From: Caulobacter sp. NIBR2454
GTDB lineage: Bacteria > Pseudomonadota > Alphaproteobacteria > Caulobacterales > Caulobacteraceae
Direction: 5' to 3'
Assembly: GCF_027474405.1 (NCBI RefSeq)
Contig: NZ_CP114871.1
Coordinates: 3,295,001-3,359,000, forward strand
DNA length: 64,000 nt
Part shown: positions 1-64,000 of the stretch, in pieces
How the letters are laid out: every line of letters begins with the position of its first letter
Numbering within the stretch: the first letter of the stretch is position 1
Made by a program: the position numbers and the translations under genes
Notes under the pieces: model-generated
What the model was told of the DNA's origin: nothing
Database searches by the model: none
Seen by the model: only the letters and a program-made list of their open reading frames with translations

Positions 1-1518
1 CTTGTCTGGTACCAGCGCCGCTTCCAGGCCAAGCCGCCGGCGGGCCAGCGCGCCTTCCTGCGCTTCGAGGCGGTCAACTACACCGCTAAGGTCTATCTGA
101 ACGGCAAGAAGGTCGGCGAGCATGAGGGTGGCTTCACGCCCTTCTCGTTCGAGGTCACCGACCTCCTGCGCGACGGCGAGAACAACCTGACCGTGGGCGT
201 GGATTCGACGCAGACGCCAGAGGGCGTGCCCCCGCCTGTCACCGACTGGGAGAACTATGGCGGCCTGACCCGGTCCGTGAAGCTGGTCTATGCGCCGCAA
301 ACCTTCGTGGATGATGCCTGGGTGCGACTGGATCGCCAAGGCCGGATCGCCGCTACCGTCCATCTGGACGGCACTTCCGCCGCCGGCCAGCCCGTCACCG
401 TGCGCATCGCCAAACTGGGCCTGACCCTGTCAGGAACCACCGACGCCCAGGGCGCCTGGACGGGCGAGGTCAAGGCGCCGCGCAACCTGGCGCGGTGGTC
501 GCCGAAATCGCCGACGCTCTACGACGTCACGATCGCGGCGGCAGGCGATCAGCTGACGGATCGCGTCGGTCTGCGCACCCTCGAAGCCAAGGGGGGCCAG
601 ATCCTGTTGAACGGCAAGCCGATCTTCCTGCGCGGCATCAGCCTGCACGAGGAGGAGCTGGGCGAGAACCCGTCCCGGACCATGACCGAGGCCTCCGCCC
701 GCGCGCTTTTGATGGAGGCCAAGGACGGCCTGGACGCCAATTTCGTGCGCCTAGCCCACTATCCCCATGCCGAGATCACCACCCGCCTGGCCGATGAGAT
801 GGGCCTGCTCGTGTGGAGCGAAATCCCCGTCTACTGGCTGGTCGATTTCGCCAATCCCAAGACCCTGACCCTGGCGCGGTCCATGCTCGCCGAGAACATC
901 CGACGGGATCGCAATCGCGCCTCCATCGCCTTCTGGAGCGTGGCCAACGAGACGCCCGTGAGCGACGCACGCAACCGCTTCCTGGGCCGGCTTGTCGATG
1001 ACGTTCGCGCTCTGGACGACACGCGACTGGTGACGGCGGCCCTGCTGGCCAATCGAGTCGAGACCGCTGATGGTCGCCAGACGGTGATCAACGACCCGCT
1101 GGGCGAGCATCTCGATGTGCTGGCCGTCAACACCTACAGCGGCTGGTATGGGGACGACACGCTGGATGCGGTGCCTTCCATGCGCTGGGCGGCGACCGAC
1201 AAGCCGTTGATCTTCTCGGAGTTCGGGGCCGACGCCAAGGCGGGGTTCAGCGACCCGCAGCTTCAGCGCAAGTTCTCCGAGGACTTCCAGGCGCGCTACT
1301 ACGTCCAGACCCTGGCGATGGTGAGCAAGGTCCCCACGGTCGCGGGCATGTCGCCCTGGGTGCTCAAGGACTTCCGCGCGCCGCGCCGGCAACACCCGCT
1401 GTATCAGCAGGGCTGGAACCGCAAGGGCCTGATCTCCCCGTCGGGACAACGCAAGGCCGCGTTCGAGGTCTTGGCAAATTTCTATCGCGACCGGGCGCGT
1501 GAGCAGCCCGATCCGTAA
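1..1518 (+). CDS. Glycoside hydrolase family 2 protein, 5' truncated by window edge
   Basis: Beta-galactosidase/beta-glucuronidase-like GH2 enzyme acting on a beta-linked sugar; the exact substrate is not readable. The frame is open from base 1, so the N-terminus lies outside the window. The first ~65 codons encode the typical GH2 sugar-binding jelly roll (VNYTAKVYLNGKKVGEHEGG, then FEVTDLL). An Ig-like domain follows, then the TIM barrel beginning near LRGISLHEEEL. Candidate acid/base Glu is in SVANETP (codon 949-951) and candidate nucleophile Glu in FSEFGAD (codon 1219-1221), so both catalytic residues are present. It converges with an SGNH esterase only 8 bp away; both could belong to plant-polysaccharide degradation. 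Family assignment is firm, specificity is not. Confidence 0.9.
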   Translation, partial: LVWYQRRFQAKPPAGQRAFLRFEAVNYTAKVYLNGKKVGEHEGGFTPFSFEVTDLLRDGENNLTVGVDSTQTPEGVPPPVTDWENYGGLTRSVKLVYAPQTFVDDAWVRLDRQGRIAATVHLDGTSAAGQPVTVRIAKLGLTLSGTTDAQGAWTGEVKAPRNLARWSPKSPTLYDVTIAAAGDQLTDRVGLRTLEAKGGQILLNGKPIFLRGISLHEEELGENPSRTMTEASARALLMEAKDGLDANFVRLAHYPHAEITTRLADEMGLLVWSEIPVYWLVDFANPKTLTLARSMLAENIRRDRNRASIAFWSVANETPVSDARNRFLGRLVDDVRALDDTRLVTAALLANRVETADGRQTVINDPLGEHLDVLAVNTYSGWYGDDTLDAVPSMRWAATDKPLIFSEFGADAKAGFSDPQLQRKFSEDFQARYYVQTLAMVSKVPTVAGMSPWVLKDFRAPRRQHPLYQQGWNRKGLISPSGQRKAAFEVLANFYRDRAREQPDP

Positions 1519-1526
1519 GGGCCCTG

Positions 1527-2408
1527 TCAGGGGATCAGGTCGCGCCGCAGGGCGGGCACAGCCTGGACCAGCCCAGCGGTGACCATGGTGGCGAAGTAGT
1601 CGGCGCCCTCGGGCCCCAGATGCGTGTAGTCGAACGCAAGCTTGGCCTGGCCCATTGGCTCGATCTGGGCGTTGTTCTGCTGTGGCGGTTTGGGAGAAGC
1701 AGCCGCCGCCGCCGCCGGCGTGGCGGGCTTGGACGAGATCGTGGTTCCGGTCCGCGCGGCGGCGAGAATTTCGGGCGTGGGCGGCGATTGGGCCAAGCGG
1801 GTCGCTTGCGCCGCGCCCATGGCCTGCACGGCGGCGGTGCTGGCGGCATGCAGATCGACCAGGGGCGCGCCGGTCTCGGCGGCCACCTGCCGCGTCGCCT
1901 GCGCCCAGGGCTCGAGGTCGCGGATCAGTTGGCCGTCAGTGAACTGGCGGCGGGTCAAAGGCGTGACCAGGACCGGGATCGCGCCAGCCGCCCGCACTTC
2001 CTCGACATAGCGCTTCAGGTTGGCCGGGTACTCGGTGGCCAGATCCGTGGAGCGGCCGGGCTTGCCGGGTTGGTCGTTGTGACCGAATTGAATGAGGACG
2101 TAGGTGGCGGAAAATCCGCCGGACTTCATCTCGCTGAGCGCGACATTCCATGAGCCCTCGGCCCGGTAGTTGCTGGTGCTGCGACCACCGCGCGCCAGGT
2201 TCACGCAGGCCACCGCGGACATGACATGCTTGCCGCAGAAGCTTGGCCCCCAACCACCCTGTACCGCCGTGGTGGAATCTCCGACCAGGACGATCTTGAC
2301 CGCCCGAAAGTTCGAGGTTTGGGCGACGGCGGACGCAGACGTCAAGGTCGCGGCGACGATCAGCAACCCACAGCGCCTTGCCCAGCCTGCTGCTTGGGAA
2401 TGAGACAT
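1527..2408 (-). CDS. SGNH/GDSL hydrolase, rhamnogalacturonan acetylesterase-like, exported
   Basis: Predicted carbohydrate esterase (CE12-like) that removes acetyl groups from pectic sugars. The N-terminal ~30 residues form a Sec signal ending ASAVAQ. Block I is VGDSTT with the catalytic Ser, a Gly-containing block II lies in NLARGGRS, block III is QFGHND, and the C-terminal catalytic Asp/His pair is in DYTHLGPEGADYF. A low-complexity Ala/Pro-rich insert lies at about residues 205-245. The ATG at 2408 has an AAGGG ribosome site a few bases upstream. It is convergent with the GH2 gene. The fold and catalytic blocks are clear; pectin specificity is inferred from overall resemblance to the RGAE subgroup. 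Confidence 0.85.
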   Translation of the reverse strand: MSHSQAAGWARRCGLLIVAATLTSASAVAQTSNFRAVKIVLVGDSTTAVQGGWGPSFCGKHVMSAVACVNLARGGRSTSNYRAEGSWNVALSEMKSGGFSATYVLIQFGHNDQPGKPGRSTDLATEYPANLKRYVEEVRAAGAIPVLVTPLTRRQFTDGQLIRDLEPWAQATRQVAAETGAPLVDLHAASTAAVQAMGAAQATRLAQSPPTPEILAAARTGTTISSKPATPAAAAAASPKPPQQNNAQIEPMGQAKLAFDYTHLGPEGADYFATMVTAGLVQAVPALRRDLIP

Positions 2409-2534
2409 GGGTGAACCCTTTTCGCCGGAGCCGACGAAGTCTCACGCAACCGCCTCGTCATGCAAGAGCGCGGCCGCCGATAGCGGAACCTCCGTAGCTG
2501 CCGCGTCTTAGTTGCGTCAGCACGGAGACATCCA

Positions 2535-2885
2535 ATGACGAAAATTATGCTGAGCCTGGCCGCCCTGACGATGGCGGCGGGCCTTTCCGCCTGTGGCGCG
2601 CCTGAAGACAATACCGACAACACGGCCGGCCCGGTGGTCTCGACCTCCGAGGCTCCCCGCAACGAGGCGATCGACACCACCCCGACCACGGATGACGCGG
2701 CTCCGGCGGCGGGCGCCAGCTCCTTCACAGAGGACCAGGCCCGCGGTGCGATCGAGAAGGCGGGCTACTCTTCAATCGGCGCCCTGACGCAGAACGAACA
2801 GGGCCTGTGGATGGCGCCGGCGACCAAGGACGGCGCTCAAGTGACCGTCTCGGTCGACTACAAGGGCGTCGTGACGCCCAACTGA
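2535..2885 (+). CDS. Small putative lipoprotein, unknown function
   Basis: A 116-residue protein with a lipoprotein signal: MTKIMLSLAALTMAAG followed by a lipobox LSAC, so Cys20 is probably lipidated. A Thr/Ala/Pro-rich low-complexity linker (about residues 25-60) precedes a compact domain containing TEDQARGAIEKAGYSSIGALTQNEQG and WMAPATKDGAQVTVSVDYKG. This resembles small periplasmic beta-rich domains found in PepSY-like or hypothetical alphaproteobacterial lipoproteins. A GGAG ribosome site precedes the ATG. The stress-protein gene starts 42 bp downstream on the same strand and may be cotranscribed. I do not recognise a defined function. Confidence 0.75.
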   Translation: MTKIMLSLAALTMAAGLSACGAPEDNTDNTAGPVVSTSEAPRNEAIDTTPTTDDAAPAAGASSFTEDQARGAIEKAGYSSIGALTQNEQGLWMAPATKDGAQVTVSVDYKGVVTPN

Positions 2886-2927
2886 TCTCGACCGCACCCC
2901 CAAATTTGAATCTAGGAAGCATTGACC

Positions 2928-3677
2928 ATGACCCGCACCGTCACGCGGCTGTTTGACAGCCACACTGAAGCGCTCGCCGCAGTCTCCGATCTGGAGACGG
3001 CCGGCGTTTCGCATGAACGCATCAGCATCGTCTCCAACAACAGCGACAACTGGCACGAAGGCCACAAGCACGCATCGGGCGCCGGCCCGCTCGGCGACGC
3101 CAATGGCGACGGTGAAAACGACGTGGCCGACGGCGCTGGCAAGGGCGCCACGACCGGCGGCCTGATCGGCGGCGGCGCAGGTCTGCTGGCCGGCCTTGGC
3201 ATGCTGGCCATTCCTGGCCTTGGTCCCGTTGTGGCTGCAGGCTGGCTGGCCTCCACCGCCGTTGGCGCGGCTGTCGGAGCGGCGGCCGGCGGCGCGACCG
3301 GGGGCCTCCTGGGCGCCTTGAAGGAAGCTGGTCACTCAGACGAAGAAGCCAACGTCTATTCCGAAGGCGTTCGGCGCGGCGGAACGCTGGTCAGCGTCCG
3401 CGCCGATGATAGCGAAGCCGATCGCATCGAGGCCCTCCTGAACGGCCGCAACGGCTTTGACGCCTCGAGCCGCGGCGCAGCCTACCGCGAGGCCGGCTGG
3501 ACGCAGTTCAACCAGGACGCTCAGCCCTACAGCCGAGAAGACATCGAGCGTGAACGCAGCCTGCGACGTGAGGACCGCTCCTTCACCGGTTCAAGCGACG
3601 ACGTGAGCGTTGACGATCGCAGCGGCCGCCAAGCGCCATATGCGGGCGGGACAACAAGCCCTGCTCGCGACATCTAG
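2928..3677 (+). CDS. General stress protein 17M/YflT-like domain protein with glycine-zipper hydrophobic segment
   Basis: The first ~35 residues (TRTVTRLFDSHTEALAAVSDLE...ISIVSNN) match the YflT/GSP17M-type domain. The ATG at 2928 is chosen over the upstream TTG at 2922 because AGGAAG (2914-2919) is 8 nt from it. A loop Asp-Ala-Asn-Gly-Asp-Gly-Glu-Asn-Asp-Val-Ala-Asp (residues 57-68) has the spacing of a calcium-binding EF-hand loop. A long Gly/Ala-rich hydrophobic region (about 75-130) resembles glycine zippers and could insert in or associate with membrane. A charged, disordered tail rich in Arg/Asp/Ser follows. A strong hairpin terminator lies 20 bp after the stop. Function is probably stress related; no enzymatic motif is seen. 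Confidence 0.8.
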   Translation: MTRTVTRLFDSHTEALAAVSDLETAGVSHERISIVSNNSDNWHEGHKHASGAGPLGDANGDGENDVADGAGKGATTGGLIGGGAGLLAGLGMLAIPGLGPVVAAGWLASTAVGAAVGAAAGGATGGLLGALKEAGHSDEEANVYSEGVRRGGTLVSVRADDSEADRIEALLNGRNGFDASSRGAAYREAGWTQFNQDAQPYSREDIERERSLRREDRSFTGSSDDVSVDDRSGRQAPYAGGTTSPARDI

Positions 3678-3696
3678 CGGCAAACTTTGAATGTCG

Positions 3697-3733
3697 AAGG
3701 GCCCTGACCGGTAGTCCGGCCAGGGCCCTTTTG
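3697..3733 (+). terminator. Rho-independent terminator
   Basis: AAGGGCCCTG-A-CCGG, loop TAGT, CCGG-C-CAGGGCCCTT, followed by TTG. The stem is about 14 bp with one A/C mismatch and a short U run. It ends the stress-protein transcript, and on the minus strand it could also stop readthrough from the histidine kinase gene ending at 3777. Confidence 0.85.
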
Positions 3734-3776
3734 CGTTGCGGGTGGTAAGCAGCGGATCGGATCTATCCAGGACGGC

Positions 3777-5846
3777 CTAGCCGTTCTGCGCGCCCGTTAA
3801 CTCGGCGATCTTTCCCCCCAAGGTGTTCAGGTCGAATGGCTTGGCGATCATGTCCATGTTGGTGCCCAAGAAGCTCGAACGTATGGCGGCGTTCTCGGCA
3901 TAGCCGGTCACGAACAGGATCGGCAGCTCAGGGCGGTATTGGCGCGCTACTTCCGCTAGCTGACGCCCGTTCATGCCAGGCAGGCCGACATCGGAGACCA
4001 TGAAGTCCACCGGCTCAGGGGAGCGCAGGTGAGCGATCGCCGCTTGGGGCTCGGCCGCCTCCATCACCGCATAGCCCAGCTCGATCAAAAGGTCCCTCAC
4101 CAGCAATCGAACTGACGGGTCGTCCTCCACCAAAAGGACGCTCTTGCCACCACCGTCATGGTCCGAGAGGCGCTTGGTCGGCGCCGCGGCGGCCTCCACC
4201 GCTTGGGCGACGGGGAGCAGCAGTTCGACCGTGGCGCCGCCGCCGGGGCTGCTAAAGATTCGAACCTGCCCGCCGCTTTGCTTGGCGAAGCCATAAACCA
4301 TCGACAGCCCGAGTCCGGTTCCCTGGCCGATGGGCTTGGTGGTGAAGAACGGTTCGAACACCCGATCCAGGACCTCCGGGGCCATACCCACGCCGGTGTC
4401 GAGCACGGCGATCCGTACGTAAGATTGCGGCATGCCGCTCTCATCACCGCTGTCGTCGACCAGAGCGGTCTCGATCCGCAGCGTCCCGCCCGTCGGCATG
4501 GCGTCGCGGGCGTTGATGCACAGGTTGAGGATGGCGCTCTCGAGCTGATTGGCGTCGACGACTAGCGGGCGATCAGCCTCCAGGGCGACCTCCACCTGGA
4601 TGTGCTCGCCGACCGTGCGCAGCAGCAGGTCGAGTAAAGAGGCGATGAGCTGATTGGCGTCGACGGCCTTGGGGTCGAGGGTCTGGCGGCGTGAGAAGGC
4701 CAAAAGACGTTCGGTCAGTGCGGCGGCGCGCGCCGCCGAGGCCGAGGCCGCATCCATGTAGCGGTCGATATCGTCGTCACGGCCGGCCGCGCGCCGGCGA
4801 CGGATCATGTCGTGAGCGCCAATGATGCCGGTGAGCATATTGTTGAAGTCGTGGGCGATACCGCCCGTCAGCTGACCTACCGCTTCCATCTTTTGGCTTT
4901 GGCGCAGCGCCGCTTCGGTCTGGGCGCGACTTTCGACCTCGGCCTGCAGTTCGCGTGTGCGCTCGGCGACCCGCTCCTCCAGTTGTTCAGCGGTCTGGCG
5001 CAAGGCTTCCTCGCCCATCACCCGCTCAGTGACGTCCATGACAAAGACGTGGAAACCATCGACCGCGCCGGAGGCGTCGTGTCGCGGCAGATAGCGAATG
5101 TCGGCTTCCCGACGTCGCCCGTCGGCGTGAGGCCAACTGAGTTGCAGCCGCGCCTCGTGGCCCGCCAGCGCCCGCTCCATACTTGGCCATCGGGCGGCGA
5201 AGGCTTCTTCGCCGGCGACCTCCCTGACGTGCCTTCCAAGCACCGCTTCAGGCTCTTGGCCGAACCAGTCCAGATAGGCGCGGTTGGCGAAGCGATAGCG
5301 CAGGTCCGATCCGACAAAGCCGATCAGCACCGGCAGAGCGTCAGCGATGCGTTTCAGTTCCGCCTCGCTTTCAGCCAGGTCTCTGCGGCTTTTGACAAGC
5401 TCTGCGATGTGATCGCGCGTCTGAAACTGGCGCTGGCGACTGCGTAGCGCCGAATCGATCGCGCTGATCAAGGAGGTCGAACCCAGAGGGCGCTCAAGCA
5501 CCACGAGATTGTTGGCTAGACCCCGGACGGAGATGCGGGCTGCGTCGGCCGCGCCGGGCCGATGGATGTTCTTTGATACCAGCAACAGGACGGGGATGTC
5601 CGACCAGGATGGCTGCTCTTCCAAGGCTTGGCGCAGAAAGCGAAGATCGCCAGCGAGGCCTTCTTCGGTGACGACAACCATTCCCACGCCATCGTCCAAC
5701 CGCGCGGCCAAGACTTCAATCCGGTCGAAGGTCGCCGCGCTGTAGCCAGCACGCTCCGCCAGGCGCGCGACATTGGCCCCGTCACTGCCGAAGGGCGCGC
5801 AGATCAGGACCAGCCGCCCTTCCTGCTCAAACTCAGGCGGCAACAA
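3777..5846 (-). CDS. Hybrid sensor histidine kinase with degenerate N-terminal receiver, PAS and C-terminal receiver
   Basis: Cytosolic 689-residue two-component kinase. Residues 10-135 resemble a receiver domain but lack an obvious phosphoacceptor Asp. PAS spans about 160-275, then a coiled coil 278-318. HisKA has His332 (GGIAHDFNNML) and HATPase has N-box Asn446, DTGVGM and GTGLGLS. The C-terminal receiver has the expected Asp619 (VSDVGLPGMNG) and Lys669 (AKPFD). There is no transmembrane segment. The start is a TTG with GAGGGAG upstream. It lies 12 nt after the KaiC-like gene and is surely in the same operon, so the ATPase and kinase probably form one signalling module. The phosphorelay target is unknown. 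Confidence 0.92.
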   Translation of the reverse strand: MLPPEFEQEGRLVLICAPFGSDGANVARLAERAGYSAATFDRIEVLAARLDDGVGMVVVTEEGLAGDLRFLRQALEEQPSWSDIPVLLLVSKNIHRPGAADAARISVRGLANNLVVLERPLGSTSLISAIDSALRSRQRQFQTRDHIAELVKSRRDLAESEAELKRIADALPVLIGFVGSDLRYRFANRAYLDWFGQEPEAVLGRHVREVAGEEAFAARWPSMERALAGHEARLQLSWPHADGRRREADIRYLPRHDASGAVDGFHVFVMDVTERVMGEEALRQTAEQLEERVAERTRELQAEVESRAQTEAALRQSQKMEAVGQLTGGIAHDFNNMLTGIIGAHDMIRRRRAAGRDDDIDRYMDAASASAARAAALTERLLAFSRRQTLDPKAVDANQLIASLLDLLLRTVGEHIQVEVALEADRPLVVDANQLESAILNLCINARDAMPTGGTLRIETALVDDSGDESGMPQSYVRIAVLDTGVGMAPEVLDRVFEPFFTTKPIGQGTGLGLSMVYGFAKQSGGQVRIFSSPGGGATVELLLPVAQAVEAAAAPTKRLSDHDGGGKSVLLVEDDPSVRLLVRDLLIELGYAVMEAAEPQAAIAHLRSPEPVDFMVSDVGLPGMNGRQLAEVARQYRPELPILFVTGYAENAAIRSSFLGTNMDMIAKPFDLNTLGGKIAELTGAQNG

Positions 5847-5858
5847 ACCGCTCCCTCA

Positions 5859-7343
5859 TCAAGCGCGATCTTCCAAAAGAGGCTGAGGCTCGCCGATGTA
5901 TTCGGGGGTTCCGGTCATCACGCCCTTGAAGTCCACAAGCGGCTCGCCGACGCGCAAGCCTCGACTATCAACGCGCAGCTCCCGAATTGAGTCTTCGTGA
6001 GCGCCCCCGCGATTCTTGATCACTGAGATGGCCTTGCGCATGCGACCGCCGGCTTCGAAGAAGCGCACAAGGATCACAGCGTCCGATACGTAAGAGACGT
6101 CCAGGGTCGATGACATTGTGCCGACCAGCCCATGCTGCGGATTGATCAGCAGCGTCGTGACGCCTTGCTGGTTCAGATAGGACAGCAGTTCGTGGATTTG
6201 CAGGAGCATCTGCTGCTCCTGCGGCATAGCGGCCATGTAGCCGTTGAGGCTGTCGATGGCGATCAAGCGAACCTTGCGCACCTCGACCTCCTCGCGCACC
6301 AGGGCGACGAATTGGCCGGGCGACATCTCCGCCGGATCGATCTGCTGGATCTTGAGACAACCCTCCCTGACATGTCGCTCAAGGTCCATTCCCATGGCCT
6401 TGCTCCTGACCAGGAGCGTGCCGATCCGCTCGTCAAACTCATAGAGGACTGTCGGCTCGCCGCGCTCGCAGGCGGCGTAGAGATATTGCAGGGCAAGCGT
6501 CGTCTTACCCGCGCCCGCCGGGCCGCTGATCAAGGTGCTGGAGCCACGCAGGGGACCACCGGCCAGCAAGGCGTCGAGCTCTGACAGTCCGCTCGGTGTG
6601 GGCTCGCCCGTGAAGGGAACGTGATGTTCGGAAGCGATCAGTCTTGGGAAGACTTCGAGCCCCCCCTTGCGGATCGTCAGATCGTGGTAGCCGGCGATGA
6701 AGTCCACGCCGCGGAGCTTTTGAACCTGCAGCCTGCGGCGGGCGGCGCCGAACTGCAGCGTCAGCCGCTCAAGGGTGATCACCCCGTGGCACAGACTGTG
6801 CAGATGCGCATCGCGCCCGCCCGAGGTCGACAGGTCGTCCACCAGCAGAACCGTCGTCTTGCGACCTGCGAAGAACTGCTTGAGAGCCAAAACCTGGCGG
6901 CGATAGCGCAAGGGGTCCTGGGCCAGCAGCCGCATTTCCGACAGGCTGTCAAAGACCACGCGTCGCGGATTGATCTTCTCCACCTGCTCCTGGATGAGCC
7001 GGATAGTGCCGCCCAGCTCCACTTCCCAGGAGTTGAGGATCGATTGCTGACGCCCCTGGCCAAGCACCTCGTCGGCGGACGACAGTTCGAAAAGCTCGAT
7101 CCCGTCCAGCGTCCAGCCGTGGGATGCGGCCACCGCCCGCAGCTCTTCGCTCGTTTCCGATAGGGTGATGTAGAGGACCGGCTCGCCGCGTTCGACGCCC
7201 TCGCGAAGGAACTGCAGGCCTAAGGTGGTCTTGCCCGAACCTGGCTCGCCTTCGACCAGATAGAGCCTTTCTGGCGGCAACCCTCCACGCAAAATCAGAT
7301 CAAGACCGGTATTGCCGGTGGAGATACGGGTTGTTTCGGTCAT
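5859..7343 (-). CDS. KaiC-like double RecA-domain ATPase
   Basis: A 494-residue KaiC-family protein with two RecA-like domains. Walker A1 is GEPGSGKTT (32-40) and Walker A2 is GPAGAGKTT (274-282). The catalytic Glu pairs are SE at 62-63 in domain I and DE at 304-305 in domain II. Aligning with cyanobacterial KaiC around VSDAVIL places Ser417-Tyr418 at the positions of phosphosites Ser431-Thr432, so one acceptor is retained and the other replaced by Tyr. No KaiA or KaiB gene is in the window. A GAGG site precedes the ATG. Cotranscription with a hybrid kinase follows a pattern of non-cyanobacterial KaiC homologs; the role is probably stress or timing signalling rather than a true clock. Confidence 0.92.
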   Translation of the reverse strand: MTETTRISTGNTGLDLILRGGLPPERLYLVEGEPGSGKTTLGLQFLREGVERGEPVLYITLSETSEELRAVAASHGWTLDGIELFELSSADEVLGQGRQQSILNSWEVELGGTIRLIQEQVEKINPRRVVFDSLSEMRLLAQDPLRYRRQVLALKQFFAGRKTTVLLVDDLSTSGGRDAHLHSLCHGVITLERLTLQFGAARRRLQVQKLRGVDFIAGYHDLTIRKGGLEVFPRLIASEHHVPFTGEPTPSGLSELDALLAGGPLRGSSTLISGPAGAGKTTLALQYLYAACERGEPTVLYEFDERIGTLLVRSKAMGMDLERHVREGCLKIQQIDPAEMSPGQFVALVREEVEVRKVRLIAIDSLNGYMAAMPQEQQMLLQIHELLSYLNQQGVTTLLINPQHGLVGTMSSTLDVSYVSDAVILVRFFEAGGRMRKAISVIKNRGGAHEDSIRELRVDSRGLRVGEPLVDFKGVMTGTPEYIGEPQPLLEDRA

Positions 7344-7511
7344 GCGGCCTCACGCGCCAGGCCCCTTCAGCCCAGCCTTCCTTTCAGGAAAAGCCCGACC
7401 TATGGCCAAGGTTCCCCGGCCGCGGCGTCCAGGAGGGGTCAGCGCCGGGATCAATGTGTCGTTATGTCTGGGCGCAGATGCGGGTCAGAGCCCGCGGCTC
7501 GTGAGCCAAGG

Positions 7512-8348
7512 TCAACCGGCGCGCCATTCGCTAAGCACAGCCCCCGAGGCGTCTTCGAACGCCACGCGATCGACGCGCGCCGCCGCGATGCAAACGGGGC
7601 GCTGGTCGGGGCTGGCCGCCCGGCAGCGGACGGCCCGGCCACTGGCGAAGGCGGTGAAGCGTCCCTCGAGGACCAGACGGTAGCCGCCTGTAGTGGCGGG
7701 GGGCGCACCATCTTCGCCGCGCAGAGCCGTGGTATAGGCGCGGCCGTTGCGGCGCCCCAGCCGCGAGCTCGACTCATCAAACACCGCCGCGATGCCGGCC
7801 GATTGGGGTGATGGCCGCGCCGGCTCGCTGGCCAGGGGGTCGGCCGTCACGGCGGGGCAGCCGCCCGACAGCTGCCACGGGCGCAGCAGCCAAAACCCTT
7901 CGGCCGCCTCCCAGCTTTGGTCGCCGCCCTCGATCAGGGCGGAGCCGCTCCAATCGGCGGGGGCAAGATCAATCTGGACCGCCTTACGATCCTGCGACCA
8001 GCTCCATCGCCCGACGCCATCGCCTGGCGCATCGGCGGCCCTGGGCGGCGCCGGGCCGCCGCAGCCAAAGACCTGACGAACCACAAAGCGCCGTCCAGCC
8101 AAACCCTCGCCCGCAGGCTCTTGTCCGGCCGCATAGGCGGACGCCGCTACGCTCATCGCCTCAAGAAGGGCGGCGCGATCAACGACGGGCTGCGGCGGCT
8201 GCGGCGGTGTCGGGCTCACGGCCGCAACCGGCGGCGATTGCGGCTCCGGCGCCATGGCCTCTTGCTGGCGCTCACAGGCGCTCAGGGCGAATGCGGACGC
8301 CGCAAGGACGACCATCGGCAGGCAAAGCGTCGCGATGGGCTTTAGCAT
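7512..8348 (-). CDS. Putative lipoprotein of unknown function
   Basis: The start is placed at the ATG at 8348 because it gives a clean lipoprotein signal (MLKPIATLCLPMVVLAASAFALSAC, lipobox LSAC); an extended frame upstream would bury the signal. A Pro-rich spacer (about residues 27-55) separates the membrane anchor from a folded domain containing paired Cys (FGCGGP, SGGCPAV, VRCRAAS, VCIAA) that could form disulfides in the periplasm. It includes GGYRLVLEGRFTAFASGRAVRC, suggesting a beta-rich fold. The gene is divergent from the SLC13 permease, with starts about 90 bp apart. I do not recognise a characterised family. Confidence 0.7.
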   Translation of the reverse strand: MLKPIATLCLPMVVLAASAFALSACERQQEAMAPEPQSPPVAAVSPTPPQPPQPVVDRAALLEAMSVAASAYAAGQEPAGEGLAGRRFVVRQVFGCGGPAPPRAADAPGDGVGRWSWSQDRKAVQIDLAPADWSGSALIEGGDQSWEAAEGFWLLRPWQLSGGCPAVTADPLASEPARPSPQSAGIAAVFDESSSRLGRRNGRAYTTALRGEDGAPPATTGGYRLVLEGRFTAFASGRAVRCRAASPDQRPVCIAAARVDRVAFEDASGAVLSEWRAG

Positions 8349-8437
8349 GGGGGACAGCCTAGCATGGCTTTGGGCCAATAGGCGGCGGCGGGGCGAAAAC
8401 GGTTGACCTGGGCGTCGCGGGGGGCTCTGCAGAGCCA

Positions 8438-9847
8438 ATGACCTTCGATCAGATCGTCGCCTTGAGTGTGCTTGTCGCGGTAGTCGGGTTGATGATCCAC
8501 GGCAAGCTGCGCTCGGATGTCGTGGCGCTGAGCGGCGCCGCGGCGCTCCTGATGACGGGGGTGGTGCGACCCGTAGAGGTGCAGGGCGCCTTCGCCAGTC
8601 CGGCTGTCATCGCCCTGGCTGGCCTGTTCGTCATCGCCTATGCGATCGAGCTTTCAGGACTGCTGGGCCTGATGATCCGTCAGGCCACCAAGCTCTCGGC
8701 GCGGATCGGGGCGCGCGGCATCTGGATCGTGATCGGCCTTTGCGGCTCGGTCGGCGGCTTTTTGAACAATACGCCGGTGGTGGTGCTGGCCGCGCCGGTG
8801 ATCCGCGATGTGGCCAAGTCGCTCAAGCTGTCGCCAAAGCGCTTCTTGATGCCGCTCAGCCACGCCACGGTGATGGGCGGGCTGATCACACTGATCGGAA
8901 CATCGACCAACCTCTTGGTCAACGACATGGCCCGCAACGCCGGCCAGCCGGGCTTTGGCCTTTTCGAGATTGCGCCGGTAGGCCTTTGCATCGCCGCGGC
9001 CGGCGGTCTTTGGCTCTATTTCGTAGGCGCGCGCCAACTGGGTCGCGCGGTGGCGCGAGACGAGGCGCAAGCCCAGCGGCTGGCCTTGCTTGAAGAGACG
9101 CGACGCCAAGCCGAGGCCAAGGCCGCGGCCCGCAGGCGCCGTCTTTTGCCCTTCGGGTTCCCGCGATTGGGCGAGGCGCGCAACCAGCCGGATGGTTCGG
9201 GCGACGCGCATCTTGGCGACGTGGCGCTCTATGGCGCGGCCGATCGGCCGTTCCAGCTTCGGCCGGCGCTGATCGCCTTTGGGGTCTTTTCGCTGGTGAT
9301 CGCCGCAGCGGCTCTGGGCTGGGCGCCGATCGCGGCGGCGGCCTTCGCCGGGGCGGTGGCGCTGATCCTGCTCAAGGTGATCACGCCGGAGGAGGCCTAT
9401 GCGGGTCTGCGCCCAGAGATCTTGCTGCTGATCTCAGGGATGGTGGTGGTCGGCACCGCTATCGAGGTTACGGGCCTGGCTCAGGCCGGTGCGTCCAGGT
9501 TGATCGATGTCATCCGTCCCATGGGGCCGCTGGGCGCCCTGATCGTCCTCTATGGGGTGACGCTCTTTGCGACCGAGCTGTTGTCCAACGCCACGGTCGC
9601 GGTGCTGATCACGCCGATCGCCGTGGCCTTGGCTGAAAGCCTGGGCGTGGATCCGCGACCGTTCCTGGTGGCCGTGATGATGGCCGCCTCAGCCGCTTTC
9701 GCCACGCCGTTCGGCTATCAGACCAATGTCTTGGTCTACAACATGGCCGGCTATAGCTATCTGGACTTCGTAAGGGTCGGGATACCGTTGAACCTGATCA
9801 CCTGGCTGGTGGCCATGCTGGCCATACCCGTCTTTTTTCCCTTCTAG
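8438..9847 (+). CDS. SLC13/ArsB-superfamily anion permease
   Basis: Polytopic inner-membrane carrier of 469 residues, probably 11-12 transmembrane helices in two inverted repeats. Repeat signatures are LNNTPVVVLAAP and IGTSTNLLV in the N-half, and LSNATVAVLITP and FGYQTNVLV in the C-half, the Asn/Thr hairpins that bind Na+ and anion in SLC13 (DASS) transporters. The central cytosolic loop (about residues 200-275) is Arg/Ala/Glu rich but too short to hold the two TrkA-C domains found in many bacterial relatives of ~590 residues. The substrate may be a dicarboxylate, sulfate or similar anion; the sequence does not decide. Confidence 0.85.
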   Translation: MTFDQIVALSVLVAVVGLMIHGKLRSDVVALSGAAALLMTGVVRPVEVQGAFASPAVIALAGLFVIAYAIELSGLLGLMIRQATKLSARIGARGIWIVIGLCGSVGGFLNNTPVVVLAAPVIRDVAKSLKLSPKRFLMPLSHATVMGGLITLIGTSTNLLVNDMARNAGQPGFGLFEIAPVGLCIAAAGGLWLYFVGARQLGRAVARDEAQAQRLALLEETRRQAEAKAAARRRRLLPFGFPRLGEARNQPDGSGDAHLGDVALYGAADRPFQLRPALIAFGVFSLVIAAAALGWAPIAAAAFAGAVALILLKVITPEEAYAGLRPEILLLISGMVVVGTAIEVTGLAQAGASRLIDVIRPMGPLGALIVLYGVTLFATELLSNATVAVLITPIAVALAESLGVDPRPFLVAVMMAASAAFATPFGYQTNVLVYNMAGYSYLDFVRVGIPLNLITWLVAMLAIPVFFPF

Positions 9848-9860
9848 TCAGAAGACGTAA

Positions 9861-9894
9861 AAGCGCCCCCGGCGAGTGATCGCCGGGGGCGCTT
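9861..9894. terminator. Bidirectional rho-independent terminator
   Basis: Perfect 14-bp stem AAGCGCCCCCGGCG / CGCCGGGGGCGCTT with loop AGTGAT, between convergent genes (SLC13 permease stop 9847, Tim44-like stop 9912). On the minus strand the stem is followed by TTTT, on the plus strand only by GATT, so it should work best for the Tim44-like transcript. Confidence 0.9.
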
Positions 9895-9911
9895 GATTGG
9901 CTCCAAGAAGC

Positions 9912-10910
9912 TTAGGCCTGTTGGATGGCCGACAGCTTCCAGGGACCTTGGCCCTGCCGCACGAAGGTCCACAGCTCGGTGGTCTGGACCGGTTGGTGCG
10001 GATCGCCTTCCAGCACCGCGCCGGTGGCGCGGTCGCGGATCACGTCGATGGCTTCGTGGCGCATGGCGGCGGTCGCATATTCACGATCGCCTTCGCTCCA
10101 GGCCTCGGCGACGTCGGCTTCGAGCAGCTTGGCGTTGGAGATCTCGTTGCGCTTGCCTTCGGTGGCGTTCTGCCCAAGTTCCTCGGCCAGATAGCCCATG
10201 ACTTCGGGCGTGGTGCGCTCACGCAAGGCTGCATAGTCCTCGCGGCCAAAGCCCTCGCGGATTTCCATCATCAGACGCTCGAACGTCTCGCGGTCCGCGC
10301 CGGTCACACCGATCTCGGTCGTGGCGACCGTGGCCTGCGGCTCAGGCGCGTAGGCGGGCGCGGCCTCGCCTTGGCTGCGTCCAAAGCCGGCGGGATAGAT
10401 CGGCTCACGGTTGGACGTGGTGTTGGACCAGCCGCCTGCCGTGGCCACGGCAGGCTGTTGGCGACGGCGCAAAAGCTTCATCAGCAGGAACGCGCCGCCA
10501 GCCAGCAGCGCCAGTTGGAACAGCACCGCGCCCAACCCGGCCATTCCAGCGCCAAAGCCATTGCCCATCAGGGCCCCGATCAGACCGCCCACGAGCAGGC
10601 CGCCCAGAATGCCGCCGCCCAGACCGCCGAGAAAGCCGCGGCGCGGTTGCTGCGCGCGCGCGGCGGGAGCCGCAGCCGGGGCGCCCGGGCGCGCGGCCTG
10701 TTGACCCGGCGCGGGCTGGGTCATGGAACGCTGTATGGGAGCAGCCTGGCCCGGCGCTGTGCGGGTTGGAGGCGGAGCCTGATAGGTGCGCGATCCGCGG
10801 CTGCCGAAGCTGCCGCGACGGGCGGCGTCCGCCGTATCAATGCTCACCAGACCGACGCAAAGCGCCACCCCGAGCATCGCCATCAACTTCGACCCACGGC
10901 CCATCATCAT
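9912..10910 (-). CDS. Tim44-like domain membrane protein
   Basis: The start is taken at the ATG at 10910 because GGAGG lies 5 nt upstream; an in-frame GTG at 10922 would put the Shine-Dalgarno inside the coding sequence. It has an N-terminal signal/anchor (GVALCVGLVSIDTADA), a long Arg/Pro/Ala/Gly linker, and a hydrophobic Gly-rich hairpin (GGILGGLLVGGLIGALMG, then LGAVLFQLALLAGGAFLLMKLL). The C-terminal Tim44-type domain contains FERLMMEIREGFGREDYAALRERTTPEVMGYL. Bacterial Tim44-like proteins are membrane associated and of unclear function; this one matches the usual alphaproteobacterial layout. It is followed by the shared terminator. Confidence 0.88.
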   Translation of the reverse strand: MMMGRGSKLMAMLGVALCVGLVSIDTADAARRGSFGSRGSRTYQAPPPTRTAPGQAAPIQRSMTQPAPGQQAARPGAPAAAPAARAQQPRRGFLGGLGGGILGGLLVGGLIGALMGNGFGAGMAGLGAVLFQLALLAGGAFLLMKLLRRRQQPAVATAGGWSNTTSNREPIYPAGFGRSQGEAAPAYAPEPQATVATTEIGVTGADRETFERLMMEIREGFGREDYAALRERTTPEVMGYLAEELGQNATEGKRNEISNAKLLEADVAEAWSEGDREYATAAMRHEAIDVIRDRATGAVLEGDPHQPVQTTELWTFVRQGQGPWKLSAIQQA

Positions 10911-11149
10911 TTTTTCCTCCACTTGAGGCTTACATATAGGATGACGGGCCGACGGCGATAGCCGCTGACGCGCGTATACGGTCGTCGGGGCGGCTGCTCG
11001 TCAAGCGGCGGCTGGCCTGGGTCTAGGGCCGCGGCGCGCTCAGGGGCGCCGCGGTAATGCTTGAGAGTATTTTGCACGCAACGTCGAAATCTAGACGCAA
11101 CTTGGCGCCGCGCCAGTCGTTCAGCCCGACATCAATAACAAGACGCGGT

Positions 11150-11341
11150 ATGGAAATGTCCGGGCGACTAGATAACTTTACCATTTCTGAGACTGGCGAC
11201 CGGTGGCGGTGGCGCGCCTTGGGGCCTGACGGGCGCTTGCTCGGCTACGGATTAGCCCCCAGTCGCCAACTCGCGGCCGCCTGCGTTATCCGCTGCCTCA
11301 TCTCCACGGCGGCCCACCCTTGCTTGCGGCAAGCGGCCTGA
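11150..11341 (+). CDS. Possible small protein, unknown
   Basis: A 63-residue frame starting MEMSGRLDNFTISETGDRWRWRALGPDG. The segment TGDRWRWRALGPDGRLLGYG resembles short beta-hairpin repeats (W/Y-x-W/F-R-L ... G-x-x-L) seen in DUF1508-like proteins, which supports a real coding region. The open frame continues upstream to a possible start at 11057 without obvious coding character. No convincing ribosome site is visible before either ATG. It is convergent with the sugar transferase gene. Confidence 0.4.
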   Translation: MEMSGRLDNFTISETGDRWRWRALGPDGRLLGYGLAPSRQLAAACVIRCLISTAAHPCLRQAA

Positions 11342-11368
11342 CGCCAGGCGCGGCGTGCTCGCGGGTCC

Positions 11369-12010
11369 CTAGTAGGCCTGCTTTTGAAAGAGAACGACCG
11401 CCGCGGTCTTGCACAGGATTTTGAGGTCCAGAACGATGGACCAGCGCTCGATGTAGGCGATGTCCAGGCGCACGCGTTCGGCCATGTGGTCATCGCCAGA
11501 CTCGCCTCGCAGCCCCGACACCTGGGCCAGGCCCGTCAGACCCGGCCGCACAAGATAGCGCGCATCATAGTCTGCGATCACCGCGCGGCACTGGGCGTCA
11601 TGGTCCACCGCGTGCGGACGCGGCCCGACCAAAGACATCTCGCCCTTTAGGATGTTCAGCAGCTGAGGCAGCTCATCCATGCTGGAGCGGCGAAGGAAAC
11701 GCCCGATGGGCGTGATGCGGTCATCGTCGCGCGTTGCCTGGCGAAAGCCGCCCTCTTGACGAACGCGCATGGAGCGAAACTTCAAGATCATGAAGGTCTG
11801 GCCGTTGAGGCCCGTGCGGCGTTGGGAAAAGAAGATCGGACCTTCGGAGGTCAGGGCCACGAAGGCCGCGGCGGGCAGGGTTACGGGCAGGGTGAAGATC
11901 AACATCCCCAGCGCCACGATCACGTCCATCGCGCGCTTTATGGGATCGGCCACGGCGGCTGGCGCACGCTGCGCGGCCGTTACCGTATCGCCCCTCTCGA
12001 CATTGAACAT
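11369..12010 (-). CDS. Bacterial sugar transferase (undecaprenyl-phosphate sugar-phosphate transferase), short form
   Basis: Membrane enzyme that transfers a sugar-1-phosphate from a nucleotide sugar to undecaprenyl phosphate, the first step of exopolysaccharide or holdfast repeat-unit assembly. It has one hydrophobic re-entrant segment (residues 29-52), then the core signatures KFRSMR, SSMDELPQLLNILKGEMSLVGPRP and VRPGLTGLAQVSG. At 213 residues it is the short monotopic type without the N-terminal four-helix domain. Caulobacter has several such paralogs (HfsE, PssY, PssZ); which one this corresponds to cannot be decided. No other polysaccharide gene is adjacent. Confidence 0.92.
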   Translation of the reverse strand: MFNVERGDTVTAAQRAPAAVADPIKRAMDVIVALGMLIFTLPVTLPAAAFVALTSEGPIFFSQRRTGLNGQTFMILKFRSMRVRQEGGFRQATRDDDRITPIGRFLRRSSMDELPQLLNILKGEMSLVGPRPHAVDHDAQCRAVIADYDARYLVRPGLTGLAQVSGLRGESGDDHMAERVRLDIAYIERWSIVLDLKILCKTAAVVLFQKQAY

Positions 12011-12375
12011 CCCAGCGCCCCGCCCTCGACCTGCCGGGAGGCCAAACGATGCGCCGTGATAAGAACGTGGTTCACAAATGGCAAAGGCTTTCGGCTAACA
12101 GGAGAATAGCGGCCGCCTACGGCTTGCTCAAAATGAGCTTTTTGCGCTCCCATCGGCCGCGCTCGACTGCAGATCGCCGGCCCAAACGCGGCAGCCTTGC
12201 CTGCCACCGCAGCGTTAGACTTGCCGTCCCCCGATCTAAACTTCACATAACTTCGTTATGGGATGCGGCCGCAATCAGTCGTCCCAGCGCGTTGGCGATT
12301 GCTTAAGCATGTACGCCGACGGTTTGTTTAGGCCCGCGCGATAGAAGACGGGCTGTTCCAGAAGGGAGCCGTTCG
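12011..12375. other. 365-bp non-coding interval
   Basis: It lies upstream of both the sugar transferase (minus) and the small membrane protein gene (plus), so it should carry both promoters; no clear -35/-10 pair is recognised. It contains a short perfect inverted repeat CATAAC-TTC-GTTATG at 12246-12260. No convincing open frame is seen. Confidence 0.5.
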
Positions 12376-12624
12376 GTGAATCACAAGCGCAGGGTTGATC
12401 AAGGTCTCGACGAGATCATGGATCCGGCCGCCCCCCGTCTACACGCCATCACGGGTATGGAGGCGCACGCCGAAAGTCCCGCCCGTCGCTTGCAAGCCGA
12501 CCTGGACGAGGCGTTCGCGTCCGACGCCAAGTGGCCTCCACGCCTGACCTTGGGCTTTTTGGTGGTCACCTGCGGCGTGTTCTGGGCCGCGCTGTTTGTC
12601 GTCCTGAAGGCCATTTTCGGCTGA
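12376..12624 (+). CDS. Small single-span membrane protein, CG-x-FW family, copy 1
   Basis: An 82-residue protein starting with GTG, preceded by AAGGGAG at 12362-12368. The N-terminal ~55 residues are hydrophilic; one transmembrane helix follows (LTLGFLVVTCGVFWAALFVVL) and the protein ends four residues after it. The helix carries T-C-G-x-F-W, which recurs in the next gene. No enzymatic motif is seen. The next small gene follows after 117 bp on the same strand. Function unknown. Confidence 0.7.
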   Translation: MNHKRRVDQGLDEIMDPAAPRLHAITGMEAHAESPARRLQADLDEAFASDAKWPPRLTLGFLVVTCGVFWAALFVVLKAIFG

Positions 12625-12741
12625 CGCGCGGCGGAGGGCGGCATCCATCCGCCGCCCAGCGCGTATTTCTACCAGATGGCGCCTGAAGATCACCTGGGCG
12701 ACAAACCATCGACAAACGCACAGCAGGTGTGGAGGAAGTCC

Positions 12742-12879
12742 ATGGGTTCGCGTTCTCTATCCACCGCCGCCGACGCCTCCGCCGTCTGGAGCCCTCTGCA
12801 GCGCACAGCCTTCATCTGCTTGAGCTGCGGCTCGTTCTGGGTCGTCGCTGCGGCCGCCGTGGCAAGACTCGTGCGCTAA
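12742..12879 (+). CDS. Small single-span membrane protein, CG-x-FW family, copy 2
   Basis: A 45-residue protein. The ATG at 12742 is supported by GGAGG at 12731-12735, six nt upstream; a longer in-frame extension to 12676 lacks such a site. The sequence is a short polar leader, then SPLQRTAFICLSCGSFWVVAAAAVARLVR. The membrane segment contains S-C-G-S-F-W, matching T-C-G-V-F-W of the preceding gene at the same place in the helix, so the two are probably paralogs. It may be missed by automatic gene callers because of its size. Confidence 0.6.
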   Translation: MGSRSLSTAADASAVWSPLQRTAFICLSCGSFWVVAAAAVARLVR

Positions 12880-12947
12880 AGACCCTCTTCGCCGGCCGCG
12901 CCATCCTGGCGGACTTATGGGTGACATACGCCCAAAATTCCGGCCTT

Positions 12948-12959
12948 GCAATCGATTGC
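12948..12959. promoter_or_regulatory. LacI-family operator, site 1 (MFS/lacI unit)
   Basis: Perfect palindrome GCAATCGATTGC, 85 bp before the MFS transporter start. It is one of six copies sharing AATCGATT with a central CG, the typical form of LacI/GalR operators, all between 12.9 and 25.2 kb. Confidence 0.8.
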
Positions 12960-13044
12960 CTCCCTACTAAGGTCTGCCCTCAAAGCAAGAGCGTGAGGCG
13001 CTGCGAGCCGATCGGCTGGCGACCTCGCAGCAGGGGGAGACATC

Positions 13045-14304
13045 ATGGCGAACCAACAGATTCCATCGGCGAGGGCGCGCGGCTCGCTGTTGCTGAAAAT
13101 CCTCGTCTTCTTGATGTTTGCGATGTTCGCCATGACGACGGACGCCGTGGGCACGGTGATCCCCGAGGTGATCCGCGAGTTCGGCCTCGGGCTGACGGCC
13201 GCCGGCTCGTTCCAGTACGCCACCATGTCGGGCATCGGCATCGCCGCCATCGGTCTTGGCTTCTTGGCCGACCGCCTTGGGCGCAAGGCGACGATTCTGA
13301 TTGGGCTTGGACTTTTTGGCGTGGCCTCGGCGCTGTTCGCGGCCGGCCACGACTTCCTGTTCTTCACGGGCCTGCTGTTCATTTCAGGCCTGGGGATCGG
13401 CGTCTTCAAATCGGGAGCGCTTGCGCTCATCGGCGACCTTTCACGCTCCACGGGCGAGCACGCCCGGACCATGAATCTGGTGGAGGGCTTCTTTGGCGTC
13501 GGCGCCATCGTTGGCCCAGCGCTTGTGGCCTATCTGGTCCAGAGCGGAGCGAGCTGGAAGTGGGTTTATCTGCTGGCCGCGGGGCTTTGCGCCCTTTTGC
13601 TGATCGGATCGTTCGCCGCGCGTTTCCCCCGTCCGGTCGCGACCGCCCAGGGGCCTGTCCGCCCCGATGAGGCGCTGCGGCTGATGCGCGATCCGGCCTC
13701 GCTGTTCTTTGGCCTGGCCCTGATGCTCTATGTGGGCGCCGAAGCCGCCGTCTACGTCTGGGCGCCCACCTATCTGTCCAGCTACCAGGGGCCTTGGGTG
13801 TGGCTGGTCGCCTATGCGGTGGCGATCTTCTTCGTGCTGCGCGCCATCGGCCGCTTCCTGGGCGTGTGGCTGCTGTCCAAGTTTGATTGGACGGTCGTGG
13901 TGGCCATCTGCAGCAGCGCCATGGCCGCGCTGTTCTGGGTCGCCGTCGCTGGCGGCCGCGACGTCGCGCTGTTCGCGCTTCCGGCGACGGGCCTGTTCAT
14001 GTCGGTGCTCTACCCGACCCTCAACTCGGCGGGCATCAGCTGCCATGACAAGAGCCGCCATGGATCCATCGCCGGCTTGCTGCTGTTCTTCACCTGCGTC
14101 GGCGCCGTCGTCGCGCCGCTGTTGATGGGGCTTGCCGGCGACTGGCTGGGCGAGATCGCCTGGAGCATCACCGCGGGGGCGGCCCTGGCCAGCCTCCTGG
14201 CGGCGCTTTGTGTCTGGAACGCGGTGCGTAAGCCGTTCGCCGCCCGGCTGGCCGAACGTGATGTAAACGACTACTCCCCCGTCGAGACCAAGCCGGCCGG
14301 CTAG
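13045..14304 (+). CDS. MFS transporter, probable sugar carrier of the LacI regulon
   Basis: A 419-residue 12-helix major facilitator protein of the inner membrane. The loop 2-3 signature is FLADRLGRKATILIG, and the N-half contains FFGVGAIVGPAL. GGGGGAGA precedes the ATG. A perfect LacI-type operator lies 85 bp upstream and a LacI-family repressor gene follows after 90 bp, so carrier and regulator form one unit. Together with the GH68 enzyme and fructokinase downstream, the likely cargo is sucrose or a related fructose-containing sugar, but the sequence alone does not show substrate. No frameshift or missing segment is seen. Confidence 0.88.
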   Translation: MANQQIPSARARGSLLLKILVFLMFAMFAMTTDAVGTVIPEVIREFGLGLTAAGSFQYATMSGIGIAAIGLGFLADRLGRKATILIGLGLFGVASALFAAGHDFLFFTGLLFISGLGIGVFKSGALALIGDLSRSTGEHARTMNLVEGFFGVGAIVGPALVAYLVQSGASWKWVYLLAAGLCALLLIGSFAARFPRPVATAQGPVRPDEALRLMRDPASLFFGLALMLYVGAEAAVYVWAPTYLSSYQGPWVWLVAYAVAIFFVLRAIGRFLGVWLLSKFDWTVVVAICSSAMAALFWVAVAGGRDVALFALPATGLFMSVLYPTLNSAGISCHDKSRHGSIAGLLLFFTCVGAVVAPLLMGLAGDWLGEIAWSITAGAALASLLAALCVWNAVRKPFAARLAERDVNDYSPVETKPAG

Positions 14305-14394
14305 GCTGGCGGTCGTCAGCGCTGCTACGGCGCCCAATAAGCGGTTGACATGCGGCCGGGGGCGTCGTGGAACGGGCGGTGACAGGGAGGCCTC

Positions 14395-15402
14395 TTGGCC
14401 AATAAGGTTCGCACAATCTACGACCTCGCCAGCCTGGCCGGCGTGTCGGCGGCCACCGTGTCGCGCGCGCTCGCCGGCAAGGGCATGGTCAGCGCCGCCA
14501 CGGAAGAGCGCATCCGCGCCCTGGCCGACAAGCATGGCTTTCGCCCCAGCTCATTCGCCAGAAACCTGCGGATCAAACGGCGTGGCGCGATCGGCGTGGT
14601 CATCCCGTTGGGCCACGAGCGCGCGCAGCACATTTCCGATCCATTCTTCATGACCATGATCGGCTGCCTGGCCGACGAGCTGACCGAGCGCGGCTTTGAG
14701 CTGGTGCTCTCGCGCGTCATTCCCGACCGAGAGGACTGGCTTGAAGAGATGATCGCCGCCGATCGGGTCGATGGCTTCATCATCATCGGCCAGTCGGACC
14801 AGTCGGCCATTTTGGATGCGGCGGCCCAGCACTACCTGCCCATGGTCGCCTGGGGCGCCTTCGCACCCGGTCAGGCCCATTGCTCTGTAGGCACAGACAA
14901 CTTCCTGGGCGGCCGATTGGCCACGCTTCACCTGATCGAACGCGGCTGCAAGAACATCGCCTTCTTTGGCAACGCCAAGGCGATCGAGATCCGCCACCGG
15001 CTGGAGGGCGCCCGCGCGGCCATCGCCGACAGCAAGGGCGCGGCCAACCTGGTCGAGATCCCCACCCATCTGGCGGCCGAGCTGAATTCGGCCGAGATCG
15101 CTCAGTTCCTGGATGAGGCCGAACAGTTGCCCGACGGCGTCTTCGCCGCTTCGGACATGATCGCCCTGTCGGCGATCCAGGCCTTCGCCGCGCGGGGGGT
15201 CCACGCCCCGCGTGACGTCAAGGTCGTGGGCTTTGACGATCTGGCGATGGCCCGCACCTCGATGCCTGCCCTGACGACGGTTCGCCAAGATGTCGCCGCC
15301 GGCGCCACCCAGTTGGTGGAGTGCCTGCTCAAGCGGGTGGAAGGAAAGCGGACGGGATCGGTCGTGCTCGACCCCGAACTGATCGTCCGCGCCTCCAGCT
15401 GA
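14395..15402 (+). CDS. LacI/GalR-family transcriptional repressor
   Basis: A 335-residue regulator. The N-terminal helix-turn-helix is TIYDLASLAGVSAATVSRALAGKG (residues 8-31), with a hinge at about 50-60 and a periplasmic-binding-protein-like effector domain (GAIGVVIPLG ... VDGFIIIGQSD ... VGTDNFLGGRLATLHLIERGCKNIAFFG ... VVGFDDLAMA). The start is a TTG with GGGAGG four nt upstream. It is the obvious candidate to bind the six CAATCGATTG-type sites around it. No site is visible between the MFS gene and this gene, so it is probably read from the MFS promoter and thereby autoregulated. The effector is inferred to be a sugar or sugar phosphate. Confidence 0.93.
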   Translation: MANKVRTIYDLASLAGVSAATVSRALAGKGMVSAATEERIRALADKHGFRPSSFARNLRIKRRGAIGVVIPLGHERAQHISDPFFMTMIGCLADELTERGFELVLSRVIPDREDWLEEMIAADRVDGFIIIGQSDQSAILDAAAQHYLPMVAWGAFAPGQAHCSVGTDNFLGGRLATLHLIERGCKNIAFFGNAKAIEIRHRLEGARAAIADSKGAANLVEIPTHLAAELNSAEIAQFLDEAEQLPDGVFAASDMIALSAIQAFAARGVHAPRDVKVVGFDDLAMARTSMPALTTVRQDVAAGATQLVECLLKRVEGKRTGSVVLDPELIVRASS

Positions 15403-15405
15403 CCG

Positions 15406-16473
15406 CTAAGCCGGCAAGGCCTGACCAAAGGCGCGGCGAAGCGCGTCCATCTTGATCCGCGTGAACCGTTCGGCGATTTCAGTCTCGCTCGCGACGCGGT
15501 CAAAGGCGTGATAGCCGCCGGGGAAGACGTGCAGTTCGACCGGCACGCCCGCCTCGTTCAGACGCCGCCCGTAGGTGATGTCCTCGCTGACGAAGAGATC
15601 CACCCCGCCCACCGCGATGAAGGTCGGCGGCAGGCCGGCCAGGTCAGCGACCCGCGCCGGCACGCCGGCGGCTGGAACGGCGCCCCCGCCCGGTTCAACG
15701 CCGAGCAAACTGCGCCAGCCATAACGGTTGGAAGCGGCATCCCACAGCACCGCACCGATATGGGCCGGCGTCCTGACCGAACTACCCGTGCGATCATCGA
15801 GCATGGGATAGATCAGGGCCTGGAAGGCGACCGGAACCTCGCCCCGGTCACGCGCGGCGATCGCAAGCAAGGCGGCGTGCCCGCCCCCGGCGCTTTCGCC
15901 CAGCAGCGCGACACGCTTGGGATCAAGGCCAAGTTCGCGCGCGGAGGCGTGCATCCACCGCAGGCCCGCATAGTTGTCCTCGAGCGATCCGGTAAAGCGC
16001 GCCTCGGGCGCGAGGCGATACTCGACCGACACCACGATGCAGTCGAGGTCGCGCGCCAGCTCCTGCAAAAAACGAAGTTCGTAGCGGGCCTGGCCCAGAA
16101 TAAAGCCGCCGCCGTGGGTGTGCAGGATGCCGGGCCGCGCGCCCGCGCCGCCGGCGTTGATGACAAACACCGTAACCGGCGGATGCCCGCGCGCGCCTGC
16201 AATCTGGCGCTCGTCGACGCGAATGTCGGGCAGCAGCGGCGCCGCATAGCTGGCGCTTTCGGTCCGACGCTTGGCGACGGTGGCGTCGCCCAGCGGCTGC
16301 GACTGAGCCGACATGGTCAGCATGCGTAAAGCCGAGGGACGCAATTGCGGGTCGATGTGGGCAAGGACATCGGCGAACGGCGAGGCGTCCTGCGCGCGGG
16401 CTGGAACACCAAGGCCGAACGCGGCGATGGCGGCGACGCCAAGGCGCGCGAAATCTCTTCTATGGATGCTCAC
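15406..16473 (-). CDS. Exported HSL-family alpha/beta-hydrolase esterase 1
   Basis: Hormone-sensitive-lipase-type carboxylesterase. The oxyanion motif is HTHGGGFILG, the nucleophile motif GESAGGGHAA, and the C-terminal His is in GGYHAFDRV. The leader MSIHRRDFARLGVAAIAAFGLGVPARA carries a twin-arginine motif (RRDFARL), so Tat export is likely. The start is a GTG with GGAGG seven nt upstream. It converges with the LacI gene with only 3 bp between stops. An operator (16558-16569) sits 84 bp upstream of its start, placing it in the LacI regulon, where it probably deacylates the imported or surface-bound substrate. Confidence 0.9.
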   Translation of the reverse strand: MSIHRRDFARLGVAAIAAFGLGVPARAQDASPFADVLAHIDPQLRPSALRMLTMSAQSQPLGDATVAKRRTESASYAAPLLPDIRVDERQIAGARGHPPVTVFVINAGGAGARPGILHTHGGGFILGQARYELRFLQELARDLDCIVVSVEYRLAPEARFTGSLEDNYAGLRWMHASARELGLDPKRVALLGESAGGGHAALLAIAARDRGEVPVAFQALIYPMLDDRTGSSVRTPAHIGAVLWDAASNRYGWRSLLGVEPGGGAVPAAGVPARVADLAGLPPTFIAVGGVDLFVSEDITYGRRLNEAGVPVELHVFPGGYHAFDRVASETEIAERFTRIKMDALRRAFGQALPA

Positions 16474-16557
16474 GATCGTCCTCCGCGGGCGCGCCGGTCT
16501 ATCGCCGGCTGGCTAGGCGCAGCGTCGAACAAGCCATGGTCGAATACAAGCCCAAAC

Positions 16558-16569
16558 GTAATCGATTGC
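16558..16569. promoter_or_regulatory. LacI-family operator, site 2 (esterase 1)
   Basis: GTAATCGATTGC, one mismatch from a perfect palindrome, 84 bp upstream of the esterase 1 start. Its sequence is identical (reverse complement) to site 4 before the ceramidase-family gene. Confidence 0.75.
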
Positions 16570-16746
16570 GGTTCTGCGAGACATTTGACCGGCAATGGAC
16601 CCATGTCGCCGCCAGCTTGCCCGTGCGACGCCGCGGGAGTTTGGCGCTCGATCGAGCCGAAATGACCTTGTGGTTCAGGCCATGCGGAGCTCCATCGGTT
16701 GCGCCGCCCGGCTTCAGGCGAAAGAGAAACGGGCGCCTTTTGGCTA

Positions 16747-16760
16747 TACAATCGATTGTA
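16747..16760. promoter_or_regulatory. LacI-family operator, site 3 (GH68 operon)
   Basis: Perfect 14-bp palindrome TACAATCGATTGTA, 142 bp before the chosen GH68 start. Confidence 0.8.
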
Positions 16761-16902
16761 ACGACCGCAGCATTCCAGTACGCAGAAGGCTTAAGTTAGA
16801 AGTTCGGATCAGCCCGGTGCCCGCATACCTCTCTCTTCCCGCGACGATGAGCTCGACGCGCCCTTGGCGGCGGCGGGCGCGACCAGGCGCTCAGCCTCGG
16901 TG

Positions 16903-18063
16903 ATGCGCACTGATCCACAATCGAGCGTCCCCGCCGCCGGCGACGCACCGGCGACAGCCTGGACCGCGGCGCAGGTGCGCCAGATCTCGCTGGACGCGGC
17001 CCATAGCGCGCCGATCCTTGGGCCGTCCGACGTGGTTCGAGCCGCGCCCGACATTGACATCTGGGACGCCTGGCCGATCCAGGACGCGGACGGGGCCGCC
17101 TTTGCGTTGCCGGGAGGCGAGACCCTATGGATGGCGCTTGGCGCGCCACGCTTCCCCGATCCCGACGAGCGTCATGGCCACGCGCGAATCCACCTCTTTT
17201 CCCGGACCGACGGGCGATGGAGCGATCTTGGCCCGGCCATGCCGGACGGCTTCTCGCCCGGCAGTCGTGAATGGTCAGGCTCGGCCGTCCTTGACCAGGA
17301 CGCCGCCAGCCTGACGCTCTATTTCACGGCTACGGGTCGGCGCGGCGAGGCGGCCCTCACTTTCGAGCAGCGCCTGTTTCGCGCGCGCGCCACCTTGCGC
17401 GGTCAAACGGGGTCGTGGTCGCTGGGGGACTGGCGTGATCTGAACGAGTTTGTCCTGCTTGACCCAGACTTCTACATGGCCAGCGACGCTGGCTCGGGCG
17501 CTGTGGGCACCATCAAGGCGTTTCGCGATCCGGCCTATTTCCGCGACCCGGCCGATGGTCGCCACTATGTGTTCTTCGCCGCGTCGAAGGCCGGATCGCC
17601 TTCGGCCTTCAACGGCGTCATCGGCGCGGCCCGCGCGGATGAGGAGGCGGCGGCTCAATGGACCATCCTGCCGCCGATCATCAGCGCCGATACGCTCAAC
17701 AACGAGCTGGAACGCCCTCACGTGGTCTTCCACGAGGGTCGCTATTACCTGTTCTGGTCGACCCAGAGCCACGTCTTCAATCCCGAAGGTCCCGTCGGCC
17801 CCACGGGGCTCTACGGCATGGTGGCCGAAGGGCTTGGCCAGCAATGGCGGCCGTTGAACGGCACGGGCCTAGTGTTCGCCAACCCGCCCCAGGCGCCGCG
17901 GCAAACCTATAGTTGGCTGGTCATGCCCGACCTGCAGGTGACAAGCTTCGTCGACGACTGGGGCGATGACGTCTCGGCCCCCCGCGAAAAGCGTTTTGGC
18001 GCCACGTTCGCCCCGATGCTGCGCCTTCGCCTGAGCGGCGAAAACGCCGAGCTTGAGGCGTAG
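16903..18063 (+). CDS. GH68 fructosyl hydrolase/transferase (levansucrase or sucrase type)
   Basis: Five-bladed propeller enzyme that cleaves sucrose and may transfer fructose. With the ATG at 16903 (386 residues) the catalytic triad reads: nucleophile Asp55 in IDIWDAWP, transition-state stabiliser Asp209 in FRDP, acid/base Glu270 in NNELERPH. EWSGSA at about 123-128 is the conserved substrate-site segment. A TTG at 16864 could extend the N-terminus by 13 residues. No signal peptide is seen with either start, so the protein is cytoplasmic or exported without a cleaved leader, as known for some alphaproteobacterial levansucrases. The fructokinase starts 3 nt after its stop, which favours intracellular hydrolysis. 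Confidence 0.88.
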   Translation: MRTDPQSSVPAAGDAPATAWTAAQVRQISLDAAHSAPILGPSDVVRAAPDIDIWDAWPIQDADGAAFALPGGETLWMALGAPRFPDPDERHGHARIHLFSRTDGRWSDLGPAMPDGFSPGSREWSGSAVLDQDAASLTLYFTATGRRGEAALTFEQRLFRARATLRGQTGSWSLGDWRDLNEFVLLDPDFYMASDAGSGAVGTIKAFRDPAYFRDPADGRHYVFFAASKAGSPSAFNGVIGAARADEEAAAQWTILPPIISADTLNNELERPHVVFHEGRYYLFWSTQSHVFNPEGPVGPTGLYGMVAEGLGQQWRPLNGTGLVFANPPQAPRQTYSWLVMPDLQVTSFVDDWGDDVSAPREKRFGATFAPMLRLRLSGENAELEA

Positions 18064-18065
18064 CC

Positions 18066-18965
18066 GTGAGCGGCCCTGAACGCCTCGTCGGCGTCGAGCT
18101 TGGCGGCACCAAGGCCATCGCCATTCTCGCCGACGGCGATCAGATCACCGAGCGGGTCACATTGGCGACCCAAGCGCCAGCCGAGACCTTGGGTGCGCTT
18201 CGCGATCAGATCGATCGCTGGCGAGCGCTTTGGTCGCTGCAGGCGATCGGCATCGCCTCGTTCGGGCCCCTGCAGCTGGATCGCGGCCAGCCCGATTACG
18301 GGACCATCCTGGCTACGCCAAAGCCCGGCTGGAGCGGCGCGCGTGTCGCGGCCATGCTCACCGACGGCTTCGACTGTCCTTGGGATATCGACACCGACGT
18401 CAATGGCGCAGCCTTGGCCGAACACCTTTGGGGCGCTGGCAAGGGCTGCGAGGCCTTGAGCTACGTCACCATCGGCACGGGTGTGGGCGGGGGGCTGTTG
18501 ATCAGCGGGCGGCCTGTCCACGGCGCGATGCATCCTGAGATCGGGCACCTTCGGCTGCGCCGCGCGCCCGGCGACAGTTTTGCGGGCGCCTGCCCCTTTC
18601 ACGACGACTGCATCGAGGGGCTGGTGTGCGGCCCAGCACTGACGCAGCGGTTGGGCATGGACGCAGCCGCGGCGTCGGACGACCATCCGGCGTGGCGTTA
18701 CGTGGCCTGGGACATCGCCGAGCTTTGCGGCGCCATTTTGCTGACCACCTCGTCCGAGCGCATCCTCTTCGGCGGCAGCGTGGCGCTGGAGCGCTCTTTC
18801 CTGCTGCCTCTCGTGCGCCAGATCCTGGTTGAACGGCTTGGCGATTATCTGCCGTTCGTAACCGCGAAATCCGCCGACAGCATCATAAGGGCCGCAGCCC
18901 TTGGTCCCGACGCCGGCCCCATGGGCGCGATCGCCCTAGCCAAGCGCGCCGCGTCGAAAGCCTAG
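18066..18965 (+). CDS. ROK-family fructokinase
   Basis: ATP-dependent sugar kinase of 299 residues, predicted to phosphorylate fructose. The phosphate-binding motif is VELGGTKA (residues 9-16), the catalytic Asp lies in DTDVNGAAL, and TIGTGVGGGLL is the second phosphate motif. The zinc site is the fructokinase variety: EIGHL followed by a CPFHDDCIEGLVCGPAL segment. The start is a GTG two bases after the GH68 stop, so the pair is translationally linked. This coupling is the best evidence that fructose is released in the cytoplasm by the upstream enzyme. Confidence 0.9.
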   Translation: MSGPERLVGVELGGTKAIAILADGDQITERVTLATQAPAETLGALRDQIDRWRALWSLQAIGIASFGPLQLDRGQPDYGTILATPKPGWSGARVAAMLTDGFDCPWDIDTDVNGAALAEHLWGAGKGCEALSYVTIGTGVGGGLLISGRPVHGAMHPEIGHLRLRRAPGDSFAGACPFHDDCIEGLVCGPALTQRLGMDAAAASDDHPAWRYVAWDIAELCGAILLTTSSERILFGGSVALERSFLLPLVRQILVERLGDYLPFVTAKSADSIIRAAALGPDAGPMGAIALAKRAASKA

Positions 18966-19001
18966 CCGCCCGCACACAGCGCAGGCGGCCAGGCCTTCAA
19001 C

Positions 19002-20117
19002 TTACTTGGCCAGGTGAGTGTCGAAGAAGCGCACCATGATGTCGTAGGCCTCGCGCGATTCCGGCAGCTCGGAATTGTAGATAAAGGCGTGAAACAGACC
19101 GTCCCAGCCATGGAACTGGGACTGCACGCCGGCGGCGGTCAGCTTGTTGTGGGAGTTCAAGGCGGCGCTGAATTCGAAAGAGCGCGTTCCTGAGATCAGC
19201 AGGGTTGGCGGGAACCGCGCCAGCACGTCGCGCGACACCTCCGGGTAAGCGAGCGGATCATCGCGGCGCGCATCGCCCATATAGGTCGGCGCACGCGGCG
19301 CCGGCGGCGACGCGCTAGCGGCAGGGGGCGGCGCTCGGCGAGGGCCAGAGCCCAAAAGCCCGCCGGCCAGGTGAGCGGAGTCGCCTGCCACCATCTGGCC
19401 CAGTGAAGAGCAGAAAACGCCGACGGCGGCGGGGTTAGGAAGATCGTGGCTCTGGAACCAGGCGATAGACTGCGCGGCCAGGGTGCCGCCCGCCGAGCAG
19501 CCATAGAGGCCCACCCGCTTGGCGTCATGGGTCTTGAGCACCTGCCGATAGACCGCCGCGACGTCCTGGCTGGCCGCCGGGAACTGGTATTCGGGGCCCA
19601 TCCGGTAGTCGATCGAGATCACCTTGATGCGCATGAGCGCGGCGAGCGGAACCGATTCCACCAGTGATGCCGATCGCGCGCCGGTGACGAAGCCGCCGCC
19701 ATGCAGATTGATCAGCACGCGGTCGCGGTTTTCGGGGGAGACGCCATCGGCGGGCGTGACGACGTCCACGAGCACGCCGCCGATCGTCTCCTCGGCCACA
19801 TTGACGGCGTAGCGTCGGCGCATCGGATCGAGGAAGACGCGCATGATCGCGTCCTGCCGCGCCCGCTCGGCCTTGATGTCAGCGAGCGGCGGACCCGATC
19901 CGAAGGGCTTGTCCACGATCAGGTGGCGCAGGTAGTCGGCGCCTTCCTTGCTGAGCAGGTTGGACGGCGGGACCTCGCCGCTGAGCAGCACCGTGCCGTC
20001 GGGTTTGTAGGGCGGCGGCGCGGTCTGCGCGCCAGACAGGCCCGGCCAGCCGGTCGTGATCGCCAGGGCCAGGGGCAGCGCGGCGCAAGCACGCCGCAGG
20101 TTCGAACGCGGGGTCAT
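19002..20117 (-). CDS. Exported HSL-family alpha/beta-hydrolase esterase 2
   Basis: Second hormone-sensitive-lipase-type hydrolase: NLHGGGFVTG oxyanion motif, YGCSAGGTLAAQ nucleophile elbow (G-C-S-A-G), and C-terminal His in LFHAFIY. The start is uncertain. The frame opens with a GTG at 20183 that overlaps the upstream stop (GTGA); ATGs lie at 20132 and 20117. I choose 20117 because it gives a normal Sec signal (RRACAALPLALAITTG...SGAQ) and has GGAAAG upstream. It is downstream of, and coupled to, the ceramidase-family gene and so falls under operator 4. A low-complexity Pro/Ala insert at about residues 268-292 follows the nucleophile region. Confidence 0.85.
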   Translation of the reverse strand: MTPRSNLRRACAALPLALAITTGWPGLSGAQTAPPPYKPDGTVLLSGEVPPSNLLSKEGADYLRHLIVDKPFGSGPPLADIKAERARQDAIMRVFLDPMRRRYAVNVAEETIGGVLVDVVTPADGVSPENRDRVLINLHGGGFVTGARSASLVESVPLAALMRIKVISIDYRMGPEYQFPAASQDVAAVYRQVLKTHDAKRVGLYGCSAGGTLAAQSIAWFQSHDLPNPAAVGVFCSSLGQMVAGDSAHLAGGLLGSGPRRAPPPAASASPPAPRAPTYMGDARRDDPLAYPEVSRDVLARFPPTLLISGTRSFEFSAALNSHNKLTAAGVQSQFHGWDGLFHAFIYNSELPESREAYDIMVRFFDTHLAK

Positions 20118-20179
20118 CTTGAATCTTTCCATCAGACGCGCGCGCGAAGCGCCGGCTGAGCCGACGCATCGCCGCCCGA

Positions 20180-21625
20180 TCACTGGCTCTTGGCCGGGGT
20201 GGCGGTCACCTGATCGACAAGGTCGAGCAATCCATTGACGATGGCGGTTTCGGCGCAGCCAGGCTGCAGCCGCGAGGAGACCACCTCGAAGGTGTTGAAG
20301 CCAAAGGCCGCGTCGTTCGGAATATAGCCCGAACGCGCCACGCCATTGGTCAAGGTGGTCATCATCGTGTGCTTGAAGGGCGACTGGCGTTTGAAGCGCT
20401 GGGCGATCATCGTGAACACCTCGGCGTCGACGCCGCCGATCATGGTGTCGCCGATCCGCAGCAGGCTAAGGCGAATGCCGATGGGATCAGCCGGCTCGTA
20501 TGTGCCAGGATAGCCCGCACGGCCCTTGTCCAGGCGACGACGGCCGGGGCACGAGACGACGGTCTGAGCGCCCGCGATCTTGGCCTCGGCCACCGGCCGC
20601 TCCAGGTTGGAGCGCGAGACGTGGAGCACCTCCTCGCCCAGCATTTGGCCCATGCTTAGGGTCATCTGCTTTTGCTGATCTAGCAGGCGTGCGACCTTGG
20701 GGTTCTTGCGGTCCAGTCCCTGGCCGCCTGGCGGCATGGCGTTGCTGATGTCCTGGCCGCGCGCGGCGTAGTCTTCGATGCGGATCTGGCGCAGGTCATA
20801 GGTCTGCTGGAAGAAGATCGGATTTTGATCGCCGGCCGCGCCGTTGGAATAGACGGCGACCACATCGTCGCCCAGCGAGTCCTCGATATAGCGCGAGGCC
20901 GAACCCGGAAGATCGCCGCTGACCATGTCCAGCGAGCCAGTCAGGACGGCGTGGACCCCATAGTTGAAGTAGACCGCGATCGGCGCGCCTTGGAGTGTCT
21001 CGAACCGCACCACGGCGACGGTCTTGTCGGACGGGCCGTCGTAATTGGGCCCTTCCCACCAACGCTGGGTTTTAGGGTCGATGATGTTGCGGTTCACATT
21101 GATGTAGGAGACGCCTTGGCCATAGGCCATCCGCGCGGGGCGCAGTTTTGCCGAGGCGTTTTTCAGCGCCTGGAAGAGCGATTCCTCGTAGGCCGCGTCC
21201 CGGCCGAACGGAACGCTATGGGTGTGGGTCGCGGTCACCAGGATTTGGTTGGCGGGGATGCTAAGTTCGCTCGCGGCGCGGGCGGTCAGACGCTCCCAGA
21301 TCGGCGTGGCTACAGCGCCCGCATCGACGGTCAGCAGGGCCGCGCGGGCGCCGCCGCTCTCGATCACGATGGCGCGGGCATAGATCTTGTCGAGCACGCC
21401 GTTGAAGTTGTCCGGCAGTTTGGCCGGGGTGACGTCAACCTTGGCGGCGCCCACGCGCATGCCCGTCGTCTGGGCCAAAGCCGGGCCGGCGGTCAGCATG
21501 AGCGCGCTCGCCGCTACGAGGCCTAGCCTCTTGAAGCGGCGCCCGACGCCAGCGCACCGAAATAGGCTCGCCAGCTTTTCGATAAGATTTTCGGCGCCCC
21601 ACCACGCTCTTGTTTTTCGATTCAT
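20180..21625 (-). CDS. Neutral/alkaline ceramidase-family hydrolase, exported
   Basis: A 481-residue protein with the zinc-amidase N-terminal domain of neutral ceramidases (ILVTATHTHSVPFG zinc motif, VYSNGAAGDQNP). The C-terminal Ig-like domain of classical ~650-residue ceramidases is missing, so the substrate may be another N-acyl or O-acyl compound. GGAGG lies 9 nt before the ATG at 21625, giving a long N-region before the hydrophobic signal core (LGLVAASALMLTAGPALAQ). Operator 4 abuts this Shine-Dalgarno sequence. Regulon membership suggests it attacks a sugar-linked acyl substrate rather than ceramide, but this is inference. Confidence 0.85.
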   Translation of the reverse strand: MNRKTRAWWGAENLIEKLASLFRCAGVGRRFKRLGLVAASALMLTAGPALAQTTGMRVGAAKVDVTPAKLPDNFNGVLDKIYARAIVIESGGARAALLTVDAGAVATPIWERLTARAASELSIPANQILVTATHTHSVPFGRDAAYEESLFQALKNASAKLRPARMAYGQGVSYINVNRNIIDPKTQRWWEGPNYDGPSDKTVAVVRFETLQGAPIAVYFNYGVHAVLTGSLDMVSGDLPGSASRYIEDSLGDDVVAVYSNGAAGDQNPIFFQQTYDLRQIRIEDYAARGQDISNAMPPGGQGLDRKNPKVARLLDQQKQMTLSMGQMLGEEVLHVSRSNLERPVAEAKIAGAQTVVSCPGRRRLDKGRAGYPGTYEPADPIGIRLSLLRIGDTMIGGVDAEVFTMIAQRFKRQSPFKHTMMTTLTNGVARSGYIPNDAAFGFNTFEVVSSRLQPGCAETAIVNGLLDLVDQVTATPAKSQ

Positions 21626-21638
21626 CCGCGTTTCCTCC

Positions 21639-21650
21639 GCAATCGATTAC
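21639..21650. promoter_or_regulatory. LacI-family operator, site 4 (ceramidase/esterase 2)
   Basis: Plus strand GCAATCGATTAC; on the minus strand GTAATCGATTGC immediately precedes the GGAGG of the ceramidase-family gene, 13 bp before its ATG. Binding there would block transcription start or elongation. Confidence 0.75.
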
Positions 21651-21940
21651 CGTTTAGGCTATTCGCGGCGCGGGCGGATGGCAACTTTTTACGGCCGAGC
21701 CCTCGGACGCCGCCGCCACGGAAGGCCGAGTGAGGCCCGCATGGCGCCGTGGCAGGCGATGCGGGCCCACAGCCACCAAACCATTGTTATTCATAGGCTT
21801 TGCACCAAGAACGGCCGGGCGGCGACGAAGTCCCGTGGTGGCGAGGGCCGCGCTGACGATCAATTTCGGCCATAGGCACACAGCCCAGACCTCCAACCGC
21901 CCGTCAGATTTTTCTAGAAATCCGCCCGCAATCATGTACG
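21651..21940. other. Divergent promoter interval between ceramidase-family and TonB receptor genes
   Basis: About 290 bp without a credible open frame. Besides the flanking operators it contains the 10-bp palindrome TTTCTAGAAA at 21911-21920, of unknown meaning. Confidence 0.45.
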
Positions 21941-21950
21941 CAATCGATTG
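21941..21950. promoter_or_regulatory. LacI-family operator, site 5 (TonB receptor)
   Basis: Perfect CAATCGATTG core in TACGCAATCGATTGATA, 24 bp before the receptor ATG and just ahead of its AGGGGAG ribosome site. Confidence 0.8.
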
Positions 21951-21974
21951 ATATAAAAAATATAGGGGAGAAAC

Positions 21975-24086
21975 ATGTCACTTCACTGCAGTGTAGCCGT
22001 CGGAGCCTTGGCCATCGCCATGGCCGCTGGCGTAAGCGTCGCTCAGGCCCAGGAACAGGCCGAATCCGCCGGCGCGTCGCGCGCCCAAAGCGTCGATGAA
22101 GTCGTCGTCACCGCGCAAAAGTCCGGCGTCCAGGCCCTTCAATCGGTGCCGCTTCCCATCCAGGCCTTTTCGGGCGAGGAGATGAAGGAGCGCAACATCA
22201 ACAACATCGGCGACCTGGTCTCCAGCATTCCGGGCGCCTCGGAAGGCTTTCGTCAGTCCGTCGGTTCGCGCTTTTACAATCTGCGCGGCGCAGTGACCCA
22301 AAACGGCGACTCGCCACTGGGCTATTACCTCGACGACGTCCCGTTCATCGTCACCAATTTCGGCATCGCTCCGCCGGTTCGCTTCGTCGATATGGAGCGC
22401 GTGGAGGTCCTGCGCGGCCCGCAAGGCACGCTCTATGGACAAGGCTCGGCCGGCGGCGTGTTCATCTTCCACACGCGCGATCCTAATCTGAGCGAAATGG
22501 AATACGCCGTGGAGGGCGAGACCTCCTCGACCAAGGGGGCCGAAGGCCTCAGCTACGGGGCCAACGGCGCGCTGTCGCTCCCCCTCATCAAGGACCGGCT
22601 GGCCGTTCGCGTCAGCGGCGGCTTCTCGCGCGAAGCGGGTTGGGCCGACGCCTACTACGGCCCCTTTGACGGCACCCCCGATGAGAAGGGCGTCAACGAC
22701 GCCAAGAACGACGACCTGCGTGTCGTGGCCTTGTTCCGGCCGGTCGACAACGTCGAGATCCGCGGCCAGTACTGGAAGTTCAGGCCACGCCAGAACTTCA
22801 GCGGCTTCACCGCGGCGGTTGATCCGCCCTACTACCAAAACACCGCTGGCCAACAGGGCTTCTCCAACGGCGACTTCACCCTCTGGAGTCTGGCGGCGAC
22901 GGTCAATTTCGAGACCTTCTCCATCACCAGCGCCACCAGCCATCTGGAAGGCGAGTTCGGGATCAACCTGCCGCAGTCGCCGTCGGGCTTCTTCTCAAGC
23001 CAGTTCATGCCCAAGATGTTCGCGCAGGAAGTTCGCGTGAACTCCACCACGGACGGCCCGCTGCACTGGGTGGTCGGGGCCTCCTATCAGGATGGCCAGG
23101 GCCCGCAGGTCAACGCGCTGGTTCGTCCTGGCGTCAACATCAACGCCGACAACAACACCATCACCGAAAACTACGCCTTCTTCGGCGAGATCAGCTACGA
23201 CCTCTTCGACGGCAAGCTGGTCCCGCTGGTCGGGGCGCGGACCTATCACGACGACCGATCCTTCGAGGACGGCACGACGTTCGTGCCCACCAAGGAGGAC
23301 GTCAACACCTGGCGTCTGAACCTGGCCTATCTGCCAAGCGACGACCTGACCATGTTCCTGTCGGCCGCCACGGGCTTTAGGCCCGGCATTGTGCAGTCGC
23401 GCGTTCAGGTGGAGTCGCTGGGCCTGGCGGGCGTGCCCGCCTCGGTGGCGCTCAATCCTGAGTCCACCAAGAACTACGAGTTTGGCGTCAAGTGGCGCAG
23501 CTACGACCGCACCTGGACGGTGGGCCTGAACCTTTACCAACTGGAATATACCGATCTGCAAACCTCGGTGACCGGCGGGATCGAAGGGGTCAACGGCTTC
23601 GCCAACTTCGGTGACGCCACGTCCAAGGGCGTCGACTTCGAGGTCCACTGGCGCACCCCGATCGATGGCCTGAACCTTGGCTTTGTCGGCAATCTGAACG
23701 ACAGCGAGTACGACACGGTCAACGCCGTGGTCGCCGCCGCCCAACCGCTGCTGCGGCCCGGCTCGCGACTGCTCAACACCCTCGATAAGAACTACCGGTT
23801 CGACGTCAATTACAGCCGCGACTTCGCCCAGGGCTTTGAGGGCTTCGGCAACCTGTCGCTAAGCCACAGCGGCGATCGTCTGCAGACCAACGGGTTCACG
23901 GCCCGGCCGTACGATCTGGTCAACACCACGATCGGCGTTCGCCGCGACAGTTGGGAGCTGGCCCTCGTCGGCAACAACCTCCTTGACGAGCGTGGACCTA
24001 CGTTCGTGGGCACCAACGGCCCGCTTTCGGGCTCTGGTCCCACCCCGCGCACCGTCGGTCTGCGTCTCCGCGTCACCTCCCAGTGA
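21975..24086 (+). CDS. TonB-dependent outer-membrane receptor of the LacI regulon
   Basis: A 703-residue outer-membrane gated channel. The signal peptide is SVAVGALAIAMAAGVSVAQA. The TonB box region is VDEVVVTAQKSG, followed by the plug domain (VPLPIQAFSGEEMKERNINNIGDLVSSIPG; MERVEVLRGPQGTLYGQGSAGGVF) and a beta-barrel containing NLYQLEYTDLQTSVTG. It ends RLRVTSQ rather than in the usual terminal aromatic residue, which is slightly unusual. AGGGGAG precedes the ATG and an operator lies just upstream. It is presumably the outer-membrane entry point for the same sugar handled by the MFS carrier, GH68 enzyme and fructokinase. A terminator follows. Confidence 0.92.
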   Translation: MSLHCSVAVGALAIAMAAGVSVAQAQEQAESAGASRAQSVDEVVVTAQKSGVQALQSVPLPIQAFSGEEMKERNINNIGDLVSSIPGASEGFRQSVGSRFYNLRGAVTQNGDSPLGYYLDDVPFIVTNFGIAPPVRFVDMERVEVLRGPQGTLYGQGSAGGVFIFHTRDPNLSEMEYAVEGETSSTKGAEGLSYGANGALSLPLIKDRLAVRVSGGFSREAGWADAYYGPFDGTPDEKGVNDAKNDDLRVVALFRPVDNVEIRGQYWKFRPRQNFSGFTAAVDPPYYQNTAGQQGFSNGDFTLWSLAATVNFETFSITSATSHLEGEFGINLPQSPSGFFSSQFMPKMFAQEVRVNSTTDGPLHWVVGASYQDGQGPQVNALVRPGVNINADNNTITENYAFFGEISYDLFDGKLVPLVGARTYHDDRSFEDGTTFVPTKEDVNTWRLNLAYLPSDDLTMFLSAATGFRPGIVQSRVQVESLGLAGVPASVALNPESTKNYEFGVKWRSYDRTWTVGLNLYQLEYTDLQTSVTGGIEGVNGFANFGDATSKGVDFEVHWRTPIDGLNLGFVGNLNDSEYDTVNAVVAAAQPLLRPGSRLLNTLDKNYRFDVNYSRDFAQGFEGFGNLSLSHSGDRLQTNGFTARPYDLVNTTIGVRRDSWELALVGNNLLDERGPTFVGTNGPLSGSGPTPRTVGLRLRVTSQ

Positions 24087-24156
24087 TGCTGCGTCACCCG
24101 CCCCGCCGCTCCTGTGTCGGCGCGGGGTGGGCCACCTTGGTGCGTTAGAGCATCGC

Positions 24157-24188
24157 GCCCGCCGGCTTCAACCGGCGGGCTTCTTTTT
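24157..24188. terminator. Rho-independent terminator after TonB receptor
   Basis: Nine-bp stem GCCCGCCGG / CCGGCGGGC with loop CTTCAA, followed by TTCTTTTT on the plus strand. It lies between the convergent TonB receptor and SGNH hydrolase genes and abuts the SGNH stop. Confidence 0.9.
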
Positions 24189-25104
24189 AAGGCTGCAGCG
24201 CCTCGTCCAGAGCGGCCTTGGCGAGGGGCTCCATCACCGCATAGCCGGCGCGCGTGGGGTGAACGCCGTCATTGGCGTAGCGCGGATCAAACCCGCCTTG
24301 TGGATCGGCCAGGGGCGTGAAGTAGTCGACGAAGATCACACCTTCCTCGTCCGCCAGACGCCGCAGGCGGCCGTTGAGCGTGCGCACCATCGGGCGAACG
24401 TCGAACTCCGGACGCGGCAGCAACCGCGACATGGGCGGCAGGGCCGCCAGCACCACCTTGATGTCGTTGGCTTGCGCCAAGTCGATCATGGCCTTGATGT
24501 TGTAGACGTATTCGTCCTCGGTGATGGCGCCCGTGGCCCCGCCGATGTCGTTGGTCCCGGCCATGATGTGGACGACCCTGGGGCGCAAGGCCACGACGTC
24601 ATGGTAGAAACGCGCCACCATCTGGGTGCTGCTCTGCCCGCTGATGCCGCGATCCACATAGCCTGTTTGGAAGAAGTCGCGATTGGCCTCGATCCACCCT
24701 TCGGTGATGGAGTCGCCCATGAAGACGACGCGGGGGCGTTGGCCGCCCTGCTTAAGGGCGGCGTTGGCGTCGCGGTACCGGCAAAGATAGGCCCAGTCGC
24801 TCGCCCGCTGTTCGGCCTGTCGCGCCCGGAACGCCACCGCGGCCGGAGAGTCGCTCTTGGGGTCCATGAAGCGGCGCGCCATGGCCGACATCTCGTCCAG
24901 ATCGCGCGGGCGCGTTTCGAACTGGGCCGCCAACTGTTCGGCGCTGCGCGGCGGCGTGGCGGCGCAGCGTATGACCGTATCATTCACCGCCGGATAGGAG
25001 AGCAAAGCGTCCGCTCCAACCTGTTGGGCGCCCGGGGTCTGGGCATGCGCTGACGCCGAGACCGCGACCATAAACAGCGCCCCGACGGCGATGGCCTTTT
25101 TCAT
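24187..25104 (-). CDS. Exported SGNH/GDSL hydrolase 1 of the LacI regulon
   Basis: A 305-residue esterase with a Sec signal (MKKAIAVGALFMVAVSASAHAQ). The catalytic domain starts near residue 120: FMGDSITEGW (Ser), DRGISGQSS, AGTNDIGG and DGVHPTRAGY (Asp/His). The first ~100 residues after the signal form an extra domain with two Cys (IRCAAT, AYLCRYRD), unlike minimal SGNH proteins. GGGAGG precedes the ATG. It shares the intergenic operator (25166-25175) with the divergent second SGNH gene, so both should be co-induced. Likely role: removal of acetyl or other acyl groups from the transported glycoside. Confidence 0.9.
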   Translation of the reverse strand: MKKAIAVGALFMVAVSASAHAQTPGAQQVGADALLSYPAVNDTVIRCAATPPRSAEQLAAQFETRPRDLDEMSAMARRFMDPKSDSPAAVAFRARQAEQRASDWAYLCRYRDANAALKQGGQRPRVVFMGDSITEGWIEANRDFFQTGYVDRGISGQSSTQMVARFYHDVVALRPRVVHIMAGTNDIGGATGAITEDEYVYNIKAMIDLAQANDIKVVLAALPPMSRLLPRPEFDVRPMVRTLNGRLRRLADEEGVIFVDYFTPLADPQGGFDPRYANDGVHPTRAGYAVMEPLAKAALDEALQP

Positions 25105-25165
25105 ATTCGTCCTCCCTGTCGCCGCGTTGGGCGTGACTGTGATGGATGCGGATAATCCGCCACCT

Positions 25166-25175
25166 CAATCGATTG
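25166..25175. promoter_or_regulatory. LacI-family operator, site 6 (divergent SGNH pair)
   Basis: CAATCGATTG (extended TCAATCGATTGCA), 61 bp from the start of SGNH 1 and 56 bp from that of SGNH 2, placed to control both. Confidence 0.8.
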
Positions 25176-25231
25176 CATAACCCGAACCGGCGCCTTACGC
25201 ATCGATCCATGGCGTTGGATGGGAGGATTTC

Positions 25232-26539
25232 ATGCGGTTGTGCAGCCTGGCTCTGATACTGGCGCTCGCTTTGGGCTTAGTCGACGCTTCCATGGCCCAA
25301 GCAAGGACCGACGGCTCCGCGCCCAAATGGATCGCCAGCTGGGGCACGGCCCAACAGCTCGCCCCGTCAGGCCCGCCGCCCTTCGCTCGTTCTGGTCCGC
25401 CGCCCGCTGGGACCGCGAGCGCGCCACGCCCAGCGTCGCCCTCGCCCATGCTGCCCTTCCCGCCCACGCTTTCGGATCAGACGGTGCGGATGATCGTGCG
25501 CACCTCCGTGGGCGGCGGGCAGCTGCGCCTTGAGTTCAGCAACGCCTCGGGCGGACCCGCCGTCACCTTCGGGTCGGTCCATGCCGCCCTGGCCGCAGCA
25601 GACTCCGCCATCGTTCCGCAAAGTGATCGCGTGGTGACGTTCAGCGGCTCAAAGAACCTCACGCTCTTTCCCGGCGCACGGGCGGTTAGCGACCCTATCG
25701 ATCTGGCCGCCCCCGCCCTCAGCCGCATCGCCGTCTCCATCCATCTGCCGCAAGAGACCCCGGTGAATACGGCCCATGCCCTGGGGCTCAACCCCGCCTA
25801 CATCGCCAAGGGCGACGTGACCGGAGCGGGCAAGATCGAGGACGCGCAGGTCGCCCGATCATACTTTTGGCTGACAGGTCTGGAGGTTCTCAGCGACGCT
25901 CCCGATCCGGGCGTGATCGTGGCGCTGGGCGACTCCATCACCGACGGCTACGCCACCACGCCGGGCGCCTTCGCGGCCTGGCCGGACCTTTTGGCCGCGC
26001 GACTGCAGGCCGATCCGGCGACCGCGCGATGGGGTGTCGTCAACGCCGGCATCTCGGGCAACCGCATCCTGCGCGCTGGGGCCGGAGAAGCGGCCGTGGC
26101 GCGCTTCGACGAGGACGTGCTGGCGCGCCCTGGGGTCAAATGGGTCCTGCTGCTGGAAGGGATCAACGACATCAACATGTCGATCATGCCAATCATCCCC
26201 GACAGCGAAGACGTCACCGCCGACCAGATCATCGCCGGCATCAGCCAACTGATCGATCGGGCCCATCAGCATGGCCTGAAAATCGCCGGCGGCACGATCC
26301 TGCCCACCAAGGGCCTAGCCTTCTACACCGAGGCGGGCGAGCGCATGCGTCAGGACATCAATGCGTGGATCCGCACTAGCGGACGCTTTGATGCGGTCAT
26401 CGATTTCGATGCAGCCGTCCGTGACCCCAGCGATCCGTCACGCCTGCGCCCCGACTTCAACCCTGGCGACCACGTCCATCCCAACGACGCCGGCAATCGG
26501 GCCATGGTCGAGGCGATCAGGTTGGAGCTGTTCCGATAG
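25232..26539 (+). CDS. Exported SGNH/GDSL hydrolase 2 of the LacI regulon
   Basis: A 435-residue esterase with a Sec signal (LCSLALILALALGLVDASMAQA). An N-terminal beta-rich domain (about residues 30-225, containing VRTSVGGGQLRLEFSNA) precedes the SGNH domain: VALGDSITDGY, NAGISGNRIL, LEGINDINM and DHVHPNDAGNRAM. This two-domain form is typical of secreted esterases acting on polysaccharide or acylated sugars. GGGAGG precedes the ATG. It is divergent from SGNH 1 across operator 6. All catalytic blocks are intact. Confidence 0.9.
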   Translation: MRLCSLALILALALGLVDASMAQARTDGSAPKWIASWGTAQQLAPSGPPPFARSGPPPAGTASAPRPASPSPMLPFPPTLSDQTVRMIVRTSVGGGQLRLEFSNASGGPAVTFGSVHAALAAADSAIVPQSDRVVTFSGSKNLTLFPGARAVSDPIDLAAPALSRIAVSIHLPQETPVNTAHALGLNPAYIAKGDVTGAGKIEDAQVARSYFWLTGLEVLSDAPDPGVIVALGDSITDGYATTPGAFAAWPDLLAARLQADPATARWGVVNAGISGNRILRAGAGEAAVARFDEDVLARPGVKWVLLLEGINDINMSIMPIIPDSEDVTADQIIAGISQLIDRAHQHGLKIAGGTILPTKGLAFYTEAGERMRQDINAWIRTSGRFDAVIDFDAAVRDPSDPSRLRPDFNPGDHVHPNDAGNRAMVEAIRLELFR

Positions 26540-26598
26540 GCGCTGCGGCGCGACAGAGCCGACGATCGCCATAGCCCCTAGCCCACGTCGCCGCCGCG

Positions 26599-27363
26599 TC
26601 AGGGCGCGCTCGCATCGCAACCAACCTCGACCTGGGCCAGCATCCCAGATTGCAGCAAGGTGGCCAGCAAAGCCCCCGCGATCGTGGGCCCCTCCGCGGG
26701 CCCGTGTCTGAACACAAGAAACTCGCAAAGCGCGGCGAATGATGGATCGGCTTGTAGTTGGTCGAAGGCCTGTCCTTGTGCTTCGTCGACGCCCCGAACG
26801 ACGCATTTGAAATCCCGCCGCCAGACGATGATCCGCGCGGTCTGCTCCAGCGTGGATGCGGGGGGCGGCGCTGTGTGCTCTGACAGGGCGGTCCAAATAT
26901 CCAGGGCGTTGGTGGTGACCGCTCTCATCCGTAAGGATGGACAAAGCCGCAGCCGCGCCCTCTCCCAATCAATCCCTTCGAGCGACTGTAGCGCGAGCGG
27001 TTTGGCGTCCCTGGCGACGAACGCCTCGCCAAGGGCGGTCTCGATCCAGGCCAGATCAGCCACCTCAGGGTCGCCGGGAAAATGGCCGACAAGGCTTTGA
27101 GCAAAGCCAGGCGCATAGGCGTCGAGCGTCCAGGCGCTGGGCGGCTGGCGGTCGATATAGGCGACGGCGGCGCCCACGAAGGCCTCCTCGCCAATCCAGG
27201 CCAGGGTGAGCGGCAAGGACTCCTGCAACGCCCCGACCAACTGTGCGCGGTAGTTGTTCTGATAGACCAGCAACCCCGGCCCCGCCCCCAGGCGATCGGC
27301 GGCCACGTCCGACCCGTCCACGAGCCAGGCTCGAAAATCGGTTTGAAGCGCCGCGAGCGTCAT
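26599..27363 (-). CDS. bufC: DUF2063 protein, bufferin biosynthesis partner (BufC/HvfC-like)
   Basis: A 254-residue protein with the HvfC/BufC N-terminal domain (LAALQTDFRAWLVDG; LLVYQNNYRAQLVGALQESLPLTLAWIGEEAF). Members accompany DUF692 enzymes and are thought to bind the precursor peptide and present it for modification. Its ATG overlaps the stop of the DUF692 gene (ATGA), showing translational coupling. It is the last gene of the bufferin operon. Confidence 0.88.
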   Translation of the reverse strand: MTLAALQTDFRAWLVDGSDVAADRLGAGPGLLVYQNNYRAQLVGALQESLPLTLAWIGEEAFVGAAVAYIDRQPPSAWTLDAYAPGFAQSLVGHFPGDPEVADLAWIETALGEAFVARDAKPLALQSLEGIDWERARLRLCPSLRMRAVTTNALDIWTALSEHTAPPPASTLEQTARIIVWRRDFKCVVRGVDEAQGQAFDQLQADPSFAALCEFLVFRHGPAEGPTIAGALLATLLQSGMLAQVEVGCDASAP

Positions 27364-28214
27364 GCGGCGGCCTGGCGTCGCGCGGTCGCCACGCGCTCGC
27401 CGATAGCGCGAGCGACATCCAATTCATCGAGGAGTTCCTCCAGCGGCGGAATGGCGTCGTCGCGCTCGATCATGGTGGCGACGCGACCGACAAGAGCGAC
27501 GGCGTGTTCGTAAAGGCGCCATACAGCGGCGCAGACAGCGGTGTCGTGGGTGTCGATCAGCAGGTCGCGTCCCTGGCTGTGTCCGGCCAGGTGAATCTGG
27601 CGCACGCGATCGGCGGGAAGCCCTTCCAGGTAAGCGAGCGCGTCCTGGCCGTGGTTCTGAGCGCTGACATAGACGTTGTTGACGTCCAAAAGCAGCTCAC
27701 AGCCCGTCCGCTCGCACACCGCTCCCAGGAAGGACCACTCGCTCATCGCATCCTGGGCGAAGGCCACATAGCTGGACGGGTTCTCCACCAGCAGACGGCG
27801 GCCAAGGACATCCTGCGCCAGGTCAATATTGGCGCAGACGATGTCGAGAGTCTCGCTCGTATAGGGCAGCGGCAGAAGATCGTGCGAATTGAAAGCCCCT
27901 ATCCGCGACCAGCTGAGATGATCAGAGACAAACAGGGGATCGATCTCATCGACCAGGGCTCTGAGCCGAGCCAGATAGTCGCGATCAAGGCCGTCGGCTG
28001 ATCCGATGGACATAGACACCCCATGCAAGGCGACGGGAAGCTGCTCACGCACCTGGCGAAGGATGTGACGCGGCTGGCCGCCGTCGACCATGAAGTTCTC
28101 GGAAATCACCTCGACGAAGTCGAGCCGCGCCTGGCCCTGCAGGACCAGGCTGTAGTGCTCCTTGCGCAGGCCAAGGCCGTAGCCGCTGAACGGCGGATTT
28201 GAAGACGGCGTCAT
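27360..28214 (-). CDS. bufB: DUF692 multinuclear non-heme iron oxidase, bufferin maturase (BufB-like)
   Basis: MNIO-family enzyme (284 residues) that installs oxidative modifications on Cys residues of the bufferin precursor. The start at 28214 (MTPSSNPPFSGYGLGLRKEHY) fits family length; the frame stays open further upstream without coding character. TIM-barrel metal-ligand segments are visible: EVISENF, LHGVSMSIGS, SDHLSWSRIG, LLDVNNVYVS, HLAGHSQG and IDTHD. It follows the BufA2-like precursor gene by 59 bp and overlaps the DUF2063 gene by 4 nt. Copper-chelating RiPPs made by such enzymes have been described in Caulobacter. Confidence 0.92.
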   Translation of the reverse strand: MTPSSNPPFSGYGLGLRKEHYSLVLQGQARLDFVEVISENFMVDGGQPRHILRQVREQLPVALHGVSMSIGSADGLDRDYLARLRALVDEIDPLFVSDHLSWSRIGAFNSHDLLPLPYTSETLDIVCANIDLAQDVLGRRLLVENPSSYVAFAQDAMSEWSFLGAVCERTGCELLLDVNNVYVSAQNHGQDALAYLEGLPADRVRQIHLAGHSQGRDLLIDTHDTAVCAAVWRLYEHAVALVGRVATMIERDDAIPPLEELLDELDVARAIGERVATARRQAAA

Positions 28215-28273
28215 CACTAGACTTTCATCGAGAAAGACCACGCCCGGCGCGTGGGACCGGGCGTGGGAGCAGG

Positions 28274-28546
28274 CTATTTGGGCGCGGTGAGGCTGCCGCC
28301 GGCGGCGACGCAGGCGTCCTTGGTCATGGCCTTGAAGCCCTCGCCCTTGCAGTTGTTCTGGCCACGGCATTCGCTCTTGGCGGTTTTGCAGTCGCTCGTG
28401 CCCTTGCAGGTGTTGACGCCATAGCAGTGCTCAAGCTTGGCCGAGCCTTGGGGGGCCTGGGCCGAGGCGGGCGCGGCGGTTGCGGCCAGGGCCATAAAGG
28501 CGGCAGCGGCTGCGACGCTGAGGCTGACGGACTTGGTGGGGGTCAT
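28274..28546 (-). CDS. Bufferin precursor, six-Cys BufA2-like type
   Basis: A 90-residue precursor with a cleavable Sec signal (ending ATAAPASAQ, about residue 30) and a Cys-rich core. Cysteines are at 41, 47, 53, 60, 66 and 79, in contexts HCYG, NTCKG, SDCK, SECRG, NNCKG and DACVAAGG. The start at 28546 is chosen because it begins the signal peptide; the frame continues upstream without coding character. It lies directly before the DUF692 maturase. The spacing differs from the four-Cys DUF2282 precursor at the operon start, so the operon encodes two distinct substrates. Assignment to the BufA2 subtype rests on Cys pattern and context. Confidence 0.8.
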
Positions 28547-28626
28547 GGTTGGTTTTCCGATGTGTGGACCCTCGATGGGGCCTTTCTTCTTCGCGACCTC
28601 GACGATCGCGGTTACAGCGATGGCGA

Positions 28627-29067
28627 TCAGGGCCGCAGAGCGGCGGGAAAGGTCAGACGATCCAGCGACCAGGCTCCCCCGCCCCGCCCGATCAGCGGCA
28701 GCAGAAGGCCGCACCAGGTCAGATGGGTTGGCCAGGCGTCGGGATAGACGAAGATCTGGATCACCAGGGTCATGACCAGCAAAGCGCCCGCCGCCGGCCG
28801 GGTCAGCAGACCCAAGACCAGCAGAATCGGAAACAGGTGCTCAGCATAGGTCGCCGCCCGGGCTGCCAGATCCGGAGCGATGAGCGGCAGGGCGTACTCG
28901 GACTCAAAGAGCACGAAGGTCGATGGCTTTAGGGTCAGCAAACCCTCGACCTTGGTGCGCCCTGACAGGAAGAACACGCTGGCCGCGCCCAACCGGGCGA
29001 CCAGGAGCAGCAGCGGATCTGGCAGCATCCGCCGCGTCAGGGTCGCCCCGTGGGTCAAGACGCTCAT
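28627..29067 (-). CDS. DoxX-family membrane protein (BufD-like)
   Basis: A 146-residue four-helix membrane protein of the DoxX family ([54 protein letters not shown]). DoxX proteins are regular members of bufferin operons, with no proven function there. The start at 29067 lies 2 nt after the BufA1 stop, showing tight coupling; the frame upstream of it belongs to the shadow of BufA1. Confidence 0.85.
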
Positions 29068-29069
29068 GA

Positions 29070-29333
29070 TCACGATTTGGGGGTCAGCGAACCGGCGCCC
29101 TTGGGCGTCTTGATCTTGGTGCAGGTCCCCTTGTCGACGAGCTTCCAGGCGTTGCCCTGGTAGTCGACCTTGGAGGTGCCCGCGCAGGAGGTGCCGGGGC
29201 CGGCGGCGCAATCGTTCTGGCCCGCCAGGGAGACGCCGTAGCATTTTTCAGTGGGTTTGGCCGGGGCCGCGTGGGCGGCGCTGGTCAGCGCCAGGGCGAT
29301 GGTCGCGGCGAGCACGGCATGGGAGGTCTGCAT
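29070..29333 (-). CDS. bufA1: Bufferin precursor, DUF2282 BufA1-like type
   Basis: An 87-residue DUF2282 precursor. The signal peptide is residues 1-22 ([19 protein letters not shown]), followed by a core with Cys31, Cys42, Cys50 and Cys71 in contexts [18 protein letters not shown] and KGTC, the pattern known for copper-binding bufferins. It is the first gene of the operon, 91 bp downstream of the -10-like CGAA of a SigF-type promoter (29425-29450, minus). In characterised cases two cysteines are converted to thiooxazoles and the others form a disulfide. Confidence 0.9.
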
Positions 29334-29424
29334 GGTAAGTCCTTCGAAGAGCCTCTTCGCCGCGCATCAAGCGATGGGGCGGCGCATGACCTTGCGAGGC
29401 GGACAGGGCGGGTCACCAACCTTC

Positions 29425-29450
29425 TTCGCCGTCCGGCTTGAGCGGGTTAC
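29425..29450 (-). promoter_or_regulatory. SigF-type promoter of the bufferin operon
   Basis: On the minus strand GTAACC (29450-29445), 16 bp, CGAA (29428-29425). This is an exact match to the consensus reported for Caulobacter SigF. Confidence 0.9.
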
Positions 29451-29495
29451 AAAATCATCCCGCGCCGTCGCGCCGGAAAATATTCGCTCGTGGTC

Positions 29496-29521
29496 GTAAC
29501 CGGCGGCCACAGCCCGACGAA
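29496..29521 (+). promoter_or_regulatory. SigF-type promoter of sigF-nrsF
   Basis: GTAACC (29496-29501), 16 bp, CGAA (29518-29521), exactly matching the bufferin-operon promoter on the other strand. It implies autoregulation by SigF; the start codon is 20 bp further on. Confidence 0.9.
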
Positions 29522-29541
29522 GGGCTAGGTAAGGAGCATGA

Positions 29542-30081
29542 ATGGCGGCGACTGAGGCCCAGCTCAAAGCGTGGATGAACGGCGGGCTGGACGGCGACGC
29601 CGCGGCTCATGCTGAGCTATTGGCCGCCCTCGTTCCCTTGCTGCAGGTGTTCTTTCGCAGGCGCTTGCGCGACGGCCATTCCGAAGTCGAGGATCTTGTG
29701 CAGGAAACCCTGATCGCCATTCACACCCGGCGCGAGAGCTATGACCGCGATCGCGTCTTGTCGGCATGGATCTTCTCGATCGCCCGCTACAAGCTGGTGG
29801 ATCATTTTCGCCGTACCCGTCGCCACGTCCCCCTGGAAGGCCTGGAGGAAATCCTGATCGCCGAAGGCTTTGAGGAGGGCTCGAACGCGCGCGTGGACGT
29901 CAATCAGCTTTTGGGGGGCCTGCCCACCAAGCAGTCGCGCGCGATCAGGCAAACCCGCCTCGACGGGCTCAGCATCACGGAAGCTGCGTCTCAAAGCGGG
30001 CTTAGCGAGTCGGACGTGAAAATCTCCGTCCACCGCGGCCTAAAGGCTGTCGCCGCTCGCCTCAGCAGAGGTTCGCGATGA
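29542..30081 (+). CDS. sigF: ECF sigma factor SigF
   Basis: A 179-residue extracytoplasmic-function sigma factor. Region 2 contains DLVQETLIAIHTRRESYDRDRVLSAWIFSIARYKLVDHFRR (key residues D, E, W, R), and region 4 ends in LSITEAASQSGLSESDVKISVHRGLKAVAARL. AAGGAG lies five nt before the ATG. Together with the following DUF1109 gene and the GTAACC/CGAA promoters this matches the Caulobacter SigF system that responds to metals and controls bufferin operons. Confidence 0.93.
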   Translation: MAATEAQLKAWMNGGLDGDAAAHAELLAALVPLLQVFFRRRLRDGHSEVEDLVQETLIAIHTRRESYDRDRVLSAWIFSIARYKLVDHFRRTRRHVPLEGLEEILIAEGFEEGSNARVDVNQLLGGLPTKQSRAIRQTRLDGLSITEAASQSGLSESDVKISVHRGLKAVAARLSRGSR

Positions 30082-30716
30082 GCCACGATGATCTCATCCG
30101 CCAGCTGGCGAGCCATGTCCCCGCCGTGCCCCGCCGGGCCGCTGCGCGCCGCATTACGCGCGCCATTGTCGTGGGGGGCGTGATTACGCTGGGCCTGGTG
30201 CTGCTGGGCCTGGGCGTGCGCACGGACATCACGACGGCGGTCGCCACGGCGCCATTCTGGTACAAGGCCGCCTACACCGCGTCCTTTGCGATTTGCGGCG
30301 TCATCCTTTTGCTGCAGGTCGCGCGCCCCGACACGGCCCACCTGCGCTGGGCGTGGCTTTGGCTGGTTCCGCTCGCGGTCATGGGGCTGGCTTGCGTGCT
30401 TGAGCTGGCCCGCACACCCGCCTGGAAGTGGAGCGAGCGCCTCATGCATCCTCCGTGGGCCTGTCCGCTGATCGTCCTGATCTTGTCGGCGCCGGTCTTC
30501 GCCGGACTGGTTTGGGCTTTCCGTAGACTGGCCCCCACCAACCTGCCCCTGGCGGGGGCGGCGATCGGGCTGGCGTCCGGAGCGGTGGCCGCAACGCTCT
30601 ACTGCCTCTATTGCGAGGCGGTCTCGCCGCTCTACATCTTCACGCGCTATACCCTCGGGATCGGATTGGCGACCGCCGCCGGCGCTCTGGTCGGGCCTCG
30701 CATGCTGCGCTGGTGA
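30078..30716 (+). CDS. nrsF: NrsF-type membrane anti-sigma factor (DUF1109)
   Basis: A 212-residue inner-membrane protein with six predicted helices. A short cytosolic N-terminus (DDLIRQLASHVPAVPRR) should bind SigF. Cysteines occur at 73, 106, 129, 176 and 179; Cys129 and Cys179 fit the conserved pair implicated in metal sensing by Caulobacter NrsF. Its ATG overlaps the sigF stop (ATGA). It is convergent with the ABC transporter ATPase gene, 24 bp apart. Confidence 0.92.
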   Translation: MSHDDLIRQLASHVPAVPRRAAARRITRAIVVGGVITLGLVLLGLGVRTDITTAVATAPFWYKAAYTASFAICGVILLLQVARPDTAHLRWAWLWLVPLAVMGLACVLELARTPAWKWSERLMHPPWACPLIVLILSAPVFAGLVWAFRRLAPTNLPLAGAAIGLASGAVAATLYCLYCEAVSPLYIFTRYTLGIGLATAAGALVGPRMLRW

Positions 30717-30740
30717 GCGATCAAACGAGGCGGCGGCGCG

Positions 30741-31448
30741 CTAGACCGTAGCCATCTCCTCCAGATAAAGCGCCTCCAGGTCCGCCGCGCCGATAGCGGC
30801 GCCCTTCAGAGTGCGGCGCAGGCGGCCGGCCCGCATCAGGCCGATCTGGTCGCCGACCGCTCGGGCCCGGAAGAGGTCGTGCGTGGCCATCAAGATCGCC
30901 GCGCCACGATCGCGCTGACGCACGATCAGGTCGTGAAACTCCGCCGAGGCCTGAGGATCCAGACCCGAGGTCGGCTCGTCGAGGAGCAGGGCCTTGGCGT
31001 CCTTGGCGATGGCCAGGGCGATGCCGACCTTCTGACGCATGCCCTTTGAGTACTCTCCAGCGCGCCGATCAGCGGCCTGGGCCTGCAGTCCCGCCTCCAG
31101 CAGACATTGGCGCAGGCGTAACGCCGAGCGCTCGGGAATTTGCGCCAGATCGGCCAGATAGGTCAGGTTCTCAAGACCGGTCAGCTCCTCGTAGAGGGTG
31201 ACCTGTTCGGGGATGTAGAGCAGTTGCCTGCGCGCGCCTTGCGGATCGGCGTGAACCGCCACGCCCCCTACCCGCGCCTCGCCGGCCGAGGGGGCTATGA
31301 AGCCCAAGAAGAGCTTGATGGTCGTGCTCTTGCCCGCGCCGTTCGCGCCGAGCAGGCAGAAGATTTCTCCCGGAGCGACGGACAGGTCGAGCCCGTCGAG
31401 CGCCAAGTGGGAGCCATAGGTCTTGGTCAGTGCGACAGCGGTCAGCAT
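30741..31448 (-). CDS. ABC transporter ATP-binding protein
   Basis: A 235-residue ABC ATPase: Walker A GANGAGKST (37-45), Q-loop region IPEQVTLYEELTG, signature YSKGMRQKVG, Walker B ALLLDEPTSGLDP and H-loop MATHD. It is the last gene of a four-gene minus-strand unit (TonB receptor, two DUF3526-type permeases, ATPase), 9 bp after the second permease. It most resembles NosF-like ATPases of ABC-2 exporters. Substrate unknown. Confidence 0.93.
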   Translation of the reverse strand: MLTAVALTKTYGSHLALDGLDLSVAPGEIFCLLGANGAGKSTTIKLFLGFIAPSAGEARVGGVAVHADPQGARRQLLYIPEQVTLYEELTGLENLTYLADLAQIPERSALRLRQCLLEAGLQAQAADRRAGEYSKGMRQKVGIALAIAKDAKALLLDEPTSGLDPQASAEFHDLIVRQRDRGAAILMATHDLFRARAVGDQIGLMRAGRLRRTLKGAAIGAADLEALYLEEMATV

Positions 31449-31457
31449 GATGGAGTC

Positions 31458-32846
31458 CTAGAGAAGGTTGCGGCGGGCCAGGATCGCGGCCGAAAGGCCC
31501 GCGAGCGCGACGGTGAACAGCCCGATCAGCGCCAGGTCGCCCACGATGTGCGCAGCGCGCGGCGCGCGCGGTTCAGCGAAGACGAAGGCGGGAACCTTGC
31601 CGTAGTCCTCAGGGGTCATGATCGCGTCGGCGGCCAGACGATCGGCCAACCAGACCAGGGTCGTGCGCTTGAAAGCCAAGGCCTGATCCTGGAAGGCCAT
31701 GGCGCGGTCAGCGTCCGACCCGGCCAGGCGGTCGAGCGCGTCCTGAGCGGCGACGGGGGCAAGCAACAAGCGCACCACGTCGAGCGCGGCGCGATGGCGA
31801 TCTTGCTGCGCGCGATGGGCGTTCAATCGCGGCGCCATGCGCGCTTGGTATGTCAGACGATCGCTCATGAAGCTGCGAACGCGGTCCGGGATCGCGGGCG
31901 GCGGATCGCGCAAGGGCGCGGCCTCGCGCGCCTTGACCCGTGGCGCGATCTCGGCGCGGTAGGCCATGGCCGCGGCGCGCATGTCGTTGGCCAGGCGGGC
32001 CTGCGACGGCGGCGGGGCGGCAAGGTTCACCGTCGCCAGGGCCAAGGCCGGCCCCACCGCCACCAGGGCGATCCAGGCTGCGCCACAGGCGATGGCCGCT
32101 TCGGTCGAGCGGCGAGTCAGCAGGTTGGCGACCAGGGCGACGGCCACCCAAAAGGCCCCATAGACGAAAACGATCAGGCCAAGCGTCAAAAGCCCGGCTG
32201 CGTCGCGGCCTTGAGCCATCCACAAAACCGCCATGGACCATCCGGCCATGGGCGTCAGGATAAGAAGCGCCCGAGCCAAGGCTTTGGCGGCCAAGAGCAG
32301 GCCTGGCGCGACAGGCTGCGCCAGCAACAGCGAGGACAGCCCGCTCTCGCGTTCGCGATTCCACAGATCATAGCAGCCGGCCAGCACCAGCAGGGGCGCC
32401 AACACGACGAGCACGAAGGCCAGGTCCAGCCGCCCAGCCTGACGCACGGCTGGATTGTCGACATAGACCTTGAAGGCGTCGAACAGGGTCTCGTCGCCCA
32501 GCGGCTGAAAGCGCGCCGCATAGGGATAAGCCTCGGCCTGACCGATCGAGAGCGGTGAAAGCGCGCCCGGGTCGAGGGCGATATGGAACGAGGTGGTCTG
32601 GGGGGTCAGGAAGAAGGGGGCGGCGCCCGGCGGGGCCTTGGCCAAGAGCTCCATCTTGCGCGCCACCGAGGTATCGTACTCGGCCCGAACCTGGGCGACA
32701 GTCTGGGCGCGCTCGGCGGTCCAGATCGCGCCGCTCCAGGCGCCATAGGCGGCGAGGACGGCGAACACGGCCAAGATCCACGGCAGGGCGCGATCACGCA
32801 GGCCCCGGCGAAGCTCATGGCCCAGGATGGTGACAAAAGCGTTCAA
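31458..32846 (-). CDS. ABC-2 type permease, DUF3526-like, copy B
   Basis: A 462-residue membrane protein starting at a TTG (32846) that overlaps the stop of the preceding permease gene (TTGA). An N-terminal helix (LPWILAVFAVLAAYGAW) is followed by a ~130-residue extracytoplasmic domain (LLAKAPPGAAPFF ... DPGALSPLSIGQAEAYPYAARF), then five or six helices, with a second soluble loop rich in Arg/Ala. NRERESGLSSLLLAQPV is the ABC-2 coupling segment. It is paralogous in layout to the upstream permease, and the two probably form a heterodimeric channel. Confidence 0.85.
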   Translation of the reverse strand: MNAFVTILGHELRRGLRDRALPWILAVFAVLAAYGAWSGAIWTAERAQTVAQVRAEYDTSVARKMELLAKAPPGAAPFFLTPQTTSFHIALDPGALSPLSIGQAEAYPYAARFQPLGDETLFDAFKVYVDNPAVRQAGRLDLAFVLVVLAPLLVLAGCYDLWNRERESGLSSLLLAQPVAPGLLLAAKALARALLILTPMAGWSMAVLWMAQGRDAAGLLTLGLIVFVYGAFWVAVALVANLLTRRSTEAAIACGAAWIALVAVGPALALATVNLAAPPPSQARLANDMRAAAMAYRAEIAPRVKAREAAPLRDPPPAIPDRVRSFMSDRLTYQARMAPRLNAHRAQQDRHRAALDVVRLLLAPVAAQDALDRLAGSDADRAMAFQDQALAFKRTTLVWLADRLAADAIMTPEDYGKVPAFVFAEPRAPRAAHIVGDLALIGLFTVALAGLSAAILARRNLL

Positions 32847-34270
32847 AGGCTGCGCTCCAGACGTCGTCCCGACCACATGGCCAGGCCTGTGGCGGCCAGG
32901 ACCCAAAGGGCGAGAATCAAAAGGTTCAGTCGCTGCGCGCGCCAAGTTTCCGCCAGATCGGGCCTTGGCGCCTTAAAGCGCAGATGTCGGGTGATGGCGT
33001 CGACATCGGCCATGTAGGGGGCGTCGCCTGGCGGGCGGTTTTTGATGATGTCGCGGTTGAGCGTCTGGATCAGTTCGTACCGGTAGGCTTCGGCGGCCAT
33101 CAAAAAGCGTTGGTGCGCGGCCCAGTCAGTCTGGGCGTAGGCGGCCGAAAGGGGGCGCGCCGCCAGGGTCGGCGCCAGCAGAGCAAAACCTCGTTGCACG
33201 TCGGCCTGGGCGGCGTAGAGAGCGCGCAGGCGCTCATAGTGGCGGCGATAGGCCTTCGTGGAGTTTTCCTCACCAAACTCCAGCGCCACGCCCGACCAGT
33301 TGATCGGCAGGTCCTCGATATCGGTCACGCCATAACGTTGCAGGGTCTTAGCTTTCAGAGCGTCCAGCCGGGCGTCGGCCGGGTCATGGCCATTGGGTCC
33401 GTTCTTGGCTTCATCGCTCACCGCCTCCTCGAAGGCCGGAGCGGTCGGGGTGGGGTGGAGCTGTTCGGCCAAGGCCGGGACGACGCGCGGGGCCAGCAGG
33501 GTCGAGAGGGCCCAGACGGTGAGCATGACCGTCAGGCAAAGCCGCGCCGAAGCCAGGCGCGCCGAGACGCCGACCGTCAGGATGGCGAAGGCGCACAGGT
33601 AAAGCCCGTAGCCGGACGCCAAGATCGCAAGCGCGCTCCATCCGCCTTCGCCGGCGGCCAGCAGGGTCGCAGAGCCGGCCACACCAAAGAGCAGAACGAC
33701 GCTCAGGGCCGCAAGGCAAAGGCCAAGGGCGCGGCCCAGCACCAGCCGCGTGGTCGAGGCGCCTGACGCAACCTCCTGGCGCAGACGATCGCGCGCCGCC
33801 TCGCCCGAGAAGGCGGTGAAGCCGGCCAGGATGATCAGCAAGGGCGCAACGACCTGCAGCGCCCAGGCGGGACTAAAGCCAGCAAAACGCGACAGCGCCG
33901 CACCGCCCTCGGAGGGTCGATCACGCGAAGGGTTCTGCGCATGGCTCTCCAGGCGAACGGACGTGCCCAGTTGGTCCATCAGCCCTGGATCAAAGGCCGC
34001 CAGGGGCGAGATGTCTGGATAGACATTGCGGCCAAAGTGCGCGGCCCCGTGCGGATTGGCCTGCCCCTGCGCCGCCCAGACTTCAGCATCCTGGGCCGCC
34101 GCGGCGGCCCGCTCTTCACGCAGGGTTTGGTGGCGAGCGTAGCCGGCGGCCAAGCTGGCGAAGGCCACCAGAAGAAGGATCGCGCCCGCCCAGGCCAGAC
34201 GCCGGTCGCGCAGCATCAGGCGCAGTTGCGTGGCGGCCGCGGCGATGATGATCGAAGAGGGACGGGCCAT
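32843..34270 (-). CDS. ABC-2 type permease, DUF3526-like, copy A
   Basis: A 475-residue membrane protein with the same plan as its neighbour. A helix at about residues 25-45 precedes a periplasmic domain (GRNVYPDISPLAAFDPGLMDQLGTSVRLESHAQN), then a membrane half with EAARDRLRQEVASGASTTRLVLGRALG as the coupling region, and another large soluble loop (about 275-370). It starts 12 bp after the TonB receptor stop. Tandem permeases of this type with a TonB receptor suggest a trans-envelope transport or maturation system; no substrate is apparent. Confidence 0.85.
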   Translation of the reverse strand: MARPSSIIIAAAATQLRLMLRDRRLAWAGAILLLVAFASLAAGYARHQTLREERAAAAAQDAEVWAAQGQANPHGAAHFGRNVYPDISPLAAFDPGLMDQLGTSVRLESHAQNPSRDRPSEGGAALSRFAGFSPAWALQVVAPLLIILAGFTAFSGEAARDRLRQEVASGASTTRLVLGRALGLCLAALSVVLLFGVAGSATLLAAGEGGWSALAILASGYGLYLCAFAILTVGVSARLASARLCLTVMLTVWALSTLLAPRVVPALAEQLHPTPTAPAFEEAVSDEAKNGPNGHDPADARLDALKAKTLQRYGVTDIEDLPINWSGVALEFGEENSTKAYRRHYERLRALYAAQADVQRGFALLAPTLAARPLSAAYAQTDWAAHQRFLMAAEAYRYELIQTLNRDIIKNRPPGDAPYMADVDAITRHLRFKAPRPDLAETWRAQRLNLLILALWVLAATGLAMWSGRRLERSL

Positions 34271-34282
34271 GGCGCCGCCCCC

Positions 34283-36451
34283 TTAAAAGCGCGCGCGAAG
34301 CGCGACGGTGATGTTCCGCGGATCGCCGTAGGTGTTGTAGGTGTTGGGCCCGCCGATCCGAGCGTAATAGACCTTGTCGAACACGTTGTTGAGCGAGGCC
34401 GATAGGGCGATCTTGGGCGTTAAAGCATAGCCTGCGTGCAGGCTGAAGATGGCGTACGGGTCCTGCTCTCGCACCCCGGCCACCCCTGCCCCGATGAAGG
34501 TGCTTTGGGCGTGCATGCCCGCCGCGATCCATCCCCGGCTCCAGCCCGCGGCGCTTGGCGTGTACTTGGCGAAGGCCTTGAGGGTGTGCTTGGGCTCCCA
34601 GGTGTCGAAGGCAGCGCCCACCAGGCTGGCGTTGGAGTTGGCTAGGTGCTCGGTCTCGAGGAAGGAATAGCCGAACGAGAGATCCACGCCGGTCATCGGC
34701 CGGCCGGTGATCTCCAGATCGGCGCCGCGAACTTCAACCTCGCCCAGTTGTAGGAAGAAGCCCGGATGGGCCACGTCCGCGAAGGAGCGGTTTACGTCGC
34801 GCGTGCGGAAGATGGCGAGTGAGGCGTTCAGGCCCTCGTTGAAGAACGTCCCTTTCACGCCCCCCTCGATCTGCTTTCCCACCCGAGGGTCCAGGGGCGT
34901 GCCGCCGCCCGCATCCCACTTCAGAGCGGTTTGCGGAACGAAGATGTCCGAATAGCTGCCGTATAGGGTGATGTTGGGGCGCAGGTAGTAGACCAGCCCC
35001 CCATAGGGGGTCACGACGTCCTCCTCCTTGCCCTGGCTGGCGAAGTTGGTGGGGTTGGGATTGGGGGCGGTGGTGCGGAACTTGGAGTCAAAGTCGCTCA
35101 GGCGCGCGCCCAGGACCAGGCTCAGGCCGTCGAGGATTTCAAATCGGCCCTGACCGTAGAAACCGGTCTGTTCGGTGCGGGTGTGTCCGCCGTTGTTGTG
35201 GACGAAGTTGGGGCGCGGAACGGCGGCGGCCTCGGCGAGCGATATGCCCGCGGCCGCCGGCGTGCCGGTATAGGCGATGTTGCTGACGCCCGTATTTTTC
35301 TGCTCGTAGAGCTCGTAGCTGTAGCCGAGCGTCAGCAGGTGATCGCGGCCCAGAAACTTCAGCGGGCCCGAAGCGTATAGGTCCACGCCCGTGCGGTCGG
35401 TCGTGCCGTCGTTGTCGCGGCGATTGTAGCTGGAGAAGCGGCCAGTCACCGGGTTCAGACCGATGCCGGGCGTGGGGTAGCCGTCGTTGAAGATCTTGCG
35501 CTGCTCGCGATAGGTCGCCTTGGCGCGCAGCACCCAATCATTGTCCAGTTCGTGGCGCAGATCGGCGGCGTATTCGAGGGTCTCGTAGACGTTGAGATTC
35601 CAGTCCGGATACTGATTGGTCGAGCGCGGCACGTCCAAGAACTGGTTGTGCGACGGGTGACCGGCCAGGGCGTAGTTGGCCAGGCCCATGCTCAGGGCCT
35701 CGCCCCGATCATCCTGGTAGGTGATCATGGCCGAGGCCAGGGTGTGATCGGTGATGTCCAGATCCAAGGCCCCGTAGGCGACGACCTTTTCCTCGTGCGA
35801 GCGATCGGTGAAGAAGTCGCGCTCCAGGTACGATCCGGCGAAGCGACCACGAAGCCGTCCATCGAGCGCCAGCGGCCCGCCGATATCGGCTTCCACGCGA
35901 TAGTTGTTCCAGGTTCCGGCAGAAGCGGCGACGGTGGCGAAGAACTCGCCGGGCGCGCGCTTGCGGACGAAATTGGCCGTGCCGCTAGGCTGACCCGACC
36001 CTTTGAAAATGCCGGCAGGACCCCGCAGAACCTCGATCTGCTCATAGACCACAAGATCAAATTCCTGAGCCTGGCCGCTATTCCAGGCCGGGATGCCGTC
36101 ATAGGAGACGTCCAACAGATAGCCGCGAGACCGGATCTGACCGATCAGACCGTCCCAGGTGCTGACATAGACGCCAGGGACCTGAGCCAGGGCGTCGACC
36201 ATGGTCACCAGGTTCTGGTCCTGGATGCGTTGCTGGGTGATGACGCTGATGGTGTTGGGCACTTCAAGCACCGACACCGGCTCCTTACCGCCGACGGTGA
36301 CCGTCTTGGCGACATAGCCTCCCTTGGCGCCTTCGACGGTCACCGAGCTCACAGCGGTGTCCGCCGCTTCCGCCCATGCCGGAGCGGCGTTCGCGCAAAG
36401 CAGCACAGATAGGCCGGCGCCCGCCAAGGCGCGGTATTTGAACGATTGCAT
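34283..36451 (-). CDS. TonB-dependent receptor, siderophore-type
   Basis: A 722-residue outer-membrane receptor. The start at 36451 (MQSFKYRALAGAGLSVLLCANAAPAWAEA) gives a normal signal peptide; the open frame upstream is not coding-like. The TonB region is SSVTVEGAKGGYVAKTVTVGGKEPVSVLEVPNTISVITQQRI in outline, typical of siderophore receptors. The plug has YEQIEVLRGPAGIFKGSGQPSGT, and the barrel ends in NITVALRARF with the terminal Phe. It begins the ABC-permease operon. Confidence 0.92.
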   Translation of the reverse strand: MQSFKYRALAGAGLSVLLCANAAPAWAEAADTAVSSVTVEGAKGGYVAKTVTVGGKEPVSVLEVPNTISVITQQRIQDQNLVTMVDALAQVPGVYVSTWDGLIGQIRSRGYLLDVSYDGIPAWNSGQAQEFDLVVYEQIEVLRGPAGIFKGSGQPSGTANFVRKRAPGEFFATVAASAGTWNNYRVEADIGGPLALDGRLRGRFAGSYLERDFFTDRSHEEKVVAYGALDLDITDHTLASAMITYQDDRGEALSMGLANYALAGHPSHNQFLDVPRSTNQYPDWNLNVYETLEYAADLRHELDNDWVLRAKATYREQRKIFNDGYPTPGIGLNPVTGRFSSYNRRDNDGTTDRTGVDLYASGPLKFLGRDHLLTLGYSYELYEQKNTGVSNIAYTGTPAAAGISLAEAAAVPRPNFVHNNGGHTRTEQTGFYGQGRFEILDGLSLVLGARLSDFDSKFRTTAPNPNPTNFASQGKEEDVVTPYGGLVYYLRPNITLYGSYSDIFVPQTALKWDAGGGTPLDPRVGKQIEGGVKGTFFNEGLNASLAIFRTRDVNRSFADVAHPGFFLQLGEVEVRGADLEITGRPMTGVDLSFGYSFLETEHLANSNASLVGAAFDTWEPKHTLKAFAKYTPSAAGWSRGWIAAGMHAQSTFIGAGVAGVREQDPYAIFSLHAGYALTPKIALSASLNNVFDKVYYARIGGPNTYNTYGDPRNITVALRARF

Positions 36452-36699
36452 GCAAAGCCCCCGAGCGGGCCGCAAAGCGACCCCGCCCTTACTGATATGA
36501 TATAACATACCTCCTAGCGATGGGAGAGCTTGAGTGCAACCGTCTCCCCGCGCCGGGGCGGGCGCGGCCAAGGATGACTGGAATCTGGACGCTGATCGCG
36601 GAGCGCTGAGCGATCCTTCAGCACCGGATCGTTAGCCAGCAGGCCCGAAGGCCGCAACGTGGAGGTCGCCCGCCGTCAGCGGCGGCCGGTTGCGTTCAG

Positions 36700-37617
36700 T
36701 CAGAAGGCGTAGACCACGCTTAAGCGCGTGGTGGTGTCGGTCTTGTCCAACGGGATGGGCGGGCTCGTCTCGTGCTTGACCAGGACCGAGGCCTGGGTGG
36801 CCAGATTGCCGATCAGCTTGAAGGTGAGCGAGGTGGTGGAGGTCAGGGTGCTGTTGTCGTCTTGAACATAAGACGAGGTGTCGTTCGACAAGACGACGCC
36901 GTCACGGGGACGCCAAGCGGCCTTAAGGGCGGCGCGGAAGGCGAAGGTGCGATCTTGGCTCCCGTCAACCAGCCAGGTCTGACGCCAACCTGGCCCACCC
37001 TCCAGATCCAGATCGATGTCAGTTCGGTCGATGGCCGAATAGCCCAGGCCGAGCGCCTCGCTGAACCGGCGGTCAAAGCCTGCGACATGGTCCTGCTCCC
37101 AGCCGAGAACACCCAGCGTGTAGCCCCGCTCGCCAAATCGCCGGTTCAATTGGTAGCCGGCCATGTAGCGCTCGCGCGACACCACTCCGTTCTCGCGCGA
37201 ATAGTCGGCCGAAGCCTTGAGCTCGTTGCGCCAGATGGCGGTCTCGCGCGCCAGCGACAGCCCAAGGTTGGCGCCAAGGCTGTCATTGTTGCCTGTGGTG
37301 ACGGCGCCGCCCGCGCGCACCTCGCCCTTCCAGCGCGGGGCAGGCGGCGGAGGAGGCGGCTCCGGGAGCGTGGCGACGACGACCGGCGCCGGCGGGGCTT
37401 CTTTAGGAGCGCCGCCCAGCTCGGCGACAAGGCTATCGACCTGCGGGACAAGTTCGGGATGGGCCTGCCGGGCTAGCTCGGCGACCGACGAGAGCAGACG
37501 GGCGTCGCCGGTCTCGCCCGCCGCGCGGATCATCCTGATGACCGGATCGGGCAGGCTCTGGCCCATGGCGGGCCCAAAGATCATGCTCAGCCCCAAGGCG
37601 ATCGACAGCGCCCTCAT
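36700..37617 (-). CDS. DUF481 outer-membrane beta-barrel protein
   Basis: A 305-residue protein starting at 37617 (MRALSIALGLSMIFGPAMGQ signal; AGGGGAGA upstream). A predicted helical segment (VIRMIRAAGETGDARLLSSVAELARQAHPE) and a Pro-rich linker precede the DUF481 barrel, which starts at WKGEVRAGGAVTTGNNDSLG and ends in a terminal Phe (RLSVVYAF), usual for outer-membrane proteins. The family function is unknown (salt-induced in some bacteria). Confidence 0.85.
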   Translation of the reverse strand: MRALSIALGLSMIFGPAMGQSLPDPVIRMIRAAGETGDARLLSSVAELARQAHPELVPQVDSLVAELGGAPKEAPPAPVVVATLPEPPPPPPAPRWKGEVRAGGAVTTGNNDSLGANLGLSLARETAIWRNELKASADYSRENGVVSRERYMAGYQLNRRFGERGYTLGVLGWEQDHVAGFDRRFSEALGLGYSAIDRTDIDLDLEGGPGWRQTWLVDGSQDRTFAFRAALKAAWRPRDGVVLSNDTSSYVQDDNSTLTSTTSLTFKLIGNLATQASVLVKHETSPPIPLDKTDTTTRLSVVYAF

Positions 37618-37809
37618 CCCATCTCCCCTATGTCCGCCACGCCCCTTCCTGCCCGGCGAAGTCGGCGACAAAACGGCGATGGCCTTGCATCGACATCCGC
37701 ATCGAGCCGCCGGCCGATCCGCAGGTGATGATCGGCTGCAACCACGACAAGGCGTCATCGGCCTGATGGCGGTCCGGATTTTGCGCTTGGAAGCATCGGG
37801 CGCGCTTGA

Positions 37810-39084
37810 TCAAATCTGCGCTCCCTGGCCAGGGCCGCCGATCAAGATGGCGCGAAAATCGTTGACGTTGGTGCGGGTGGGGCCGGTGAAGATCAGGGCG
37901 TCCAGCGCCTCGAAGAAGCCATAGGCGTCATTGGCCTTCAGGCTCTGCTCGGCGCTCAAGCCGCGGTCCGTAGCGCGCGCGAGGATATCGGGTCCGATGG
38001 CGGCGCCGGCATTGTCCTCCACCCCGTCGATGCCGTCGGTGTCGGCCGCCAGGGCGTGGACGCCCCGAGCGCCCTCAAGGTGCTTGGCCAAGGCTAGGAG
38101 ATACTCGCTATTGCGCCCGCCCCGTCCTGCGCCCTTGACGGTGACCGAGGTCTCGCCGCCGCTGAGGATGACCTTTGGCTGCGCATCCAAGGGCTGCTTG
38201 GCCGCGATCGACCGGGCCAAGATCGCATGAGCCCGCCCGACCTCGCGCGCCTCGCCCTCGATGCTGTCGCCAAGCAAGATCGGCGAGATTCCATGTCGCT
38301 CGGCGAAAGCCGCCGCGGCCTGAAGGGACTGGGCGGGCGTGGCGATCAGCACATAGTCGTCGCCCTTGCTCGCGCGCAGTCGCGGGCTTTGACTGCGAGG
38401 ATCGGCCAACCAAGCCAGGATGGAGGCGGGCGTGGCCACCTTCCACGCTCGCAATATCTCCAGGGCGTCGGCGCTCGTGGTCTGGTCCTCGACCGTGGGA
38501 CCTGACGCGATCATCTGAGGATCGTCCCCCGGCACGTCCGAAATCGCCAAGGTCACAAAGCGCGCCGGCCAGGCGGCTTGCCGCAGGCGTCCGCCCTTGA
38601 TGAGGGAAAGGTGCTTTCGAACGGTGTTGATCTGGCTGATGGCGGCGCCGCTGGCCAAAAGGGCGGCGGTCACGCGCCGCTTGTCGTCCAGGCTCACGCC
38701 GGGCGGCGGCGCGGCGAGCAGGGCCGAGCCTCCGCCCGACAGGAGGCAGATGACAAGATCGTCCCTCGTCAGGCCGGCGCAAAGCTCAAGCATCCGCTGG
38801 GCGGCGATCAGGCTCTGCTCGTCGGGGTTAGGGTGGGCGGCCTCAATCACCTCGATCCGCCGACAGGGCGCGCCGTGGCCGTAACGGGTGACCACCACGC
38901 CCTGCAAGGGGCCAGGCCATTGTGTTTCCAGAGCCAGCGCCATGGAGGCAGCCGCCTTGCCGGCGCCCACGACGATCGTACGTCCGCTTGGCGGCGCGGG
39001 CAGGTTGCGCGGCAAGCAGTAGCGTGGGTCAGCCGCCGCGACGGCGGTCTCGAACATCTGGCGAAGGAGGCTTTGCGGATTCAC
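37810..39084 (-). CDS. Glycerate 2-kinase (MOFRL family, TtuD/GckA-like)
   Basis: A 424-residue kinase converting D-glycerate to 2-phosphoglycerate. The N-terminal domain contains VVGAGKAAASMALALE and LLSGGGSALL (phosphate loop), NTVRKHLSLIKGG (catalytic Lys/Arg region) and VPGDDPQMIASGPT. The C-terminal MOFRL domain has SGGETSVTVKGAGRGGRNSEYLL and ADTDGIDG. The family is complete. It links glycolate, tartrate or serine catabolism to glycolysis. It is upstream of the DUF481 gene on the same strand with a ~190-bp gap, so cotranscription is unsure. Confidence 0.93.
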   Translation of the reverse strand: MNPQSLLRQMFETAVAAADPRYCLPRNLPAPPSGRTIVVGAGKAAASMALALETQWPGPLQGVVVTRYGHGAPCRRIEVIEAAHPNPDEQSLIAAQRMLELCAGLTRDDLVICLLSGGGSALLAAPPPGVSLDDKRRVTAALLASGAAISQINTVRKHLSLIKGGRLRQAAWPARFVTLAISDVPGDDPQMIASGPTVEDQTTSADALEILRAWKVATPASILAWLADPRSQSPRLRASKGDDYVLIATPAQSLQAAAAFAERHGISPILLGDSIEGEAREVGRAHAILARSIAAKQPLDAQPKVILSGGETSVTVKGAGRGGRNSEYLLALAKHLEGARGVHALAADTDGIDGVEDNAGAAIGPDILARATDRGLSAEQSLKANDAYGFFEALDALIFTGPTRTNVNDFRAILIGGPGQGAQI

Positions 39085-39169
39085 GGCGATCGATCTTTAT
39101 CCTCAAAAGATATCGCCGCGCCCCCGACCTTAGCCAATGCCGGGGGCGCATCGAACGATCCTGGCTCGT

Positions 39170-39373
39170 CTACATGCTCATATTGACGGTCACGCCGAAG
39201 GTGCGCGGCGGGGCGTAGGCTCCTCGAGGCGAGCTAGAAGGCGCGCGATAGAGCTCAGGCCAGAGGCCGCCGCGCCCGAGACGGCCGCGCCGAAATAAGC
39301 CCGCATGTATTTCGTCGGCCCAGACATAGCTGGCTCTTGCACGAACGGACCGAGCGCGACCTCGGCGCAGACT
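39170..39373 (-). pseudogene. Relic of the C-terminus of a TonB-dependent receptor
   Basis: Reading the minus strand to the stop at 39172-39170 gives a 67-codon frame ending GAYAPPRTFGVTVNMSM, an unmistakable last barrel strand of a TonB receptor, preceded by YVWADEIHAG and GRGGLWPELYRAP. An in-frame TGA at 39376-39374 cuts it off and there is no start codon or ribosome site. Upstream sequence in other frames may hold further eroded parts. No transposase remnant is adjacent. It sits between the GST and glycerate kinase genes. Confidence 0.55.
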
Positions 39374-39424
39374 TCATCGTCCCAGCCGAGGTGACCGACA
39401 AATACCGATTGAAGGGCCAGCCGA

Positions 39425-40222
39425 TCAGCGCTGCAGAGGATTGCCCTCCCGCGGCCCGGAGGGCGCGTGCTGAGGCAGGCGCGGCAGGCTGCCGATCATG
39501 CCATCGGGGCGCGCCTTGGCGAGCATGCGCTGGTAGGCGGGACGCGCCTCGATCTTGGCCTTCCAGGCTGCGATGGCGGGAAACTGGGCCACATCCACCA
39601 GGTTAAGGCCCGTCGCGGCGTTGAGCGGGAACATCATCATGATGTCGGCGCCGGAGAACGCCGCCCCGCCAAACCAAGGGCGCTTGGCGATGAAGTTCTC
39701 AGCGAACTGCACGACCGCTTCGGAATCGACCAGACGCGAGCGCTGCTTGGGCGGCTGGGCGGTCCACGCGCGATAATCGGAGAACAGCCGCGCGGCCAGG
39801 CTGCCTTCCGCAAAATGCATCCACATCAGGTGATCGGGATAGTCGGCGCTGTCGAGGGCGGGCTGCAGCCGGCCGCCGGCGTGCCGGTTGAGGATGAGTT
39901 CGATGATGGAGCCCGACTCCACCAGGATCTGGTCGCCATAGGTGACCGTGGGGGCCATGGGCACGACGGGGCTGAACTGGCGGATCATGGCCATGGACCC
40001 GGCCAGATCGCCGCGCTTGAACTTCAGCTCATAGGGAAGCGCCAGCTCTTCCATGAGCCAGACCAGGCGCTCCGATCGCCGCCCCTCCAGATGGTAGATG
40101 GTCACCCGCGGCATGGGCGCGCCCCCCTTGGGGCCTGTCTTGGCGGCCGCGTGAGCCAAAGGTGCGGCGGCCAGGCCCGCCAGGGCGGCCAGCGAAGCGC
40201 GGCGGCTTGTGGTGTGTTTCAT
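39425..40222 (-). CDS. Glutathione S-transferase-like protein with export signal
   Basis: A 265-residue protein. Residues ~37-260 form a canonical GST: thioredoxin-like half (VTIYHLEGRRSERLVWLMEELALPYELKF; VPTVTYGD-like MAPTVTYGDQILVESGSI with the glutathione-contacting E-S) and an all-alpha C-half with the N-capping region FSGADIMMMFPL. The unusual part is the N-terminus, KHTTSRRASLAALAGLAAAPLAHAA, which looks like a twin-arginine signal (SRRASL) ending in an A-H-A site. It is 57 bp after the TonB receptor gene and probably cotranscribed with it. Confidence 0.85.
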   Translation of the reverse strand: MKHTTSRRASLAALAGLAAAPLAHAAAKTGPKGGAPMPRVTIYHLEGRRSERLVWLMEELALPYELKFKRGDLAGSMAMIRQFSPVVPMAPTVTYGDQILVESGSIIELILNRHAGGRLQPALDSADYPDHLMWMHFAEGSLAARLFSDYRAWTAQPPKQRSRLVDSEAVVQFAENFIAKRPWFGGAAFSGADIMMMFPLNAATGLNLVDVAQFPAIAAWKAKIEARPAYQRMLAKARPDGMIGSLPRLPQHAPSGPREGNPLQR

Positions 40223-40279
40223 GTCTCGTTCCCTAGGGTTCTTACTGGTTGTCGGGCGTCAGGTCGGTCGGCCCTGCGC

Positions 40280-42646
40280 CTAGAAGGCCACGTCAAGGCT
40301 GACCCCGACGCGCCTTGCGGAGTCGGGGCTGAAATATTGGACATAGCCGCCGGGATTGAGCGCGGTGACCGGCGAGGGCGTGATCTGAGCGGCGTAACGC
40401 TTGTCCAGGAGATTGCTGGCGTAGAGCGCCACGCTCCAGGCCTTGTCCGGCGCCGAGACGCCCAGCCGCCCGCCCAGCAGGCCATAAGCCTTCTGGACCG
40501 AGCCCGGATCGCCATTGGCCGCGTAATTGACGTCGCTTTGCCAGTTCCAGTTGGCCTGGAAGAAGCCGCGCAGGCCCGGGGTCACCTGGCGTTCATAGGC
40601 CAAGGTCGCGCCGTAGACCCACTCGGGCACGCCCGCCAGCGGCAAGCCAGCGGCGTTGAAGAAGCCGTCGATGGAGGAGGGGTTGGCGGGCGGGGCGCTG
40701 CAGGGGCCGCCCTGGGCGATCTTGGGCTGGCCGAAGTAACATTGGACGCCGTTGAAGTCAGCGTAGCGAGCGTGGGTGTAGGCCACCCCGGCCGTCAAGG
40801 TCAGGTCGGCGGTGGGGCGGGCCATCAGATTGGCCTCGATCCCGCGCGTCTTGATCTTGCCGGCGTTGGTGATGCGCGACGAATAGGTGGCGCTGGACAG
40901 ATCGGAGACCTGCGCCTGGAAGTCCTTGACCACGGTCGAATAGACATTGGCGTTGACGATGAGGCGCCGGTCCAGGAAGGCGGCCTTGATCCCCGCCTCG
41001 TAGCTGGTGGGGATTTCCGGCTGCACGGTCTGGTCGGCCAGAGTGTTGGCTGCGCTCAGACCGCTAAAGCCAGGCCCCTTATAGCCGCGCGAGACGGTGG
41101 CGTAGGCCATGATGTCGTCGCTGAAATTGTACCGCGGCCCCACCCGCCAGGAGACGTTGGTGTTGTCGACATCTTGATGCAGGGTGACGGCGACCGAGCC
41201 TGGAATGAAGACCGCGCCAGGGGTCTGGGCGCGGTGATAATCGAGACTGAGCTCGTCACGGGTAAGGCGGGCGCCAGCGATCAAGTCCAGCTTTTGGGTG
41301 ATGTGAAGCCCCACCTGCCCGAAGGCGGCCATGCTCTTTGAGTTTATGTCGTTGTAGGTGGTCGTCTCAAAGACGGTTCCCAGCGGCGCGCCCGGGACGA
41401 TCGGCACGACCGCGCCGTTGGTCAGGGGGGTGATCCAGCTCAGCTGCCCGCGCTGACGGATCAGGGAGGAGGCCTTGGAGCGATAGAGGTAGAGGCCGGC
41501 GACATAGTCGAAGCGCTCGCCGATAGGCGAGGTCAGACGCAGCTCCTGGCTCCACCAGTCGGTCTTGCCCGCGCCGCCGTTGACGTCGACATAGCTGACC
41601 GTGGTCAGGTCGCCGTCATAGAAGCCAGACCGCTTGACCGACCGATAGGCGCTGATGGAGGTCAAGGTCAGGTCCCCCAGCTCGTAATCGATCTGAGCCT
41701 GGGCGCCTTGCGCGGTCGACTTGCCGTCGAAGGGTCCGTTGGCGGCGACGTCCAGGTTCTTGGGACCCGCCACAATTCCATAGCGGGCGTTGATGACCGC
41801 CGGCGCATAGCCTGGGGTGACCTTGCGCCAAGTCGAGGCGCAGCAGAACGCCTGGTTCTCGGTGCGGTCGGCCGCCAGATAAATGTTCAGATCATCGCGC
41901 GGGCGCCACAGGAACTTCAGGGTCAGGGTGCTGACGTCCTGGGGATCGGTCTGGGCGTTGTCCTTGGCGACGTTGCGGATCAGACCATCGCGCGCGTTGT
42001 GGGTGGCCACGATGCGCAAGGCGGCGTCATCTCCCACGGCGACATTGCCGATCGCGCGCAGGATCTGTTCGCCACGCTCGCCAAACTGCAGGTGCAACTG
42101 GCCGCTGTCTTCGCCAAGCCTTGGCCGGTTGGTGATGAAGTGGACCAGGCCCGCTGAGGCGTTCTTGCCAAAGAGCATGCCTTGTGGACCGCGCAAGATC
42201 TCCACGCGCTCCACATCGGCCAGGGTGGCCAGGCTGGCTGGATCGGCCAGGACCACACCGTCGACGACGGTGGAGATGCTCTGCTCGATGCCCGCTGAGA
42301 AGCTGCTGGTGCCCACGCCGCGGATGGTCAGGCCCGACGCGCTGCTGCTGAGGCTTTGCTTGAAGCGCACGCTGGGGTCGATCAGCGACAACTGCTGCGG
42401 CTGGGTGATGTTCAGGGCCTCCAGCGCCTCACCGCGCGCGGCGGTGATGGCCAGCGGCACGTCCTGGACGTTCTCGGCCCGCTTTTGGGCGGTCACCATG
42501 ATCTCATCGATGGCGACAGCCTCCTGGCTGGAGGCTGGTGCGACGGCCTGAGCCAGGGCTTGTTCAGGCCCGGCCGAGACGGCGGCGCAGGCGCAGCTGG
42601 CCAAAAGGCTGGCGCGTAGGGGTGACAGACGTCCTTTGACATTCAT
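40280..42646 (-). CDS. TonB-dependent receptor controlled by adjacent TetR
   Basis: A 788-residue outer-membrane receptor. The start at 42646 gives the signal LRASLLASCACAAVSAGPEQALAQ. The TonB region is IDEIMVTAQKRAENVQDVPLAITA, the plug has VERVEILRGPQGMLFGKNASAGLVHF, and the barrel ends GVSLDVAF with the terminal Phe. It belongs to the large Caulobacter/Sphingomonas class for bulky organic substrates such as aromatic or terpene glycosides or lignin fragments; the substrate is not readable. GAGGA lies upstream of the ATG, and a TetR-type palindrome lies 147 bp upstream. Confidence 0.92.
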   Translation of the reverse strand: MNVKGRLSPLRASLLASCACAAVSAGPEQALAQAVAPASSQEAVAIDEIMVTAQKRAENVQDVPLAITAARGEALEALNITQPQQLSLIDPSVRFKQSLSSSASGLTIRGVGTSSFSAGIEQSISTVVDGVVLADPASLATLADVERVEILRGPQGMLFGKNASAGLVHFITNRPRLGEDSGQLHLQFGERGEQILRAIGNVAVGDDAALRIVATHNARDGLIRNVAKDNAQTDPQDVSTLTLKFLWRPRDDLNIYLAADRTENQAFCCASTWRKVTPGYAPAVINARYGIVAGPKNLDVAANGPFDGKSTAQGAQAQIDYELGDLTLTSISAYRSVKRSGFYDGDLTTVSYVDVNGGAGKTDWWSQELRLTSPIGERFDYVAGLYLYRSKASSLIRQRGQLSWITPLTNGAVVPIVPGAPLGTVFETTTYNDINSKSMAAFGQVGLHITQKLDLIAGARLTRDELSLDYHRAQTPGAVFIPGSVAVTLHQDVDNTNVSWRVGPRYNFSDDIMAYATVSRGYKGPGFSGLSAANTLADQTVQPEIPTSYEAGIKAAFLDRRLIVNANVYSTVVKDFQAQVSDLSSATYSSRITNAGKIKTRGIEANLMARPTADLTLTAGVAYTHARYADFNGVQCYFGQPKIAQGGPCSAPPANPSSIDGFFNAAGLPLAGVPEWVYGATLAYERQVTPGLRGFFQANWNWQSDVNYAANGDPGSVQKAYGLLGGRLGVSAPDKAWSVALYASNLLDKRYAAQITPSPVTALNPGGYVQYFSPDSARRVGVSLDVAF

Positions 42647-42792
42647 TGGCGGCGTTCCTCTCCGGTGGGCCGCTTTGCGACCGCGTTCTTGGCGCACCCT
42701 CAGACAGCCGTCGCCGTTCGCTCGCGCGCAGGGCGCGGCGTCGCCCAAGCGGTTGGTGGCCGCCTGAGCCGGGACAACAAGTCGGTGGCTAC

Positions 42793-42816
42793 TTAAGTAA
42801 CGGTATCGTCACTTAA
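42793..42816. promoter_or_regulatory. Candidate TetR operator
   Basis: A 24-bp near-palindrome with arms TTAAGTAACGGT and ATCGTCACTTAA; 20 of 24 positions agree with the reverse complement. It lies between the TetR gene and the TonB receptor gene, on the receptor's promoter side. Confidence 0.7.
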
Positions 42817-42883
42817 TGGGTCTCGCAACGCCTTTTTAAACGCGCGTTTTGCCGCGTAGCGAAGTGCGAGCGCGTGTTTGGGT

Positions 42884-43471
42884 TCAGGTTTTCGGCGGTG
42901 CGTATTTGGCCTTCAGAGCCTCGGCGCCAGCCAAGACCGCAAGGGTGATCGTGTCGATCAGCTCCTCGTCGCCCTCACCCGTTCGCGACGCCAAGACGCC
43001 GGCCAGACCAGCGACCATGAACCATGCATATTGCCGCGCCTGGGGCTCGGGCAGGCGATAGGCCCTTTGCAGGCCCGCGCTCCAGCCGGCGGCGTCGGCT
43101 TGGCGAATGGCCTTGGCGCGTTCGGCCAGGGGCCCATGGTCGCTGGTCAGCCGCATGAAGAGTTCGCCCCGCTCATCGACCTTGCGGAACCATTGCTTGA
43201 GGGCCCCGCGCACCCAAGCCTCGAAGTTGGGCTTTGCGGGAAGGTCGGCGGCCAGACGTTCGACATAGACTTGCGTCTCGCGCTCGAAGAGGGCTTCGAG
43301 CAGGGCGTCGCGGTCGGCGAAATAGCGGTAGCCCAAGGACTTATTGACCCCGGTGCGCGCGGCCACGCCATCCATGGTCACGGCCCAAACGCCCTGTTCG
43401 ATGACGATCTGCGCGGCGGCGTCGAGGAAGCGCTCGCGGCGCTCGGGGCCCTTCAATCGGGTTTGCGTCAA
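42884..43471 (-). CDS. TetR-family transcriptional regulator
   Basis: A 195-residue repressor. The N-terminal helix-turn-helix is ERRERFLDAAAQIVIEQGVWAVTMDGVAARTGVNKSLGYRYFADRDALLEALF (read in parts), with the ligand domain C-terminal. It is upstream of the TonB receptor on the same strand, with a near-perfect palindrome between them, so it probably controls the TonB-GST unit. The ligand is unknown. Confidence 0.9.
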   Translation of the reverse strand: MTQTRLKGPERRERFLDAAAQIVIEQGVWAVTMDGVAARTGVNKSLGYRYFADRDALLEALFERETQVYVERLAADLPAKPNFEAWVRGALKQWFRKVDERGELFMRLTSDHGPLAERAKAIRQADAAGWSAGLQRAYRLPEPQARQYAWFMVAGLAGVLASRTGEGDEELIDTITLAVLAGAEALKAKYAPPKT

Positions 43472-43633
43472 CCTAGCCTCTGTGACGGAGCCTGCCGCCC
43501 GATACGCCCGTTCGGCGCGCCCGCAACCAGATCAGGCGGCTTTGACCGGCTAGGCGACCATAACCCACGTCACAAGGATCGCCAAAGAGGCGTCACTCAG
43601 GGCCCCGGCCGGCGTCGCTCGGGCGGGAAAAGA

Positions 43634-44926
43634 CTAGGCGCGCGCCTTGGCTGCGCGCCAGCCATAGTAGGCCAGACCGATCGTGAGCCAGACGGCGAGC
43701 AGGCCATAGGGCCGCCAGTCCGTGCCAAAGCCAAGTCCCCCGATCAGGACGGCCGCGACGCAGCCCAGGGCGGCCAGCACCTTGACCGTGCTGCGCTTGA
43801 ATTTCAGCCGCGCCGCGGCATGAACCTCTGGGTGAGCGCGCGCCACGTTGAACGCCGCCAAGCAGGTGCCAAAGTACTTCATCATGGTGGGCACGTTCAC
43901 CGCCAAGAGCAAGAACAGCAAGCTCGACGGCAAGAACACCGCCGCCACGCAACCACAAAGCGCCACGATGCTGGCCACATGGGGCGTGCCAAATTTGGGA
44001 TGGATCTTGCCCAGGGGCGCGGGCAACACCCCCGCCCGGCCCATGGCGAACAGGAAGCGCGAATAGACCAGGAAGACAGCGTTCATGGATTTGGTCAGGG
44101 AAAAGACCGCCGCCGTCACGATCAGGGGCGTTGCAATCGGACCCAGCACGGCTTTGGCCGCATCTAGCAAAGGCGCCTCGCTGGCGGCCAGCGCCTGCGA
44201 TCCAATCGCGCTCATGGCCGCGAAGGTGACCGACAGATAGACGACCATGGTCAAGATGAGCGCGCCAGCCATGCCCAGCGGAATCTTGCGCTCAGCGTCC
44301 TCGACCTCCTCGCCCACTTCTGTCGCCGTCTCGATGCCCAGGAAGAGTTGGATCATCAGCGGCAGAGCCGCCAGGATCGGCAGGATGCCCCCTTGCGTCG
44401 CCTCGACGAAAAGCTGGGGTTCAAACCGAGGCGCGGCCGCGAAGACGAAGATGGCCAAGGCGCCCAGCAGCAGGATCATCAACACCGTCTGGGCGCGCGC
44501 GGCGACCGCCACGCCCACATAGTTGAGCGCGAAGATGAGGGCGAAAAACCCCAGGATGGTCGGAGTCGGCGCCAGCGGCACAACCATGGACAGGTAGTTG
44601 AGGAGCACCCGGGCCAGGACGATCATCACGACGGCATTGGAGAGCACGCGCATCCAGACGATGGCGAAGGCAAGCGTCGGACTGGTGAAGCGTCTTTGCC
44701 ACTCAAAGGAAGCGGCGGTGAGCGGGGCGGTCGACGACAGGTACGCATAGACCAGCGCAAATAGCCCCATGGGCACGGCCGCCAGGATGGTGGCGATCAA
44801 GATGCCGTCGCCGCCGACCTTGGCGGCGGGGCCCAGCACCGTGAAGATGGCCGCGCCGATCGCCGTTCCCGCCCCCAGCATGACAAGGTCGATCAGGCGC
44901 ACGCTATGGCGAAGCTTAGCGGTCAT
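43634..44926 (-). CDS. APC-family amino acid permease
   Basis: A 430-residue inner-membrane carrier with about 12 helices. The N-terminal helix 1 signature IDLVMLGAGTAIGAAIFTVLG (unwound G-x-G region) and GIETATEVGEEVEDAERKIP are typical of the APC superfamily. The start at 44926 (MTAKLRHSVRL) follows the upstream M61 stop by 13 bp. It is the last gene of the peptide-degradation operon and probably imports the released amino acids or dipeptides. Confidence 0.9.
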   Translation of the reverse strand: MTAKLRHSVRLIDLVMLGAGTAIGAAIFTVLGPAAKVGGDGILIATILAAVPMGLFALVYAYLSSTAPLTAASFEWQRRFTSPTLAFAIVWMRVLSNAVVMIVLARVLLNYLSMVVPLAPTPTILGFFALIFALNYVGVAVAARAQTVLMILLLGALAIFVFAAAPRFEPQLFVEATQGGILPILAALPLMIQLFLGIETATEVGEEVEDAERKIPLGMAGALILTMVVYLSVTFAAMSAIGSQALAASEAPLLDAAKAVLGPIATPLIVTAAVFSLTKSMNAVFLVYSRFLFAMGRAGVLPAPLGKIHPKFGTPHVASIVALCGCVAAVFLPSSLLFLLLAVNVPTMMKYFGTCLAAFNVARAHPEVHAAARLKFKRSTVKVLAALGCVAAVLIGGLGFGTDWRPYGLLAVWLTIGLAYYGWRAAKARA

Positions 44927-44939
44927 CGGCGGTCGGCTC

Positions 44940-46628
44940 CTAGAACTGGCATGCCGCCGCCGAAGCGGCGGGGTCGCGCACGAAAGCATAGCCCTCGCGC
45001 GGCGCGCCCCTGGGCAGATAGGTGATGGTCTTGAGCGCGTCGCCGCGTTTGACGACGAGCCGTAAGACGCGGGTCTGATCCTTGCGCACCTCGTCGATCG
45101 CATCGACCTCGACGATCACATCGCCGTTTTGAACGCCGGCCGCGGCCGCCGCCGATCCGGGGACCAGATCGCGGATCACGCGTGCGTCGTTGAGCGAAGC
45201 GCGCGCAAAGCCCAGCTCAAAGGCGCGGCTTTGCTTTTCGACGACCTTGAAGCAGGGCGCGAAGCGATCGGCGGGCTTTAGAAGTTGGCCGGCGACCATG
45301 TGGTCGTAGTCGGCGCGGGCGCGATCGGCGCCGATCTCAGCGCCCACCAGGTTCAGCCAATCGGAAACCCCAAACGAGCGCCCGGCCACTTCACGGCGGC
45401 GCATGGCCTTGACGATGTCATCGAGACTGCGGGCCCCGCCGCTGGCCTGCCGGATCGCCGCGTCGGTGTTGATCAGGTAGAAAAAGCCACGGCCGTAAGG
45501 GATCGTCTGGGCGATCGGATCGGTCCAGAACAGCTTGGCCCCTTCGCTGTTGCTCAAGGCCCGATATGGGTTGGAGTAGTAGGCGTCGGCCTTGTCATTG
45601 AGGGTCTCAAGCAAGCGCTCGGCCGGCAGCACGCCCGCGCGGTGCGAGAGCAGCACCGAATAGAACTCGGCCATGCCCTCGCTGTACCATGCGGTGTCGC
45701 CGTGCTCGCCCTGCATCCTTGGCCAATTATGGGCCATCTCGTGGGCGATCAGGCCCTGCAGGTCGTCGATCTTAGGGTTGGCGGGCGGGTGATAGCCGAA
45801 CATGAAGGAGCGGCCGAGCGCGCTGCCGCCCATGCCCTTGTAGGGGTTCTGGCGCATGAAGACGCGATAGGCCCCGCCGGCGTCCTCGAAGAAGGCCGCC
45901 ATGGGGTCAAACAGCGCCTCGATCCGTGAACCCAGGGCCTCGGCGTCAAAGGGCGGCTCGCCTAACCAATAGAGGTGGAAGCGACCTGGCTGCGCGGGGT
46001 GGCTCTTGAGCGGGCCGGCCGCGTAGTAGCTGAACGACAGGGCCTCGGAGGGCAGGACGATTTCGACGTCGCCGTCGCCATAGGTCCAGGCTCCGCGCGC
46101 GCCGGGGGGCGACGCCGACAGGTCCCAGCGAAGGTTCACCTTCCAGGGTCCAGGTTTGACTGGCGTGGCCAGGAAACCGACGCCAGCGCCGATGAAGCCG
46201 CCGGCCTCCTGGCGCAGATCAAACAACGGGCCGTTGTTGGTCGCGGCGGTCACCGCGCGCGGCGGCGCGGCGTAGCGGACGACGACATCGCCCTGGGTGG
46301 GGCGATCGACGCTCCAGCGGCGATAGACCCCCTGAGGGGTAGGCGGCTCTTGCGACTGGACCAGCGCCAGGGGGCCGGCCGCATCCCTGGCGGTCAGGGC
46401 GTCGCCGTCATAGCGGGCGCTGGGAATGCCCACGAGCATGAGGGGCAGGCGAACAAGGCCATCTCCCGCCTTCAGATCAGGGCGCGCCAGCGTCATGCTC
46501 ACGCCAAGCTGGCTTTGCTCAGCGCGCGGCGTCAGCACGATGGCCAGGCTGGCTGGCTCGGCGGCCTTGGCCGGAGCCGCCAGCACCAGCGCGGCGAAGA
46601 GGGCGAGTAGCAGGCGGCGCATCATCAT
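44940..46628 (-). CDS. M61-family metallopeptidase with C-terminal PDZ domain, exported
   Basis: A 562-residue zinc peptidase related to glycyl aminopeptidases. Signal peptide is MRRLLLALFAALVLAAPAKA, then an N-terminal beta domain, then the catalytic helix HEMAHNW with the third ligand Glu in WYSEGMAEFY. The C-terminal PDZ-like domain is DLVPGSAAAAAGVQNGDVIVEVD. Three consecutive ATGs occur; the first overlaps the preceding stop (TGATG). Paired with a second M61 protein upstream. Confidence 0.88.
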   Translation of the reverse strand: MMMRRLLLALFAALVLAAPAKAAEPASLAIVLTPRAEQSQLGVSMTLARPDLKAGDGLVRLPLMLVGIPSARYDGDALTARDAAGPLALVQSQEPPTPQGVYRRWSVDRPTQGDVVVRYAAPPRAVTAATNNGPLFDLRQEAGGFIGAGVGFLATPVKPGPWKVNLRWDLSASPPGARGAWTYGDGDVEIVLPSEALSFSYYAAGPLKSHPAQPGRFHLYWLGEPPFDAEALGSRIEALFDPMAAFFEDAGGAYRVFMRQNPYKGMGGSALGRSFMFGYHPPANPKIDDLQGLIAHEMAHNWPRMQGEHGDTAWYSEGMAEFYSVLLSHRAGVLPAERLLETLNDKADAYYSNPYRALSNSEGAKLFWTDPIAQTIPYGRGFFYLINTDAAIRQASGGARSLDDIVKAMRRREVAGRSFGVSDWLNLVGAEIGADRARADYDHMVAGQLLKPADRFAPCFKVVEKQSRAFELGFARASLNDARVIRDLVPGSAAAAAGVQNGDVIVEVDAIDEVRKDQTRVLRLVVKRGDALKTITYLPRGAPREGYAFVRDPAASAAACQF

Positions 46629-48133
46629 CACCAGGCCTTGCAGACGCTGTCGGGGACGCCGGCTTGGCGTGTGAAGCCATAGCCTTCCAGAGTCTGGCCG
46701 TCTTGGGTGTAGGTCTTGGGCGTAAGCGTGACGCACGGCCCAAAGACGCCCGTGACCGGCGTGAACAGCACGCCGTTGAGGATGCGGTCCTCGAACTCCT
46801 GGTCAGCCCCCTCCCCCAGCTCGCGCACGACGAACGCTCTCCAGGCGGCGTGATCGAAGCGCTGGCCCGCTTGGCGCGCCGCAAAAAGCGGCTGCAGCGC
46901 ATCCTCGAGCCGGCGCTTGCCGCCGGACTTGGCGCGGATGCGCGCATCGAGATCGGCAAAGTAGAGGGCGCCACGATTGTAGGGCACGTGACGAATCTTC
47001 TCGTCGCCGAACCCAGCCTTGGCGATACGCTCGGCCGTCCAAGTGCGGGCGGCCACGCCGTAGTAGCCCTCGGCGATTTCGTTCACCTCCGCGGCGTAGT
47101 CGCCAAGGGAGGTGAACCCGCCGCGTTTTGGGACCACGGCGGTTAGGTAGGTGTTGAGGCCCTCGCTGAACCAGCTGGACACGCCTTGGGGCGCTTCGAT
47201 GCCGCCTGTCCATTGGTGCATCATCTCATGGGCGAGCGTGCGGCGTGGACCGACGGCCCCAGGATCACGCGGCGCCGAAGCCTGGGACAGCATGAAGGAG
47301 TTGGGCAGGGCGGTGCCGCCGCCGACCGGCGGGGTGTCCAGGAAGCGCATGAACACCCGATAGGGCGGCGGCGGTTGCAGGTACCGCAGATCCTTGGCGA
47401 TGAATGTGTAGAGCTGGGCCGACCAGGCCGCGTCCACCGCCGGATCGAAGGGCGAAGATCCAAGCCAGGCTGCGCTGAATCCATGGTCTTGGCCGTGCGC
47501 GGGATAGCGGCCCACGGGTCCGGCCATGTACCAGGACTGCATAAGCCGCGCTGGGGGGCCTTTGACCTGCGCGGTCCCCTCCCCGAACGATGCGATCCCG
47601 GTCGAGCCGGCGGGCATGTCCGTGAGGTCCCACTGCACGCGCGAAACCCCGCCCTTGACGTGCTCGGGGATCACCAGGAAACCCGAGCCCGCGCCGCTGA
47701 CGCCGCCGCCCGAGGGGCGGATGCCGAATGGCGGCCCCTGGCGTGACCCCGCCGGCTGCACCAGCGAGCGGTAGCGGATGGTGACCGGATAGCTGACGGG
47801 CCGCTGCGCCTTCCAATGCCGAAAATAGGGAAAGCCGCCAGGCGCGGGCGGATCGTCCGTGGCGGTCAGGGCGACTTGGCCTTGAGGATCGGTGACCGTC
47901 AGATCCTGGACCCGGTCGGCGATGCCGGGCACACCCGCATAGACCACGGGCGCGGCGAGGCTGAAGGGGGCGTCGCCGCTGACACCGGAAAGCACCGAGC
48001 GCACTTCGATCGCGGTGACCTCGTCGCCTTGACGAAGGGGCTTGAAGCTCGCCTCGAAGATCTGCGCCCGGGCGGCGCCGGCTAGGGCGGCCGCGACGGC
48101 TCCCGCGCTCAGCAGCAGGACGGGACGTATCAT
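46628..48133 (-). CDS. M61-like metallopeptidase without clear PDZ domain, exported
   Basis: A 501-residue protein with signal MIRPVLLLSAGAVAAALAGAARAQ, zinc motif HEMMHQW and third ligand in SSWFSEGLNTYL. It has the same layout as the next gene (YRVFMR, then zinc motif) but its C-terminus contains two Cys (FGPCVTLTP, DSVCKAW) instead of an evident PDZ domain. Start overlaps the amidohydrolase stop (ATGA). Probably arose by duplication and may act jointly with its neighbour. Confidence 0.87.
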   Translation of the reverse strand: MIRPVLLLSAGAVAAALAGAARAQIFEASFKPLRQGDEVTAIEVRSVLSGVSGDAPFSLAAPVVYAGVPGIADRVQDLTVTDPQGQVALTATDDPPAPGGFPYFRHWKAQRPVSYPVTIRYRSLVQPAGSRQGPPFGIRPSGGGVSGAGSGFLVIPEHVKGGVSRVQWDLTDMPAGSTGIASFGEGTAQVKGPPARLMQSWYMAGPVGRYPAHGQDHGFSAAWLGSSPFDPAVDAAWSAQLYTFIAKDLRYLQPPPPYRVFMRFLDTPPVGGGTALPNSFMLSQASAPRDPGAVGPRRTLAHEMMHQWTGGIEAPQGVSSWFSEGLNTYLTAVVPKRGGFTSLGDYAAEVNEIAEGYYGVAARTWTAERIAKAGFGDEKIRHVPYNRGALYFADLDARIRAKSGGKRRLEDALQPLFAARQAGQRFDHAAWRAFVVRELGEGADQEFEDRILNGVLFTPVTGVFGPCVTLTPKTYTQDGQTLEGYGFTRQAGVPDSVCKAW

Positions 48134-50160
48134 TGCGGCGCCGCCTTGGCCGAGACTGACACCGATGGCGGGGGCGCGAACGGCTTGATGCTGAAGTGTT
48201 GGTAAATCTCGGCCGGGTAGTAGGCCACGCCCCCCACCATGGTCATGCGGACCTGGCGGATCGTGGAGATGTCCTTGGTGGGATCGCCCGCCACCAGCAC
48301 GAAGTCGGCCAGCTTGCCGCGTTCGATCGAGCCAAGTTGCTGGTCGCGCCCAAAATAGGTCTCGCTATCGAGGGTGGCCAGACGCAGCGCCTTGGCCGCC
48401 GGGATGCCCGCCTTCACATAGAGCTCAAGTTCGCGGTGCAGGGTAAAGCCCGTGCCGTCATCGGTGCCCGGCAGCAACTGTACGCCGTTGTCGTCGAGCA
48501 GCTTGAGGGTCTCAAGCACGCGCTCGAACCCGCCCTGATAGCGCTCGTGGTCGTGGGGGTGTTCGAGGGTGACGAAGCCGCGCTTGCGGTAGCGCTGATA
48601 GCCGATCGGCACGTGGTCCAGATAGGGCGCGTCGCCGGGGTTCACCTGGCCGCCGCGGCTGAGCATCAACCGCTCCAAGATCACGGCGGTCGTGTCGAGC
48701 TTGACGCCCTTTTGCTTCATCAGGTCGATGGTCGCCCGCACCTTGGGCGAGGTCAGATCCAGATCGGTCCCCCGCGCCATGCCGGTCAGGCGCAATGGCG
48801 TGCGGGTGTCTTCCTCAGGCGACAAGATCCAGCCCAGCATCAGCTGATTGACGTGGGCGATGTCGTTGTAGCCATCCTTGATGACCCGGTCGGGCGAAGA
48901 GAACGCCGGCACATGCCCGCTGACGCCCAGGCCCAGGCGGTGGGCCTCGGCGGCCACGGGGGCGACCCAGTCGGGGTTGAAGCTGTTATAGATCTTGATC
49001 TGCCAGTAGCCGTGATCGGCGTACCAGCGCACGTCCTCCAGGGCTTCTTGAAGGCTATCGGCGATGAAGCCGTTGCGCGCCGAATATGGGCTGCGGCCTT
49101 CCAGAAAGCCATTGCGCACGATGCGGGGTCCGGCGATCTCGCCAGCCTCGAGCATCTTGATGCGGCTAAGCAACTCGTCGTTGTCATTGCCCTGGTCGCG
49201 GATCGAGGTGACGCCAGCGGCGAGGTTGAAGAGGTTCGACGACAGCGAAGCGTGATGGTGCATGTCGTGCAGACCCGGCACGAGCACGCCGCCTTCGGCG
49301 TCGATGACCGTCTCGCCCTTGATGGCCGGGCCCTGGCGCGCCGCTTCGATGCTGACGATCTTGTCGTCGAACACCACCACTTCGGACAGATCGCCCACCG
49401 TCATTGCGCGCGGGTCGAAGATGCGCGCGTTCTTGATGCGCACCGGCCCTTGGAAGGTGTGGGCCAGCTTGGCGCGGGCGGCCTTGGCGCTCTGCAGCGC
49501 CATCTCGCGGCTCATGGCCTGGAGTGTCTTGAACTCGGCCTCGTAGCCCTCGCGCACCAGACCGCCCAGCGCGAAGAGTTCGCCATCGTCGTCCAGCGTC
49601 ACCATGCTTGGCTGCAGGTCCAGGCCGCTGAGTTCATAGACCGTCAGCGACACAGCCTTGGCGCCCTCGCCCAGGGTGAGCTTGCGCACCTCGTCCAGGC
49701 GCATCGAACCCGACGGCAGTACGGGCAAGGTGCGGTTTGGCGCCTTGAGCAGCGCGCGGGCGAACTGGCCGTCCATCCAAGGGCTCGCGTCTGCCGGCGC
49801 GTAGAAGATCGGCTGAGCGGCCTTGACCGTCCCCTGGTCGGGCGCGCTGACCCATTTGGCCGTTCCAGCGCTCCAGTCGAAGGTCTCGTTGACCGGATTG
49901 CCGAACAGCGAGGAGCCCTCGATGGTCCATTTGACCGGGCGGCCGTCGGGCGACAGGGTGATCTTCTCGCGCGCCTTGGGGCCGCGACCGTTGTTGCTGA
50001 CCGCATAGTCGATGGCCACATTGGCCCCCTCGACCTCGGCGGTCAGATGGCCGACCTTCTCGCCATTGGCGATGACCACGTAGCGTTCGGTGGCGCCGAG
50101 AGCCGACCCGCAAAGCGCCAGGGCGGCGGCCCCAGCCAGAGCAACGAGGCGAAAGGTCAT
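48130..50160 (-). CDS. Exported amidohydrolase with N-terminal accessory domain
   Basis: A 676-residue amidohydrolase. ATG at 50160 overlaps the S10 stop (TGATG); a TTG one codon earlier is less likely. After the signal (LVALAGAAALALCGSALG), a ~230-residue beta-rich domain precedes the imidazolonepropionase-like barrel. Metal ligands are visible in GLHDMHHHAS, SGHVPAF, DIAHVNQ and PGTDDGTG. Likely an exported dipeptidase-like or cyclic amide hydrolase acting on peptides. Part of a five-gene overlapping operon. Confidence 0.88.
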   Translation of the reverse strand: MTFRLVALAGAAALALCGSALGATERYVVIANGEKVGHLTAEVEGANVAIDYAVSNNGRGPKAREKITLSPDGRPVKWTIEGSSLFGNPVNETFDWSAGTAKWVSAPDQGTVKAAQPIFYAPADASPWMDGQFARALLKAPNRTLPVLPSGSMRLDEVRKLTLGEGAKAVSLTVYELSGLDLQPSMVTLDDDGELFALGGLVREGYEAEFKTLQAMSREMALQSAKAARAKLAHTFQGPVRIKNARIFDPRAMTVGDLSEVVVFDDKIVSIEAARQGPAIKGETVIDAEGGVLVPGLHDMHHHASLSSNLFNLAAGVTSIRDQGNDNDELLSRIKMLEAGEIAGPRIVRNGFLEGRSPYSARNGFIADSLQEALEDVRWYADHGYWQIKIYNSFNPDWVAPVAAEAHRLGLGVSGHVPAFSSPDRVIKDGYNDIAHVNQLMLGWILSPEEDTRTPLRLTGMARGTDLDLTSPKVRATIDLMKQKGVKLDTTAVILERLMLSRGGQVNPGDAPYLDHVPIGYQRYRKRGFVTLEHPHDHERYQGGFERVLETLKLLDDNGVQLLPGTDDGTGFTLHRELELYVKAGIPAAKALRLATLDSETYFGRDQQLGSIERGKLADFVLVAGDPTKDISTIRQVRMTMVGGVAYYPAEIYQHFSIKPFAPPPSVSVSAKAAPQ

Positions 50161-51659
50161 CAATGGTCCCCCTGGGGTCGAACGAACTTGCGCACGGCCT
50201 CGGCCAGGGCCGCGCGGTTGCCTTCCTCGGTGAACACCGAGTGTCCCCCGGGAAACCGCGCCGCCGTCAGACGGTCGGCGGGAACGCCGGCCTGATCGAG
50301 GGCGTAGCGCCCCCGATAGGCGGGCGTGGTGATGTCGTAGAGGCCGGAAGCCCAGAAGAGACGAAGCTTGGGGTCGGCCTTCATGGCCTGGCCAAGGAAG
50401 ACGTTGGCGTCGCCCATGCCTTCATGGTCCCAGGCCGCGTTCACCTCAAGATTGAGGGAGGTGTAGGTCTCAGGGCTGTCGAACTTGAGGGTCTTGCGAA
50501 AATAGACCTCAACGGCGGTCGACTCTCCCTTGCCGACCGGTACGGCGATATCGGGCTTGGCGGCTTTGGGCGCGGCCGGGGCTTTTTCCAAGGAGAAGGA
50601 CAGACCTGGGTCGTCGTATGGCGGGCGTTGGGCCGGCGCGTCGAGGGCCCGCGTGGCGCGCCCGTCAAGCTGACCTGTGCGCAGGCCGTGATCCTTGAGC
50701 AGTTCGAACATGAAGTCGCGATTGGTCAGCCGCAGGTCCTTGGACAGGATGAAGTCGACTGACAGCCCGGTCATGGCCGACATCGTCTGAGCGATCTTGC
50801 GCCTGTCGCCGGCAGGCAGGCTCGAGCCCTGGATGAGAGCGGTCACATAGTCGGTGCGGGCGAAGCGGACGGCGTCCTCATAGACCTGCTCGACCGACCG
50901 GCCCGCGTGGCCGCCCCGCTTGTGCCACCAGGCGACCGTGGCCAGGCTTGGCAGACTGGTCACAAAGGGCATCTCGCGCCCTTCGCTCGCCCCCACTAGA
51001 GCGAAAAGCAGCACGCCGTCGAGTTTGAGGGCGGCTGCGTCCTTGGCGATCAGGGCGGCGCGGGTCGTCCCGTAGCTCTGGCCCAGGATGTAACGGGGCG
51101 AGGACTGGCGACGGTTGGTCTTCAGCCATTGCTCGATCACGTATCGGACGGAGGCGGCGTCGCCTGTGCGGCTCCAAAACGCCTTGCCATCCTGCGGCGT
51201 GAACGGGCGGCTGTAGCCCGTACCAACCGGATCGATGAAGACCAGGTCGACGGTGTCCAGCGGGCTGACCGGATTGTCGATGAGCGTCTGCTCAGCGCCC
51301 TCGCCCACCCGGCGCATGGGGCCAAAGGCGCCAAAATGCAGGGGCGTGGTCGAGGCGCCCGGCCCGCCGTTGAAGATGAACATCACCGGCCGCGCGGCCA
51401 AGTCCTTCACGTCTGTGCGGACATAGGCCGTGGTGACGATCGCGGCTCTTGGGATTCCCGAGGCGTCGGGAACGAGGGTCTGGGCGACGATCGCCTGGTA
51501 GGCGACCTTCTGATCATTGAACCGGCCAAGATGGCGCGTTTGGGCCGTCATCGCGCGAGGCTGGTTCGCCACGGCGGGCGCGCCGCTTGCCTGAGCGTGG
51601 GCGGCTGGAGCCGCGCTTAGGAGCAAGAGCGCGGCCACGGCGGCGGGTCGTATCGGCAT
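50160..51659 (-). CDS. S10 serine carboxypeptidase-like protein, exported (copy 1)
   Basis: A 499-residue carboxypeptidase Y-type alpha/beta hydrolase. Signal MPIRPAAVAALLLLSAAPAAHAQ. Oxyanion/substrate region FIFNGGPGAST, nucleophile GQSYGTTR (Ser), Asp in GLYDITTP, His in FPGGHSVFTEEG; all catalytic positions intact. First gene of the peptide operon, divergent from another S10 gene. Confidence 0.92.
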   Translation of the reverse strand: MPIRPAAVAALLLLSAAPAAHAQASGAPAVANQPRAMTAQTRHLGRFNDQKVAYQAIVAQTLVPDASGIPRAAIVTTAYVRTDVKDLAARPVMFIFNGGPGASTTPLHFGAFGPMRRVGEGAEQTLIDNPVSPLDTVDLVFIDPVGTGYSRPFTPQDGKAFWSRTGDAASVRYVIEQWLKTNRRQSSPRYILGQSYGTTRAALIAKDAAALKLDGVLLFALVGASEGREMPFVTSLPSLATVAWWHKRGGHAGRSVEQVYEDAVRFARTDYVTALIQGSSLPAGDRRKIAQTMSAMTGLSVDFILSKDLRLTNRDFMFELLKDHGLRTGQLDGRATRALDAPAQRPPYDDPGLSFSLEKAPAAPKAAKPDIAVPVGKGESTAVEVYFRKTLKFDSPETYTSLNLEVNAAWDHEGMGDANVFLGQAMKADPKLRLFWASGLYDITTPAYRGRYALDQAGVPADRLTAARFPGGHSVFTEEGNRAALAEAVRKFVRPQGDH

Positions 51660-51896
51660 CTGAAGATCCCCGGCTTCGCGCTGAACACGAAGGCCGCATC
51701 ATCCTACCCGCAAGCCTCGGCATTTCTATTCGAAGTGCGGGCGCCGCGGGATGGATGTGACAAGTTCAATGCAGATTTGGGGCAGATGGGCGCATAGCCT
51801 ATGCGGGTGCGGCCTGGCCTGAACGGTCATTCGAAAGGAAAAACCGGCGCGCCTTGGCTAGGCTCTGGGCCAGGGCGACGAGACGGGGACGCGACG

Positions 51897-53375
51897 ATGT
51901 CGATCACAAAACGCCAATGGCTGGCCGGGGCGGCTTCTGCGGCGGGACTGGCGGGGTTGGGCGGCGCCTGGGCGCAGGAACCTGCGGCCGCTGGCCCTTT
52001 CGTCACCCGGCACGCGGGCGTCTTCAATGGTCGAAAACTGAACTATACCGCCACCGTGGGCGAGACGATCCTTCGCGACAGCGCGGGGGTGGCGACGGCG
52101 CGGTTTGTGAGCACATCCTATGTGCGCGACAAGGCCGACCAGAGCCGGCCGGTGATCTTCGCCTTCAATGGCGGGCCGAGCAGTTCGTCTCAAACCCTGC
52201 ACATGATGGCTCTGGGACCAAAGCGTCCGCCGGTCGCGCAAGATCCCCGGTCGCCTGAACCGGCGCCCAGCCTGATCGACAACAGCTTCAGCGTCCTGGA
52301 TGCGGCTGACATCGTCATGGTCGATCCGGCGGAGACGGGGTTCAGCCGCATCCTGCCGGGCGGCAAGCGCGAGTACTTCTATTCGGTGGAGGGCGACGCC
52401 CAGTCAGTTTCCGATTTCGTCGTCGCCTGGTGCCAGGCCAATGGCCGCCAAGCCTCACCCAAATACGTCTTGGGCGAAAGCTACGGCACCTTGCGCGCCG
52501 CCTTCATGGCTGGGCAGCTGGCCAAGACCCTGCCGCTGGATGGCGTGTTCATCTTCGGCCAGGCGGTGAACATGATCGAGACGAGCCAGCGGGCCAAGAA
52601 CGCTGTCTCCTACGCCACCAACATCACCGCCCTGGCGGCCATCGCCGCCTATCACGGCAAGGCCGAACGCAGCGACCGGCCGATGAACCTGATCATCGAC
52701 GAGGCCTACGCCTTTGGCATGGGCGAGTATTTGCAGGCTCTCGTGCGTGGAAGCGATCTGCCGGCCTCCGAGCGCCAGGCCCTGGCCGGCAAGCTTCAGG
52801 CCATGACGGGGATCAGCGCCGACTACTATCTGGCCAATGGCCTGACCATCACCAAGATGGCCTTCCAGCGTGAGCTTCTGAAGGACGAGGGACTGATGGT
52901 AGGCATGTACGACGCCCGCTATGTGGGCCCGATCCCTAAGCCGGGCGAACGCCTGCCCGACCCTTCCTTCAAGCCGATGCAGGCCATCGGGCCGATGATG
53001 CTGGAGCACTACGCCAAGAACCTTGGGGTGACCTGGCCGGCCTCGGACTATCGCTCCTCGGCGCCGCAGACCAGCGGCTGGAGCTGGGCGCCGACCCTGG
53101 GCCCCGGCGGGCCGTTCTATGATTTCGACTACCAGTCCCAGCTATCGAAGGCCTTCGCAGCCAATCCGAAGTTTCGCCTGATGGTCGGCACGGGGATTTT
53201 CGACCTGACAACCACGGTGGGCCCAGCGCGCTACCTGGTCTCGCAAAGCGACTACCCGCGCGACCGTGTGATCCAGCGTCAGTATGTGGGCGGCCACATG
53301 GCCTACACCAACGAGCCGACCCTGAAGGCCTTCAATGACGATGTGCGCGCCTTTGTGACGGGAGGGCGGTTGTAG
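51897..53375 (+). CDS. S10 serine carboxypeptidase-like protein, exported (copy 2)
   Basis: A 492-residue paralog of the divergent S10 protein. Start at 51897 (MSITKRQWLAGAASAAGLAGLGGAWAQ), a Tat-like KR variant leader. Substrate region FAFNGGPSSSS, nucleophile GESYGTLR, Asp in GIFDLTTTVG, His in GGHMAYT. The ribosome site is weak. It shares a ~237-bp divergent promoter region with the peptide operon and is likely coregulated. Confidence 0.9.
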   Translation: MSITKRQWLAGAASAAGLAGLGGAWAQEPAAAGPFVTRHAGVFNGRKLNYTATVGETILRDSAGVATARFVSTSYVRDKADQSRPVIFAFNGGPSSSSQTLHMMALGPKRPPVAQDPRSPEPAPSLIDNSFSVLDAADIVMVDPAETGFSRILPGGKREYFYSVEGDAQSVSDFVVAWCQANGRQASPKYVLGESYGTLRAAFMAGQLAKTLPLDGVFIFGQAVNMIETSQRAKNAVSYATNITALAAIAAYHGKAERSDRPMNLIIDEAYAFGMGEYLQALVRGSDLPASERQALAGKLQAMTGISADYYLANGLTITKMAFQRELLKDEGLMVGMYDARYVGPIPKPGERLPDPSFKPMQAIGPMMLEHYAKNLGVTWPASDYRSSAPQTSGWSWAPTLGPGGPFYDFDYQSQLSKAFAANPKFRLMVGTGIFDLTTTVGPARYLVSQSDYPRDRVIQRQYVGGHMAYTNEPTLKAFNDDVRAFVTGGRL

Positions 53376-53436
53376 CCCCGTACGCCCTGCCGATCGGTGC
53401 TTGCGGCCATTCTCACTTCCACCGCCGCGAGCGCCC

Positions 53437-54333
53437 TCAGGCAGTACGCGCTTCAAGGCCTGAGCGGACCGCCGCGAGATAGGTTCTGCCGACCGGTACG
53501 GTCAAACCGCCGGTCAGCTCTATGAGCGTTTGATGCCCATCGCGGCGCATCCGCGCGACTTCCTTGCGCGCGACCCACCAACGCCTGTGCGCTTGAAAGC
53601 CAAGCTGCCCCGGCAGGAGTTTGACGGCTTCGCTCAGGCGCATGTGGATGAGCGCCGAACCGCGACGTGTATGGACCATTAGATAGTGGTCCTGCGCCTC
53701 AAGGGCCAACAACTCACGCCCCAGCCGATCAGGAACGCGCTGGAAGAACGGATCGGCGCTCAAGTCCTCCACAGAGCGCGCTGGCCCGCGGTGGGAGAGA
53801 AACGGCCAGATCGCGATGCCGGCGATGACCAGCTGGACCGCCGCCACCGAAACATAAAGCGACGCCAAATGCCCGGGCGGCGTCGACTGTGCGGGGTTCA
53901 CCACGCCGAGCGCCCAGGCCACGACGAACATCATCGGCAGGGTCGAGATCAAAGCCACGATCACGATCGCGGCGAGCTTCGGCAAACGCGCGAACGCCGC
54001 CGCGGGACGAAGGATTTGCAAGGTGGCGATCGCCAGTGCGTGGCCCGTCGCCACACAGCCGAACCAGAAGGCGTAGCGTTGGGGGTAGGCCAGAGATTGG
54101 TAGGAGCCAAACGGCCCCGCGAACCCAAGCAAGACCCCCAGCGCGATCGCCCCGTAAAAGCTGGTGAAGAGCGGGGAGGTCCAGGTGCGGGGGGCGATCA
54201 AGGGATTCTTGCGGCGTTGGCGAAAAGCGAACGCTATTCGCGCAAACCGGCGTTGTCGAGCCGACTGGATGTGAGCTTCACGGACGTATTCCGTCGCCAA
54301 CTTCCGGACTCCGATGACATTCGACCTTCTCAT
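53437..54333 (-). CDS. Membrane-bound LytTR-family transcriptional regulator
   Basis: A four-helix membrane domain (about residues 57-180; [40 protein letters not shown]) is fused to a C-terminal LytTR DNA-binding domain ([62 protein letters not shown]). The frame could start at ATG 54333, which overlaps the divergent iorA-like start, or more plausibly at the TTG at 54300, preceded by GGAG. Presumably senses a membrane signal and may regulate the adjacent oxidoreductase. Confidence 0.85.
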
Positions 54334-54784
54334 AAACGGCCAGAAACGGCGCGTCGACGTACCTGCTGATCAACCGCTTCTGTGGGTATTGCGAGAGCAG
54401 CTTGGCCTCAAGGGCCCGAAGTTTGGCTGTGGCGTCGGCGCCTGCGGAGCCTGCACGGTTCATATGGATGGCCAGGCCGTTCGTTCCTGCGTCACCCCGG
54501 TCGAAGCCGTCGGCCAGGCCTCGGTCATTACGATCGAGGGCCTTGCAGCGAACGGCGGCCTGCATCCTGTTCAGCAGGCCTGGATCGAAGAGGACGTCGC
54601 TCAATGCGGGTACTGTCAGGCTGGCCAGATCATGGCCGTCGTCAGCCTGCTGGCTGAAACGCCGAGCCCGTCTGACGAAGAGATCGACGCCAGCCTCACG
54701 AACCTGTGCCGGTGCGGCACATACACGCGCATCCGCACCGCGATCCGCCGCGCCGCCGAGCTCATGAAGCAGCGCGTCGCATGA
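54314..54784 (+). CDS. iorA: Isoquinoline 1-oxidoreductase-type [2Fe-2S] alpha subunit
   Basis: A 156-residue electron-transfer subunit. The first [2Fe-2S] cluster uses Cys in [15 protein letters not shown] and SCV; the second uses CGYCQAG and NLCRCGTY. It overlaps the next gene by ATGA. The assignment to the isoquinoline-1-oxidoreductase group comes from the pairing with a Tat-exported large subunit; the actual substrate (aldehyde or N-heterocycle) is unknown. Confidence 0.92.
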
Positions 54785-57087
54785 GCGCGGCGACGTTGAC
54801 GACTTCCCGGCGCGACCTGCTGAAGGCGGCGGCCGGGGCCGGCGCGCTTTTGGTGTTCGCCCGACCGCAGGCCGGCCGCGCGGCCACACGCTTCATGGGC
54901 GAGATCGGTCCGTTTGTTCGCATCGAGACGAACGGCGCGGTGACGATCGGCTTCCACGTCGGAGAAATGGGCCAGGGCGTGTCGACCTCCCTGCCGATGC
55001 TCATCGCCGAAGAGCTGGACGTGCCGTTCGAGCGGGTATCGATCCAAGCGATGCCGCTGCGTCTGGCGCGAAACGCCCGAGGGCAAGTACGCTCGTATCT
55101 GGGCGCCGGCCAAAGCACCGCCGGCGGCTCCAACAGCGTGAGGGTCGGCTTCATGCCCCTGCGGCAGGCCGGCGCCCGCGCGCGGCGGATGATCCTCGAG
55201 GCGGCCGCCGAACGCTGGGGCGTTCCGGTGGACGAACTCACAACTCAAGGCGGCGTCGTGCGGCATGCTGCTTCCAGCCGTACCCTCAGCTACGGCCAAC
55301 TCGCCGGGGAGGCCGCCAAGCGCCCCGAGCCGGTCGGCGAAATGGTCCTCAAAGCCCCGGAACAGTTCTCCATCATCGGCAAACCTCAGCGTCATCTGGA
55401 CGCGGATCGTATCGTCCGCGGCGAGCCGCTGTTTGGGATCGATGCGGAAATGCCCGGCATGCTCCACGCCGTCATCGCCCGCTGTCCCTACCTCGGCGGC
55501 AAGGTCGACACCTTGGATGAGGCCCACGGCCTTGGACTTCCCGGCGTCGTCGCGCTCGTCCCCATCCACGCCGCCAATGCGCCGGCGGCGCCTTTGAACC
55601 CCAAAAGCACGCCGCTGGCGGAGGGCGTGGCCGTCGTGGCCAGATCCTTCTGGGAGGCGTTGCAGGCCCGCGAGGCGCTCAAGATCACCTGGAGCCGAGG
55701 GCAAGGAGCCGCCGCCGACGAAAGCTCCGAGCGCGCCTACGCCGACACCTGGGCGAAGATGGAGACGACCCCCGGCGACCTCGTCCGCAAGGACGGGGAT
55801 TTTGCGGGTCTGCAAACGCCCAGTGCGGGAAGGATCAGCGCCAAGTATGAGGCGGCGATGGTCGCCCACGTCTGCATGGAGCCGCCCAACGCCATCGTTT
55901 CGGTCGATCCCGACGGCAAGCGCGCTACGGCGATTCTGGCCACCCAGGCGCCTGACGCCGGCGTGACCGTCATATCATCAGTGACGGGGATCGATCCGCT
56001 GCAGATCGACGTCACGCTCGTGCGCATGGGCGGGGGTTTTGGCCGAAAATTCGACCAGGACATGGTCGCCGAAGCGGCGATCATCGCCAACGCGGTGAGG
56101 CGCCCGATCAAGCTCGTCTGGACCCGCGAGGACGACATCCAGCACGATCTCTACCGACCCGGCGCGTGCCACATCCTGGACGCTGCAGTGACCCCTCAAG
56201 GCCGCCTCGTGGGTTGGCGACACAGACTGGCGACGCATTCACGTCTGGCGGGCGCAGCCGGCGATCTGGCGCCCAAACTGATCGAATACTATCCCGACGA
56301 CTTCCCGGCCGGTCACGTGCCGAACATGCAGGTCGAGTATCACCTTTTGCCATCGGCGGCTCCGCGCGGGGCCTGGCGCGCGCCAGGCCACGTCGTCAAC
56401 GCGTTCGCGATCGAGTGCTTCCTTGATGAGATCGCAGTCGCCACAAACCAAGACCCGGTGGAGCTGCGCCTTGAAATGATCGGAGCCGGCGGCGCCCTTA
56501 GCTACATGTACCTGCCTCAGATGCCGCGCCGCACGTTCGACACCCGGCGCTACGCGGCGGTCATCCGGCGGGCGGCCGAGACCGCCGGGTGGGGCAAGCC
56601 GCTGCCCAAGGGCTCGGGGCGCGGATTTGCGGCGCACTACACCTTCGAAAGCTATGTCGCCCAGGTCGTTGAGGTGACGGTCGCCGACGGCCGCTTGCGC
56701 ATTGATCGGGTCACCGCGGCGGTGGACGCGGGCATGATCATCAATCCCAATGGAGCGCGCGCCCAGATCGAGGGCAGCATCAACGATGGCTTGTCGGCGG
56801 CGCTGGGCCAGGCGATCACCATAAGCGACGGCCAGGTCCAGCAGCGCAACTTCAATGACTACGAGATGCTGCGCATGGATGGCGCGGCCCGGCGCATCGA
56901 CGTGAGCTTCATCGAGTCGCTTGAACCTCCCCACGGTCTCGGGGAGCCGGGCGTGCCGCCGCTTGCGCCGGCCCTGGCCAACGCGATCTTCGCCGCGACA
57001 GGCGTGAGGTTGCGCAAGACGCCGATGTGGCCGGACCTTCGTCGCGCGCTCGAAGCTAAGACGAGCAAAGCCCCGAGGCGCTCGTAG
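54781..57087 (+). CDS. iorB: Molybdopterin-binding large subunit, IorB type, Tat-exported
   Basis: A 768-residue xanthine-dehydrogenase-family subunit. ATG at 54781 overlaps the small subunit stop. Classic Tat leader [17 protein letters not shown]. Cofactor-region motifs include [47 protein letters not shown] and the final [17 protein letters not shown] with the catalytic Glu in GEPG. No FAD subunit is encoded nearby, as usual for this periplasmic class, which passes electrons to cytochromes. Confidence 0.92.
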
Positions 57088-57159
57088 AGGGAAATACGGC
57101 CTGGCCTGCTGGATAGACCTCTTGGGTGGACCACCCCGGGACGGGTCAGCCCCCAATGC

Positions 57160-58068
57160 TCACGAGGTCGCCGATGGCGTGATCCGCGCATCATCGGGCA
57201 ACGGCGTGAACTCCAGGGCGTCACCATCGGGAAGTTTCATTCGGCCAGCCTTCCAGTCCTCGGCCGCCTGGCGCAGCCGATCACGCGAGGAGGACACGAA
57301 GTTCCAATAGAGGAACCGCTCGCCCACCGGCTCTCCGCCCAGCACCATGACGTTCGACGGAGAGGTCGCATGCACCGATGAGGCCTGGTGGCTCAAGACC
57401 GCCATCTGCCCAGCCACGAGACGCTGGCCGCCAAGCTCGACTTGGCCGCTCGCCACATAGACGGCCCGCTCGCTGTGTCCGCTGGGGATTTCCGCGCTCG
57501 CGCCCGGCTCCAAATCCAGATGGACATAGAAAAGCGGCGAATGGGTCCGGGCCGTCGCGGTCAGGCCATAGGCGTCGCCGGCGATCAGATGACCGCGCAC
57601 GCCCTGGTCGCGCCAGGCCGGCAGATCGCCGCCTTCGTAGTGGGCGAAGGCGGGCGCGGTCTCCTCGTCTTGCGTCGGCAGCGCGACCCACGCCTGGATT
57701 CCGTGCAGATGGTCGCCCACCGCCCTGGCCTTCTCGAGGCGCTCGCTATGGGTGATGCCGCTGCCTGCGGTCATCCAGTTGACCTCCTGCGGGCGGACGA
57801 CCTGCTCGTAGCCCAGGCTGTCGCGATGCATCATCTCGCCAGAGTAGAGATAGGTGACGGTCGAAAGGCCGATGTGGGGATGGGGCCGAACATCGACCTC
57901 GCGGCCGACCCCGGGACCGATATCGATGGGCCCGATGTGGTCGAAGAAGATGAAGGGCCCCACCATCCGCCGCTTGGCGAACGGCAGCACGCGGCCGACG
58001 TCCAGCCCGCCTCCAAGACTGCGACGTCGCTGTTCAATCACCATTTCAATCATGTCGTCGCTCGTCAC
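57160..58068 (-). CDS. Pirin family protein
   Basis: A 302-residue bicupin. N-terminal metal ligands are in RPHPHIGLSTVTYLYSGEMMHRDSLG and SGITHSER; the C-terminal cupin contains LDLEPGASAEIPSGHSERAVYVASG. It may start at a GTG (58068) or ATG (58053). Many bacterial pirins have quercetinase-like or redox-sensing roles; which applies is unknown. Same strand and 102 bp after the isochorismatase-family gene; probably the target unit of the divergent LysR. Confidence 0.9.
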   Translation of the reverse strand: MTSDDMIEMVIEQRRRSLGGGLDVGRVLPFAKRRMVGPFIFFDHIGPIDIGPGVGREVDVRPHPHIGLSTVTYLYSGEMMHRDSLGYEQVVRPQEVNWMTAGSGITHSERLEKARAVGDHLHGIQAWVALPTQDEETAPAFAHYEGGDLPAWRDQGVRGHLIAGDAYGLTATARTHSPLFYVHLDLEPGASAEIPSGHSERAVYVASGQVELGGQRLVAGQMAVLSHQASSVHATSPSNVMVLGGEPVGERFLYWNFVSSSRDRLRQAAEDWKAGRMKLPDGDALEFTPLPDDARITPSATS

Positions 58069-58170
58069 CAGCTCTAGAACAGGAAGCGCCCGACGGGCGC
58101 GAGATGTGGACGACGAGGCGCAAGGCGCGGCTCAAATGACCGCTATATCTCGCCTCGTCGTCCCGCCTCA

Positions 58171-58821
58171 TCAGGCCCCGACGGGCGTATTGAGCAGTTG
58201 CTGCTCCCACAGGTAGGCGACGCCGCTGCCGCCGGCATGCTGGATGAGAATCTCGGTGAGGTCGGCGACATGTTCGGTGCGCGCCCAGTCGCGTTGCCAT
58301 TCGGCGGCCACGGCCATCCAGGTCATCATATTTGCGCCGGCGCCGATCATGCGCTGGATGGCGACCTGGTGGGATTCCACAGAGGTGCCGCCGGAAGCGT
58401 CGGTGACGACGGTCACATCCCAGCCCTCGCCGAGCGCTTGGATCACCGGCATGGCGACGCAGACCTCGGTCCAAAGTCCGGCGATGATCAGTTGCTTGCG
58501 GCCGGTCGCCTTGACCGCGTCGACCACCTTCTTGTCCTCCCACGTGTTGATGAAGGTGCGGTCGATCACCTCCTGGCCGGGGAAGACGTCGGTGATATGC
58601 CGAAAGAGCAGCCCGCCACGCGCGGCGATCACGCTGGTCAGGATCGTGGGCACGCCAAAGGCCTTGGCGGCCTTGGCCAGGGCCGTGGTGTTGTTCACCA
58701 CGGCTTGGGGATCGTGGCTGTTGAGATTGGCCAGCTGATAGGGCTGATGGTCGATCAGCACGAGGACGCTGTCCTCCGGACGAAGGAGTGAATCGAGGCC
58801 GTTGCGCAGGGTCATGATCAT
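58171..58821 (-). CDS. Isochorismatase-family cysteine hydrolase (YcaC-like)
   Basis: A 216-residue alpha/beta hydrolase: Asp in VLIDHQPYQ, Lys in WEDKKV region, and nucleophile Cys in GLWTEVCVAMP. YcaC-type proteins have no established physiological substrate. Start may be 58821 or the ATG at 58815. Divergent from a LysR regulator; the pair with pirin suggests a small stress or detoxification unit. Confidence 0.9.
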   Translation of the reverse strand: MIMTLRNGLDSLLRPEDSVLVLIDHQPYQLANLNSHDPQAVVNNTTALAKAAKAFGVPTILTSVIAARGGLLFRHITDVFPGQEVIDRTFINTWEDKKVVDAVKATGRKQLIIAGLWTEVCVAMPVIQALGEGWDVTVVTDASGGTSVESHQVAIQRMIGAGANMMTWMAVAAEWQRDWARTEHVADLTEILIQHAGGSGVAYLWEQQLLNTPVGA

Positions 58822-58964
58822 TCTCTCAGCTGCAGGGGCAAAACAGGGTTCGGGGGAGGACAGACGCCGCCTTCAACGCCCCCTTTTTGGACATTGGCAT
58901 TTGCAATCGCGGCACGGTATGCCCCCTTCAGGCTACGCCGCGTCGCCATTTGAGGAACGCCAGT

Positions 58965-59828
58965 ATGGACACCGAAGATCTGCGCACCTTCGTGGAGGTG
59001 GCCGACGCAGGGGGCGTTTCGCAGGCGGCGCGCCGGCTTGGCCTGGCCAAATCCATCGTCAGCCGACGGCTGTTTCGGCTGGAGGCGGAACTTGGGACGC
59101 AGTTGCTGGCGCGGACCACACGGGGCACCGTTCTCACCGAAGCGGGCGCGACCTTTCGCGACTACGCCGCCAAGATCAGCGCCGAGATCGACGTGGCCAA
59201 GGAAACGATCCTTCCCGAAGGCGAGCTGCGCGGGCGCCTGCGGATCTCAGCGCCGCTGACCTTCGGGCCGACGCACTTTGCGCCCGTGCTAGCTGAGATG
59301 GCGCGACGCCACCCCAAGCTGAGCATCCACACCTGCTATACCGATCAGTTCGTGGACCTGGTGGCGGAGGGTTATGATTGCGCGATCAGGGTCGGATATC
59401 TGCAGGACTCCAACCTCGTCGCGCGACGGGTGGGGCCGGTGTTTGGCAAGCTGGTGGCCAGTCCTCGATACATCGAGCGCCATGGGGCGCCGCAAAGACC
59501 CGAGGAAATCCTCGACCATGAAGCCTTGATGCAAGGCACCGAGGCGTGGCGGTTCATGGATGGCGACAAGACGGTCAGCGTGCGTCCCCAGGGCCGCTTC
59601 AAGGCCGACAACGCGGCCGCGCTCGTCGCCGCCGCGCTCGCCGGACTTGGGCTTGCCTACGTCCCGAACGACTTCACCGATGAACACATCGCCTCTTGCG
59701 CGCTGCTTGAGGTCATGACGGATTATCCGCCGCCGCCGGCCGCGGCCTATATCCTGCGCGCGCCAGGTCAGCATCCTGCGCGTAAAATCCGCGTGCTGAC
59801 CGAGCTTTTGATCGAACACTGCAACTAG
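58965..59828 (+). CDS. LysR-family transcriptional regulator
   Basis: A 287-residue regulator with N-terminal winged HTH (LRTFVEVADAGGVSQAARRLGLAKSIVSRRLFRLEAELG, Ser/Arg recognition helix) and a type-2 periplasmic-like effector domain. ATG 58965 is supported by GAGGAA upstream. It is divergent from the isochorismatase-family and pirin genes, the usual LysR target arrangement. Confidence 0.93.
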   Translation: MDTEDLRTFVEVADAGGVSQAARRLGLAKSIVSRRLFRLEAELGTQLLARTTRGTVLTEAGATFRDYAAKISAEIDVAKETILPEGELRGRLRISAPLTFGPTHFAPVLAEMARRHPKLSIHTCYTDQFVDLVAEGYDCAIRVGYLQDSNLVARRVGPVFGKLVASPRYIERHGAPQRPEEILDHEALMQGTEAWRFMDGDKTVSVRPQGRFKADNAAALVAAALAGLGLAYVPNDFTDEHIASCALLEVMTDYPPPPAAAYILRAPGQHPARKIRVLTELLIEHCN

Positions 59829-59867
59829 GCCCGCCTGTCGACCGGCCCAGGCGCGATCCGCGGTCGG

Positions 59868-60173
59868 CTAGATGCCGAGGATTTGCCGATAGGTGGGATG
59901 CACCACGTCCGCATGCTCGGGGTGCTTTTGAAAATAGCCGGCGAAGAACGGGCAGACAGGCAAGATCACAATGCCCCTTTGCTTGGCGTCGGCGATGACA
60001 TGCTTGGCGAGCCGACTGGCCAGCCCCCGGCCTTCCAGGGCTTCTGGGACCAGGGTCTCGGTGACCATTAGGCCGGAGGCTCCCAGATTGTAGGTCACGA
60101 CAGCGACGTCGCCGTCGATCGCCAACTCATAGCGCTTGAGCTCGGAATGATCGCGGATTTCAGGATCAAGCAT
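59868..60173 (-). CDS. GNAT-family N-acetyltransferase, small YjdJ-like type (COG2388)
   Basis: A 101-residue acetyltransferase-fold protein. Start at 60173 is supported by AAGGAA. Acetyl-CoA loop is in PEALEGRGLASRLAKHVIADA, followed by LPVCPFFAGYFQKHPEHADV, characteristic of this short group. Open frame extends far upstream but without coding character. Convergent with the LysR gene; acceptor unknown. Confidence 0.88.
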   Translation of the reverse strand: MLDPEIRDHSELKRYELAIDGDVAVVTYNLGASGLMVTETLVPEALEGRGLASRLAKHVIADAKQRGIVILPVCPFFAGYFQKHPEHADVVHPTYRQILGI

Positions 60174-60373
60174 CGGGGTTCCTTCGCGGCGTTCGTGCAG
60201 ATTTAGCCCGGCCGCACGCCCATGTCGCCGACTATGCCGTTCCGCCCTGAGGGACGCGGCGATGCGATATGCGGCACGATGCTCTCCACTCAAAATAGAG
60301 CGCCCAACGAGCTGTCCCACCGCCCGCCCGTAAGAAGACCTTTGACGGCCGCTTCGAGCGACTTGAGACATCG

Positions 60374-61858
60374 TCAGAGCGCCGATCGATAGAAGGCTCT
60401 GAGCGCGTCGGTCGCCTGGGCGCGGCTGGCGGCGTTGGAGAAGACGGCATGGCCTGCGGGGTAGACCTCGTGGGTGAACCGCCCCTGAGCCAGATCGGCG
60501 GCTAGATACTCCTCCATCGGTCCTGCATAGGGGATGGTCAGGTCGTAGTAGCCGAGCATCAAGATCACCCGCATCTTTGGGTCTTGAGCCATCAGGTCCT
60601 TGAACATCAGCGGCATGCTGACCGGACCGCGCGCGACCTTGTGGTTCCACTGCTCATTGGCGGGGTAGGACAGCCGGATGTAGTCCGAGGCGGGACGGTA
60701 GCCGAACTCTTCTCTGAACAAGCCCTCCACGGCCTTGGTCAGGTCGTAGGTCAGCGTGTAGGGCGAGGTGGACGGATCGTCGTACGGCGCCTTGCGGGTG
60801 TCGGTGAGACTGCGCGGCGCCTTGGCGCGGGCGTCCGATCCGCCGATGCGCTCGCCCGTCTCAGACAACAGTTCGCGCACGAACCTGTCGGTGGGGACCT
60901 TGAGCCCCGAGGCCTTGATGTCGGCTAGCGGGAAGCCGGTATAGCGCGACACCTGCTCCGCGATCTTGTCGGCCTCAGCCGGTGGGATGGCGTCGCCCTT
61001 CGCCAGCGCCTGGGCGTATGGACCGGAGCTGAACCGATGGGCGTCGGCTGCCACCGCCTCAACAGTGCGATCACCATAGGCGCCCTTCTTGTGGAACCAG
61101 GCCGCCGCAGCTTGGCTGGGCAGGGCCCGCACCGCCGGATCGGCGGGACCGGCCAGGGGGGCGCGGCCGCGGGTCGCCGTCGAGGGCGAGACCAGAACCA
61201 CGCCGTTCATCCTTATCGGTTGGGCGTCGGCGGCGAGCGCCTCTGCCACGAAGCCGACGCGGACGCCCGCATAGCTTTCGCCCACCAGGAACTTTGGCGA
61301 GGCAAGCCGTCCGTTGTCGACTAGCCACTGGCGGATGAAGGCGGCCATGGCGGTCGCATCCTCCTCCACGCCCCAGAACTCGCGTTCGGCGCCGGGCGTC
61401 AAGAAGCGGCTGTAGCCCACGCCTGGCGGGTCGACGAACACCAGGTCCGAGACGTCCAGAAGGCTGTGGGGATTGTCGGCGAAGGCGAACCCGTCGGCGG
61501 TGTCGGCATTGACGGTCAGGCGCGGCGCCAGACCCTCGCGAAGAGCGATGGTGGCCCCGCCCGGACCGCCGTTGAAGAGGAAGGTCACCGGGCGTTTCGC
61601 TGGATCGGCGCCTTGGGCCAGATAGGCGGCCGAGAAAACGGTCGCGCCCGGCGCGCCAGCCTTGGTCGGCAGGATGATCTCGGAGGCGACGCCCCTATAG
61701 GCGATAGTCTTGCCGCCGATCGTCACCTTCGAGGACATTGTGGCGGGCGATGGAACCTGCGCCTCGGCAGACTTGGCGATAGCGGCTGAGCCGGCGCTGG
61801 CCGCAAGGACCGAGGCGATGGACCGGACGCCCAGCGCCCGGCGGGTAAGAAGCGACAT
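60374..61858 (-). CDS. S10 serine carboxypeptidase-like protein, exported (copy 3)
   Basis: A 494-residue S10 protein; start at 61858 (AAGGA 8 nt upstream) with leader MSLLTRRALGVRSIASVLAASAGSAAIAKSAEA, Tat-like. Substrate region FLFNGGPGGAT, nucleophile GESYAGVR, Asp in GYYDLTIP, His in YPAGHAVFSN; complete. It follows the amidohydrolase gene by 23 bp on the same strand, forming another peptide-degradation unit distinct from the 44-52 kb one. Confidence 0.92.
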   Translation of the reverse strand: MSLLTRRALGVRSIASVLAASAGSAAIAKSAEAQVPSPATMSSKVTIGGKTIAYRGVASEIILPTKAGAPGATVFSAAYLAQGADPAKRPVTFLFNGGPGGATIALREGLAPRLTVNADTADGFAFADNPHSLLDVSDLVFVDPPGVGYSRFLTPGAEREFWGVEEDATAMAAFIRQWLVDNGRLASPKFLVGESYAGVRVGFVAEALAADAQPIRMNGVVLVSPSTATRGRAPLAGPADPAVRALPSQAAAAWFHKKGAYGDRTVEAVAADAHRFSSGPYAQALAKGDAIPPAEADKIAEQVSRYTGFPLADIKASGLKVPTDRFVRELLSETGERIGGSDARAKAPRSLTDTRKAPYDDPSTSPYTLTYDLTKAVEGLFREEFGYRPASDYIRLSYPANEQWNHKVARGPVSMPLMFKDLMAQDPKMRVILMLGYYDLTIPYAGPMEEYLAADLAQGRFTHEVYPAGHAVFSNAASRAQATDALRAFYRSAL

Positions 61859-61881
61859 GGCGGGTCCTTGCTGCGAGGGAT

Positions 61882-63174
61882 CTAAGGCGCCGTCGCCGAC
61901 GGCTTGACCGAGGGCAGATAGCGATCGCGAAGCTCGCGGTTGCGCGAGCTCATGGGCTGCTCGACGCCCTCGATGAACACATGCCGAGCGACCGTGGTGG
62001 TCTCCAGGGGATCGCCGCTCCATAGAACCAGATCGGCGACCTTGCCTGGCGCGATGCTCCCGCGCGTGGCCTCAAGACCGAAGATGCGCGCGGGATTGAC
62101 GGTGATCGCCGCCAGGGCGCGATCCCAGGCCAGGCCATATGGGACTGTGCGCCCCGCCTGGAAACTCGGCGTGCGGATGAGAAAGACGATGCGCGCGATG
62201 CCGGGCTTAAAGGCGATGAGCACGCCTGCTTCATCGAGAAGGGCTGCGTTGCGATAGGTGGCGTTGAGGCTGTCGAAGGTGAAGGCCTGGTTGTCCTCGG
62301 CGTCGAGGATGACCGCGACCTTGGCCGCGGCGATCTCATTGGCGACCATCCAGGCCTCGGCCGCGCCCGACAGCACCACCTTGATGTTCTCCTCACGCGC
62401 CAGGGCGAGCACCAGCTGGATATCCGAAGCGCGGTTGACCTCGACCAGCAGCGGCGCCCGTCGCTCGACAATGGGGACCAGCGCCTCCAGATCGGGACGC
62501 GATAGCGAAAGAGCGTCCAGCCGCGCCTCGTCGATCCGCCCGGCGCGATAGTCACGGGCGAGCGCCAGGGACTGCTTGACCAGGACCCGCCAGGCTCCAC
62601 GTCCGCCGCCGGCGGAGGAAGCTGCGCCTTCGCCTACGGCGGTGAGCACGGCGATGTGGGGCGCGACGAGATAGTCGCTGGTCGATACCAGGCGGATAAG
62701 CCCCGCCTGACCGCCGAACGCCTTGCGCGGCGCGCCGGCCGCCGCCGCCGAAGCGGGATTGGGCGCGACGACGGCCGAGGTCACGCCCTCGACTCGGGCC
62801 TCGCCGATCTGCGGCGAGTTGGGATTGACGTCATAGGCCACGTCAAAGCCGGCGCTGAGGCGAGGATCAGACGATCCGCGTCCGCCCCAGCCGCTGCCGA
62901 TGGTGTCGTTCAATCCGATGGCCGAGACCGTCGCCACCAGGCCCGGGGTGAGGGTCATGCCCTTGGCGTCGATCACCCGCGCGCCCTGCGGCGTCCGCAC
63001 GCTGGCCCCGACCTCGATGACCTTGCCGTCGCGAATGAGCACCGCGCCGCTGGCCAGATCGCCGGCCGGGCCCATGCTGACAACGCGGGCGTTGATGATG
63101 GCGAGCGTCTGCGCGGAGGCTGGAGCCCCCAGCGCGAAAGCCGCGGCGGCGGCCAGGGCGAGCTTTCGGATCAT
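61882..63174 (-). CDS. Amidohydrolase-fold protein lacking metal-binding histidines (probable pseudoenzyme partner)
   Basis: A 430-residue exported protein with signal MIRKLALAAAAAFALGAPASAQ. It has the family frame (RVIDAKGMTLTPGLVATVSAIGLN; NPARIFGLEATRGSIAPGKVADLVLWSGDPLE) but the usual HxH after PGL is absent, VNRASD replaces the usual V-H-x-A-x-D, and no H-x-D or terminal Asp ligand is seen. Its ATG overlaps the stop of the next amidohydrolase (ATGA), so it is probably a non-catalytic subunit. Confidence 0.85.
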   Translation of the reverse strand: MIRKLALAAAAAFALGAPASAQTLAIINARVVSMGPAGDLASGAVLIRDGKVIEVGASVRTPQGARVIDAKGMTLTPGLVATVSAIGLNDTIGSGWGGRGSSDPRLSAGFDVAYDVNPNSPQIGEARVEGVTSAVVAPNPASAAAAGAPRKAFGGQAGLIRLVSTSDYLVAPHIAVLTAVGEGAASSAGGGRGAWRVLVKQSLALARDYRAGRIDEARLDALSLSRPDLEALVPIVERRAPLLVEVNRASDIQLVLALAREENIKVVLSGAAEAWMVANEIAAAKVAVILDAEDNQAFTFDSLNATYRNAALLDEAGVLIAFKPGIARIVFLIRTPSFQAGRTVPYGLAWDRALAAITVNPARIFGLEATRGSIAPGKVADLVLWSGDPLETTTVARHVFIEGVEQPMSSRNRELRDRYLPSVKPSATAP

Positions 63175-64000
63175 TGGACCACCCCCGCGGGACGCTTTTG
63201 AACGCCCAGTTCGAAGTCCGACCTTGGCTTGGCGGGCGGGTTTGCCCGGTCGTGCATGACCGCCCCGTCGATGAAGACCAGATCGGCCAGGCTGTAGACG
63301 CTGAAGGGATCGGCGCTCCAGATCACCACATCGGCATCCTTGCCCACTTCCAGGGAGCCGGTTTGCTTGTCGACGCCCAAGATCTTGGCGCCATTGAGGG
63401 TCAGCCAGCCGATGGCGTCCTCATAGGCCACCGCCAGGCCGGCCTCGCGGCCGGCGGTCATGGCGCGGGCCGCCTCGTGGTTGAGGTGCTGCATGATCAT
63501 GACGTTGTCTGAATGCATGGCCGCCACGCCCCCCGCGGCCTGGACGAAGGCGGCGTTCTCCATGACGGAGTCGTAGGCTTCCATCTTGTAGCCGGACCAG
63601 TCCCCGGCCCAGGTGGCTACAGGGATGCCTTCGCGCGCCAGGACCGGCGCGATCTTGAAGGCTTCCAGGGCGTGGTGGAAGGCGGCGATCTTAAAGCCGA
63701 ACTCGTGCGACAGATCGATCATCTGCAGCATCTCGTCGGCGCGATAGCAGTGGATGTGGACCTTGGCCTTGCCGTCGAGGGCCGCGGCCACCGTCTCGAG
63801 CGCCAGATCGCGGCGCGGCGGCTGCGCGGTCTGGCCGGCGGCCACCTTGCGGCGATACTCGCGCACCTGCTCGGCATAGGCGGCGGCGGCCAGGAAGGTG
63901 GTGCGATAGCCCAGCATGCCGCCCGCGCGGGTGCCGGGCTTGCCCGGACCGCCGCCGGTGGGGTTCTCGCCGCAGGCGATCTTCAGACCGTAGGGCGCCC
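63171..64000 (-). CDS. Amidohydrolase, catalytic partner, N-terminus beyond window
   Basis: The frame is open to base 64000; the visible ~275 residues begin GAPYGLKIACGENPTGGGPG. Unlike its neighbour it retains metal-ligand segments: KVHIHCYRADEM, AAFHHALEAFK and AAMHSDNVMIMQ (His and Asp). Ends in the usual KQTGSLEVGKDADVVIWSADPF. Imidazolonepropionase-like amidohydrolase; substrate probably peptide derived given the S10 peptidase in the same unit. Confidence 0.9.
   Translation of the reverse strand, partial: APYGLKIACGENPTGGGPGKPGTRAGGMLGYRTTFLAAAAYAEQVREYRRKVAAGQTAQPPRRDLALETVAAALDGKAKVHIHCYRADEMLQMIDLSHEFGFKIAAFHHALEAFKIAPVLAREGIPVATWAGDWSGYKMEAYDSVMENAAFVQAAGGVAAMHSDNVMIMQHLNHEAARAMTAGREAGLAVAYEDAIGWLTLNGAKILGVDKQTGSLEVGKDADVVIWSADPFSVYSLADLVFIDGAVMHDRANPPAKPRSDFELGVQKRPAGVVQ

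Follow-up and report, generated by a model that had tools for sequence, protein, structure and literature searches.

Plants make sucrose esters, which serve as defence compounds and phenolic stores. The sux and suc loci, through which bacteria transport free sucrose, have an inner-membrane carrier. In the passages of PMC1790865 that describe it, the sux locus combines intracellular sucrose hydrolysis with a LacI-type repressor and a TonB receptor, and the suc locus of Caulobacter crescentus consists of sucR and the four genes sucABCD (PMC11897816). The LacI regulators of sucrose genes fall into at least 11 groups according to the main text of a published regulon study (PMC4052901). In the open-access PMC literature, we found neither a paper on a bacterial acyl-sucrose locus nor a described bacterial route that uses plant sucrose esters as food. 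Here, we describe a ten-gene locus of Caulobacter sp. NIBR2454 that we consider probably to be a utilization system for acylated sucrose.

Gene organization of the locus

The window is the whole stretch of 64,000 nucleotides that was analysed. The ten adjacent genes at 13045-26539 were all present, and Pfam assignments from a profile scan agreed with the labels in the preliminary description, which had listed a TonB receptor, an MFS carrier, a GH68 enzyme, a fructokinase, and five acyl hydrolases. The genes and the operator-like palindromes around them are as follows.

12947..12960, operator-like palindrome TGCAATCGATTGCC, core AATCGATT at 12950-12957, ahead of the MFS gene
13045..14304, + strand, MFS carrier, predicted inner-membrane sugar importer (PF07690)
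14395..15402, + strand, LacI-family repressor (PF00356)
15406..16473, - strand, HSL1, predicted exported HSL-type esterase (PF07859; HGGG, GESAG; twin-arginine start)
16557..16570, operator-like palindrome on the HSL1 side, core at 16560-16567
16747..16760, perfect operator-like palindrome TACAATCGATTGTA ahead of GH68
16864..18063, + strand, GH68 enzyme of the levansucrase/invertase family (PF02435, 211 bits), signal-like N-terminus absent
18066..18965, + strand, ROK-family kinase (PF00480)
19002..20183, - strand, HSL2, second predicted exported HSL-type esterase (PF07859)
20180..21625, - strand, ceramidase-fold hydrolase (PF04734, 59.7 bits, residues 68-269 only)
21638..21651, operator-like palindrome ahead of the ceramidase-fold/HSL2 pair, core at 21641-21648
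21939..21952, operator-like palindrome ahead of the TonB receptor, core at 21942-21949
21975..24086, + strand, TonB-dependent receptor outside the sucrose-receptor clade (PF00593/PF07715)
24187..25104, - strand, SGNH1, predicted exported SGNH/GDSL hydrolase (PF13472)
25164..25177, operator-like palindrome in the SGNH1/SGNH2 gap, core at 25167-25174
25232..26539, + strand, SGNH2, predicted exported two-domain SGNH hydrolase (PF13472)

The GH68 protein exceeds the PF02435 cut-off of 27 bits and keeps the WDAW, FRDP, and NELERP stretches, which we take to contain the three catalytic carboxylates of the family. Signal-less and with these stretches intact, it is a putative cytoplasmic sucrose-cleaving enzyme of the kind found in sux/suc-type loci. 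GH68 enzymes in general transfer or cleave beta-fructosyl units, and hydrolysis rather than levan making is the likely reaction here. Among NCBIfam models, the ROK kinase best matches fructokinase ScrK, but its 172 bits fall short of the cut-off of 400. The MFS_1 carrier is of another type than the MFS of plain sucrose loci; carriers of the window type (65-72%) occur in loci L003, L107, L108, L109, and L111, and a search run without a positive control found no plain-locus type in the genome.

These proteins bear on whether the substrate could be an acylated fructan, or another acylated beta-fructoside larger than sucrose, from which GH68 would trim fructose after deacylation. The breadth of GH68 chemistry would permit such a substrate, and larger molecules have more need of a TonB receptor, but a single MFS carrier and a signal-less GH68 fit a disaccharide, and the genome has no GH32 match. 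We regard this reading as quite improbable.

A palindrome shared by the promoter regions

The core AATCGATT occurs six times in the locus (starts at 12950, 16560, 16750, 21641, 21942, and 25167), and all four intergenic promoter regions carry it, which backs the earlier use of the word regulon. Six of the 17 sites in the 3.83-Mb genome lie inside these 13.5 kb (binomial probability of 2e-11), and none of 100 shuffles of the window reached six. The lacI-type gene, 91 bases behind the MFS gene, and the ROK gene, behind GH68, have no site of their own. Among the 11 remaining genomic sites, 7 are within called ORFs, and none precedes a gene recognizable by eye as sucrose-related. The pairing of a LacI gene with a predicted common operator is that of sux/suc-type loci. 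The LacI protein, which is 75% to that of L003, may bind the palindromes and respond to sucrose or a product. The AATCGATT string is absent from the main text of PMC4052901.

In an uncontrolled count over 14 loci with 50 esterase genes, AATCGATT stands no more than 450 bp upstream of the gene, or of the run of genes to which it belongs, in 30 cases; by that rule, the palindrome is absent from the other 20. The SGNH pair of G852 is without it, and L007 and L039 have neither the palindrome nor, by probe, a LacI gene. The palindrome was also found in 12 of 13 checked loci outside clade A (the clade of the window's GH68), so sucrose, and not an ester, may be the signal. That plain sucrose loci carry the identical palindrome is also what would be expected if one regulator served two substrates, with sucrose as a plant cue, GH68 acting on free sucrose, and the esterases acting on esters of plant or lipid origin that have nothing to do with sucrose, such as acetyl-xylan, cutin, or phenolic esters.

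The five hydrolases

All five hydrolases had been claimed to be exported, and signal-like N-termini were indeed predicted in all of them by a simple home-made hydropathy rule applied to the window proteins. Each has an uncharged hydrophobic core near the N-terminus with a mean hydropathy of 2.3-3.0, compared to 0.5 for GH68 and 1.5 for both LacI and ROK. In HSL2, the signal-like core requires a start downstream of that of the longest ORF. Export is least sure for the ceramidase-fold protein, because its core starts 34 residues in and no later start codon stands ahead of it.

The nearest solved chains to HSL1 include a lipase and heroin esterase, and HSL2 best matches the GCSAG subfamily (380 bits, below the cut-off of 410). 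The ceramidase-fold protein keeps THTHS and GVHAV motifs, which align to the ceramidase stretches that presumably hold the zinc-site histidines of neutral ceramidase, and a model of moderate confidence (mean pLDDT of 71.6) predicts the catalytic-domain fold. Where ceramidase has G-N-L-S-P, the serine of which we assume to be the catalytic one, the window protein and the rest of the six aligned sequences have GDQNP, without that serine. A true ceramidase role was dropped.

SGNH2 has the two domains and the SGNH blocks of 7tog, a FjoAcXE-like carbohydrate acetyl esterase, and aligns to it over both domains (268 bits). At the catalytic serine it has GDSI instead of GNSI, the motif given for FjoAcXE-like acetyl esterases in PMC9105624. 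Removal of acetyl groups from xylan was dropped as a role. The kinship of SGNH2 to acetyl-xylan esterases and the broad-esterase relatives of HSL1 favor esterases acting apart from sucrose, but the scan of the cluster's genes found neither xylanase nor cutinase families. Enzyme families are poor predictors of ester specificity.

Conservation of esterases with GH68

The preliminary description had staked its reading on conservation of the esterases with GH68, and this conservation was found: at least two esterase homologues lie within 9 kb of GH68 in 12 of 15 clade-A loci compared to 1 of 63 others. The survey covered 78 GH68 loci and was counted by DNA-level tblastn, because an ORF-based map of several loci had failed to show their GH68 ORF. 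It took in 59 of the GH68 places from a genome search and left out G138, G214, and G175; L026 (27% GH68) was left out of the tree, L142 was removed because it duplicates the record of L007, and two named plasmid loci are outside the counts. Several esterase probes come from clade-A loci, and the clade-A count drops to 10 of 15 without the two taken from L007, itself a counted locus. With the window's five esterases as sole probes, the counts were 6 of 15 in clade A and 1 of 63 elsewhere (p of 1e-4).

We also made a probe-free Pfam count, leaving out the near-twins L007 and L112, ORFs of more than 720 residues, and ORFs best matching core probes. The 94 non-core ORFs from 13 of the 15 clade-A loci included 16 Abhydrolase_3, 14 COesterase, 5 ceramidase-family, 4 GDSL, and 3 tannase-family members (the families overlap). 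In 88 ORFs from 13 comparison loci, the 25 most frequent families, the smallest of them with 2 members, included none of these. The generic Abhydrolase_1 and Abhydrolase_6 had 2 members each in both ORF sets.

All ten genes recur within about 13 kb in G852 (another order), with identities of 79% for the TonB receptor, 74% for SGNH1, 72% for MFS, 67% for the ceramidase-fold protein, 65% for HSL2 and GH68, 63% for SGNH2, 62% for ROK, 57% for HSL1, and 55% for LacI. A close ceramidase-fold orthologue is present in three of the four GH68-bearing genomes of the genus, namely that of the window and two others at 63%, and in none of the 71 other genus genomes, two of which have 29-45% matches. A second module with operators is found in three congeners and consists of esterases, a receptor, a ROK kinase, and a protein of carboxylesterase size, which Pfam confirmed in L044. 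Tannase/feruloyl-esterase-family genes lie near GH68 in four relatives, and Sphingobium sp. RAC03 is annotated with GH68, ROK, a tannase/feruloyl esterase, SGNH, and a TonB receptor in a row. Around the same core, gene order varies among loci. The esterase families vary too, which is what varied esters would give, but also what a loose association would give. Against the acyl-sucrose reading, L007 and L039 have, besides an SGNH2 homologue, no more than two alpha/beta hydrolases, of which one misses a Pfam cut-off and the other barely exceeds it. Agrocinopine-type phosphodiester sugars were rejected as a candidate substrate; L020 has a type I phosphodiesterase next to GH68, but probes found none in the other clade-A loci.

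The esterase counts go back to just 4 changes on the tree, and the independent pairs number 2 to 4, too few for significance. So few events would suit a chance neighborhood, in which esterases came to lie beside a plain sucrose locus and spread with it by linkage. However, the esterase promoters carry common palindromes, the ten genes are conserved across orders, and varied gene orders and esterase families surround one core. We disfavor chance linkage and give it hardly any credence.

Esterases track the type of TonB receptor

The TonB receptor had been grouped with the sucrose-type genes, a placement that the tree contradicts. In a fast tree with long branches, it lies outside the clade of 57 rows that holds the receptors of plain sucrose loci, where sucrose type is defined by genomic context; the sucrose-type receptor of a sux/suc-type locus is thus lacking. 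The receptor is 75-79% to those of L018, L019, L107, and L108. No SusD family was found among the scanned genes, in contrast to Sus-type polysaccharide utilization loci, which have a SusD-like lipoprotein next to SusC.

At least two esterase homologues were present in 13 of 14 loci with only non-sucrose-type receptors (11 of 14 without the two L007 probes) and in none of 57 loci with a sucrose-type receptor. This table holds 71 loci; the seven in which no TonB receptor was found, some on short contigs, were left out. The rule extends to exceptions of the GH68 clade: L110 and L113, in clade A and without probe esterases, have sucrose receptors, and L138, which lies outside clade A, combines four esterases with a receptor of the window type (40%). 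L114 runs against it, since its window-like receptor is accompanied by a single probe esterase. If the esterases served substrates unrelated to sucrose, a sucrose-type receptor would be expected to be kept, yet no locus with that receptor has two or more esterases. We consider an independent use of sucrose and other esters under one regulator rather unlikely. The receptor's ligand would instead be esterified, and the hydrolases would act on that ligand.

Proposed function

The acyl-sucrose reading of the preliminary description is supported, at the level of gene content, by the conservation of esterases with GH68 and by their tracking of receptor type; its chemistry, namely the acyl groups, the receptor ligand, every enzyme activity, and sucrose as the core, is what we infer from these patterns. 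Acylated sucrose would be taken up by a TonB receptor type dedicated to it and would be deacylated outside the cytoplasm by up to five predicted exported hydrolases. The MFS carrier would import the freed sucrose, the signal-less GH68 would split it, and the ROK kinase would phosphorylate the released fructose. The acetyl-esterase-like SGNH2 and the HSL esterases, with the tannase/feruloyl-esterase-family enzymes and type-B carboxylesterases of relatives, point to plant sucrose polyesters with acetyl and larger aromatic or branched acyl groups.

A broader reading, towards which the balance tips slightly, is a family of loci for esterified sucrose in three Alphaproteobacteria orders. Its members would have their own outer-membrane receptor for the intact ester, a set of 2-7 esterases that changes with the plant ester (acetyl, branched-chain, hydroxycinnamoyl, or galloyl), and a sucrose core common to ordinary loci, and plain and armed forms would interconvert by joint swaps of receptor and esterases. 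If true, the locus would let bacteria feed on sucrose esters from plants, and the signature of clade-A GH68, esterases, and a non-sucrose TonB receptor would find bacteria that strip plant acylsugars. The esterase set could then serve to produce partly acylated sucroses, and plain and armed loci would form a natural contrast in which the receptor's choice of ligand is testable.

Comparison with known systems

The predicted fold of the ceramidase-like protein resembles neutral ceramidase (2zws and 4wgk; TM of 0.66-0.67 by query length), but the window protein is shorter, has 15-16% identity, and differs at the GDQNP stretch. SGNH2 resembles FjoAcXE-like acetyl-xylan esterases over its whole length of two domains, but differs from the family motif described in PMC9105624, and no xylan genes are among those scanned. 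The window GH68 shares family and catalytic stretches with GH68 levansucrases and invertases (closest solved chain, 7bj4); unlike them, it has no signal-like N-terminus and stands beside a fructokinase-like gene.

Plain GH68 sucrose loci (for example, L021 in the window's order; L127 and L145 in the order of G585) have LacI, GH68, and ROK in common with the window, and the palindrome of L021 is identical to the window's. By contrast, they have a sucrose-type receptor, another MFS type, and no probe esterases. As in the sux locus of Xanthomonas campestris and the suc locus of Caulobacter crescentus, the window has a LacI-type repressor and a TonB receptor. The passages of PMC1790865 on sux name no esterase, whereas the window locus has five predicted exported hydrolases. 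Judged by its genes, the window locus appears to be a variant of the sux/suc-type sucrose locus that adds these hydrolases and has a receptor from outside the sucrose-receptor clade.

Gene set and operator-like palindromes

All ten genes named in the preliminary description were found at window 13045-26539 with the expected domains, in the order MFS, LacI, HSL1, GH68, ROK, HSL2, ceramidase-fold (PF04734) protein, TonB receptor, SGNH1 and SGNH2. The sequence AATCGATT occurs upstream of the MFS gene as well as in each of three divergent promoter regions, and one of its occurrences is the perfect 14-base palindrome TACAATCGATTGTA.

12950, 16560, 16750, 21641, 21942, 25167: AATCGATT sites in the locus (window positions)

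Dinucleotide-shuffled windows contained a mean of 0.66 AATCGATT sites and never reached 6. The whole genome holds 17; among the 11 outside the locus, 7 lie within called ORFs and none stands ahead of a gene recognised as sucrose-related. Outside clade A (the GH68 clade of the window), 13 loci were checked and 12 of them also carry the locus palindrome, which suggests a regulator that responds to sucrose or to a product formed after deacylation.

Adjoining the locus, window 26599-30081 encodes an MbnB/TglH/ChrH-family RiPP enzyme (363 bits), a DUF2063 protein, a DoxX protein and an ECF-type sigma factor, a set resembling metal-related (bufferin-like) RiPP operons.

Properties of the encoded proteins

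By a simple hydropathy rule, the N-termini of the five hydrolases are signal-like, least certainly in the ceramidase-fold protein, and that of GH68 is not. Judged by eye, the two HSL proteins retain the catalytic motifs HGGG and GESAG or GCSAG, and both SGNH proteins retain GDSI and a C-terminal DxxH. The three catalytic stretches of GH68 are all kept; it is the single GH68 found in the genome, where no GH32 was found. Matches among solved chains include a lipase and a heroin esterase for HSL1, and two-domain acetyl-xylan esterases for SGNH2, which has GDSI in place of the GNSI of those enzymes (PMC9105624). The predicted structure of the PF04734 protein (moderate confidence, mean pLDDT 71.6) appears to share the neutral ceramidase fold (TM 0.67 to 4wgk, 0.66 to 2zws). 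However, GDQNP stands where ceramidase has its serine, and we therefore do not call this protein a ceramidase. Distant relatives (29-45%) occur in congeners lacking the locus GH68 (L170 in genome G007; L171 and L172, which share one G004 contig and lie within some 7 kb of each other), and represent other contexts for the ceramidase-fold enzyme.

Conservation of the locus

Counting weak matches, GH68 was found in 4/75 genomes of the genus, 15/398 of the order, 76/326 and 2/82 of the orders of genomes G585 and G615, respectively, and 20/398 of a phylum sample, in which 60% identity was reached only by the window and two others. The gene set is conserved. In G852, a genome of another order, a stretch of about 13 kb contains counterparts of all ten genes, at 55-79% identity. 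A further genome (G1040) matches GH68 (72%), ceramidase-fold protein (73%), TonB receptor (75%), MFS (72%), ROK (71%), SGNH2 (58%) and LacI (65%), and adds tannase-family, BD-FAE-like and type-B carboxylesterase genes, most preceded by palindromes. In three congeners, GH68 is accompanied by a second operator-marked module, arranged as HSL2 against HSL1-receptor-carboxylesterase-ROK (carboxylesterase Pfam-confirmed in locus L044). In one congener, a type I phosphodiesterase-family gene (L020:7834-9183) lies directly before GH68, with a LysR regulator on its far side.

Tannase-family genes were Pfam-confirmed in L003, L107, L111 and L177 and detected by probe in L109 and L112. L177, of Sphingobium sp. 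RAC03, a strain from an algal culture (PMC5095461), consecutively encodes GH68 (54%), ROK, a tannase/feruloyl esterase, an SGNH hydrolase, a TonB receptor, DUF3237 and a window-type MFS; the exact palindrome was absent from this locus. L114 runs GH68, ROK, an EstB-like beta-lactamase-family protein, an HSL gene and an acyl-CoA-ligase-like gene (4795-6399; best NCBIfam match 3-(methylthio)propionyl-CoA ligase, 640 bits, below the cut-off of 822), a hint that the released acids may be used.

Esterases near GH68 and TonB receptor type

In a quick-method tree of 78 GH68 loci, the window falls in clade A, of 15 loci (SH-aLRT 97). The co-occurrence of esterase and GH68 genes in relatives, which the preliminary description had offered as a check on its acylated-sucrose reading, was borne out: by tblastn within 9 kb with eleven esterase probes (from the window, L003, L007 and L018), at least two esterases were found in 12/15 clade-A loci compared to 1/63 others (Fisher 1e-10), with exactly one in three further loci of the 63. 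Leaving out the two L007 probes reduced L007 and its near-twin L039 to one esterase each and clade A to 10/15 (2e-8); the window's five esterases as sole probes gave 6/15 compared to 1/63 (1e-4). A probe-free Pfam search covered 94 non-core ORFs of 13 clade-A loci (near-twins L007 and L112 omitted) and 88 ORFs of 13 loci drawn randomly from 55 with enough flank. The clade-A ORFs gave 16 Abhydrolase_3, 16 BD-FAE, 14 COesterase, 5 ceramidase-family, 4 GDSL and 3 tannase members, counts that overlap because a single ORF may enter several families. None of these was among the 25 commonest families of the comparison loci, a ranking that may hide one-member families; generic Abhydrolase_1 and Abhydrolase_6 had 2 members each there.

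A fast tree of the loci's TonB receptors, with long branches, separated a 57-row clade including those of plain sucrose loci from the remainder. Among 71 loci having a receptor, at least two esterases occurred in 13/14 with only non-sucrose receptors (11/14 without the L007 probes) compared to 0/57 with a sucrose receptor, a contrast underlain by only four tree changes (2 to 4 pairs in a paired test), so that Fisher values overstate independence. L110 and L113, in clade A, have a sucrose receptor and lack probe esterases; L138, outside it, combines four esterases with a receptor of the window type. Sphingobium sp. V4 (GH68 at 61-62%) lacks both probe esterases and the palindrome at its GH68 locus, the former as expected from its sucrose-type receptor. 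Genome G1005 carries both L138 and a plain GH68 locus, L123, and thus offers an in-genome comparison. In six plain sucrose loci (L021, L022, L023, L025, L043, L166), a gene that looks tryptophan-halogenase-like lies between GH68 and the TonB receptor.

Proposed pathway and known sucrose loci

From family membership, we infer that the receptor would admit an ester that would be deacylated at the surface or in the periplasm, after which the MFS carrier would bring sucrose inward, GH68 would cleave it and ROK would phosphorylate the fructose. The portion of the open-access literature consulted yielded no description of a bacterial acylated-sucrose locus. The locus has the same frame as the sux and suc loci (PMC1790865; PMC11897816).
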